Shown here in pieces: positions 1 through 26,552 of a DNA stretch of 26,552 bases. Under the pieces are notes generated by a model. The model was given only the letters and a program-made list of their open reading frames with translations. It was not told where the DNA came from and did not search any database. The translations under genes were made by a program, and so were the position numbers. Origin of the DNA: a virus; IMG/VR virus record IMGVR_UViG_3300013372_002806, positions 1 to 26,552 of that record, one strand, 5' to 3'. Numbering within the stretch: position 1 is the stretch's first letter; each line of letters begins with the position of its first letter.

Positions 1-482
1 CTATTGTTCATAACTATGCACAAGCAATGACTCATTTTCAAGAGGTATTGGCTGAAGGTGAAGAAGGAACAATTCTTAAAGCATGGGATGGTGAGTGGAA
101 AGATGGTAAACCAACATGGCAAATTAAAATGAAACTTGAAATGGATGTTGATTTGAGAATTACTGGATTCAATTATGGTGGAAAAGGTACCAAGAATGAA
201 TTTCTTATATCTAGTTTCAATGCTGAATCTTCTGATGGATTGGTAAAAACAAAACCACAAGGTCTTAAAGAAGATATGATGAAATTTGTAACTGAAAACC
301 AAGACAAATTGTTAGGTACGATATTACAATGTAAATCATGTGGTTTATCTAGCGATTCAAACGGTAACTATTCAATGTTACACCCAGCATTTGTAATGTT
401 GCGTGATGATAAAGATACCTGTGACAGTTTAGAATCCATCAAAGAAATAGAAAATATGGTGAAAACCTTAATAACTGTGTAG
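1..482 (+). CDS. ATP-dependent DNA ligase, T4-like (C-terminal part)
   Basis: The reading frame is open from base 3 with no start needed, so this is the 3' end of a gene that begins outside the window. Visible are EGTILK (nucleotidyltransferase motif IV) and QIKMKLE (motif V, lysines that contact the phosphate), followed by DLRITGF, which opens the OB-fold domain. This order and the phrase W-K-D-G-K between the motifs match T4 DNA ligase. The motif I lysine is missing only because of the window edge. The enzyme would seal nicks in phage DNA. A second, separate ligase of RNA type lies at 1395. Confidence in the family is high; the exact subfamily is inferred from memory. Confidence 0.88.
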   Translation, partial: IVHNYAQAMTHFQEVLAEGEEGTILKAWDGEWKDGKPTWQIKMKLEMDVDLRITGFNYGGKGTKNEFLISSFNAESSDGLVKTKPQGLKEDMMKFVTENQDKLLGTILQCKSCGLSSDSNGNYSMLHPAFVMLRDDKDTCDSLESIKEIENMVKTLITV

Positions 483-483
483 T

Positions 484-636
484 ATGGAAATAATAATGGT
501 AATAATCGGAATTTTGGTTTGTATAATGTTTTCAATTATTATATTAATGTATATAGTACTTGCTTATCAATTATATAAGGTAAAAAAGAAAGCAATTTTT
601 TTTAATGATAAAAGATTTAATAATAATAAAAAATAA
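484..636 (+). CDS. Small single-span membrane protein (50 aa)
   Basis: The ATG lies one base after the ligase stop, so the two genes are tightly coupled. The product starts MEIIMVIIG and has one long hydrophobic helix (about residues 3-30), followed by a short basic tail (YKVKKK, then NNNKK). This is the shape of small phage inner-membrane proteins, but I recognise no family. The start is supported by spacing and by the helix beginning at once. Function unknown. Confidence 0.6.
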   Translation: MEIIMVIIGILVCIMFSIIILMYIVLAYQLYKVKKKAIFFNDKRFNNNKK

Positions 637-646
637 ATAAAATAAT

Positions 647-856
647 ATGAAAATAGATTACAGTAGCGAAGAATTAATCTCCGCATTTTACGATTATAAT
701 GGGGAAATGGAAGATGGAAGAAAGTTCATTATTCATGCGACTTGGGATTCTTGGGATGAATATGGTGTTGATTCAATTGAATGGCTAAATGATGCAGAAG
801 GAACTAATGAAGAGGAAGAGGAAATAATTGAACAATTTTTATCTGATAACAATTAA
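647..856 (+). CDS. Small acidic protein of unknown function (69 aa)
   Basis: A short soluble protein starting MKIDYSSEEL, with many acidic residues and a run of five glutamates near the end, rich in W, Y and D in the middle (TWDSWDEYG). It has no signal peptide or membrane segment. It sits between a small membrane protein and a secreted protein and probably shares their transcript. Small acidic proteins are common in phage early regions and some mimic DNA or bind host enzymes, but nothing here shows that. Function unknown. Confidence 0.65.
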   Translation: MKIDYSSEELISAFYDYNGEMEDGRKFIIHATWDSWDEYGVDSIEWLNDAEGTNEEEEEIIEQFLSDNN

Positions 857-868
857 AAATAAAATAAC

Positions 869-1375
869 ATGAAAAAATTATTATTAGGATTTTTATTATT
901 ATTTACCACACTAATATTTTCTCAAGAAAAAGACATTGATTCAACAAATGTAAAATGGAGTAAATACATCGCATTGGGGTTATCGGTGTCAAATGGTAAC
1001 GATTATGGTGATAATACCAATAAATATACCTTTCATGAATCAACTTATCCTAGTGTAGAGTTTGGTTTTATTAGAGAAAATTTATCATTGAGTGGTGTTA
1101 TTGGTCGTAAAAATTTTAAGAGTTTAGGTAATCATGTTGATGGTATTAAAAACTATTATTGGGAAGTAAAAGTTACACCAACATTTCCGTTAGGTGTTGT
1201 GACTGCTAATGTTATTTTTGGTGTTGGTACATATTTAAATAATCAAGTTGGGAATGGTTTTATTGAATATGGTTCTGGTATTACTTATACGGTAGGTAAA
1301 TTTACCTATGGTGTTTCTTACACTAACTGGGATGGACTCGATTATATTACCCCTAATGTTTCATATAAATTATAA
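869..1375 (+). CDS. Secreted protein, possible outer-membrane beta-barrel (168 aa)
   Basis: The N-terminus (KK, then a run of L and F, then IFSQ) is a clear Sec signal peptide. The S-Q cleavage edge at about residues 18-19 is typical of Bacteroidetes exported proteins. The mature part alternates polar and aromatic/hydrophobic residues with many glycines (YPSVEFGF, VSYTNWDG), and the chain ends in VSYKL, as outer-membrane barrels often do. About eight short strands would fit in 150 residues. A phage could use such a protein for superinfection exclusion or envelope change; this is inference. It could also be a periplasmic beta-sandwich protein. Confidence 0.65.
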   Translation: MKKLLLGFLLLFTTLIFSQEKDIDSTNVKWSKYIALGLSVSNGNDYGDNTNKYTFHESTYPSVEFGFIRENLSLSGVIGRKNFKSLGNHVDGIKNYYWEVKVTPTFPLGVVTANVIFGVGTYLNNQVGNGFIEYGSGITYTVGKFTYGVSYTNWDGLDYITPNVSYKL

Positions 1376-1394
1376 TAAATTTAAAAACTAATAA

Positions 1395-2435
1395 ATGAAA
1401 AAAATGATAAAGTACCCGTCAATTGAGCAGTTTAGAACTGTCGTGACGAATATAAACAGACATTATAACTATATTGGTTTAGATAAAAATGGTGATGCTA
1501 TTTATGACCATAGTTTACCAAAACCAGTGCTTACATTCAAAGGTACGGTAAAATTACATGGAACCAATGCTGCTGTATCTTATAACAAAGATGGTCGGTT
1601 TTGGGCACAATCTCGTGAGAATATCATTACAGTTGAAAAAGATAACGCAGGGTTTGCTTTCTTTGCTGAATCTAACAAAGATGCTTTTAATAAGTTATTC
1701 CGTGAGATTCAAGAAAAAACTAATGTTAGTTACGAACATAATACAGTCACTATTTATGGTGAGTGGTGTGGTGGTAATATTCAAAAAGGTGTTGGTATTA
1801 CCAATCTCCCTAAATCTTTCTTTATTTTTGGGGTTAAGATTAGTCCAATCGTTGCTGATGAAGAAGAATTAAAAAACCAACCAGCTTATTGGGTTGATTA
1901 TTCATATTTGAAATCACCAGAAAACAAAATTTACAATATTGATGACTATGAAACATTTTCAATTGATATTGATTTTAACATGCCTGCTTTGGTTCAAAAT
2001 CAATTATCTGAACTTACTATCGCTGTTGAAGAAGAATGTCCTGTAGCGAAAGCTTTTGGCTTCTCTGGAATCGGTGAAGGTATTGTTTGGTCAACTGAGG
2101 TAAAGGGTATAGTACATAGATTCAAGGTGAAAGGTGAACGTCACAGCTCAAGCAAAGTTAAAACTCTTGCGAGTGTTGATGTTGAAAAATTGGAAGGTAT
2201 TCAGAAATTCGTAGAATATGCTGTTACTGAAAGTCGTTTCAATCAAGCACTTGAAAATACATTCATTAATGATGAACCAATCGATGTTAAAAAGATGGGT
2301 GATGTTATCAGATGGGTTGTAAATGATGTGGTAAAAGAAGAAATGGACACTATGGTAGCCAATAACATTGAACCTAAAGAAATAAATAAATATCTTTCCA
2401 GCAAAGTAAGGGAGATGTTCTTTAAAATGGTTTAA
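1395..2435 (+). CDS. RNA ligase, Rnl2-type
   Basis: A 346-residue nucleotidyltransferase. Motif I is KLHGTNAAV with K53 as the likely AMP-accepting lysine. YGEWCGGN (motif III), FFIFGVKI (IIIa), GEGIVW (IV) and FKVKGE (V) follow in the usual order, and a helical C-terminal domain completes the chain. Length is close to T4 Rnl2 (334 residues). Such enzymes seal 3'-OH/5'-phosphate nicks in RNA, as in repair of cut tRNA. The many tRNAs in this window and a 2H-phosphoesterase nearby fit an RNA-repair role, although the pathway is inferred. A start at the second methionine (MIKYPS) is also possible. Confidence 0.88.
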   Translation: MKKMIKYPSIEQFRTVVTNINRHYNYIGLDKNGDAIYDHSLPKPVLTFKGTVKLHGTNAAVSYNKDGRFWAQSRENIITVEKDNAGFAFFAESNKDAFNKLFREIQEKTNVSYEHNTVTIYGEWCGGNIQKGVGITNLPKSFFIFGVKISPIVADEEELKNQPAYWVDYSYLKSPENKIYNIDDYETFSIDIDFNMPALVQNQLSELTIAVEEECPVAKAFGFSGIGEGIVWSTEVKGIVHRFKVKGERHSSSKVKTLASVDVEKLEGIQKFVEYAVTESRFNQALENTFINDEPIDVKKMGDVIRWVVNDVVKEEMDTMVANNIEPKEINKYLSSKVREMFFKMV

Positions 2436-2438
2436 TGG

Positions 2439-2468
2439 TTGACTTTTGAACTTTGTTTGTTATCTTTA
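2439..2468 (+). promoter_or_regulatory. Bacteroidetes-type promoter
   Basis: TTG at 2439-2441, a 19-base spacer, then TATCTTTA at 2461-2468, close to the TTG-N19-TAnnTTTG consensus. It lies just after the RNA ligase stop and 14 bases before the ATG at 2483. It rules out the longer TTG start at 2453, which falls inside the promoter. Confidence 0.75.
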
Positions 2469-2482
2469 TAAAAAAATATATT

Positions 2483-2686
2483 ATGATAACAAACAGAGTT
2501 TTTAGATTAAAAAATGCTGCAGAAGTGGCACCAGGAATGCCGCTACAAGCTGGCCAAGAATTAGAGATTGTGACTGATGTGGTTTACGTAAATGGAAACA
2601 TGGTACCACCAGATATGCAACCTTTATTCTATAATTGGATTATTAATAACCAAGGGTTATTTGATGACGTAACAAAAAATTGGTAA
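2483..2686 (+). CDS. Small conserved-looking phage protein (67 aa)
   Basis: The start at 2483 (MITNRVFRL) is chosen because the upstream promoter overlaps any earlier start. The product is soluble, with a central pattern of valines (ELEIVTDVVYVNG) suggesting a beta-strand pair, then MVPPDMQP and a C-terminal helix ending in KNW. I recognise no domain. It is the first gene after a strong promoter and is followed after 3 bases by another small gene, so the two are likely co-transcribed. Confidence 0.7.
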   Translation: MITNRVFRLKNAAEVAPGMPLQAGQELEIVTDVVYVNGNMVPPDMQPLFYNWIINNQGLFDDVTKNW

Positions 2687-2689
2687 GAT

Positions 2690-2902
2690 ATGGCTTCATT
2701 TATTTTAAACGAAGTAGAAAAAGAAAATCAAAAAGCTATAATAGACTCAATAAAAGTTTTATGTGGTGAAGATGTTGAATATTATATACAATACATTATT
2801 GCATACAGTGGAATTGGTGTTAAAGTTGAGATTATCGTTAGTAGTAAAAAAAAGGTATTTATGCCGATAAGAAAAGATATAACTGACTATGATAGTTGGT
2901 AG
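2690..2902 (+). CDS. Small protein of unknown function (70 aa)
   Basis: It begins 3 bases after the previous stop. The product opens with a charged helix (LNEVEKENQKAIIDSI), contains CGEDVEYYIQYI, and then two likely strands (VKVEIIVSS) and a basic turn. No known motif was seen. Its stop codon abuts the hairpin and heptamer repeat array that follows. Confidence 0.65.
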   Translation: MASFILNEVEKENQKAIIDSIKVLCGEDVEYYIQYIIAYSGIGVKVEIIVSSKKKVFMPIRKDITDYDSW

Positions 2903-2949
2903 TTTACTATTGATAGTAAATAGTAAACAGTAAACAGTAAATAGTAAAA
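2903..2949 (+). repeat. Hairpin plus five 7-bp tandem repeats
   Basis: TTTACTAT (2903-2910) and ATAGTAAA (2913-2920) form a perfect 8-bp inverted repeat. The right arm then runs into five direct copies of AGTAAA(C/T/A) in exact 7-base phase, starting at 2915, 2922, 2929, 2936 and 2943. It fills the gap before the gene at 2963. It could be a protein-binding array, a weak terminator, or slippage-derived DNA. The period is shorter than a helical turn, so sites would rotate around the helix, which argues against simple side-by-side binding. Confidence 0.75.
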
Positions 2950-2962
2950 AAACAAAATAAAA

Positions 2963-3676
2963 ATGAATGATTTAAGAACTGGGTACGATTGGTGCCTGTC
3001 AGCTAATATGAGAATACTTGACCTTTTGTCATGGGATACTGACATGGTGTCATGTGAAGAATCATATCACACAGAAAAAATTGATATAGAAGAATTCTAC
3101 AGACGTATTGGATTATGCAAGGTTAAAGCAAATTCAATGCCACGTAAGTCTGCTATGTATTTGGAATATAGAATGTATGGTCTTGTCCCTTATAACTTGA
3201 GTCCGATTCAACAAGCTATTCAATTTGGACATGCTGTTGTTGAGTATCAACAAAATGTTAAAGGTTTAGCTCCATATGAATCAATTTATAACAAATGGGC
3301 TAAGACTGATAAAACATTCATTATTCTTAATGGTGGGACAACAAACAATAACCCAGAAAAAATGGGAAGTCTTAATCAACACTTAGCATCATTTTATTTT
3401 AATGGTATTATTACATCAGAGTTTTATGAACCAGATTTGGGTGACCAATTAACGGCTTTTGTTTTCTTGGTTGATGAGAGAGTATTCAATAGAACACTTT
3501 ATCCTGATTTTGTTGGAACACCTTATCCATGGCCAAGCAACAAAAAACCTACGGAAAAACAGATGTCTATATGGCAAGCTGAAAACGATAGGAATTATGA
3601 AAAGTGGGTTGAACGTATTGGTGGTGATAATAACGCATTTCTAAGAGATTACTTAAAACCTCTTAAATTAGCTTAA
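2963..3676 (+). CDS. Phage protein with a peptidyl-tRNA-hydrolase-2-like segment (tentative)
   Basis: A 237-residue protein. Residues about 75-100 read GLVPYNLSPIQQAIQFGHA followed by VVEY, which recalls the Q-x-G-H-A segment of the Pth2 fold. FIILNGGTTNN and ending segments such as DYLKPLK are also seen. Pth2 enzymes free tRNA from stalled peptidyl-tRNA, which would fit a phage that carries many tRNAs. The match is short and from memory, so the function is a guess. There are no membrane segments. It lies between the heptamer repeats and a promoter, so it may be a single-gene unit. Confidence 0.6.
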   Translation: MNDLRTGYDWCLSANMRILDLLSWDTDMVSCEESYHTEKIDIEEFYRRIGLCKVKANSMPRKSAMYLEYRMYGLVPYNLSPIQQAIQFGHAVVEYQQNVKGLAPYESIYNKWAKTDKTFIILNGGTTNNNPEKMGSLNQHLASFYFNGIITSEFYEPDLGDQLTAFVFLVDERVFNRTLYPDFVGTPYPWPSNKKPTEKQMSIWQAENDRNYEKWVERIGGDNNAFLRDYLKPLKLA

Positions 3677-3680
3677 AAAC

Positions 3681-3710
3681 TTGACTTTTTGTAATTTGTT
3701 TGTATAGTTG
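3681..3710 (+). promoter_or_regulatory. Bacteroidetes-type promoter, almost leaderless
   Basis: TTG at 3681-3683, 19 bases, then TATAGTTG at 3703-3710 (one mismatch to TAnnTTTG). Transcription would begin about 4 bases later, at or next to the ATG at 3714, giving little or no 5' leader. Confidence 0.7.
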
Positions 3711-3713
3711 TAT

Positions 3714-4271
3714 ATGAATGAATTACAAAAGAAAAATCAAATTTTAAAGTATCTTAACAAGTATTACTATGTTAAAGATAGTATCTTTTTAAATAGGTAC
3801 CATGACCATGAATATGGTAATGATATTATTCGTGAATTACCTAAAATATTTAGTGTTACTAGAGAATTTTGTACAGAAATATTTAGGTATTGGGCTGAAG
3901 ATTTAGGTGTTGAATATCTAGATACTGACGCTTATGGTTCACATAATTTAAAAACTTATTGGTCTCCAGAGCTTGCTCAAGACGTTACTTCATACGTGAG
4001 TATTGATGCTGAGGCCGAACTAACAAATATGGTAATTGAACAAATTGCTGCTGAAATAGATGCTCAAATTCTATTGGATTTAAAAGGTCAAATCAATACT
4101 AATGAATTAATTAGTGTAATTAAATGTCTTGGTTACCAAAAAAGTCCAACATTTTATGACCCAATGACGTTTTCACCAAGAAATCACTTTACATCAATGA
4201 AAAAACATGAAGTACAATATGAAAGAGAGAATAACCCTCACTGGCAGAATTGGATTCGAGCCAGAAGATAG
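3714..4271 (+). CDS. Unknown protein with a capsid-like helix segment (185 aa)
   Basis: The start at 3714 (MNELQKKNQ) is chosen over a TTG at 3708 that lies in the promoter. The N-terminal 65 residues look helical and may hold a winged or helix-turn-helix fold. Residues about 88-125 contain ELAQD, then DAEAELTNMV and EIDAQIL. This resembles the ELAQDL..DAdAEL..EIMLEINRE stretch of T4 gp23 as I remember it. The C-terminus is basic and aromatic (NPHWQNWIRARR). The length is far too short for a capsid protein. The next gene overlaps its end by 65 bases in another frame. Confidence 0.65.
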   Translation: MNELQKKNQILKYLNKYYYVKDSIFLNRYHDHEYGNDIIRELPKIFSVTREFCTEIFRYWAEDLGVEYLDTDAYGSHNLKTYWSPELAQDVTSYVSIDAEAELTNMVIEQIAAEIDAQILLDLKGQINTNELISVIKCLGYQKSPTFYDPMTFSPRNHFTSMKKHEVQYERENNPHWQNWIRARR

Positions 4272-4743
4272 AACAAACAAACATCTATTCCAATCATCAT
4301 GGAAGAAGATAGCTATGGTTTTTATCGAAGGTGATGTTTGTGAATACTACGCATGGTTTCTACAAAAAAGATATAACATTACACTTAACAAACCAATCAG
4401 AGGTGCTCACGTATCATTCATTAACGATTCCATGAGAGATTTAACGCAAAACAATGATAAACCAGAAGAAGAAATTCTTCAATTATGGGAAGATGTTAAA
4501 GCTAAATGGGATGGTAAAAAAATTGATATTGTATTGGATTTAAACCCTAAGACTAATGATAGAATATGGTGGTTAAATATACCTGAAGAAGAACGAGGGG
4601 GGCTTCAAGCCATTAGAAACGAATTAGGGCTTGATAGACCGTACTTTGGGATGCACATGAGCATTGGAAGGGCTCGTGATGGTGTTATGGAAGAGCATTC
4701 AAAATATCTTCATGAATGTATAAAGAATGGTTTTATTCAATAA
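4207..4743 (+). CDS. 2H phosphoesterase, possible Acb1/57B-type anti-CBASS protein
   Basis: The 178-residue product has two H-x-S motifs, HVS at 68-70 (in RGAHVSFIND) and HMS at 150-152 (in FGMHMSIGRA), the hallmark of 2H phosphoesterases. T4 57B (Acb1) belongs to this superfamily and cleaves cyclic oligonucleotides made by bacterial CBASS defence. Size (about 150-180 residues) and phage setting fit. Other 2H enzymes act on 2',3'-cyclic phosphate ends of cut RNA, which would pair well with the RNA ligase at 1395. It overlaps the previous gene by 65 bases; a start at 4219 is equally possible. Confidence 0.72.
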   Translation: MKYNMKERITLTGRIGFEPEDRTNKHLFQSSWKKIAMVFIEGDVCEYYAWFLQKRYNITLNKPIRGAHVSFINDSMRDLTQNNDKPEEEILQLWEDVKAKWDGKKIDIVLDLNPKTNDRIWWLNIPEEERGGLQAIRNELGLDRPYFGMHMSIGRARDGVMEEHSKYLHECIKNGFIQ

Positions 4744-5458
4744 AAAACCATTCTTTAAAATTTTTAGATTTAATACGTTCAATTACTTTACCATAATTTA
4801 TATTTAATTGAATTGACGCATCTTTACCAGATTTATATTCAGTTCCTTCAATAATACATTTTTTATTTCTTCCACCAGTTCCATTTTTTAACATAGTTTC
4901 TCTAATTTTATTCTTTGTTTCTTCACTGGGACCAATATAATTTGGGTTCCATTTAATACCTTTCCTAATTTCACTCATTTTTATTTTAGATTCTTCAGTA
5001 TGTTCAGAACCTTTTCTATTAGATACGCAACCTTTTCTAGTTTTACTTATTTTAGCTTTTATCTCATCAGACATAATTAAACCTTTATTTGGACCAACAT
5101 TACCTTTTAATTTATCACTAATTTTTTTCTTAGTTTCATCAGAAACTATTCTACCATAATTTGATTCAGCTTTTGGTCTAGAATTATAACCATTATGGTA
5201 TGAATTAAAACTATCTATATAAAATTGTTCTCTTTTTAACAATTCATTTATATCGTCCACTAATTCAATTATTTCAAAAATAAAAAATGATAACCCATGA
5301 ATATTATATGAATTTTGTAATTTTGGTGACCTATGTTTATTTTTAAGTAAAGAATTTTTATGTTCTCTAAATCTTTTATTTATATTAATAGATGAACCAA
5401 TGTAAACTTTATTAGTTCTATTATTTAGTATTTTATAAATACCTTGTTTATTTTCCAT
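4733..5458 (-). CDS. GIY-YIG homing endonuclease with NUMOD3-type repeats
   Basis: The N-terminus shows GIYKI and VYIGSS, the two halves of the GIY-YIG motif, then R29 in the RFREH context and a glutamate further on (KREQFYID). Residues about 100-190 hold repeats of the form S-(D/E)-E-x-K-x-K-(I/M)-(S/R), with S-D-K-L-K-G and S-K-T-R-K-G, typical of NUMOD3 DNA-binding modules. The C-terminus (EGTEYKSGKDASIQLNINYG) looks like a NUMOD1 helix-turn-helix. It runs opposite to its neighbours and its last codons overlap the end of the 2H-phosphoesterase gene, typical of a free-standing mobile endonuclease. It starts inside the end of the small gene at 5448-5609. Confidence 0.9.
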   Translation of the reverse strand: MENKQGIYKILNNRTNKVYIGSSININKRFREHKNSLLKNKHRSPKLQNSYNIHGLSFFIFEIIELVDDINELLKREQFYIDSFNSYHNGYNSRPKAESNYGRIVSDETKKKISDKLKGNVGPNKGLIMSDEIKAKISKTRKGCVSNRKGSEHTEESKIKMSEIRKGIKWNPNYIGPSEETKNKIRETMLKNGTGGRNKKCIIEGTEYKSGKDASIQLNINYGKVIERIKSKNFKEWFFIE

Positions 5459-5609
5459 TTTTTATCGTTATTTTGTTTTCAATATCCATTTTCATTAGAT
5501 ATTTTATTCTTGCTGATAATGACATATAGTTATCTTCAGCTTTTTGGTTGAATCTGGTTTTTAAATCTTCATCAATTCTCATAATAAGTGTTTTTTCTTG
5601 TTTTTTCAT
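5448..5609 (-). CDS. Ribbon-helix-helix protein paired with the homing endonuclease (53 aa)
   Basis: This 53-residue protein begins MKKQEKTLIMRIDEDLK, a beta-strand (TLIMRID) followed by two helices with LSARIKYLM, the pattern of CopG/Arc/MetJ ribbon-helix-helix DNA-binding proteins. The stop codon lies inside the endonuclease gene (11-base overlap), so the two are translationally coupled. It probably represses or times the shared promoter just upstream. Alternatively it may serve as a DNA-targeting partner for the nuclease. Start supported by the promoter about 20 bases upstream. Confidence 0.8.
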   Translation of the reverse strand: MKKQEKTLIMRIDEDLKTRFNQKAEDNYMSLSARIKYLMKMDIENKITIKNGK

Positions 5610-5628
5610 ATTTTAATTGTATATACTA

Positions 5629-5659
5629 TAAATATACTGAAATATAATAAAAAATCAAG
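5629..5659 (-). promoter_or_regulatory. Promoter for the RHH-endonuclease operon
   Basis: On the minus strand TTG (5659-5657) is followed after 20 bases by TATATTTA (5636-5629), close to the Bacteroidetes consensus. Transcription would start about 15 bases before the ATG at 5609. The DNA around it (TGTATATACTATAAATATAC) is rich in short dyads that could bind the encoded RHH protein. Confidence 0.6.
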
Positions 5660-5687
5660 TATTTTAAAAATAAAAATAAAAATAATT

Positions 5688-5716
5688 TGTGTGTTAAAAT
5701 ATAAATGTATATTTGT
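5688..5716 (+). promoter_or_regulatory. Promoter with long leader toward the histidine kinase
   Basis: TTG at 5688-5690, 18 bases, then TATATTTG at 5709-5716. RNA from here would carry about 175 bases of AT-rich leader before the kinase ATG at 5895. The leader holds no convincing ORF but contains the 12-bp inverted repeat at 5844-5884. The interval from 5610 to 5894 has no other gene. Confidence 0.6.
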
Positions 5717-5843
5717 ATTCTAATTTAAAAGTTTTAAAAACAAAAAAAACATTGAACAGAGCGTTTATATACATGAATCAATAAAACAAGGATATATAAA
5801 ATAAAATTACAATTTTTTCCTTATAAACCAAGTCTTTTCAAGC

Positions 5844-5884
5844 AATGTGAACTATTTATATTTTAGAATGTAATAGTTCACATT
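5844..5884 (+). repeat. 12-bp perfect inverted repeat before the kinase (operator or RNA hairpin)
   Basis: AATGTGAACTAT (5844-5855) and ATAGTTCACATT (5873-5884) are exact reverse complements separated by 17 bases. The half-site centres are 29 bp apart, nearly three helical turns. The right half runs into a CACATTTG element (5879-5886) that could be a weak -7 box for the kinase gene. It could be an operator for autoregulation or a hairpin in the leader RNA. Confidence 0.8.
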
Positions 5885-5894
5885 TGTTTTGTAT

Positions 5895-7502
5895 ATGTCA
5901 TTAAAATCTAAAGTTTCATTAGCGTTTTCAATACTAATTATGTTAGTATATTTCTTCACCCAATCATTATTAGTTTTTGGTATAATACCATATTCACAAG
6001 CCATAGGGTATTTCGGTTATGTTTGTTTCATCGCATTTTTATATCCATTTTATCTTTTTACCAAAGAATTTATTAATAATTCTAATCAAATTAAAAATAA
6101 ATTAAATGAATTTGAAAAGTTTATAGATGAGGCAACCCTAATTTCAAAAGCTGATGCTAATGGTAAAATAACATATGTAAATAAAAAATTTACAGAAGTT
6201 TCTGGTTGGTCCTTAGAAGAAATTATTGGTAAAGACCACAATATTGTTAATTCTAACAAACATCCAAAAGAGTTTTGGCGTAATATGTATAAAACAGTTG
6301 TCAAAGATAAAAAAATATGGAATGAGCTAGTTACCAACAAAGCTAAAGATGGTAGTCTTTATTACGTTGATACCTATATAAAAGCTGAATTTGATAATCA
6401 AACAAATAAATTATTAGGTTTTACTTCAATACGACAAGATTTTACGGAATTAAAACGAAAAGAGAGTGAAATTTCTAATAGAATGAACGCAATTAACAAA
6501 TCTAATGCGGTTATTGAATTTGACTTAGATGGTACCATAAAATTTGCAAATGATTTATTTTTAAAAACATTAGGATATAAGCATCAAGATGAAATAATAG
6601 GAAAACATCATAGTTTGTTTATTGAAGACGAGATAAAAGATACTGATGAATATAAAGATTTTTGGGAAAAATTAAGAAAAGGTAAATTTTTTAGTGGTGA
6701 AATTACCAGAAAGAAAAAAAATGGTGAATTAATTTATCTTCAAGCTACATACAATCCTATTATTGGAAATGATGGTAAATCTTACAGAGTTATGAAAATA
6801 GCTACTGATATTACAGAAAGCTACAATCAACAATTAGAACTGGATAAGAAAAATACATATTTAGAACATGCTGCCAAGATATTAAGACACGATATGCACT
6901 CAGGTATAAATACTTACATGCCAAGAGGTGTTTCATCTTTAGAAAGAAGATTAACTCCAGAAATCATAGAATCGGCAAAATTAGAATCACCATTAAAAAT
7001 GATAAAAGAAGGGTTAAAACATACTCAAAAAGTATATAAAGGTGTTTATGAATTTACCAATTTGGTTAAAACTGATGTTGTTTTAAGTAAAACAGAATGT
7101 AGTATCCAGAAAATAATGGATGATTATTTAAGTGCTACAGCTTATAAATCACAAGTTCATTTAGATGACAATTTACCAACAATCGATGTTAATGAATCTT
7201 TGATGTGTACTTCTATTGATAATTTAATTAGAAATGGTTTAAAATACAACGACAGTAAAAGTAAAATCGTTAAAATTTACAGTGAAGATGGGTTTATTTG
7301 TATTGAAGATAATGGTAGAGGTATTAACCAAAAAGAATTTGACGAACTTTCAAAACCTTACGTTAGAAAAGAAGGTCAACAAGAAACAGGTTCTGGTTTA
7401 GGTCTTAATATATGTAAAGCTATTTTAAAAGAACATGGCTTTGATATTACAGCTGAAAAATTAGAACAAGGTACAAAATTAAGAATAAAAATAAAAAACT
7501 AA
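5895..7502 (+). CDS. Membrane PAS-PAS sensor histidine kinase
   Basis: A 535-residue kinase starting MSLKSKV. Two membrane helices (about 8-30 and 38-56) are followed by two PAS domains (about 77-185, with NGKITYVNKKF and VSGWSLEEIIGKDH; about 198-308, ending IATDITE). The phospho-accepting histidine is H332 in LRHDMHSGIN. The ATP-binding domain shows the N box (N443, N447 in IDNLIRNGLKYND), the G1 box EDNGRGI and the G2 box GSGLGLNICK. All catalytic features are intact. There is no periplasmic sensor loop, so the signal is likely internal or membrane-linked and read by PAS. It heads an operon with a receiver protein. The TTG-TAT codons before this ATG are not needed. Confidence 0.93.
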   Translation: MSLKSKVSLAFSILIMLVYFFTQSLLVFGIIPYSQAIGYFGYVCFIAFLYPFYLFTKEFINNSNQIKNKLNEFEKFIDEATLISKADANGKITYVNKKFTEVSGWSLEEIIGKDHNIVNSNKHPKEFWRNMYKTVVKDKKIWNELVTNKAKDGSLYYVDTYIKAEFDNQTNKLLGFTSIRQDFTELKRKESEISNRMNAINKSNAVIEFDLDGTIKFANDLFLKTLGYKHQDEIIGKHHSLFIEDEIKDTDEYKDFWEKLRKGKFFSGEITRKKKNGELIYLQATYNPIIGNDGKSYRVMKIATDITESYNQQLELDKKNTYLEHAAKILRHDMHSGINTYMPRGVSSLERRLTPEIIESAKLESPLKMIKEGLKHTQKVYKGVYEFTNLVKTDVVLSKTECSIQKIMDDYLSATAYKSQVHLDDNLPTIDVNESLMCTSIDNLIRNGLKYNDSKSKIVKIYSEDGFICIEDNGRGINQKEFDELSKPYVRKEGQQETGSGLGLNICKAILKEHGFDITAEKLEQGTKLRIKIKN

Positions 7503-7512
7503 AAAAAAACAA

Positions 7513-7950
7513 ATGATTAACTCTATTTTATTAGTGGATGATGAAGATTTATTCCACTTAGTATTTGAAGACGCATGCAGTCTTTTAGATATAACGCTTT
7601 CATTAGAAAGTTTAGACAGTGCTGACACAGCTGAAACTATGTTTAAAGAGTGGAACGAAAATGGTGATGACTTAAACAAACCAGAATGTGTGTTTGTTGA
7701 TTTAAATATAATTGGTTCATCTTATGATGGTATTGAATTGATTAGAAAAATAAATTTTGAATATGGTAACAATGTTGTTATTGGTATTATATCATCTAGC
7801 GATGAAGCTAACGAGCAAGCAAAAGCCATTCAAGCTGGTGCCCAGTTTTGGATTATAAAATCTGATGAAATTGAACCTAGACTTGAAGAATTTAGAAAAG
7901 ATTACGAAGGTTATAAAAACAAAACAAACCCATTTAAAATCTATAGATAA
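7513..7950 (+). CDS. Stand-alone response regulator receiver
   Basis: A 145-residue receiver domain with no output domain. The acidic pocket is D9-D10 (LLVDDED), the phospho-acceptor D63 (VFVDLN), the switch serine in IISSS (94-96) and the conserved lysine K116 (IIKSD). It begins 10 bases after the kinase stop and its own stop overlaps the next ATG by one base, so it is the kinase partner. Without a DNA-binding domain it must act by protein contact. The obvious candidates are the coiled-coil protein that follows or a host phosphorelay or sigma/anti-sigma factor. Confidence 0.93.
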   Translation: MINSILLVDDEDLFHLVFEDACSLLDITLSLESLDSADTAETMFKEWNENGDDLNKPECVFVDLNIIGSSYDGIELIRKINFEYGNNVVIGIISSSDEANEQAKAIQAGAQFWIIKSDEIEPRLEEFRKDYEGYKNKTNPFKIYR

Positions 7951-8606
7951 TGATTAAAATAGATAAAAAAACAAAGGAACAATTAATCCAACTTCAAAAA
8001 ACAAAAAAAATTACCTTAGAAGGTAATATTTTAAAAGTTATTGAAGATGATGGTGATATTGAATTCCAAAAATATGTTAATGAATCTATAGAAAAAGATA
8101 ATAATACTAGAAAAAAACGTTTGGAAATAACCAAACAAATACAAAAACAAAACAAAGAATTAACTGATTGGAAAGCTGAAAATGAAAGAATACACATAGA
8201 ACTACTAGAAACATTAGAAGCTAATAAAATAGCCATATTAGAAGCCGAAAATGCAAAAGAAGAAGCTGAGATATCTAAAGACCAAGCTGAGAAATCAATG
8301 ATTGAAGCAATTACAGCTAAAGCCGAAGCTGAAAATGCAAAAATAAATGCTGAAAATGATTTGGAGTTAATCCAAAAGAAATCTCAGTTTGAATTAATTG
8401 GTACAATAGTTAAAGTGGCTCTTTGGGTTATTATGGGTGTTGGTATAACAACTACACTTATGTTTTTAATTGCATTATTTGCTGGTGTTGATACTAGTGT
8501 AATTGGGTCTACATGGAGCAACATAATAGGAATACTTTTAACCAACGCTTTTAGTATTGTTGGTACAATTATGGGTGTTAAATATGCATCTGAAAAGAAT
8601 AGTTGA
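7950..8606 (+). CDS. Coiled-coil protein with C-terminal membrane anchor (218 aa)
   Basis: ATG overlaps the receiver stop (TAATG). Residues about 45-145 form a long charged coiled coil with repeated A-E-x-A-x blocks (EAENAKEEAE, TAKAEAENAK). The last 70 residues hold two membrane helices around VIMGVGITTTLMFLIALF and a second segment ending IMGVKYASEKNS. I know no family for it. Its position as third gene of the kinase operon suggests it is the effector or scaffold of the pathway at the membrane. The two-helix end also recalls holin-like proteins, so a lysis link is possible. Confidence 0.75.
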   Translation: MIKIDKKTKEQLIQLQKTKKITLEGNILKVIEDDGDIEFQKYVNESIEKDNNTRKKRLEITKQIQKQNKELTDWKAENERIHIELLETLEANKIAILEAENAKEEAEISKDQAEKSMIEAITAKAEAENAKINAENDLELIQKKSQFELIGTIVKVALWVIMGVGITTTLMFLIALFAGVDTSVIGSTWSNIIGILLTNAFSIVGTIMGVKYASEKNS

Positions 8607-8607
8607 T

Positions 8608-8640
8608 AAAAAAAGGAGATATTAATATCTCCTTTTTTTT
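8608..8640. terminator. Bidirectional intrinsic terminator
   Basis: GGAGATATTAATATCTCC (8615-8632) is a perfect palindrome flanked by A7 on the left and T8 on the right, so it can end transcripts from both sides. It separates the kinase operon from the convergent gene at 8639-8911. Confidence 0.9.
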
Positions 8641-8911
8641 ATTCTATAATCTCATCATCTTCTTTTTTAGGTGTCTCGTTGGTTGGTTTTTCTTTGCCCC
8701 ATATTTTATCAACACTGGCTAAACCTAAACAACCAAAAGATAACATTGCAACTGCATTAACTAATGTGTCAGCTGGTCTTACGTCATCAGGTGAAAAACT
8801 GTTGGTAAAAAGTGTAATACACAATGTTAAACCAGCAATAATTCCGATAAACCTTTTTGAAGAAAAACTCTTATTCCTGTCTTGGAATATTTCAGTAAAA
8901 AATTTTTTCAT
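8639..8911 (-). CDS. Holin-like two-helix membrane protein (90 aa)
   Basis: It starts MKKFFTEIFQD with a basic amphipathic stretch (RNKSFSSKRF). Two hydrophobic helices follow (about 22-40 and 50-68, with FGCLGLASVDKIW), then an acidic, lysine-rich tail. This is the layout of small holins or holin-like proteins in Bacteroidetes phages. The next minus-strand gene upstream is also a small membrane protein, so the pair may form a lysis module. Holin function is inferred from shape only. Confidence 0.65.
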   Translation of the reverse strand: MKKFFTEIFQDRNKSFSSKRFIGIIAGLTLCITLFTNSFSPDDVRPADTLVNAVAMLSFGCLGLASVDKIWGKEKPTNETPKKEDDEIIE

Positions 8912-8945
8912 AAGTTTCTTTTTAATTTATTGTTATTTTATTCAA

Positions 8946-8955
8946 TAATAAATAT
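8946..8955 (-). promoter_or_regulatory. ATATTTATTA motif (possible late promoter)
   Basis: On the minus strand the motif ATATTTATTA lies 34 bases before the ATG at 8911. The same word precedes several other genes in this window (9236, 10832, 13182, 18288), most of them membrane or possibly virion proteins. Confidence 0.4.
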
Positions 8956-8972
8956 CAAAAAAAATAATAAAA

Positions 8973-9236
8973 TTACTTATTTTGTATTAACTCATCAACA
9001 TATTTATCTCTTTGTTCAGTCATGTATTGAGTTCTTTCTATTAATCTTTCTCTTTCATCATTAGTTAATTTTAAAATCAAAGCTTCTTTCTCGTCAATTA
9101 ATTTTTTATATTCTGTTAATTGATTATTAAAAACCATATTTTGATAATATAGTATTGCTACTAAAAGAATGATAGTAAAAGATTGTTCTTTTAATTTACT
9201 AAAAAAAGTATCGGTTATTTCAGTTGATTTTTCCAT
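8973..9236 (-). CDS. Membrane-anchored coiled-coil protein, spanin-like (87 aa)
   Basis: One membrane helix (about 19-33, FTIILLVAILYY) is followed by a charged coiled coil to the end (EYKKLIDEKEALILKL and onwards). Type II topology would place the coiled coil outside the inner membrane, as for Rz-type inner spanins, and the gene lies beside a holin-like gene. No outer spanin lipoprotein was seen next to it. Spanin function is inferred from topology and neighbours. Confidence 0.6.
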   Translation of the reverse strand: MEKSTEITDTFFSKLKEQSFTIILLVAILYYQNMVFNNQLTEYKKLIDEKEALILKLTNDERERLIERTQYMTEQRDKYVDELIQNK

Positions 9237-9249
9237 ATATTTTATTTAA

Positions 9250-9259
9250 TAATAAATAT
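9250..9259 (-). promoter_or_regulatory. ATATTTATTA motif (possible late promoter)
   Basis: Minus-strand ATATTTATTA ends 13 bases before the ATG at 9236, the same spacing as before the genes at 10832 and 13182. Part of a motif family described in the findings. Confidence 0.45.
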
Positions 9260-9290
9260 TAAATAAATTAGGTTATTAAAAAAATAGTTG

Positions 9291-9298
9291 TACATTTG
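9291..9298 (+). promoter_or_regulatory. Promoter -7 element of the truncated nucleotidyltransferase
   Basis: TACATTTG at 9291-9298 matches TAnnTTTG, 20 bases before the ATG at 9318. The upstream TTG is degenerate (TAG at the 19-base position). The promoter seems to have survived the loss of most of the gene. Confidence 0.55.
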
Positions 9299-9317
9299 CA
9301 AAAAAAAAAATAATATC

Positions 9318-9440
9318 ATGAGCAAACAAATGACACACGAATATCTTGTAGAGAACGGTCTTATCCTATTTGAAACCATTATTGGCTCTCAAGCATATGG
9401 TACGCAGACACCTACAAGCGACATTGACTATTTGTTATAA
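9318..9440 (+). pseudogene. Truncated nucleotidyltransferase (N-terminal 40 residues)
   Basis: The peptide starts MSKQMTHEYLVENG and carries ETIIGSQAYGT followed by PTSDIDY, the GS...DxD signature of the Pol-beta-like nucleotidyltransferase fold (COG3541-type). Right after DIDY come two leucines and a stop, whereas the family continues for 200 residues or more. No further part of the gene is seen downstream. The break coincides with the end of the minus-strand endonuclease region, whose stop codon (9428-9430) overlaps the DIDY codons. A homing event has most likely replaced the rest. The remaining peptide cannot fold as a catalytic domain. Confidence 0.75.
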
Positions 9441-9631
9441 TGTTCTTTTATTTTTTTAAGTCTATATTCATCATAACTTGATTTATCTCTGATTTGTATT
9501 TCGTTTCTTTTTATTACTTTAGAAACGAAACGTCTATCATAACCAGTTTTATCTTTTATTTGCCTAATTGACAAGTTTTGAGTATACAATTCTAAAATTT
9601 CATTTTCTTTTATTAATAAAGTTTGTTCTTT
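9428..9631 (-). pseudogene. Helix-turn-helix tail, in frame after the endonuclease stop
   Basis: Immediately after the TAA at 9632-9634 the same frame stays open for 67 codons. It encodes KENEILELYTQNLSIRQIKD and then DRRFVSKVIKRN, a clear helix-turn-helix of the kind found at the C-terminus of GIY-YIG homing endonucleases. It has no ATG near its start. It is therefore either the cut-off tail of the gene at 9632-9958 or is reached by stop-codon readthrough. One base change or a sequencing error in the TAA would restore a 176-residue protein. Confidence 0.6.
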
Positions 9632-9958
9632 TTATTTATAAAGAGAATTATTTTCAAGTAGGAATTTGATATTCTCATCAGCTTCTTTACAATCATCGAT
9701 AAATGAAAATACTTGTTCATCGGTTAAGATACGCCATTCATTTTTAGCTTCAGTAGTTTGATTTGAATATTTCCTATGCAACCATTGCTCAACCTTAAGA
9801 TAGTTTTTTGAATAGTATCGTTTAAGAAGACTTATATTATTAGGGTTACCTGTTTGCAATTGCTTAATACGTAGATTAGGCTCATTTTTACTAATACCAA
9901 TCTTATGGCTCTCGTGGCCATCAATATCGGTTTGTAGTAATAAGTAAACGTATCCCAT
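9632..9958 (-). CDS. GIY-YIG-type nuclease domain (Mug113/T5orf172-like), possibly truncated
   Basis: The 108-residue product begins MGYVYLLL and has HKIGIS, NLRIKQLQTGNP and EQWLHRKYS, the arrangement seen in Mug113/T5orf172 members of the GIY-YIG superfamily (Y-V-Y, K-I-G, R..Q, E..LH). It lies against the flow of genes at a site where a nucleotidyltransferase gene is broken, as expected for a homing endonuclease. A stop separates it from an in-frame DNA-binding tail, so it may be decaying. Confidence 0.75.
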   Translation of the reverse strand: MGYVYLLLQTDIDGHESHKIGISKNEPNLRIKQLQTGNPNNISLLKRYYSKNYLKVEQWLHRKYSNQTTEAKNEWRILTDEQVFSFIDDCKEADENIKFLLENNSLYK

Positions 9959-10024
9959 AATTCTTAAATATAACGATTAATTTAATAAATGTCAAGATAT
10001 TTTAAAAATAAATCAATAAAATAC

Positions 10025-10087
10025 TTGACTATTAGGAATCTTTTTGTATATTTCCCTATATTTATTAAACAACGTGGTAGAAGCCAC
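10025..10087 (+). promoter_or_regulatory. Promoter and leader hairpin of tRNA block 1
   Basis: TTG 10025-10027, 19 bases, TATATTTC 10047-10054, then CTATATTTATTAAAC and a small hairpin GTGGT-AGAA-GCCAC at 10074-10087. Element order and spacing match the leaders at 13453 and 16635, although the sequence differs in detail. It drives the tiny ORF at 10106 and, through a terminator, the tRNA block. Confidence 0.75.
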
Positions 10088-10105
10088 ATAAAAATTAAAA
10101 TAAAA

Positions 10106-10180
10106 ATGAAAAATTTAGCAATGTTATTGGTCCTTGTATTATGTTCACTAGTGGTGGGCACGATGGGTTATGGTTGTTGA
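10106..10180 (+). CDS. Leader ORF of tRNA block 1 (24 aa, hydrophobic)
   Basis: MKNLAMLLVLVLCSL, continuing to MGYGC and stop. It is a single hydrophobic segment ending in cysteine, like a mini signal peptide or small membrane peptide. It uses four different leucine codons in a row of LL/V residues. It sits between a consensus promoter and an intrinsic terminator (10205-10242), with tRNA-Cys directly after. It may be a real small membrane peptide or a leader peptide whose translation affects the terminator. A longer upstream reading starting at 9989 crosses the promoter and is rejected. Confidence 0.55.
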   Translation: MKNLAMLLVLVLCSLVVGTMGYGC

Positions 10181-10204
10181 TTAAATTTAATCATTCAAAA
10201 TATG

Positions 10205-10242
10205 AAACCCATTTGAGATATTAACTTAAATGGGTTTTTTTT
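10205..10242 (+). terminator. Intrinsic terminator or attenuator before tRNA-Cys
   Basis: AAACCCATTT (10205-10214) pairs perfectly with AAATGGGTTT (10228-10237), followed by a T-run to 10242. The first tRNA base is at 10245, so tRNA expression from the promoter at 10025 requires readthrough. Confidence 0.85.
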
Positions 10243-10244
10243 AT

Positions 10245-10315
10245 GGCACGATGGCCGAGTGGTTAGGCAGGGCTCTGCAAAAGCCCGTACACAGGTTCGA
10301 ATCCTGTTCGTGCCT
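10245..10315 (+). tRNA. tRNA-Cys (GCA)
   Basis: Acceptor GGCACGA/TCGTGCC; anticodon arm GGGCT-CTGCAAA-AGCCC giving GCA at 10277-10279; T-arm ACAGG-TTCGAAT-CCTGT. Full cloverleaf, CCA not encoded. It begins 3 bases after a terminator T-run. Confidence 0.93.
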
Positions 10316-10346
10316 CTGAATAAAGCTCAATAAGAGTAATTATTCG

Positions 10347-10370
10347 GCTCATATTAAATAATATATGAGC
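10347..10370 (+). other. 8-bp hairpin between tRNA-Cys and the small zinc protein
   Basis: GCTCATAT (10347-10354) and ATATGAGC (10363-10370) pair perfectly around an 8-base loop. There is no T-run, so it is more likely an RNA processing or stability element than a terminator. GCTCA and its complement also recur nearby (10325, 10386). Confidence 0.45.
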
Positions 10371-10416
10371 TACAAATAACATAAGCGTGAGCTTAAAAGA
10401 ATTAAAATAATAAGAT

Positions 10417-10572
10417 ATGACATTTACATGCGAACATTGCGGAGAATCAATCCTAGGGGTTGCTGCGGTAAATAATGGAAAATTCCTGCATCATAGATGT
10501 GCAAAAGCTTATGAAGAAGCTAAATTAGCTGAAGAAGGCTTAGAAGAAACACCAATGGAAATCGAAGAGTAA
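10417..10572 (+). CDS. Small zinc-binding-type protein (51 aa)
   Basis: MTFTCEHCGESILG gives a CxxC knuckle, and FLHHRCAKAYEE supplies a second H/C pair (H-x-x-C), followed by an acidic tail (GLEETPMEIEE). The spacing fits a single zinc ribbon or treble-clef finger. The gene lies between tRNA genes and is likely on the same transcript. Function unknown; such mini zinc proteins in phages often bind host proteins or nucleic acid. Confidence 0.75.
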   Translation: MTFTCEHCGESILGVAAVNNGKFLHHRCAKAYEEAKLAEEGLEETPMEIEE

Positions 10573-10585
10573 TTATTTCCATTTT

Positions 10586-10670
10586 GGCCGAGTGGTGGAA
10601 TGGTAGACACGCTGGACTTAAAATCCAGTGCTCAGTAATGGGCGTGAGGGTTCGAGTCCCTCCTCGGCTA
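10586..10670 (+). tRNA. tRNA-Leu (TAA)
   Basis: Type II tRNA. Acceptor GGCCGAG/CTCGGCT, D-arm with GGTAGAC, anticodon arm CTGGA-CTTAAAA-TCCAG (anticodon TAA), long variable arm, T-arm GAGGG-TTCGAGT-CCCTC. UUA is the dominant leucine codon in this AT-rich genome. Confidence 0.93.
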
Positions 10671-10682
10671 CAAAATTTAAAT

Positions 10683-10770
10683 GCAGTGGTGGACAAATGG
10701 TAAAGTCGGTAGGTTTAGGCCCTACGGCAAACGTAAGATACAATTGTGGGTTCGAATCCCACCCTCTGTA
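10683..10770 (+). tRNA. tRNA-Leu (TAG)
   Basis: Type II tRNA. Acceptor GCAGTGG/CCTCTGT (one T-T mismatch), D-stem GAC/GTC, anticodon arm GTAGG-TTTAGGC-CCTAC (TAG), T-arm GTGGG-TTCGAAT-CCCAC. Confidence 0.9.
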
Positions 10771-10809
10771 CAAAAAGTAAAGGTATTAATATTTATTCAA
10801 AAATAGTTG

Positions 10810-10819
10810 ATATTTATTA
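10810..10819 (+). promoter_or_regulatory. ATATTTATTA motif (possible late promoter)
   Basis: The motif ends 12 bases before the ATG at 10832. A similar word (ATATTTATTC) lies about 21 bases further upstream. Confidence 0.45.
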
Positions 10820-10831
10820 TAAAATACAAAC

Positions 10832-13159
10832 ATGAAGCTTACCAATATATATAATGAACTTCTTAATGAAGATTTTAAAAGTCAAACAAAAAAATTCATA
10901 TCTCAAGGATTTGACCCTGATATTGTTAAATCATATATCGATAAATTTAAATATATTAGAGATAAAAAATTTAAAGAGATGTTTGACGCAGAAGTCAACA
11001 TTAATGTTCCAATAGATAAAAGAAATGATGTTGATTCATATAAGGATTTTCATGATTTAGAAGTGTTGGTAGATTATGTTGGTGGTAAAAGACCAGTATC
11101 TAGTGCTATTTCTAAACCTACCAATGATATTGATGTATCAGGTGAAGCTGTTTATAAAGATACAAATATTGAAGTGTTTTATGCTGACAATCCTAGAGCA
11201 TGTATTAAATATAAAGGTAGTTTTCCTTATAGTTGGTGTGTAGCCAGGTCAGATTCATCAAATATGTTTTATACTTATAGGTTTAAACCTTATGAACCAG
11301 CTTTCTATTTTATTAAAGATATTCCAGCAACAAAAGAAGAATTTAAAGTTTGGAATTTAGGGAAAACAACATTTAGTGGTAAATTTCAAAATAAATACCA
11401 TTTCTTTGTAATCCAAGTTCCAAAAAATGTTGATTTAAATGATTTAACAACAAAACAATATATTGTTAGCTCAGCTCAAAATGATGGTGATACTCAAATG
11501 AGTTGGGATGAAATTATGTCAATTAACCCTAAGTTAGGACCAGTACATGAAGTATTGCAACCAAAACCATTTACCGAAGCAGAAAGAAAAGAACATGTAA
11601 GATTTAAAAATGGTATTTCTGATATGGAATTTAAAAGACTATCATATGAAGAAAAAAGAAATTATTTAGATATATATCCAACTATTTCCAAACCAATAAC
11701 AAACAATCAATTAACGCAACTTCCAGATGACTTATTAAATTTATATGTTTCATTTGGTATTGGACTAGATGATGAAGGATTTGCATTTATTAAAAATAAA
11801 CCAGCAATTCTTAAAAGATATGCTCAAATAAGCAAAAGAAAGTTTGATGAGTATATGAAACCTAATCAAAGAAATAGATATCAATTAAACCCAGTATACA
11901 CTGAACTTATGGTTTTATCTGATGAAGACATCAAGGCTTTTCTAAATTCATTGACTGGAAAAGAAGTAAGTAGATTTATTGCAACTAATGGTATGGATAA
12001 ATTTGAATTGCTTGAAAAACACTTGGGTGAAAAAGCGGTGCCAGAAGAATTTAAACGTGATAAAGAAATGCTTCTTAGAATAAATGAATTATATATAGAT
12101 GACACGGTAGAAGAAATACAAGAAAGATTACCTGAAGGAATGGGTTTCATTGTATATAGAGGCTTTGTTACCTTAGATTTTAGAAACTACCCAAATGGAT
12201 TAGATGATTTAGATAGTAGTATAACTTATTTTATGAATCAAGCAACTGACCCAGGATATTGGGTATGGGATGATGATAATTATTTTGAAGGTTGGGAAGA
12301 TGGTCTAGAAGAACAAACAAAAAAATATTTACAATTAATCCTAGAAGAAGATGAGGATTTATTCAATCAAGTTAAATCTGTTGGTATTGTTACAAAATCA
12401 ACACCAAGTGAAGCAGTTGATGAATTAATATCATATATAAATGAACATGACGATGTTTTAAAGAAAATTGAAAGTATAATAGAAGAAGAATATTCAACAG
12501 AATCATATAATGCTAAATGGAAAGAAGCCGATGACACATGTGATAAAATAAAAGATGTAATTGAATATCGAGAAAATGATGAAGAGATTATAGTTAAATT
12601 AGATGCTTTTATCTTATTCATTAGAGGAAACCAATTTTTCACAACAGTAGCTGATGATTTTATAGACAATGTTAATTCTATGATGGAAGGTGTATTGGAT
12701 ATTTATGATTTACCAGATAATGAAGATGCTATGAGAGAATGGGTTGATGACACTAATATGGTTGTTGATGATGCAGATATTAAATCAAACATTGTTGAAA
12801 TAATTGAAGAACACATTGAAGAAAATTTATATAATGATGAAGATGAAGAAAATGATAATGAAGATGAAGATGATGTTAAAAGAAAACAAAAACTTGTAAT
12901 TTCATATCTTACAGATACACTTAAAAATATGGGACAAAATCCATATGCTAATATGATTGAAAATGATATGGTTCGTATCGATATTGATAGAAGAAAATTT
13001 AAAATTAATGGACAAGTTTATATTAAACTTAGTGATAAACAAAATGGTAAATCCCATGAAGGTTATGTATTCATTAAAGATTTACCGACATATTTTACCA
13101 ATTATAAATTATTTGAACAAATAAATAAGATTAAAAAAATAATCAATTACAAAAAATAA
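10832..13159 (+). CDS. Large unknown protein with possible capsid-targeting leader (775 aa)
   Basis: The N-terminus MKLTNIYNELLNEDF has the L-L-x-E form shared with the genes at 18467, 19661 and 20008, and fits cleavage by a T4 gp21-type prohead protease after the glutamate. Residues about 100-190 hold a folded-looking, aromatic region (IKYKGSFPYSWCVARSD, then YEPAFYFIKDI). The middle has short repeats built on KR and DEE helices. Residues about 480-690 are extremely acidic (WVWDDDNYFEGWED and an E/D/N run near 670-685). There are no membrane segments. I recognise no family. Possible roles are an internal virion protein or a scaffold; this is inference from the leader and length. Confidence 0.85.
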   Translation: MKLTNIYNELLNEDFKSQTKKFISQGFDPDIVKSYIDKFKYIRDKKFKEMFDAEVNINVPIDKRNDVDSYKDFHDLEVLVDYVGGKRPVSSAISKPTNDIDVSGEAVYKDTNIEVFYADNPRACIKYKGSFPYSWCVARSDSSNMFYTYRFKPYEPAFYFIKDIPATKEEFKVWNLGKTTFSGKFQNKYHFFVIQVPKNVDLNDLTTKQYIVSSAQNDGDTQMSWDEIMSINPKLGPVHEVLQPKPFTEAERKEHVRFKNGISDMEFKRLSYEEKRNYLDIYPTISKPITNNQLTQLPDDLLNLYVSFGIGLDDEGFAFIKNKPAILKRYAQISKRKFDEYMKPNQRNRYQLNPVYTELMVLSDEDIKAFLNSLTGKEVSRFIATNGMDKFELLEKHLGEKAVPEEFKRDKEMLLRINELYIDDTVEEIQERLPEGMGFIVYRGFVTLDFRNYPNGLDDLDSSITYFMNQATDPGYWVWDDDNYFEGWEDGLEEQTKKYLQLILEEDEDLFNQVKSVGIVTKSTPSEAVDELISYINEHDDVLKKIESIIEEEYSTESYNAKWKEADDTCDKIKDVIEYRENDEEIIVKLDAFILFIRGNQFFTTVADDFIDNVNSMMEGVLDIYDLPDNEDAMREWVDDTNMVVDDADIKSNIVEIIEEHIEENLYNDEDEENDNEDEDDVKRKQKLVISYLTDTLKNMGQNPYANMIENDMVRIDIDRRKFKINGQVYIKLSDKQNGKSHEGYVFIKDLPTYFTNYKLFEQINKIKKIINYKK

Positions 13160-13160
13160 C

Positions 13161-13170
13161 ATATTTATTA
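13161..13170 (+). promoter_or_regulatory. ATATTTATTA motif (possible late promoter)
   Basis: Lies directly after the 775-residue gene and 11 bases before the ATG at 13182, the same arrangement as before 10832. Confidence 0.45.
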
Positions 13171-13181
13171 ATAAAAAAATT

Positions 13182-13430
13182 ATGAATTTAAATAAAGAAC
13201 AAATTTTATCTATTATTAGATACACATTAACAACAATAGGTGCAACATTAGTTACAAAAGGAACTATAGATGCTGAAATGATATTACAATTAAGTGGTTC
13301 TATTATGGCATTAGTGTCTGGAATATGGTCAATTATTGATAAAACTGATACTAATATGGCAATTAAAGTTGCTAACTATCAAGCTAAATTAGCTGAAGTA
13401 GCGGCATTAGAAGATGAAAAAGTTAATTAA
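13182..13430 (+). CDS. Holin-like protein (Pam3-gp28-type shape, 82 aa)
   Basis: MNLNKEQILSIIRYTLTTIG leads into two membrane helices (about 8-28 and 34-52, with GSIMALVSGIWSIIDKT) separated by a short turn (KGTIDAE), then an amphipathic helix. The pattern of a helix, K-G-x-I-D, a second helix and a W-S-x-x-D-K turn resembles the Pam3-gp28 family of putative phage holins. It would form pores in the inner membrane at lysis. It is a single gene behind an ATATTTATTA motif. Confidence 0.7.
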   Translation: MNLNKEQILSIIRYTLTTIGATLVTKGTIDAEMILQLSGSIMALVSGIWSIIDKTDTNMAIKVANYQAKLAEVAALEDEKVN

Positions 13431-13452
13431 TTAAAAAATAATTAAAAAAAAC

Positions 13453-13515
13453 TTGACAATTAATAAAATATTCGTATATTTGCATATATTTATTAATCAA
13501 ACGGGGAAACCCTTA
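13453..13515 (+). promoter_or_regulatory. Promoter and leader hairpin of tRNA block 2
   Basis: TTG 13453-13455, exactly 19 bases, TATATTTG 13475-13482, a perfect consensus. The leader hairpin GGG-GAAA-CCC follows at about 13504-13512. Bases 13445-13509 are identical to 16627-16691. Confidence 0.92.
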
Positions 13516-13527
13516 AAATAAAAAACA

Positions 13528-13611
13528 ATGAGAACATTAACTAACATATTTGACAACGCATTTTTTGCAGCCGAAGAGGATTACTCTTTGGAAGGTCAAG
13601 CATTGTCATAA
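13528..13611 (+). CDS. Leader ORF of tRNA block 2 (27 aa)
   Basis: Starts MRTLTNIFDNAFFAAEEDYS and ends GQALS. It lies in the position taken by the other two tRNA-block leader ORFs: right after the leader hairpin and before an intrinsic terminator. The three peptides share no clear sequence, so translation itself, rather than the product, may matter. Whether it is expressed is not shown by the sequence. Confidence 0.45.
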   Translation: MRTLTNIFDNAFFAAEEDYSLEGQALS

Positions 13612-13638
13612 GTTAACGTTTAAAATAACTAAAGATAA

Positions 13639-13669
13639 AAAGCCTGACCTAATAAGTCAGGCTTTTTTT
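13639..13669 (+). terminator. Intrinsic terminator or attenuator before tRNA-Phe
   Basis: AAAGCCTGAC (13639-13648) pairs with GTCAGGCTTT (13656-13665), followed by a T-run to 13669. tRNA-Phe starts 15 bases later. Confidence 0.88.
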
Positions 13670-13683
13670 ATGGAATAATAATT

Positions 13684-13755
13684 GGTGCTGTAACTCAGAG
13701 GTAGAGTGTCGCCCTGAAGAGGCGATGGTCGTGGGTTCGAATCCCACTGGCACCA
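13684..13755 (+). tRNA. tRNA-Phe (GAA)
   Basis: Acceptor GGTGCTG/TGGCACC, D-arm ACTC..GAGT, anticodon arm TCGCC-CTGAAGA-GGCGA (GAA), T-arm GTGGG-TTCGAAT-CCCAC. Confidence 0.93.
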
Positions 13756-13757
13756 CA

Positions 13758-13835
13758 AAAGACAAATAGACCACACCTAGGGTTAGTGATTTAATTAAAG
13801 GGTCCATTCAGTATACAAGGCTGAAATTTGTCTTT
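13758..13835 (+). ncRNA. tRNA-sized three-way-junction element
   Basis: AAAGACAAAT (13758-13767) and ATTTGTCTTT (13826-13835) pair perfectly over 10 bp and enclose GACC/GGTC (13769-13772 with 13801-13804) and TTCAG/CTGAA (13807-13811 with 13821-13825). It fills the whole gap between tRNA-Phe and tRNA-Glu. It does not fold as a standard tRNA. It could be a processed small RNA or a decayed tRNA. Confidence 0.5.
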
Positions 13836-13838
13836 CAT

Positions 13839-13911
13839 GGCCTCATCGTCTAGTTGGTCAGGACGTGCCCCTTTCACGGGTAAAACACGGGTTCGAATCC
13901 CGTTGAGGCTA
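13839..13911 (+). tRNA. tRNA-Glu (TTC)
   Basis: Acceptor GGCCTCA/TGAGGCT, D-arm GTCTAGTTGGTCAGGAC, anticodon loop CTTTCAC (TTC), T-arm ACGGG-TTCGAAT-CCCGT. Confidence 0.93.
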
Positions 13912-13919
13912 CTAAAATT

Positions 13920-13991
13920 GGTCTATTGGTGAAAAAGTTATCATCCAACACTGTCACTGTTGAGTAGACGGAGCGTTACCGTCATAGACCG
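13920..13991 (+). tRNA. tRNA-Asp (GTC), atypical T-loop
   Basis: Acceptor GGTCTAT/ATAGACC, D-arm GTGA..TCAT, anticodon arm CAACA-CTGTCAC-TGTTG (GTC), T-stem GACGG/CCGTC with loop AGCGTTA instead of TTCGANN. Discriminator G73 is the usual Asp identity base, which supports the call despite the odd T-loop. Confidence 0.8.
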
Positions 13992-14008
13992 CACAGATGA
14001 GACTGTTA

Positions 14009-14046
14009 CTAATTCATAGAACTACATATTGTTAGCGTAGAATTAG
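14009..14046 (+). other. Hairpin between tRNA-Asp and tRNA-Ala
   Basis: CTAATTC (14009-14015) pairs perfectly with GAATTAG (14040-14046), with an inner CTAC/GTA helix. ACAG/CTGT forms a smaller hairpin just before it (13993-14006). No gene is seen here. Confidence 0.4.
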
Positions 14047-14052
14047 AAAATT

Positions 14053-14126
14053 GGGGGCACATGTACCAAGGCTGGCGAGAAATACTTGCAATATTTCTGA
14101 GAAGATTTCGATTATCTTTGTCTCCA
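14053..14126 (+). tRNA. tRNA-Ala (TGC)
   Basis: Acceptor GGGGGCA/TGTCTCC (two G-U pairs), anticodon arm AAATA-CTTGCAA-TATTT (TGC), T-arm AAGAT-TTCGATT-ATCTT. The D-arm is weak and base 8 is C rather than T, so charging by the host is uncertain. Confidence 0.75.
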
Positions 14127-14135
14127 CTCGGCAAT

Positions 14136-14223
14136 CTCTGGTAATTTTATTTACTAGATAAAGGTTAAAAACATAGGTAAAAACAGATATTTTAAATTCT
14201 ATCTGGTAACCTCTGGTAATTTT
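14136..14223 (+). repeat. 13-bp direct repeats 75 bp apart
   Basis: CTCTGGTAATTTT occurs at 14136-14148 and 14211-14223. A partial third copy (CTGGTAAC) lies at 14203. Between them CAGATA (14184-14189) and TATCTG form a hairpin. The spacing of about one tRNA suggests a tRNA lost or eroded between two copies. Confidence 0.6.
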
Positions 14224-14295
14224 GGGAGATACTTTAATTGGTTAGAAGGCCACCTAGACGGGTGGTAGTGTAGGGTTCGAAACCCTCTCTCTCAA
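14223..14295 (+). tRNA. tRNA-like gene, anticodon uncertain
   Basis: Acceptor TGGGAGA/TCTCTCA, D-arm CTTT-AATTGGTTAG-AAGG and a TTCGAAA T-loop on an AGGG/CCCT stem are clear. The anticodon arm CCACC-TAGACG-GGTGG has only six loop bases, so no anticodon can be assigned. One missing base (real, or a sequencing error) would explain it. Confidence 0.6.
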
Positions 14296-14333
14296 CAAAT
14301 TAGAAAAAACTTTAAAAAAGTTTAAATAAAAAC

Positions 14334-14364
14334 TTGTTTAATTTAAAAGTTATGTATATATTTG
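14334..14364 (+). promoter_or_regulatory. Internal promoter in tRNA block 2
   Basis: TTG 14334-14336, 20 bases, TATATTTG 14357-14364. RNA would begin about 14368, just before the structured element at 14379. Unlike the block-opening promoters it has no GC leader hairpin, tiny ORF or terminator. Confidence 0.8.
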
Positions 14365-14378
14365 CATAAATAAAAAAG

Positions 14379-14453
14379 GGTTAGTTCTATGAGGGGTTGT
14401 AAAAAGATAATCATAGGGAATTATGTCAGAAGTCCTACAGACATAACTAATCA
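14379..14453 (+). ncRNA. tRNA-sized three-way junction at the start of a transcript
   Basis: GGTTAGT (14379-14385) pairs over 7 bp with ACTAATC (14446-14452), leaving a single unpaired base like a tRNA discriminator. Inside are CTATGA/TCATAG (14387-14392 with 14411-14416) and TATGTC/GACATA (14422-14427 with 14440-14445, 12-base loop). There is no standard D or T arm. It may be a leader-RNA structure or a highly altered tRNA. Confidence 0.5.
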
Positions 14454-14530
14454 TATAGGGAAATATATCAGTTGGTAGAATATGGGCACTTTATAGAGCC
14501 TATAGGTCGCAACTCTGGTTCCTCTTGCCA

Positions 14531-14602
14531 AGTAAAGTATCTCAACTGGATAGAGACCCTGCTTGGAGCAGGATGATACGAGTTCGAATCTCGTCTTTAC
14601 AC
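14531..14602 (+). tRNA. tRNA, probably Pro (TGG), compact anticodon stem
   Basis: Acceptor GTAAAG/CTTTAC (first pair mismatched), D-stem TCTC/GAGA, T-arm ACGAG-TTCGAAT-CTCGT. The anticodon arm reads CCTG-CTTGGAG-CAGG, giving TGG with U33, but only four stem pairs if the loop is seven bases. A clearer Pro(TGG) gene is at 16885, so this may be diverging. Confidence 0.65.
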
Positions 14603-14621
14603 TAATTTTAAATTTAATACT

Positions 14622-14795
14622 ATGGCAACAGCTGCAAAACGTTCTAGACAGTCTAGAGTAATTACAATGCTTGAGAAGCAATTAAAAAGTGGTGTAAAAA
14701 CCAAAAAGAAAACAACGGATGTTAAAGTTCCTTTGACAGATTCTGATATCAAAAGAATCAACAAAGAAATTGAGACTCTAAACAAAAGCTTATAA
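14622..14795 (+). CDS. Small basic helical protein (57 aa)
   Basis: Starts MATAAKRSRQSRVITMLEKQ, continues through KTKKKTTDVK and ends in a helix (IKRINKEIETLNKSL). It is rich in lysine, arginine and threonine at the start, which suggests nucleic-acid or phosphate binding. The stop overlaps the next ATG by one base (TAATG), so it is coupled to the gene at 14795. It directly follows a tRNA on the same transcript. No family recognised. Confidence 0.7.
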   Translation: MATAAKRSRQSRVITMLEKQLKSGVKTKKKTTDVKVPLTDSDIKRINKEIETLNKSL

Positions 14796-15136
14796 TGAAA
14801 GCAGATTTTAGAAAAACAGAATATTACACTTCTTATAACGCTAATAAGCCAGTAGAATTGGATAGTTCAAAGTTTCCCGATTTCAAAGGTGAAACTGAAG
14901 AAGATTTTTTAGAGTATATTTCAGAAAATTTAGATGAATGGACCAATACTGACGAAGATTTACCTTTTGATGAGGAAACTATGGATGCATTATATGAATT
15001 ACAAAATGGTTCTATGGTAGAGTATTGGGGTTCATATAGAAATTATTTCGAAGGTGACCTTCAAATAGGTAAAGAAACACCAGAAGATAACTATAAAAGT
15101 GGTAATTTTCTAGTGAATCATTCAGTATCAATTTAA
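14795..15136 (+). CDS. Acidic protein of unknown function (113 aa)
   Basis: Starts MKADFRKTEYYTSYNANKP. It is strongly acidic (EETEEDFLEYI-like stretches, TDEDLPFDEE) with aromatic residues in the second half (MVEYWGSYRNYFEGD). It is coupled to the basic gene before it by a one-base overlap. An acidic and a basic partner in one operon might bind each other, but nothing proves it. Confidence 0.7.
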   Translation: MKADFRKTEYYTSYNANKPVELDSSKFPDFKGETEEDFLEYISENLDEWTNTDEDLPFDEETMDALYELQNGSMVEYWGSYRNYFEGDLQIGKETPEDNYKSGNFLVNHSVSI

Positions 15137-15183
15137 AAATAAAGATAAAAAAAGATTATTTCAGCAACAAAAAATCTATAACC

Positions 15184-15268
15184 TATTAAGCTCGTTGTCG
15201 TTGGTTCGAGTCCAACCATGTGTATCTTGATGAAAAGCATGTAGCTCAGTTGGTTAGAGCACGAAAAA
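15184..15268 (+). tRNA. Possible permuted tRNA: 3' half before 5' half
   Basis: First comes a tRNA 3' half: T-arm GTTGG-TTCGAGT-CCAAC (15200-15216), acceptor strand CATGTGT (15217-15223) and base A. After 10 bases comes a tRNA 5' half: acceptor strand AAGCATG (15235-15241), TA, and D-arm GCTC-AGTTGGTTA-GAGC. GCATG can pair with CATGT (four Watson-Crick pairs and one wobble), and ACGA (15261-15264) can pair with TCGT (15192-15195) as an anticodon stem. Neither half has another partner nearby. Two unrelated tRNA fragments is the alternative. Confidence 0.4.
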
Positions 15269-15269
15269 G

Positions 15270-15415
15270 AAAAAAGTTAATCTTGTTATCGCATAAAGTT
15301 TCCTTGTTCTATACAAAATAAGGTGGTGGACGTTGATGGTTAACCATTGACCCCAAAATCCACGAATTAACGTGGTGTTAATGATGTCAAAATTAATAAC
15401 GGATGTATGTCCATG
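15270..15415 (+). other. Non-coding stretch with hairpins
   Basis: No gene is seen. It holds the palindrome ATGGTTAACCAT (15336-15347), the hairpin CCACG-AATTAA-CGTGG (15360-15375), and a further TTAAT/ATTAA pairing after it. It lies between the permuted tRNA-like locus and the long Leu-like tRNA. Confidence 0.4.
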
Positions 15416-15537
15416 TGATAAGTGGCGAAACTGGTAGACGCAATGGTGAGTTAAACGAAGGGACTATCCTAAACCTCATCCTCATTTGGAGGACAACTGT
15501 TGGATATTTAATGTAGGTTCGAACCCTATCTTATCAA
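15416..15537 (+). tRNA. Enlarged Leu-like tRNA (about 122 nt), possible insertion
   Basis: The ends are standard: acceptor TGATAAG/CTTATCA, Leu-type D-arm GCG-AAACTGGTAGA-CGC, T-arm GTAGG-TTCGAAC-CCTAT. The middle is about 35 bases too long. GGTGA (15444) and TCATC could form an anticodon stem around GTTAAAC plus about 19 extra bases (anticodon TAA). AATGG/TCATT is an alternative stem. An intron-like insertion or a hairpin insertion (TCCTC/GAGGA) would explain it. Anticodon not certain. Confidence 0.55.
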
Positions 15538-15598
15538 CTATATTACTTTTACATATTTTAAAATTATTTAGATAAAACAAATAACTAATATATTTATA

Positions 15599-15632
15599 AA
15601 TAACCACTAGATTCATTTTTAGTGGTTATTTT
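15599..15632 (+). terminator. Intrinsic terminator ending tRNA block 2
   Basis: AATAACCACTA (15599-15609) pairs over 11 bp with TAGTGGTTATT (15620-15630), followed by a short T-rich tail. It lies after the last tRNA of the block and before the membrane-protein gene. Confidence 0.7.
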
Positions 15633-15695
15633 AGTAAATAAGATTTGTTTAATAAATAACTTAAACAATGACCATTAAACACAAATATATGGATA

Positions 15696-16142
15696 GTGAT
15701 AGTAGAAGCGATAAACAGGAAAGTCTTGGGGACAGTTTGCCTAATGACAGCGACATTCCTGAACCCTTTGGGTTTCGACATATTGGTTTACAAACTGACA
15801 GAATTAACGAAAGATTATTGGCATACAATGTTCGTACTTTATGGATTTGCATTCCTCTCGTTTATATTATCGTTTCTTTCATTTAAATTAAATAATAAAA
15901 CTTTAGGTAATAGCTTAATGACGATAGCATTATTTCTAAATCCTTTGGGTTATGATTTAGTAGTTTATTGGATTAATTCCTTAACGAAAGATTATTGGAT
16001 GACAATAAGTATAATGTATATGTTAGCAGGGTTTTTCTTTGCATTATTTATGTACTTTTATAATATTAATCCTATGCTTGCATTTAAATATCATTCAATT
16101 AAAACACGAAATAATATAAAACGTAAATTAAAAGGTAAATAA
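15696..16142 (+). CDS. Four-helix membrane protein with internal duplication (148 aa)
   Basis: Two tandem repeats are visible: LGTVCLMTATFLNPLGFDIL to TKDYWHTMFVLYG, and LGNSLMTIALFLNPLGYDLV to TKDYWMTISIMYM. Each has two membrane helices with F-L-N-P-L-G-(F/Y)-D and L-T-K-D-Y-W as landmarks. The frame opens without an ATG; GTG at 15696 is the likely start, though an upstream ATG at 15668 lies in another frame and could point to a frameshift. A basic tail ends the chain. The next gene starts one base after its stop, so they are coupled. No transporter family is recognised. Confidence 0.75.
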   Translation: MIVEAINRKVLGTVCLMTATFLNPLGFDILVYKLTELTKDYWHTMFVLYGFAFLSFILSFLSFKLNNKTLGNSLMTIALFLNPLGYDLVVYWINSLTKDYWMTISIMYMLAGFFFALFMYFYNINPMLAFKYHSIKTRNNIKRKLKGK

Positions 16143-16143
16143 A

Positions 16144-16581
16144 ATGGAAAACTTTGATGACCTCTTTAATAAATTCTTTGGTAAAAAGAAAAAAGAAGAA
16201 GAAAAATTTATAGATAAAGAAGCCAAAAAAATTATTGATATGATTAATAGTTTTAAAAATATTAATGGTGATGGTAATTATACTGGTGAAGAATTAGAAA
16301 AACTTGATGACGAATTAGAAATTAAATTAGGTGAACCAGATGAAATAGAATATTCTACTGATGGTGAAATGTATTTTGAAAAACGTATGTGGTATAATCC
16401 GTTAGGTGTGATAATTAAAACTCTAGTTAGTGATGAACCACTTGAACCAGAATTACCTCTAGAAGAACAATTGGAAAAAGCTATTAGTGTTGAAAATTAT
16501 GAGTTAGCAGCTGAATTAAGAGATAAAATCAAAAAAGCTGTGGCTAAAGAAAAAAGAAGATTAAAAAAGTTAAATACTTAA
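16144..16581 (+). CDS. Acidic protein with C-terminal UVR-like motif (145 aa)
   Basis: The N-terminus (MENFDDLFNKFFGKKKKEEE) is charged and helical. Residues about 110-135 read LEEQLEKAISVENYELAAEL followed by RDKIKKA, the UVR (UvrB/UvrC interaction) coiled-coil motif also found in McsA and Clp-related proteins. It probably mediates contact with a host protein such as UvrB/UvrC or a Clp protease. The middle is acidic and includes YFEKRMWYNPLG. It is coupled to the membrane protein before it. Confidence 0.75.
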   Translation: MENFDDLFNKFFGKKKKEEEKFIDKEAKKIIDMINSFKNINGDGNYTGEELEKLDDELEIKLGEPDEIEYSTDGEMYFEKRMWYNPLGVIIKTLVSDEPLEPELPLEEQLEKAISVENYELAAELRDKIKKAVAKEKRRLKKLNT

Positions 16582-16634
16582 AGTACATATATTCAGTGGT
16601 TTAAAAAATAATATTAAATTTTTAATAAAAAAAC

Positions 16635-16697
16635 TTGACAATTAATAAAATATTCGTATATTTGCATATATTTATTAATCAAACGGGGAAAACCCCA
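16635..16697 (+). promoter_or_regulatory. Promoter and leader hairpin of tRNA block 3
   Basis: TTG 16635-16637, 19 bases, TATATTTG 16657-16664, then GGGG-AAAA-CCCC at 16685-16696. Identical to the block 2 promoter over 65 bases; the loop and right arm of the hairpin differ by compensating changes. Confidence 0.92.
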
Positions 16698-16712
16698 CAA
16701 AAATTAGAAACA

Positions 16713-16811
16713 ATGATGACAACAAAAACATATCAAAAACAGTATCAACCTAAAGGCGGAACGCCTCAAGGCACAACTGGGTATGTCATGAAGTCAAACA
16801 TGATAAAATAA
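16713..16811 (+). CDS. Leader ORF of tRNA block 3 (32 aa)
   Basis: Starts MMTTKTYQKQYQPKGGTPQG and ends MKSNMIK. Polar and basic, with no membrane segment, so unlike the block 1 peptide. Same location relative to leader hairpin and terminator as the other two leader ORFs. Expression not shown. Confidence 0.45.
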   Translation: MMTTKTYQKQYQPKGGTPQGTTGYVMKSNMIK

Positions 16812-16835
16812 AACAATACGCAAGTATTATTTGTT

Positions 16836-16869
16836 AACCCAGTTAGAGAAATCTAAACTGGGTTTTTTT
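16836..16869 (+). terminator. Intrinsic terminator or attenuator before tRNA-Pro
   Basis: AACCCAGTT (16836-16844) pairs with AACTGGGTT (16856-16864), with an inner AGA-GAAA-TCT cap, followed by a T-run to 16869. tRNA-Pro begins 16 bases later. Confidence 0.88.
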
Positions 16870-16884
16870 ATGCAACAAAATAAA

Positions 16885-16957
16885 CTAGATGTGGGAAAGT
16901 TGGAAATCCGCTACACTTGGACCGTAGAGACCGCAAGTTCGAATCTTGCCATTTAGA
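16885..16957 (+). tRNA. tRNA-Pro (TGG)
   Basis: Acceptor CTAGATG/CATTTAG with the C1-G72 pair typical of proline, D-stem GGA/TCC, anticodon arm CTACA-CTTGGAC-CGTAG (TGG, one A-C mismatch), T-arm GCAAG-TTCGAAT-CTTGC. Confidence 0.85.
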
Positions 16958-17017
16958 CAAATAGAATAAAATAAAAATTATGAAAAATATAAAGAAGATA
17001 AAGAAACAGGTATAACT

Positions 17018-17054
17018 CTCTAAAAATTAGAGGGTGATACAATATGCCCTCTAA
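17018..17054 (+). promoter_or_regulatory. Alternative hairpins overlapping the tRNA-Lys acceptor
   Basis: TTAGAGGG (17027-17034) can pair with CTCTAA (17018-17023) or, over 8 bp, with CCCTCTAA (17047-17054). The latter is the 5' acceptor strand of tRNA-Lys. The three pairings exclude each other, so the region could act as a folding switch or a processing control. Confidence 0.5.
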
Positions 17055-17116
17055 GCTTTAAGGTGAAGCACGATACTTTTAATATCGGGAAAACGGTCCA
17101 ATACCGTTAGGGGGTA
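17046..17116 (+). tRNA. tRNA-Lys (TTT), atypical T-loop
   Basis: Acceptor GCCCTCT/AGGGGGT, D-arm GCTT-TAAGGTG-AAGC, anticodon arm CGATA-CTTTTAA-TATCG (TTT), T-stem AACGG/CCGTT with loop TCCAATA. Base 8 is A rather than T. All stems pair, so it is likely real although standard search tools may score it low. Confidence 0.78.
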
Positions 17117-17120
17117 CAAA

Positions 17121-17158
17121 GTGTTCATTATAATTGCATGTTCAAGTACAATGAACGC
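17121..17158 (+). other. 9-bp hairpin between tRNA-Lys and tRNA-Gly
   Basis: GTGTTCATT (17121-17129) pairs with AATGAACGC (17150-17158) around a 20-base loop. AATGAAC recurs at 17167-17173. No ORF or T-run. Confidence 0.45.
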
Positions 17159-17188
17159 TAAGAAATAATGAACAAAAAATAAAACAAC

Positions 17189-17261
17189 GCAGTGTTCGCA
17201 TAGTGGCTATTGTGCCTGACTTCCAATCAGGAGTTCGTGAGTTCGAGTCTCACACGCTGCA
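17189..17261 (+). tRNA. tRNA-Gly (TCC)
   Basis: Acceptor GCAGTGT/ACGCTGC, anticodon arm CCTGA-CTTCCAA-TCAGG (TCC), T-arm GTGAG-TTCGAGT-CTCAC. Confidence 0.92.
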
Positions 17262-17268
17262 CAAATTT

Positions 17269-17340
17269 TGAAGTATAATGTAACGGTTAGCATTACTGGT
17301 TTTGAGCCAGTCCGTCTAGGTTCGAATCCTAGTACTTCAA
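17269..17340 (+). tRNA. tRNA-Gln (TTG)
   Basis: Acceptor TGAAGTA/TACTTCA, D-stem ATGT/GCAT, anticodon arm ACTGG-TTTTGAG-CCAGT (TTG), T-arm CTAGG-TTCGAAT-CCTAG. The U1-A72 end pair is typical for glutamine. Confidence 0.93.
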
Positions 17341-17344
17341 CTAA

Positions 17345-17407
17345 AGAATGGTTTCAGCAAGTTAACAAACATCAAATTTTTACTTTGAATCGTAACATGC
17401 CATTCTG
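17345..17407 (+). ncRNA. Mini-tRNA-like element (63 nt) with no T-arm
   Basis: AGAATGG (17345-17351) pairs perfectly with CCATTCT (17400-17406), and TCAAA-TTTTTAC-TTTGA forms a perfect 5-bp, 7-base-loop arm that would read TTT if it is an anticodon. No T-arm and only a poor D-arm are possible. It resembles armless mitochondrial tRNAs, or may be an unrelated small RNA. Confidence 0.45.
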
Positions 17408-17412
17408 TATTT

Positions 17413-17483
17413 GGGGACAACAGGCAAGGTGCCGAGCAGGTCTGTAAAACCTCACTGGGATGGTTCGATTCCATCTGGCCCCA
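17413..17483 (+). tRNA. tRNA-Tyr (GTA), short variable loop
   Basis: Acceptor GGGGACA/TGGCCCC (one mismatch), D-stem GGC/GCC, anticodon arm AGGT-CTGTAAA-ACCT (GTA), T-arm GATGG-TTCGATT-CCATC. Bacterial Tyr tRNAs normally have a long variable arm; this one does not. Confidence 0.8.
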
Positions 17484-17489
17484 CAAAAA

Positions 17490-17547
17490 ATCGCTGACTT
17501 AAATGTCAAAGGAGTGTAATGATATCAACTCAAATAAGGTAAGCGAT
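17490..17547 (+). ncRNA. Three-way-junction element between tRNA-Tyr and tRNA-Thr
   Basis: ATCGCT (17490-17495) pairs with AGCGAT (17542-17547), enclosing TGAC-TTAAAT-GTCA and GAGT/ACTC (12-base loop with the palindrome TGATATCA). It fills the gap between two tRNAs and lacks tRNA hallmarks. Confidence 0.4.
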
Positions 17548-17561
17548 ACCATCTCATTTTT

Positions 17562-17633
17562 GCACATATAGTTTAACAGGAAAAATAGAGGATTTGTAAC
17601 CCTCAGTTGTCGGGTCAGTTCCGTCTATGTGCT
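17562..17633 (+). tRNA. tRNA-Thr (TGT)
   Basis: Acceptor GCACATA/TATGTGC, D-stem GTTT/AAAT, anticodon arm GAGGA-TTTGTAA-CCCTC (TGT, one A-C mismatch), T-stem GTCGG/CCGTC with loop GTCAGTT in place of TTCGANN. Confidence 0.75.
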
Positions 17634-17664
17634 CTAATAATTTAATAAATAACTTATCATTTAT

Positions 17665-17694
17665 TTGGTGGGTTATTTTTTTTTATTATCTTTG
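17665..17694 (+). promoter_or_regulatory. Bacteroidetes-type promoter
   Basis: TTG 17665-17667, 19 bases, TATCTTTG 17687-17694, followed 24 bases later by the ATG at 17719. It rules out the longer TTG-initiated reading from 17665. Confidence 0.85.
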
Positions 17695-17718
17695 TGCTTT
17701 AATTATAAAAATACAAAA

Positions 17719-18255
17719 ATGAGTTTTCTAAGTGAAGGTAAAGAAACTGAATTAGAATTTGGTTCATTGTTTAAAAATTTTGATTTTAGTTCTAAAGAAG
17801 AAGATATTAATGAACATTGGGATTTAAAAATTTCTTTTAAATATGATGTTAAATCAGTTAAAAAAATTAGCAGAAACGATTTATATCCAAATGAATTATA
17901 TCATTTTATTGAAATTAAAAATGTTAATGGTGATAATGGTTGGTTATACGGTGATGCTGATTATTTTGTTTTTGAAACATTTAAATATTTTATAATTGTG
18001 TCAAAAGAAAAATTACAAAAATTTATTGGTGAAAATATTATTAAAACTTATGTAACTACTCCAGATAAATCCTTATATTGTTTATATTCTAGAGAAAATA
18101 AAAAAGATATAATAACTATGGTAACATCAATAGATTTATGTGTTATTTCTGAAAGTATAAAACATAAACAAAATACACCTTATATTTTAATTGGTGAAAG
18201 TGTTATCCCTGAAAAAAGAGCAAAAGAAAGATTAGAAAAATTATTTGATAAATAA
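17719..18255 (+). CDS. Possible PD-(D/E)XK-fold protein (178 aa)
   Basis: Starts MSFLSEGKETELEFG. HWDLKI is followed by KYDVKSVKKI, with a D-x-K at the end of a strand. HFIEIKNVNG, GWLYGDADYF and FIIVSKEKLQKF come next. This order (D-V-K, E-I-K, then a G-x-A-D-Y-x-x-F block) is seen in phage proteins with a restriction-endonuclease-like fold. A nuclease acting on DNA ends or junctions is plausible, but I cannot confirm the metal-binding set. It has its own promoter and forms a single-gene unit. Confidence 0.7.
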   Translation: MSFLSEGKETELEFGSLFKNFDFSSKEEDINEHWDLKISFKYDVKSVKKISRNDLYPNELYHFIEIKNVNGDNGWLYGDADYFVFETFKYFIIVSKEKLQKFIGENIIKTYVTTPDKSLYCLYSRENKKDIITMVTSIDLCVISESIKHKQNTPYILIGESVIPEKRAKERLEKLFDK

Positions 18256-18263
18256 TAATCAAC

Positions 18264-18273
18264 ATATTTATTA
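18264..18273 (+). promoter_or_regulatory. ATATTTATTA motif (possible late promoter)
   Basis: Lies 14 bases before the ATG at 18288, in the gap after the previous stop. A variant, ATATTTATAT (18445-18454), lies before the gene at 18467. Confidence 0.45.
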
Positions 18274-18287
18274 GGAAACTAAATATT

Positions 18288-18401
18288 ATGTCAAAATCAA
18301 GAAAACCAGGGAAACCTAAAGCAAACAGAGGTAATCAAGTAAAAAGAAATGCTGTGATTAAAAAGAATGAAGAAATTCTTTCTAGATTGAAAAATCAATA
18401 A
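18288..18401 (+). CDS. Very basic small protein (37 aa)
   Basis: MSKSRKPGKPKANRGNQVKR is followed by a short helix (IKKNEEILSRLKN). It is lysine/arginine-rich with a flexible start, like nucleic-acid-binding or DNA-packaged phage peptides such as the 48-residue protein at 20539. It sits between an ATATTTATTA motif and a strong terminator, so it is a unit of its own. Confidence 0.7.
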   Translation: MSKSRKPGKPKANRGNQVKRNAVIKKNEEILSRLKNQ

Positions 18402-18405
18402 TAAG

Positions 18406-18430
18406 AATCCATGTGAAAACATGGATTTTT
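18406..18430 (+). terminator. Intrinsic terminator
   Basis: AATCCATGT (18406-18414), loop GAAA, ACATGGATT (18419-18427), then a T-run. The ATG inside the hairpin (18411) is not a gene start. Confidence 0.9.
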
Positions 18431-18466
18431 TATTTTAATGTTGTATATTTATATATAAAACATAAA

Positions 18467-19657
18467 ATGATAAAACATTTATTAAAAGAATCATTATATA
18501 GTGTTTATGTGAATAAACGATTGACTGAAGGTGCTGAAGACCATCCAGAAACAAAGACTAGTTGTGTATCACCACAAGCGTTAGCTAATGATATGAATGC
18601 AGAAATAGAAAGATTAAAAATTTCAGGTAAAGATAGAACTAGTAGAGGTAAAAAAGATGTTATATATCATACAAAACATGCTAAACAAGTTTTAACAAAC
18701 AGTGGTGAGTTAAATGTTGATAAATTTAAAAGCTTAATAACTGAATATCCTAAAACTATTTTTGATAAAAATCCTAAGATGGAAAAAAGTGATATTGGTA
18801 AATCTCAATTTACTGTTAATACTGGTTTACCAGCAATAAACGGTATCGTATATGATAAATCAGATAATCAATTTAAACATATAAATACTTGTCCTGGTGC
18901 TGGTGCGTGTCAATTAGTTTGTTATGCTAGAAAAGGATTTTATGGTATGAATGATGGTAAAATCCTTAAATTAATAAGGAGATTAAATCTACTTTGGAAT
19001 GACCCAGAAGAATATTACAATATGATAATGGATGAATTGGAACCACTTGCTCTTAAATTAAAAAGACAGGGTAGAAGAGAAGGAATAGTTGACCAATTAG
19101 TTATTAGATGGAATGATGCTGGTGATTTCTTTAGTGATAAATATTTTGAAATTGCTAAACGTGTTACTGCTGATTTATTAGATTCTGGTTTTGATGTTAA
19201 ATCTTATGCTTATACAAAACAAGCTAAATATATTAATTTAGCTGATGATAACTTCATTTTAAACTTTTCTAAAGGTTCTCATGAAAGAGAATTAAGACAA
19301 GTTGATTTAGAAAAAACAAAATATTCAGATGTAGTTCAAAGAATAGATACTGAAGGTAATAAAATGTTTAGTGATTTATTTACCAAAGGTTTTGACCAAA
19401 AAACTGGGAAGGATAAAAAATACGATATAAATCCAAAAACTGGTTTACCTAATTTCGTTCCTGGTGGTGCTGAAGAATTAAAAAGAAGAATTTCAAAGCA
19501 ATATAATATTCCTTTAGATAGACTTAAATATCAATTTGAATTACCAAACGAAGAAAATAAAAAATTTAAATACGATGTTATTGTATTACCAACTGGTGAT
19601 AGTGATATTGCAGCACAAAGAATGGATGTGCATAAAACATTTTTATTAATACATTAA
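18467..19657 (+). CDS. Gp88-like protein with possible capsid-targeting leader (396 aa)
   Basis: The start MIKHLLKESLYS matches the L-x-E leader rule. Residues about 105-215 contain SQFTVNTGLPA, INTCPGAGACQLVCYARKG, NLLWNDPEEY and IRWNDAGDFFS followed by SYAYTK. This is the signature of the phage gene-product-88 family: cysteines in C-P-G-x-G-x-C-x-x-x-C-Y-A-R, then the R-x-(H/N)-D-x-G-D-F motif. The biochemical role of that family is not known to me; the cysteines suggest metal or cluster binding. The C-terminal part (GGAEELKRRISKQY) is helical. The next gene begins 3 bases later. Confidence 0.82.
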   Translation: MIKHLLKESLYSVYVNKRLTEGAEDHPETKTSCVSPQALANDMNAEIERLKISGKDRTSRGKKDVIYHTKHAKQVLTNSGELNVDKFKSLITEYPKTIFDKNPKMEKSDIGKSQFTVNTGLPAINGIVYDKSDNQFKHINTCPGAGACQLVCYARKGFYGMNDGKILKLIRRLNLLWNDPEEYYNMIMDELEPLALKLKRQGRREGIVDQLVIRWNDAGDFFSDKYFEIAKRVTADLLDSGFDVKSYAYTKQAKYINLADDNFILNFSKGSHERELRQVDLEKTKYSDVVQRIDTEGNKMFSDLFTKGFDQKTGKDKKYDINPKTGLPNFVPGGAEELKRRISKQYNIPLDRLKYQFELPNEENKKFKYDVIVLPTGDSDIAAQRMDVHKTFLLIH

Positions 19658-19660
19658 AAC

Positions 19661-20008
19661 ATGAAAGAATTAATTAAACAACTATTAAGAGAACAAGAAG
19701 AAAAAGAATCTAATTTTGAGGAATTTGCTCAAAAAAGATTTGATGGTGCTTCAAAAATAAGTGAAAATGCAAAAGAAAAAGGTGGTGCTGCTATGTTAAC
19801 TTATCACCATTTCATAGTTAAATTACCTTACTATAAAAAAGCATCTGAAGGTAAATTTGATATCAAAGAATCTAAAATTGATTTTAAAGAAAATTTAGAT
19901 AAATTATGTGAATTAACTAAAGATGTTGATATGGAACAAATAGAATTTCAAAAGTTAGTAGGGATAATAGAAGTTCTTGGTGAATTAATAATTAAAAAAG
20001 GTAAATAA
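19661..20008 (+). CDS. Small helical protein with L-L-R-E leader (115 aa)
   Basis: The N-terminus MKELIKQLLREQEEKES is nearly the same as that of the next protein (MKKLIKKLLREN), although the rest differs. This suggests a shared targeting leader rather than a shared fold. The remainder is helical and charged, with GGAAMLTYHHFIVKLPYY in the middle. No family recognised. It lies between the Gp88-like and GNAT genes in one operon (3-base gap before, one-base overlap after), and may be packaged in the head with them. Confidence 0.8.
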   Translation: MKELIKQLLREQEEKESNFEEFAQKRFDGASKISENAKEKGGAAMLTYHHFIVKLPYYKKASEGKFDIKESKIDFKENLDKLCELTKDVDMEQIEFQKLVGIIEVLGELIIKKGK

Positions 20009-20514
20009 TGAAAAAATTAATTAAAAAATTACTTAGGGAAAATTTAGATGAAGATATCAAATTCTTTGATGTAAAAGATGATGAAGATGGTTGGGATAAA
20101 ACAAACATTATAATTACTAATGAAAAAGATGAACCTGTTGGGTATGCAATCCTTAATTTCAAGATGGATAGTGATGAATACGTTACTAGTAGTTATGAAG
20201 ACCCAGATGCTGAATATGTTGACCCAGACATGGGTAGACACTTTCCACATGGTAACGCTGCTAAATTAAACCATATAGAAATATATGAGAAATATAGAGG
20301 TGATAACGTAAAAAGGTATGGTTCTCAACTTATGAATGCTATCTTACAACGTTGTAAAGAAAAAAACATTAAAACAATATTCCTTAATGCTACACCAGTT
20401 GGGCCTGAACCTAGACCAACTATTGAAGATTTGCTTAGATACTATCGTAGATTTGGATTTGAAGTTATTAAAATTGCTGGGGCTCATGATATGGTTTCAC
20501 AAATAAAACAATAA
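20008..20514 (+). CDS. GNAT acetyltransferase with L-L-R-E leader (168 aa)
   Basis: After the leader MKKLIKKLLREN the protein shows the GNAT order: a strand pair (NIIITNEKDEPVGYAILNF), NHIEIYEKYRGDNVKRYGSQ (acetyl-CoA loop in a variant R-G-x-x-V-x-x-x-G form), LMNAILQRC, then IKTIFLNATP and YYRRFGFEVI (motif B). It would transfer an acetyl group to a protein, small molecule or tRNA-linked substrate; the target is unknown. If the leader is cleaved it may be an injected enzyme that modifies host proteins early in infection. Confidence 0.85.
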   Translation: MKKLIKKLLRENLDEDIKFFDVKDDEDGWDKTNIIITNEKDEPVGYAILNFKMDSDEYVTSSYEDPDAEYVDPDMGRHFPHGNAAKLNHIEIYEKYRGDNVKRYGSQLMNAILQRCKEKNIKTIFLNATPVGPEPRPTIEDLLRYYRRFGFEVIKIAGAHDMVSQIKQ

Positions 20515-20520
20515 TAAAAA

Positions 20521-20545
20521 AAGATAAAAATAATTTAATTATCTT
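20521..20545. terminator. Weak hairpin between convergent genes
   Basis: AAGATAA (20521-20527) pairs with TTATCTT (20539-20545). It lies between the GNAT gene and the convergent gene at 20539-20685 and overlaps the latter's stop. AT-only stem, so the terminator role is tentative. Confidence 0.4.
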
Positions 20546-20685
20546 CCTTGACCTCTATAACGTTTTTTATGGTTCTTAGATTGTTTAAGCTTAGATGATT
20601 TTGATTTTGCGTGAACACCTGGTCTTTTTTTACTAGACTTTTTAATTCTAGGTCCTGCCGTAGCTGTTGTTTTTGCTTTTGCCAT
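20539..20685 (-). CDS. Conserved-looking basic phage protein (48 aa)
   Basis: The product reads MAKAKTTATAGPRIKKSSKK, then RPGVHAKSKSSKLK and ends YRGQGR. The R-P-G-V-H-A-K and Y-(R/K)-G-Q-G-R landmarks recur, as I remember, in small basic proteins of many tailed phages, whose role is unknown. At nearly half K, R and S it likely binds nucleic acid. It runs against its neighbours, behind an ATTTATTA-type motif. Confidence 0.8.
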   Translation of the reverse strand: MAKAKTTATAGPRIKKSSKKRPGVHAKSKSSKLKQSKNHKKRYRGQGR

Positions 20686-20702
20686 AATAAATATTTTTTT
20701 TA

Positions 20703-20712
20703 TAATAAATAC
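20703..20712 (-). promoter_or_regulatory. Variant of the ATATTTATTA motif
   Basis: Minus-strand GTATTTATTA ends 17 bases before the ATG at 20685, and a full ATATTTATTA overlaps the ATG itself. It is back-to-back with the plus-strand promoter starting at 20713. Confidence 0.35.
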
Positions 20713-20742
20713 TTGTTTATTTGTTTTTTTATAGTATATTTG
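20713..20742 (+). promoter_or_regulatory. Bacteroidetes-type promoter
   Basis: TTG 20713-20715, 19 bases, TATATTTG 20735-20742, 17 bases before the ATG at 20760. It rules out the longer reading that begins at 20721. Confidence 0.88.
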
Positions 20743-20759
20743 TAAAAAATATTATTACT

Positions 20760-21068
20760 ATGAAAAATGCTATTTATATTACAATAGATACCGAAAGAGA
20801 CCAACCTATAATCATCGGTAAACCACCAGAAATTACACCACCAGGAACCCCTGAAGAAGCTAAAGAAATGATTCTTATCGACATTAATTGTATTACTGAA
20901 GCATTATGTCGTTTAATAGATATTGCACATAAAAATGATTATGGTGATTTAGTTACATTAGTTGACAATTCAATAATGAGTTTACATTCAATGAAAACTG
21001 AAATATTAGAATTACCATTACTAGATAAAAATAAAGAAGATGAAGAAACAGATAATCAAATTCAATAA
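20760..21068 (+). CDS. Small acidic protein of unknown function (102 aa)
   Basis: Starts MKNAIYITIDTERDQPIIIG, a beta-strand hairpin, then a proline-rich turn (KPPEITPPGTPEEAKE) and helices (INCITEALCRLIDIAHK). Its acidic tail (KEDEETDNQIQ) overlaps the next gene by 29 bases. No domain recognised. It heads an operon behind a consensus promoter. Confidence 0.75.
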   Translation: MKNAIYITIDTERDQPIIIGKPPEITPPGTPEEAKEMILIDINCITEALCRLIDIAHKNDYGDLVTLVDNSIMSLHSMKTEILELPLLDKNKEDEETDNQIQ

Positions 21069-21372
21069 TAGTAACCCTATTTCTTTATGTAATGAATGTT
21101 CTGTAAGTACACATTACGTGAGATATAATGAAGGTGATACTTTAACCCTAATAGATAATGATGGTAATATTCCATTATATTGTGAAAAGTGTTTTGAAGT
21201 ACATTCTATCGAAAAAGCAAAATCAATTATTAAATCATGTATTACAGGTGAACATTTTGATGGTGCTATTAAATATTTAGACCAATATTTAAAAACATTT
21301 TCAAATGGTATTATCTATAAAGATTTGATTGAATTAATGGAAGATAGGAAAAAAGATATTAATTTTAAATAA
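21040..21372 (+). CDS. Zinc-knuckle protein of unknown function (110 aa)
   Basis: Two CxxC pairs, CNEC (17-20) and CEKC (48-51), would bind one zinc ion and are separated by a strand region (STHYVRYNEGDTLTLIDNDG). The second half is helical (GAIKYLDQYLKTF). It begins within the last 29 bases of the preceding gene, and the overlap frame matches MKKQIIKFNNSN. A start at a later codon is possible but no good ATG exists before the first CxxC. Confidence 0.72.
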   Translation: MKKQIIKFNNSNPISLCNECSVSTHYVRYNEGDTLTLIDNDGNIPLYCEKCFEVHSIEKAKSIIKSCITGEHFDGAIKYLDQYLKTFSNGIIYKDLIELMEDRKKDINFK

Positions 21373-21376
21373 AAAC

Positions 21377-21407
21377 TTGTTAATTTAAAACTTAAGTTGT
21401 ACATTTG
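21377..21407 (+). promoter_or_regulatory. Bacteroidetes-type promoter, nearly leaderless
   Basis: TTG 21377-21379, 20 bases, TACATTTG 21400-21407. The ATG at 21412 lies only 4 bases past the -7 box, so the RNA would begin at or next to the start codon. Confidence 0.82.
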
Positions 21408-21411
21408 CATC

Positions 21412-21588
21412 ATGGGAACATTCAAAAAAATAATACGTGGAAATGAATTATATCTTTACAATGGTAAAGGTCAGTTGATATATAAACGCTGGCTTAATCA
21501 TAAATACTCTAAAGTTTTTGACGTTGCAACATATGATAAACATACTCTAGTCTCAATAACTGAGGAGGGAATAAAAAAAAATACATGA
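21412..21588 (+). CDS. Small beta-rich protein (58 aa)
   Basis: Starts MGTFKKIIRGNELYLYNGKG and alternates short strands and turns (QLIYKRWLNHKY, VATYDKHTLVSI). The start is fixed by the promoter. Its stop overlaps the DHFR ATG (ATGA), so it is coupled to DHFR. No family recognised. Confidence 0.7.
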   Translation: MGTFKKIIRGNELYLYNGKGQLIYKRWLNHKYSKVFDVATYDKHTLVSITEEGIKKNT

Positions 21589-22112
21589 GTAAAATTTCGA
21601 TTATAGCAGCAGCTAGTGAAAACTTGGTTATTGGTAAAGATAATGACTTACCATGGAATTTACCAAGTGATTTAAAAAACTTCAAAAAGATTACTGAAGG
21701 TAATTTTGTGATAATGGGGAGGAAATGTTGGGAAAGTATTCCTGAAAAGTTTAGACCATTACCAAATAGACATAATATAGTTATTAGCAGAGACTCAAAT
21801 TATAAGGCTGTAGGTGCTGCGGTGATTAATGATTTAGAAACTATAATTAACGTTTTTAAACACGATAAAGAAGAAATTGAAGTATTCATCATTGGTGGTG
21901 CACAGATATATAAAGAAGCGTTTAAACATGCGGATAAACTTTATCTAACACAAATATTTAGTGAAGTTGAAGGTGATACATATTTGGAAGGATTAGATTT
22001 TAGTGAATGGTGTCTTACAGAAACTTCACAACACATTGAAGAAAATGGTATTGAATTTAGATTTGCAACTTTTGATAAATTAAGTAATGTCACAGGAGAG
22101 AAAAAAAATTGA
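21585..22112 (+). CDS. Dihydrofolate reductase
   Basis: The 175-residue chain has the DHFR order: ISIIAAASENLVIGKDNDLP with the WNLPSDLKNFK active-site segment (D at the catalytic position), GNFVIMGRKCWESIP (NADPH and folate site), LPNRHNIVISR, and FIIGGAQIYKEAF (glycine pair in the cofactor site). It makes tetrahydrofolate for thymidylate synthesis; many T4-like phages carry one beside thymidylate synthase, which is not seen here. It is coupled to the genes on both sides (4-base and 26-base overlaps). Confidence 0.95.
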   Translation: MSKISIIAAASENLVIGKDNDLPWNLPSDLKNFKKITEGNFVIMGRKCWESIPEKFRPLPNRHNIVISRDSNYKAVGAAVINDLETIINVFKHDKEEIEVFIIGGAQIYKEAFKHADKLYLTQIFSEVEGDTYLEGLDFSEWCLTETSQHIEENGIEFRFATFDKLSNVTGEKKN

Positions 22113-22440
22113 AAGAGTTCTACCACCTAAACCAGAACCTAAAAAAAGAGTTGAAGTAGTAGAAGAACCAAAAGAAGTTGTTATTGAAAAAGTAGAACCT
22201 AAAAAAAGAATAACAAAAGTTGAAGTTGAAGAAGTTGTTAATGATGATTTAGTTGTTGAAGGTAAAAAAACTAGAGTTAAAAATCCTGATAAATATATTA
22301 GATTTTCATTTGAAGAATTATCAAACTCTAATAATATTTCAACTATAAATAGAAGAGTTATTAGTGGTGAAATTAAATATGCTTATTATGCAACCGATAA
22401 TGATGTAGGTTATCATTATTATATAATCAATAAAAAATAA
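22087..22440 (+). CDS. Lysine/glutamate/proline-rich protein with a folded C-terminus (117 aa)
   Basis: Residues 1-60 are a low-complexity stretch with two E-P-K-K-R units (PEPKKRVEVV, VEPKKRITKV), likely disordered. Residues 65-117 look folded: NPDKYIRFSFEELSNSNNIS, RRVISGEIKYAYYATDNDVG and YHYYIINKK. It starts 26 bases inside the DHFR gene. Function unknown. Confidence 0.7.
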   Translation: MSQERKKIERVLPPKPEPKKRVEVVEEPKEVVIEKVEPKKRITKVEVEEVVNDDLVVEGKKTRVKNPDKYIRFSFEELSNSNNISTINRRVISGEIKYAYYATDNDVGYHYYIINKK

Positions 22441-22445
22441 ATAAA

Positions 22446-22955
22446 ATGACAAACAACCAAATCAATTCAAGTTTAGATGAAATGTTGGTAAACCCAAAAG
22501 CAAAAAACTTTCTAAATCACATAGTAAGAAGTTATTTCCCAATAGCAAAAAGAATGAGAGTTGAAGTAATTCCAGAAGGTAACTTTAAATGTGCTTTAAC
22601 CAGAAAAGATTTAGTTTTAAACACTGAAGCTAATAAAAATCTACCAGAAGCAGCATTTACTGGAAAAGATACCAATACATATTTATCGGCAGAAGCTTTG
22701 ACTATTTTCACTGATTGGGTAATTGCCAAGTCTTTTGATAAAGACAAACATATCAATTGGTTATTGAATGGTATTAAAAGAACTGATTTTATTGAAAGAG
22801 CAACTGAAAGCAAAAATATCAATACTGATATTAAAGCTAAAGCTTTAAAATTAAAAGAAAAAACAGAAGGAACTAATTCAGCTTCTTTTAAGTTAGGTGA
22901 TGCTAATGATGTTTTATCAGCATTAAAAGCTAAAATGGAATCTAAAGGATATTAA
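22446..22955 (+). CDS. Unknown soluble phage protein (169 aa)
   Basis: MTNNQINSSLDEMLVNPKAK starts a helical region. A middle part (YLSAEALTIFTDWVIAKSF) and a lysine-rich helix (KAKALKLKEKTEG) follow. It has no membrane segments and no recognised motif. It is tightly spaced between its neighbours (5 bases before, 1 base after), so it shares the DHFR operon transcript. Confidence 0.75.
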   Translation: MTNNQINSSLDEMLVNPKAKNFLNHIVRSYFPIAKRMRVEVIPEGNFKCALTRKDLVLNTEANKNLPEAAFTGKDTNTYLSAEALTIFTDWVIAKSFDKDKHINWLLNGIKRTDFIERATESKNINTDIKAKALKLKEKTEGTNSASFKLGDANDVLSALKAKMESKGY

Positions 22956-22956
22956 T

Positions 22957-23586
22957 ATGAGATTAAATTTAGATTTAACACAAGGGAAAAAAGCGATTAA
23001 TGTGTTTTTTACGTCTGATTTTCACCTATTCCATAACAATGTATTAAAGTATGATAATCGTCCATTTAATGACGTGCATGAGATGCATTTGACCATTGAG
23101 GAAAGATGGAATGAAACAGTTGGTAGAGATGATGTAGTAATATATTTGGGTGACTTAACTTTTGCTAGAAGAGAAGACAGACAATATGTTGAAAAAATGT
23201 TATTAGGATTGAATGGAAAGATTCATTTTGTTATGGGTAACCATGATAAGTATGATGAAATTATTAAGATGCCTAAGTTTGAAAGTGTACAAGATTATTT
23301 GGAATTGAGATTAACTCATTATGATGATACAAATACCAAAGTGGAAACGCTTTTCTGTTTGATGCATTATCCACTTTATTCTTGGAATAAAAAACATCAT
23401 GGAAGTTATATGATTCACGGTCATTCTCATGGTAATTTATATCATGGTGAAAACGCTGATTTCTATACTAAAAAAAGAGTTATCGATGTGGGTTGTATGT
23501 TAAATGATTATAGACCGATAAGCTATAATGAAGTAATTGAGAAATTAAAGGACATTGATTATAAAGCATTTACTACTCACCCTTAA
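22957..23586 (+). CDS. Calcineurin-like metallophosphoesterase (209 aa)
   Basis: All metal-binding blocks are present in order: SDFHLFH (D-x-H), YLGDLTF (G-D), MGNHDKYD (G-N-H-D), LMHYPLYS and MIHGHSHG (G-H-x-H). The spacing and small size match phage and bacterial single-domain phosphoesterases of the YfcE/MJ0936 type. Substrate unknown; possible targets are cyclic nucleotides, RNA 5' ends, or nucleotides made by host defence systems. It is followed by an AAA+ ATPase. Confidence 0.93.
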   Translation: MRLNLDLTQGKKAINVFFTSDFHLFHNNVLKYDNRPFNDVHEMHLTIEERWNETVGRDDVVIYLGDLTFARREDRQYVEKMLLGLNGKIHFVMGNHDKYDEIIKMPKFESVQDYLELRLTHYDDTNTKVETLFCLMHYPLYSWNKKHHGSYMIHGHSHGNLYHGENADFYTKKRVIDVGCMLNDYRPISYNEVIEKLKDIDYKAFTTHP

Positions 23587-23630
23587 TAAAAATAGAACAA
23601 TATTTAAAATAATTTATAAAAACAAAAAAA

Positions 23631-24926
23631 ATGGCAAAAAACAACATAAACGGTAGAAGCATTAGAATAGGTAAAACAGGTAATGGTTTTTTAGAAATTC
23701 CATCAATACGATTTGAAGATTTAAACCTTGATGACGATGATGATGACGATTTATTGGATGAAGAAGAATATTTATCAAATTCGGTAACTGAAGATATTAG
23801 TTTCGTTGAATTAGCAATAATTAATGGTTTTTTATATGATGTTTACAGAGGTAAACATGAAGGTATTAGTGTAAGTTCTTATGGCGGTGTTGATAATTTA
23901 GGTAGAGTATCTTTTGGTGGGACTTATGATAATAGAAGTTCATTTTGGTATAATGTTAAATTTGCTGCTGATGAAAATGATTATGTATTTCAAACAATTA
24001 TGTTCATTGATGGTCGTGGTGAATTGAATACTCAATTACATATTTCATCAAAGAAAGGTATAAATGGTGATACTTTTGATATTTTATTTAAAACGATGAA
24101 AAATTTATCGTTTAATAATTCTGAATACAAAGGTAAATGTATCAAGGTTAAAATGAGAGAAGGTTCTTTCAGAGGTATTGAAATTATCAATATGGAAGAA
24201 TCTAAAAATGAACTTATCCTTAACGAAACTCAACACAGATTTATTGACCAATTCGTTAGAATCGTTGGTAGAGGTGGACACATGAGATATCTATTAAATG
24301 GTGAACCTGGAACTGGTAAAACAGAATCAATCCGTGATATCGCCAGAAGACTTTTACCTGATGTAACATTCGTCATTCCAGAGTTTAGAACTACTGATGA
24401 TTTAACTAGTATCATGGAAGCATGTGAAATTTTTGAGAATGGTGTTATCATTATGGATGATATTGATTTGTTCTTAGGTAATCGTGAGCATGGTCATTAC
24501 ACAAGTTTATTAGGTCAATTCTTAGGATTCTTTGATGGTGTTAAGAAAAGAAAAATCAGTTTATTAGCTTCAACTAATGATAAAGGTCTTGTTGATAAGG
24601 CTGCTGAAAGACCAGGTCGCTTCAATTTCACATTGGATTATAGCTTTTTAAACGATGAACAAATCGTTAAGGTATGTAATATCCACTTGGATGAAAAATG
24701 GAGAATCCAAGAAGTGTATGATACGCTAACAGGTAGTGTTGCTGGTAAAAAAGCTAAAGTAACTGGTGCATTTATTGCTAACTTAGCAGAAAATCTAAGA
24801 GAAATGTCAGAAGGTGATGAAGAATGGGCAGTAGCTGATACTGTGAAGCTAATAGAAGAGTCTTATAAAGGATTTTACTCTAGTCAAGTAGAAAAAGAAA
24901 AGAGTACATTAGGTTTTACTAAATAA
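23631..24926 (+). CDS. AAA+ ATPase with N-terminal substrate domain (431 aa)
   Basis: Walker A GEPGTGKT (about 224-231), Walker B VIIMDDIDLF (about 268-277), sensor-1 LLASTND and the arginine-finger region ERPGRFN are intact, the pattern of AAA proteins of the FtsH/proteasome/BCS1 group. The first 200 residues carry an acidic stretch (DDDDDDLLDEEEY) and a beta-rich domain (SSYGGVDNLGRVSFGG). A short helical lid ends the chain. There is no protease motif or membrane helix, so it likely remodels a protein or DNA complex. The phage target is unknown. Confidence 0.92.
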   Translation: MAKNNINGRSIRIGKTGNGFLEIPSIRFEDLNLDDDDDDDLLDEEEYLSNSVTEDISFVELAIINGFLYDVYRGKHEGISVSSYGGVDNLGRVSFGGTYDNRSSFWYNVKFAADENDYVFQTIMFIDGRGELNTQLHISSKKGINGDTFDILFKTMKNLSFNNSEYKGKCIKVKMREGSFRGIEIINMEESKNELILNETQHRFIDQFVRIVGRGGHMRYLLNGEPGTGKTESIRDIARRLLPDVTFVIPEFRTTDDLTSIMEACEIFENGVIIMDDIDLFLGNREHGHYTSLLGQFLGFFDGVKKRKISLLASTNDKGLVDKAAERPGRFNFTLDYSFLNDEQIVKVCNIHLDEKWRIQEVYDTLTGSVAGKKAKVTGAFIANLAENLREMSEGDEEWAVADTVKLIEESYKGFYSSQVEKEKSTLGFTK

Positions 24927-24938
24927 AAATAAATAAAA

Positions 24939-24973
24939 AAAACCCCGATAAAGTTTTTTTTTATCGGGGTTTT
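24939..24973. terminator. Strong intrinsic terminator
   Basis: AAAACCCCGATAAA pairs with TTTATCGGGGTTTT, with T-rich sequence on both sides and a T-rich loop. It ends the DHFR-ATPase operon; the next promoter begins within its right flank. Confidence 0.92.
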
Positions 24974-24977
24974 TGTG

Positions 24978-24985
24978 TATATTTG
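24978..24985 (+). promoter_or_regulatory. Promoter -7 element overlapping the terminator edge
   Basis: TATATTTG at 24978-24985. The TTG box is not clear (T-rich at the 19-base position). Transcription would start about 24989, next to the ATG at 24991 and 14 bases before the ATG at 25003. Confidence 0.6.
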
Positions 24986-24990
24986 TATAA

Positions 24991-25200
24991 ATGTTTAAAT
25001 GTATGAGTAAAGAAATTGATAAATCTTATGCGAACTATCTTGATTACATTCACAAGGTAGTTCAAGGACCTAATGAAATTGAAGGTAATTGGTATACTAA
25101 AAAAGAATTTACCCTACAAATTTTAAATGATGATTCTTTTTATAAAGAATGGGGTAGCCATTGTTGTATAGAAGTCGATGGTAAACGAAAACTAAAATAA
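24991..25200 (+). CDS. Small protein of unknown function (69 or 65 aa)
   Basis: Starts either MFKCMSKEID (24991, almost leaderless) or MSKEIDKSYA (25003). YLDYIHKVVQGPNEIEGNWY and EWGSHCCIEVDGKRKLK follow. It has no recognised motif; the C-C pair is notable. It is the first gene of the last operon in the window. Confidence 0.65.
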   Translation: MFKCMSKEIDKSYANYLDYIHKVVQGPNEIEGNWYTKKEFTLQILNDDSFYKEWGSHCCIEVDGKRKLK

Positions 25201-25230
25201 TAATTAATAGAGAATAAAAAAAATAACAAT

Positions 25231-25593
25231 ATGCATTATTTTATGAATGCGTCAATCAAAAGTATTGGCGAAACACAAACATTTGGAGAAACTTTCCAAA
25301 AAAGAGAATTTATAGTGGAGACAGATGAACAATATCCAGAAACACTTAAATTAGAATTTATTAACGACCAAGTAGATGCTTTGGATACGTTTATTGAAGG
25401 TGAAATGGTTACCGTAGCTTTTGTTCCTAAAGGGAATGAGTATCAAGGCAAACACTATGTTCAGTTAAGAGCAATTGCAATCAGTGGAGTGGCTGATAGT
25501 TTTGTAGAAAAAGAAAACAAAAAAGCAAAAACACTCAATAAAGCTACTCAGAAATTAGTTGATGAGTTGCGAAATACAAATACACTAGCATAA
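25231..25593 (+). CDS. DUF3127-like OB-fold protein (120 aa)
   Basis: The central part reads QKREFIVETDEQYPETLKL, LDTFIEGEMVTVAF and YQGKHYVQLRAIAI, which fits the DUF3127 pattern (F-(I/V)-V-x-T-x-(E/D)-Q-Y-P, G-x-x-V-x-V, G-(K/R)-x-Y). That family has an OB fold and is thought to bind single-stranded DNA in Bacteroidetes and their phages. The basic tail (KENKKAKTLNKATQKL) may aid DNA binding. A start at 25243 (MNASIKSIG) is also possible. The next ATG follows the stop directly. Confidence 0.78.
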   Translation: MHYFMNASIKSIGETQTFGETFQKREFIVETDEQYPETLKLEFINDQVDALDTFIEGEMVTVAFVPKGNEYQGKHYVQLRAIAISGVADSFVEKENKKAKTLNKATQKLVDELRNTNTLA

Positions 25594-25953
25594 ATGTCAG
25601 TATTAAAATTAACAGTAACAGAAGACCACATCAAACTATTAAGAAGATTAAGTTGGTCAGAAAAAGATGGTGCTATCGTAAGTCTAGGACACGATGGTGA
25701 AGATTACATCCCACCATTTGGTGAGAATAACCTATATGATGCTATGGATATCATATTAAATGGAGTTCCAGAAGGGTTTGACCCTTTTAATACTGAAGAC
25801 ATTAAAGAATATTCTGAAGAACAAAAAGCAGAATGGGATAAATTATTTTCTGAATTACCAACGGTATTAGATATTGTTTTATATAATGGTAATTTTGAAG
25901 TTGGTACTTATAAAACAAAATTTCATATTAGAGAATGGAAAAAAATAAATTAA
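25594..25953 (+). CDS. Unknown phage protein (119 aa)
   Basis: Begins MSVLKLTVTEDHIKLLRRLS with an alternating strand/helix start, then GHDGEDYIPPFGENNLYDAM and YSEEQKAEWDKLFSELPTVL, ending in a strand pair (YNGNFEVGTYKTKF). Such short proteins with D-G-E-D-Y-I-P-P-F-G are familiar from phage genomes, but I cannot name a function. It starts directly after the DUF3127-like gene stop, so the two are coupled. Confidence 0.75.
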   Translation: MSVLKLTVTEDHIKLLRRLSWSEKDGAIVSLGHDGEDYIPPFGENNLYDAMDIILNGVPEGFDPFNTEDIKEYSEEQKAEWDKLFSELPTVLDIVLYNGNFEVGTYKTKFHIREWKKIN

Positions 25954-25954
25954 A

Positions 25955-26552
25955 ATGGAAAAAGGGTATAAGATAATCAGAAATGCGTTTCCTACTAATT
26001 CATTAGATTTAATCTCTAGGGATTTTGAAACAGCAGCTTTACAATGCTTACCAGAAAATGTTTTTAAAACTAAAAATGGTGATGTTAAACAAATACAGAA
26101 TTGTCAAAACTTAAGATTGTTTTTTGATTTATCTAAATATATTAAAGAAACTCTTGGTTATGATGGTGAAGTACTTAACATGCAATATTTTATCAAACAC
26201 CCTGACTACAAAATCACCTCACCTCACCAAGATGGTGCTTATTTTGATAATCTTGATGATGATATTTTAACGTTTTGGATTCCATTACATGATGTTGATG
26301 TATCGACTTCAACAATGTTTTATAAAGATTGGGATGGGAAGCGAGAAATTATTAAACATGATGATTGTGGTAGTAATTTAAGAACTAGAACTGGAAAGAC
26401 TGGTATGTCACAATGTATTACGGATATACCATTAGAAGATTTTACACCAGTAGAATTAAAATATGGTGATTGTGTCATTCACAATCAATTCTCTATACAT
26501 TACTCTAACGAAAATTCAACTAAAGAACCTAGAGTAGCGATAACCTGTATAA
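25955..26552 (+). CDS. PhyH-type Fe(II)/2-oxoglutarate dioxygenase (N-terminal part)
   Basis: It starts MEKGYKIIRNAFPTNSLDLI one base after the previous stop and runs off the window with no stop in about 199 codons. SPHQDGAYF gives the H-x-D iron ligand pair (near residue 90), and GDCVIHNQFSIHYSNENSTK holds the distal histidine. KEPRVAITC supplies the arginine that binds 2-oxoglutarate. This is the layout of phytanoyl-CoA-dioxygenase-like enzymes, which also occur in T4-like phages. The substrate is unknown; modified nucleotides or small metabolites are possible. Confidence 0.85.
   Translation, partial: MEKGYKIIRNAFPTNSLDLISRDFETAALQCLPENVFKTKNGDVKQIQNCQNLRLFFDLSKYIKETLGYDGEVLNMQYFIKHPDYKITSPHQDGAYFDNLDDDILTFWIPLHDVDVSTSTMFYKDWDGKREIIKHDDCGSNLRTRTGKTGMSQCITDIPLEDFTPVELKYGDCVIHNQFSIHYSNENSTKEPRVAITCI

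Follow-up and report, generated by a model that had tools for sequence, protein, structure and literature searches.

A phage-borne kinase–receiver pair coupled to a membrane hairpin protein, with a probable link to lysis genes

Three coupled genes on IMG/VR virus record IMGVR_UViG_3300013372_002806 encode, all on the + strand, a histidine kinase (HK), a receiver (RR) and a coiled-coil hairpin protein (CC). On balance, we favour reading this set as a phage-owned two-component system that acts through a lysis-region membrane protein, not a transcription factor, and sets holin/endolysin timing. The observed basis is the gene order, the intact phospho-sites of the family, the lysis neighbourhood in relatives and a one-gene version with PAS in cis. 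The carriers are large uncultivated phages, probably of Bacteroidota. Of the original prediction, made from the window alone (the whole 26,552-nucleotide stretch analysed), the complete kinase–receiver pair on a phage is supported, and the membrane third gene as its output is supported as probable. The coupling also holds: HK and RR are 10 nt apart, and the RR stop shares TAATG with the CC start. The features are as follows.

5844..5884, +, inverted repeat (arms 5844-5856 and 5872-5884, 13 bp, loop 15), with a T-rich stretch after it
5889-7502, +, HK, membrane histidine kinase with two transmembrane (TM) segments, PAS1, PAS2 and HATPase_c (Pfam)
about 6138-6458, +, PAS1 of HK
about 6507-6818, +, PAS2 of HK
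6888-6890, +, codon of phospho-His334 of HK, within H-box RHDMHSGIN
7513-7950, +, RR, single-domain receiver (response regulator; Pfam Response_reg)
7699-7701, +, phospho-Asp63 of RR
7858-7860, +, Lys116 of RR
7950-8606, +, CC, 218 aa, with N-terminal domain (1-72), variable coiled coil and membrane hairpin
8394-8483, +, TM1 of CC (residues 149-178), predicted hairpin
8496-8591, +, TM2 of CC (residues 183-214), predicted hairpin
8608..8639, +, intrinsic terminator-like hairpin of 14 pairs, between CC and a convergent holin-like gene
8639..8911, −, putative holin of cluster 6, a small membrane protein encoded convergently with CC (weak phrog_9987 match)
8973..9236, −, small protein with a charged coil and a single hydrophobic segment at its N-terminus (ORF list)

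HK begins with TTG, an ATG at 5895 being an alternative start. Its two PAS domains and HATPase_c exceed Pfam cut-offs and hydropathy places the TM segments at residues 5-23 and 39-57, which together with the motifs bears out the membrane PAS-PAS kinase that had been predicted. Besides the H-box, it carries DNLIRNGLKYN, DNGRGI and GSGLGLN, which we take to be the N, G1 and G2 boxes (the name of the H-box is likewise our assignment); at sequence level the kinase thus has both the H-box His and the ATP-binding boxes of a two-component system. RHDMHSGIN recurs in 124 of the 125 relatives' kinases that have an RHD match (5 incomplete ends left out). GAF domains are also found in the kinases of some relatives, and INPHARED matches to HK span at most 44% of it, in PAS or ATPase parts. 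By sequence, the PDB chains nearest to PAS1 are 3EWK, 8DIK (Aer) and 2GJ3, the first and last of which we take to be MmoS and NifL. MmoS, Aer and NifL are FAD-binding PAS sensors, and the Trp and Asn of the PAS motif matter for FAD. PAS1 shows the sequence marks of the FAD-PAS family, namely the match and the conserved Trp and Asn, each retained by 97% or more of the 71 kinases with scores above 650 bits.

RR scores 35.9 bits against Response_reg (cut-off 30.2), and a Pfam search found no output domain in it. Residues D9, D10, D63, S95 and K116 are invariant in 111 of 111 distinct aligned sequences; we take D9/D10 to be the acidic pocket, D63 the phospho-site, S95 the Ser/Thr and K116 the Lys, so that the acidic pair, phospho-Asp, Ser/Thr and Lys of a two-component receiver are all present. 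The description of a stand-alone receiver with a full acidic pocket therefore stands. A PDB search with the receiver profile returned a designed barrel with three weak repeats as its top match and the two-component response regulator 3ILH as its second.

An AlphaFold2 model of CC (pLDDT 87.5, pTM 0.36) has a long helix (37-178), a turn and a further helix (183-216); with the predicted membrane hairpin, this agrees with the coiled-coil membrane protein expected of the third gene. At E 0.01, neither Pfam nor PHROGs gave a match to the window's CC. Across 88 CC members, 42 match phrog_1544, a PHROG without assigned function (best 1.3e-5), and 9 match Phage_holin_9 weakly (best E 0.005); there was no named holin among the best 25 of 117 PHROG families matched by CC members, and no RI family among the best 25 of 138 Pfam families. 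Searching the PDB by fold gave long-helix matches only (FadA and others, Z ≤8.2), and in a viral structure library the one clear relative was A0A6J5PRT3 (E 1.1e-14), an uncharacterised uncultured phage protein. Two ideas about the hairpin were discarded: that the polar face of TM2 points to a pore (moment 0.41, not telling) and that the hairpin is homologous to the small membrane neighbours of clusters 6, 25 and 32 (hhalign probabilities <2%).

The comparison covered 118 distinct loci, each chosen for having a complete RR; they are the best 80 of each match list and related to one another, so counts over them are not independent. CC follows RR in 118/118, and HK precedes RR in 112, with a second kinase in 18 of them; the locus has no kinase in 6. 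The HK-RR-CC order is thus fixed across related phages, where a synteny check had been proposed, and its recurrence in so many distinct viral loci argues that the set is not chance. The RR-CC distance is −4 in 55 loci and −1 in 48. A gene intervenes between HK and RR in five loci (L120, L134, L149, L162 and L191), two records have RR-CC without a matching kinase (L172 and L177) and CC occurs with neither partner in two loci (L178 and L206). RR is the most conserved (mean pairwise identity 83%, against 69% for the HK core and 58% for CC). Divergence is correlated among the three: over 106 loci, Mantel tests of their distance matrices give r 0.28-0.50, exceeding every one of 999 permutations. 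Scans of IMG/VR at E 1e-3 yielded at least 579 HK, at least 580 RR and 476 CC matches, the HK and RR counts possibly including other kinases and receivers. The rarity of such pairs in phages that the original prediction implied is not borne out, the sole error in its observation. None of 50,697 phage records matched CC.

An ordinary host two-component operon carried as chance cargo, with no phage role, would fit the bacterial relatives of the PAS, receiver and kinase domains. We disfavour this and consider it very improbable. A scan of 84,980 cellular species genomes, made with two peptide patterns for CC only, found CC in one, on a phage-like contig carrying PhoH-, terminase- and portal-like genes (named by eye), and on this we rejected the host reading; the host chromosomal operon that had been named as the contrary outcome did not appear in that scan. 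Gene order and residues are, moreover, conserved across the 118 viral loci.

The inverted repeat predicted upstream lies between HK and the preceding gene, with arms of 13 rather than the 12 bp first given, a length that 0/20 mononucleotide shuffles reached. Compensatory changes keep its stem in the near relatives L002 and L165. Arms of at least 9 occur in only 31 of 102 upstream regions of relatives, many of them A+T-rich; the repeat is therefore not general to the family, and we rejected it as a family-wide operator, the matching stem being that of L002 and L165. Its sequence would fit a hairpin or terminator better than an operator. At the place where a terminator was described after the operon lies the 14-pair terminator-like hairpin. 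Beyond it, the cluster 6 protein matches the phrog_9987 holin family at only E 0.07; 1 of 40 cluster members matches that family and another one matches a second holin family at 0.017. A cluster 6 gene comes directly after CC in 10/118 loci. The protein at 8973..9236 matches no Pfam or PHROG family and is presumably spanin-like, by shape only.

Lysis genes are frequent neighbours of the set. An endolysin-type gene (three families) directly adjoins it in 51/118 loci: next after CC in 28, all on the strand of CC and 18 of them at 10-14 nt; ahead of the first HK in 37, where 28 are divergent and 9 share its strand; and on both sides in 14. These cluster identities rest on representatives, whereas a whole-record test searched directly with the family models. 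PHROGs assigns no function to phrog_3000; we counted it as a lysin because the scanned member also matches the phrog_33083 endolysin at 2.7e-9. For the whole-record test, 38 long records (103-322 kb) were hand-picked from the loci, with at least one other above 100 kb (that of L040) left out; 3 of the 38 have no strong endolysin match. With G015, G017, G027, G028 and G035 dropped as near-duplicates and GH19 matches weaker than 1e-40 kept out, an endolysin lies within 6 kb of the set in 20 of 29 dereplicated records (3.5 expected) and further away in 9. The weaker GH19-like matches, used as a control, gave 1/12 within 6 kb (0.9 expected), and some of these may be endolysins, given open frames of 278-1023 aa. 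Near-identity of dropped records, here and for the fusions below, was called by comparing positions and scores rather than by alignment. As the set often sits among lysis genes, the virus may read cell state for a lysis decision.

The same neighbourhood might instead house a late membrane signalling unit with a non-lysis job, such as upkeep of host energy metabolism or envelope or exclusion of superinfecting phages, with the endolysin nearby because late genes of both kinds share a permissive region. The motif TATAAATA, which we take to be the T4-type late promoter, is enriched upstream of the set (23.5% of 102 regions against 4.2% in shuffles, counts drawn from related sequences; a forward copy is absent from the 100 bases ahead of the window's HK), so that co-location could reflect shared timing. 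The nine long records with a distant endolysin point the same way, and so does the absence of HK-RR-CC from the flanks of 56 among 79 further loci retrieved for the same endolysin. We nevertheless judge this alternative rather improbable: the endolysin-type genes belong to three families and lie on both sides in both orientations, random placement predicts far fewer, and a second architecture has the same association.

This second architecture is a single gene in which PAS-PAS is fused straight to a CC-type hairpin, without kinase or receiver. The fusion hairpin is 58% identical to that of CC over 89 columns, and the first fusion PAS is 49-54% identical to a kinase PAS in 10/32 records. We examined the best 80 of 270 matches, a total that may include PAS-only proteins. 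An endolysin lies at most two genes from the fusion in 42/59 distinct loci, and 8 of 9 fusion records with an endolysin match have it within 6 kb (1.2 expected; G042 and G043 dropped as near-duplicates, PF00959 left out of the fusion-record search). RR is found in 0/16 fusion records against 37/38 HK-RR-CC records, and TATAAATA in 0/59 fusion upstream regions. The best INPHARED match is a PAS-PAS chemoreceptor-like protein (by eye) from an unverified faecal record. The lysis link is new: endolysin neighbourhoods and the fusion give independent support, from relatives, to the guess that the set times lysis. Against it, the window itself has no endolysin (3 queries, 1e-3), and in the closest long relative, G001, the nearest lies about 40 kb off.

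The hairpin, as the part common to relay and fusion versions, might itself be the lesion, CC and the fusion then being holins gated directly by RR-phosphate or PAS. A holin would be a small TM protein encoded beside its endolysin; CC has a predicted membrane hairpin, and an endolysin-type gene comes directly after it in 28/118 loci, 18 of them at 10-14 nt. The weak Phage_holin_9 matches hint at the same, and 20 of 31 RR-CC-bearing records yielded no cluster 6 holin-like gene. Holins are small, however, and a long cytoplasmic coil and N-terminal domain are atypical of them; CC has both, at 218 aa, and in the window no endolysin adjoins it. Cluster 6 is present in 7/7 fusion-type records and 11/31 RR-CC-bearing ones, and a cluster 6, 25 or 32 gene comes directly after CC in 25/118 loci, which suggests a separate holin. 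We hold CC as the holin to be unlikely, though worth weighing.

In the favoured reading of CC as lysis-region output, the cytoplasmic PAS domains of membrane-anchored HK (with GAF in some relatives) would read a cell-state signal, plausibly redox through FAD bound by PAS1 as a candidate cofactor. HK would phosphorylate RR, phospho-RR would dock on the N-terminal domain or coil of CC, and docking would change the state of the membrane hairpin, which would set the opening time of holin and endolysin; CC would then most likely be a holin regulator. We infer these steps, from the signal and phosphotransfer through docking and membrane action to the effect on lysis. More tentatively, and at somewhat less than even confidence, the two architectures may form a new class of lysis control by sensing, found in large Bacteroidota phages. 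One conserved membrane hairpin would be driven by a phage-encoded His-Asp phosphorelay or, in other phages, by PAS in cis; the virus would read the energy or redox state of the cytoplasm and set the lysis clock through phosphorylation, with the response regulator acting directly on a holin-like membrane protein as its output. Lysis-timing decisions are known in detail for few cultured model phages. If the reading is true, signal-dependent lysis would be common among many uncultivated phages, in phosphorelay and one-protein forms, a two-component system would have an output that works on the membrane, and what phages sense before lysis would become directly testable with synthetic genes in laboratory strains.

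Like bacterial two-component systems, the phage set has H, N, G1 and G2 boxes and the receiver Asp/Asp/Ser/Lys; unlike them it is phage-borne, its RR, which has no DNA-binding output, comes coupled with a membrane hairpin protein, its H-box is near-invariant and many relatives have a lysis-gene neighbourhood. The FAD-PAS sensors are closest to PAS1 by sequence, whereas, judged by eye, the Trp position is occupied by Phe or Tyr in PAS2 and in the fusion PAS. Among the matches listed from open-licence PubMed Central (titles and abstract openings), we recognised no description of a phage kinase–receiver pair linked to lysis, and the accessible parts of PMC13282480, PMC10468136 and PMC9636201 hold no match to the HK-RR-CC system. 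Phage phiCDHM1 likewise bears a histidine-kinase gene, agrC, among agr genes that concern quorum sensing, but its genome is reported to have no response regulator (PMC3901668), whereas our set includes a receiver. The cREC proteins of jumbo phages are also receiver-fold proteins on large phages; the accessible part of their description says they never occur in histidine-kinase systems and proposes them as nucleotide-processing enzymes (PMC7824862), while RR is coupled to a kinase. A functional parallel is T4 lysis inhibition by holin T and antiholins RI and RIII, in which, as far as the available text goes, a periplasmic protein is believed to sense superinfecting DNA and a sensed condition reaches the membrane holin system and shifts lysis time (PMC11413866, PMC8385771). 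The phage set differs in its PAS/GAF sensing, with or without a phosphorelay, and the likeness drawn here is one of function.

In the window, a 26,552-base fragment from IMG/VR with T4-like genes (RNA ligase, the end of a DNA ligase and a Gp23 capsid-protein fragment), a membrane histidine kinase (HK), a receiver (RR) and a coiled-coil protein with a membrane hairpin (CC) are tightly coupled on one strand, among the following features.

5844–5884: 13-bp inverted repeat, upstream of HK
5889–7502, plus strand: HK, with two hydrophobic segments, two PAS domains and HATPase_c
7513–7950, plus strand: RR, a bare receiver
7950–8606, plus strand: CC, matching neither Pfam nor PHROG families at E 0.01
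8608–8639: terminator-like hairpin, after CC
8639–8911, minus strand: cluster 6 protein, a small membrane protein weakly assigned as a holin and the sole lysis-type neighbour adjoining CC in the window
18413–19657: Gene product 88 family (PF17338)
22957–23586: phosphoesterase
23631–24926: AAA ATPase
25231–25593: DUF3127 protein

The original prediction of a complete phage operon, bounded by an inverted repeat and a terminator, is thus borne out in the window, with a repeat of 13 bp rather than 12. In the AlphaFold2 model of CC (pLDDT 87.5, pTM 0.36), a small N-domain is followed by a 142-residue helix that continues into TM1, and TM2 comes after a turn; 13/72 N-domain positions are conserved at ≥97%, versus 0/62 in the coil. 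Elsewhere in the window, a 187-aa ORF (3708–4271), whose middle matches just 49 positions of Gp23, the major capsid protein of T4, is apparently a fragment and lies near a GIY-YIG/NUMOD3 homing endonuclease gene (4733–5458, minus strand). A frame start at 9318–9440, which we take to resemble a nucleotidyltransferase, stops after about 40 codons and looks cut short, close to a T5orf172/MUG113 gene (9632–9958, minus strand).

IMG/VR scans (E 1e-3) returned at least 579 matches for HK, at least 580 for RR and 476 for CC, of which the best 80 of each list were kept; these numbers speak against the supposed rarity of phage kinase–receiver pairs, with the HK and RR counts perhaps taking in other kinases and receivers. 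We read 227 loci including the window (HK-RR-CC in 179, HK-HK-RR-CC in 35, RR-CC in 9, CC in 3 and HK-RR in 1, some short patterns being due to contig ends); RR is complete in 223, which reduce to 118 loci with distinct RR plus CC sequence. The order recurs throughout, CC following RR in 118/118 and HK lying upstream in 112, 18 of them with two kinases. A gene is located between HK and RR in five distinct loci (L120, L134, L149, L162 and L191); in L120, L149 and L191 it is GIY-YIG-like (cluster 18, by eye), and the operon is therefore a landing place for homing endonucleases. In L172 and L177 no kinase adjoins RR-CC; in L178 and L206 CC has neither partner beside it. The kinase core found no match across these four records, nor was RR found in that of L206; a host kinase may serve here, or the system may be pared down.

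A proteome search had been proposed for all three proteins; among 50,697 phage records, CC found no match at E 1, and RR only matches at E 0.4 or worse. Nor did a common host chromosomal operon emerge: the CC alignment found one locus in 84,980 cellular species genomes (L228), which has HK, RR and CC together; by eye, the rest of its contig looks like phage sequence. The module therefore appears to be a property of uncultivated phages.

The H-box RHDMHSGIN is present in 124/125 kinases with an RHD match (five truncated ends excluded), and RR residues D9, D10, D63, S95 and K116 are invariant (111/111). Across 106 loci, RR is the most conserved part (mean pairwise identity 83%, against 69% in the HK core and 58% in CC), and distance matrices correlate above 999 permutations (HK–RR 0.42, RR–CC 0.50, HK–CC 0.28). 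Tandem kinases (18 loci) have cores 49–68% identical to each other. Nine kinases picked for differing length revealed GAF plus one or two PAS domains in six and no recognised sensor domain in three (L222, L173 and the second kinase of L051); input therefore varies while receiver and output stay. In our view, phages very probably have here a genuine and conserved two-component system whose output lies in the membrane. A signal-peptide-like coiled-coil gene (cluster 16, in 15/118 loci) lies between tandem kinases, upstream of RR-CC, in L051:9635–13568, L014, L031, L065, L078, L143 and L170; its product is perhaps a second, periplasmic input.

PAS1 is closest in sequence to 3EWK, 8DIK and 2GJ3, structures of MmoS, Aer and NifL, which sense redox state through FAD. 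Its aligned Trp and Asn are kept in ≥97% of 71 kinases, and PAS2 and the PAS of a one-gene fusion (below) lack that Trp; PAS1 could plausibly sense redox or energy. Of 102 regions ahead of HK, 23.5% contain TATAAATA, a T4-type late promoter, versus 4.2% in shuffles; it was found in 0/59 regions upstream of the fusion gene, and no forward copy was found upstream of the window HK.

Neighbour clustering places an endolysin-like cluster in 64/118 loci; among its 68 copies, 37 sit two genes from RR (offset +2 or −2). Representatives match GH19/phrog_181, Phage_lysozyme (GH24) and phrog_3000/33083. An endolysin-type gene directly follows CC in 28/118 loci (all same strand, 18 at 10–14 nt downstream) and directly precedes the first HK in 37/118 (28 divergent, 9 same strand), flanking the set on one side or both in 51/118. 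Because loci are short, whole records were tested with family models: 38 long records (one, of L206, without RR), less five near-duplicates, gave 29 with RR and a strong endolysin match. The two lie ≤6 kb apart in 20/29, where random placement expects 3.5, and weaker GH19-like matches, as a control, gave 1/12 (0.9 expected). The endolysin lies beyond 6 kb in 9/29, 3/38 records have no strong match, and in G001, the window's closest long relative, the distance is about 40 kb. Anchoring instead on endolysins, 79 new loci comprised 17 with HK, RR and CC, 3 with RR and CC, 1 with CC, 2 with the fusion and 56 with none. We lean towards a system that regulates lysis via the holin/endolysin system as the likely reading; that CC is itself the holin ranks below this and seems unlikely. 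A small protein at 13182–13430 of the window, with two hydrophobic stretches (by eye) and a match to phrog_37382 (E 4.5e-8), would be a second holin-like candidate there.

A one-gene version occurs in L290, where a 372-aa protein beside an endolysin consists of PAS, PAS, a helix and the membrane hairpin of CC; kinase and receiver are absent from it. L279, on the same contig as L312, carries a relative. This fusion matched 270 IMG/VR proteins, part of them perhaps via PAS alone, and the best 80 of the 270 all cover nearly the whole protein. In the 59 distinct loci from those 80, an endolysin lies within two genes in 42, and no RR or kinase core was found in the flanks; RR was found in 0/16 fusion records, the identical query having matched 37/38 module records. 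Fusion and endolysin are ≤6 kb apart in 8/9 dereplicated records with a GH19 or phrog_3000 match (1.2 expected), and 5/16 fusion records have neither match. CC and fusion hairpins share 58% identity over 89 columns, a kinase PAS and the first fusion PAS 49–54% in 10/32 module records, and window and fusion 36% (PAS) and 61% (hairpin). In the fusion model, an 82-residue helix leads from the two PAS domains to the hairpin (pLDDT 76, with lower values along the coil). Since one gene replaces HK, RR and the CC N-domain, we read the hairpin as the output and PAS as the input; judged by its conservation, the N-domain would be the likely receiver dock.

Large proteins lie beside the endolysin that elsewhere accompanies the module in phages that lack the module (L249:3360–5267, minus strand; L262:6926–7975; L276:6879–8801). 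Two of these neighbours, in L249 (which also has a cohesin domain) and L262, bear Por_Secre_tail (PF18962), a type IX secretion signal, and are apparently sorted by the host secretion system. Together with the window's DUF3127 protein, these tails point to hosts that are probably Bacteroidota.

Among the papers listed by our literature searches, titles and abstract openings reveal no recognisable phage kinase–receiver pair tied to lysis. Phage phiCDHM1, in the consulted part of its report, has the kinase gene agrC without a receiver (PMC3901668), whereas the present set has both; and the cREC receivers of jumbo phages are said, in the portion consulted, never to accompany histidine kinases (PMC7824862), whereas RR here is coupled to HK.

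Follow-up and report, generated by a model that had tools for sequence, protein, structure and literature searches.

The internal proteins of phage T4 carry a capsid-targeting sequence (CTS) of 10 residues, MKTYQEFIAE. In the T4 CTS, targeting has been found to depend on residues 4 and 7 and cleavage on residues 8 and 10, and capsid targeting by short propeptides has been proposed as general in T4-like phages (PMC9026906). The CTS is present on the internal proteins IPI-III and on Alt, of which Alt is an injected ADP-ribosyltransferase (ART) and IPI an anti-restriction protein (PMC9026906, PMC3012670). The capsid-targeting signal of P1 DarB is also N-terminal and brings this injected anti-restriction protein into the head of a myophage (PMC9024508), and the head ejection proteins of SPN3US and phiKZ are packaged, ejected and trimmed by a prohead protease (PMC5694885, PMC10052503). 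In addition, a survey of MuF fusions and gene neighbourhoods predicted head-packaged ART, NUDIX and Macro proteins, with myophages pre-loading NAD/ADPr enzymes (PMC9503650); a term search of that paper found no mention of capsid targeting. For few phages is it known which proteins are injected, although these are the first to act against host defences.

The stretch of DNA analysed here, referred to as the window, is an entire IMG/VR record of 26,552 bases. Its leaders resemble the T4 CTS in being N-terminal and about 10 residues long, in having hydrophobic residues six, three and two positions before a Glu at the predicted cut (E-6, E-3 and E-2) and in being carried by unrelated proteins, and relatives of the window encode an S77 protease and a gp23 propeptide with a similar cut site. 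Many leader proteins of these relatives are ADP-ribosyltransferases, as is T4 Alt. Unlike the T4 system, however, the leaders are predicted from sequence, in very divergent metagenomic phages with T4-type heads and up to 595 kb in size, and they differ in sequence, fall into lineage dialects, often have tandem sites and are carried by more and other cargoes. For DarB the first 30 residues suffice, as shown by truncation and reporter fusion, and the LLxE register has not been described, whereas the propeptides of SPN3US and phiKZ are mostly long (about 80-130 residues), with another site (such as SQE) and an S80 instead of an S77 protease. The survey of head-packaged enzymes relied on domain fusions and context, whereas here the tag itself marks the cargo. 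No paper on lineage-specific leader dialects, or on their use to read injected proteins, was found in the open-access literature.

Leader-bearing proteins in the window

The first-pass annotation had claimed that four unrelated proteins start with L-L-x-E leaders, and all four N-termini were confirmed, at the ATG codons at positions 10832, 18467, 19661 and 20008. The first is a 775-residue protein with the leader MKLTNIYNELLNE (10832..10870, plus strand, as for all four), a predicted cut after E13 and a body that begins DFKSQ (10871..13159) and is without known fold or family; only a sub-threshold family match was obtained, the AlphaFold model was poor (mean pLDDT 47), and the body has 96% identity in L003 and 34-66% elsewhere. 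The second, a Gp88-like protein of 396 residues, has the leader MIKHLLKE (18467..18490) with a predicted cut after E8, and its body, which begins SLYSV (18491..19657), matched PF17338 (GP88; E 2.2e-23; 83.7 bits versus a curated cut-off of 24.4). Its reading frame extends back to a GTG at 18413; the Gp88 starts of relatives, however, align at the ATG at 18467. The third is a helical protein of 115 residues with the leader MKELIKQLLRE (19661..19693), predicted to be cut after E11, and a body that begins QEEKE (19694..20008). This protein matched no Pfam family; in its AlphaFold model (mean pLDDT 79) the body is helical and the leader helix is of low confidence (54-64), and no convincing PDB match was found for the model. 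The fourth is a GNAT acetyltransferase of 168 residues with the leader MKKLIKKLLRE (20008..20040), again predicted to be cut after E11, and its body, beginning NLDED (20041..20514), matched PF00583 above the curated cut-off (29.3 versus 20.7 bits). The bodies of the four proteins are mutually unrelated. Candidate second sites, absent from the earlier annotation, were seen as RLTE at residue 21 of the Gp88-like protein (ending at 18529) and LDE at residue 15 of the GNAT protein (ending at 20052), and these resemble the tandem sites of relatives.

Counted back from the Glu, residues 4, 7, 8 and 10 of the T4 CTS correspond to E-6, E-3, E-2 and E, and all four window leaders are hydrophobic at the first three of these positions (Y7/L10/L11/E13 at 10832, I2/L5/L6/E8 at 18467, and I5/L8/L9/E11 at both 19661 and 20008). 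Register and shuffle tests were adopted because loose regular expressions yielded no more than about 1.5- to 9-fold enrichment and produced many chance matches. The T4-derived pattern matched 5 of the 30 window proteins versus 0.36 expected when each N-terminus was shuffled (p about 0.002, the floor of 600 composition-preserving shuffles), and a stricter basic 'LLxE' pattern matched 3 of 30 versus 0.1-0.3 expected. One of the five matches (27-482, MTHFQEVLAE) was rejected as a false positive because its homologues are of ~470 aa and its frame is open to the contig edge, so that the match lies inside a protein truncated by that edge; therefore four of the matches are taken as real.

Two other regions of the window were also recorded. 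A small membrane-type protein (8639-8911, minus strand) begins in a leader-like way with MKKFFTEIFQD, where relatives read MKEFIKDIFTED and the window copy has Asp; as a member of a small membrane-protein family, it was left out of the leader-bearing set. In T4 IPIII, Asp at the cut position allows targeting and blocks cleavage (PMC9026906). At 5889-7950 (plus strand) a PAS/histidine-kinase-like protein and, after it, a response regulator (PF00072) look like a two-component pair; G016 has homologues of the two, with identities of 57% and 79%.

Leader dialects in related phages

The leader pattern is loose, and its excess over shuffles in single relatives spanned 11-fold to none. No significant excess for the T4 register was found in G023, G022, G025 and G017, for which dialects that differ from this register could perhaps account. 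The excess of leaders persisted under both within-protein and column shuffles, and in most relatives the N-termini within one genome were more alike than internal-Met controls. Single-linkage clustering of N-termini was tried for defining the dialects and rejected as too loose, with lipoprotein signal peptides emerging as a class. T4 late-promoter-like TATAAATA boxes were not consistently found upstream of leader genes.

In several families the leader varied between phages while the body was kept. Among six homologues of the 775-aa protein, residues 1-11 are variable, and N12-E13 and F15-K16 are invariant. The homologue in LR756511 has the leader MEFREWFRSAETRTINE, matching the FxEW/F dialect of its own genome, in which other proteins start MDFREWYDLNE, MRTFQEFFMAKE, MKTFKEFAALKE and MRTTFLEFMGLKE. 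Similarly, the 115-aa family has a conserved body behind the leaders MKELIKQLLRE (window), MKLFDVILE (G023) and MRLLELLRE (Flavobacterium phage immuto gp082), and the GNAT orthologue in L002 (88%) retained a leader, MKKLIKQLLRE. At least 80 viral contigs contained relatives of Gp88, with leaders as diverse as MRFKDFF, MRTKDQIILENLY, MKLTELKQLIKE, MKKFIKGLLRE and others. The Gp88 leader was closer to unrelated N-termini of its own record than to those of other records (n=58 records) with z=8.8, a value that is inflated because related genomes are not independent, and 0 of 20,000 permutations were as high as observed. We consider it very likely that the leaders are interchangeable modules with lineage dialects, and thus that cargo moved between phages would adopt the local leader.

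Two leader-bearing families have orthologues that begin where the leader ends. In the CCA/polyA polymerase family that adjoins Gp88, the leader forms are MKEFIRNRIRESLIME/NRVKFSIPIP, MKDFIRNKVRKGLINE/NRVKVDIPIP and MKDNIKQILREGLIRE/ERIKFDLRIP (the stroke marks the junction), and the orthologues without a leader read M/RVKFNLQVP and MNTK/RIKFNLPIP. The Acb1-like proteins with a leader read MKIGDKFKEVLNE/AAGHKYGCVM, MNIRKLVRKALLTE/AEKKDHKHEYGCLM and MDIRKRLRMALLNE/GAHKNEYGCVM, and the leaderless ones start at MNRHVEKGCLM. In the pairs of both families the predicted cut coincides with the module boundary. The CCA/polyA polymerase at L105:12431-13582, together with its homologues, forms a natural plus/minus pair, with a leader in some phages and none in relatives.

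Head machinery and cargo of the relatives

The window, a 26.5-kb fragment of a phage genome, holds no complete head gene, only a small capsid-like segment, and therefore the protease and head machinery were sought in relatives. The closest of these, G001 and G028 (74-84%), are both short; G011 (353 kb) and G016 each share 16 window proteins, at a mean identity of 44% and at 55% identity, respectively. Peptidase_S77, the family of T4 gp21, was found in 9 of the 29 relative records and in 0 of 14 control genomes. In G011 the gene order is T4-type portal (Portal_T4), S77 protease (75 bits), scaffold-like protein and Gp23, and an S77 prohead protease is encoded by LR756511 as well. An alignment of seven proteases showed the ELDHP...SH and SSRG blocks in most of them and a diverged version in G020. 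The N-terminal stretches of the capsid proteins of G011, G023, G013, G022, L070/L083 and LR756511 end HLLNE, YMLNE, HMLNE, HMINE, QLLDE and RLFNE, when the putative propeptide ends, all in relatives and outside the window, are placed by the T4 gp23 cut position. Judged by their sequence, these predicted propeptide ends and the leaders have one kind of site in common.

Small proteins with a capsid segment were seen in the window and in relatives. In the window protein at 3714-4271 (plus strand), residues 79-124 are 65% identical (E 1e-13) to residues 368-413 of the G011 gp23 capsid protein, and small gp23-segment proteins are also encoded at G028:23155, G003:104319, G003:44375 and G001:21783 (all minus strand), those of G001 and G003 carrying a different capsid segment, near residues 73-121. 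They may be capsid mimics, decoys or split capsid genes.

The Pfam domains among 83 leader-bearing representatives, a set that contains some chance members, included ART-PolyVal, PARP, GNAT, Acb1, 2'-5' RNA ligase-like, NUDIX, SprT and lysozyme-type domains, and the control set from the same genomes had chiefly replication, capsid, chaperone and metabolic families. ART-PolyVal proteins were found six times in relatives of the window, each time with a leader (two in G011 and one each in G005, G008, where it is weak, G016 and G019). In L002, the nearest cousin of the leader stretch, three consecutive genes encode an Acb1-like protein (scoring above the Pfam cut-off), Gp88 and GNAT, all of them with a leader. 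Judging from these domains, the cargo across relatives looks like one for early host take-over and counter-defence, comprising ADP-ribosyltransferases, Acb1-like anti-CBASS phosphodiesterases, acetyltransferases, NUDIX and tRNA-repair enzymes. Searched with PADLOC, the leader proteins returned a small number of matches, most of them weak. The window itself has 13 tRNA genes at 10245-17634, interleaved with leader and other genes, and relatives encode leader-bearing CCA/polyA polymerase and kinase-like proteins; together these give hints of pre-loaded tRNA-repair enzymes.

The position of some leader genes beside head genes fits the capsid-targeting reading. In LR756511 (595 kb) the head module includes the gene for the 775-aa homologue (1076 aa), a few kb from the protease, scaffold and capsid genes. 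In Flavobacterium phage immuto, an isolate, the genes for the 115-aa homologue and for about ten leader-like proteins, including MKKSQLRQIIKEAL and MENFDLKKFLVENKL, are directly upstream of terminase-portal-protease-capsid. Alternatively, the leader-bearing proteins might be components of scaffold or core assembly, with sites that serve their degradation, and not injected effectors; T4 core proteins are likewise cut by gp21 (PMC9026906), and some of the immuto proteins adjoin the protease. However, no assembly role is expected of GNAT, Gp88, ART, Acb1-like, NUDIX and polyA-polymerase domains, and such cargo domains differ between close relatives. We consider this explanation unlikely for the set, and a scaffold or core role possible for the 775-aa and 115-aa proteins.

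Virion proteins of other T4-like phages

For the T4-like cyanophage S-CREM2, a distant relative, a virion proteome of 52 proteins by mass spectrometry has been published (PMC10665884, Table 3). The T4-derived CTS pattern matched 7 of its 219 ORFs, and five of the seven are virion proteins (Fisher p=0.009; p=0.024 with a looser pattern), namely a SAM hydrolase (MKDFDSFLEE), an APH-like kinase ((V/M)KRFDAFLTE), a cytidylyltransferase (MKNFSSFLTE) and two small proteins. In a virion-associated Cas9-like protein, LRFASFMAE occurs some 20 residues from the start. As many of the virion proteins detected by mass spectrometry are without a leader, the leader is not the sole route into the virion. In S-SCSM1 the virion protein NMNAT starts MKSFLQFLKE (virion data from PMC9602691), and no enrichment was found in a 40-kb stretch of this phage, where one of four matches was in the virion (p=0.46). 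A search for virion proteomics of the window's phage or its close relatives found none, and the Baltic Flavobacterium phage paper contains none for immuto.

These virion data also bear on targeting to a place other than the head. As basic amphipathic N-terminal helices, the leaders could direct proteins to the inner membrane, the replication compartment or the nucleoid; MKKLIKKLLRE is indeed basic and amphipathic, and AlphaFold gave the 115-aa protein an N-terminal helix, at low confidence. However, the same families also bear leaders in other dialects, which lack a strongly basic character (MKNKDQILLENLY, MRFKDFF, MENFDLKKFLVEN) and keep the xE end, the site is common to capsid propeptides, and proteins of the leader type were found in S-CREM2 virions, which leaves this explanation quite improbable. 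Weaker still, and hardly credible, is a functionless resemblance by shared ancestry or codon bias, in which AT-rich genomes favour Met-Lys-Lys-Leu-Ile starts and neighbours share them by duplication or recombination: Lys/Leu/Ile-rich starts are frequent in these genomes and the pattern is short, with one chance match in the window (27-482), but the excess holds against within-protein and column shuffles and internal-Met controls, S-CREM2 with a G+C content of 48% still uses the T4 register, and the same families keep leaders across divergent phages while the sequence shifts to the local dialect. Both explanations are disfavoured because neither accounts for the dialect matching or the capsid sites.

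Conclusions

The earlier claim that the leaders are T4-like capsid-targeting sequences gained support from the lineage-matched leaders, their gain and loss at the predicted junction, the relatives' gp21-type protease and LLNE-type capsid propeptides, the Alt-like cargo and the virion mass spectrometry in another T4-like phage. We therefore consider it very likely that the leaders are T4-type capsid-targeting propeptides, with cargo that is cut by the S77 protease, kept in the head and injected. The four window proteins are, going by their leaders, probably packaged in the virus particle, and by analogy with T4 they are probably injected with the DNA. In the proposed mechanism, cargo would be made with an N-terminal helix of 8-15 residues that docks on the core of the assembling prohead, as inferred from T4. 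The S77 prohead protease, which like its sites is seen in relatives, would then cut the [ILF][LI]xE site behind its Glu, at the maturation stage that also trims the capsid protein at its LLNE-type site. The mature cargo would remain in the head with the DNA and enter the host at infection, where the GNAT protein of the window may acetylate a host target.

More broadly, and with somewhat better than even confidence, we propose that head loading in large T4-type phages is general and modular: the dialect of each lineage is matched to its core and protease, and the product of any cargo gene is pre-loaded once the gene has gained a leader, among such products anti-CBASS (Acb1-like), ADP-ribosylating and tRNA-repair enzymes. 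The leader-protease pairs described here form a large natural set for studying cargo choice. If the leader marks cargo, Acb1-like anti-CBASS proteins and ARTs would be placed in the virion in some lineages. If the proposal is true, the pre-loaded enzymes would act ahead of any phage gene expression, and the injected proteome of uncultured T4-type phages would be predictable from their genomes.
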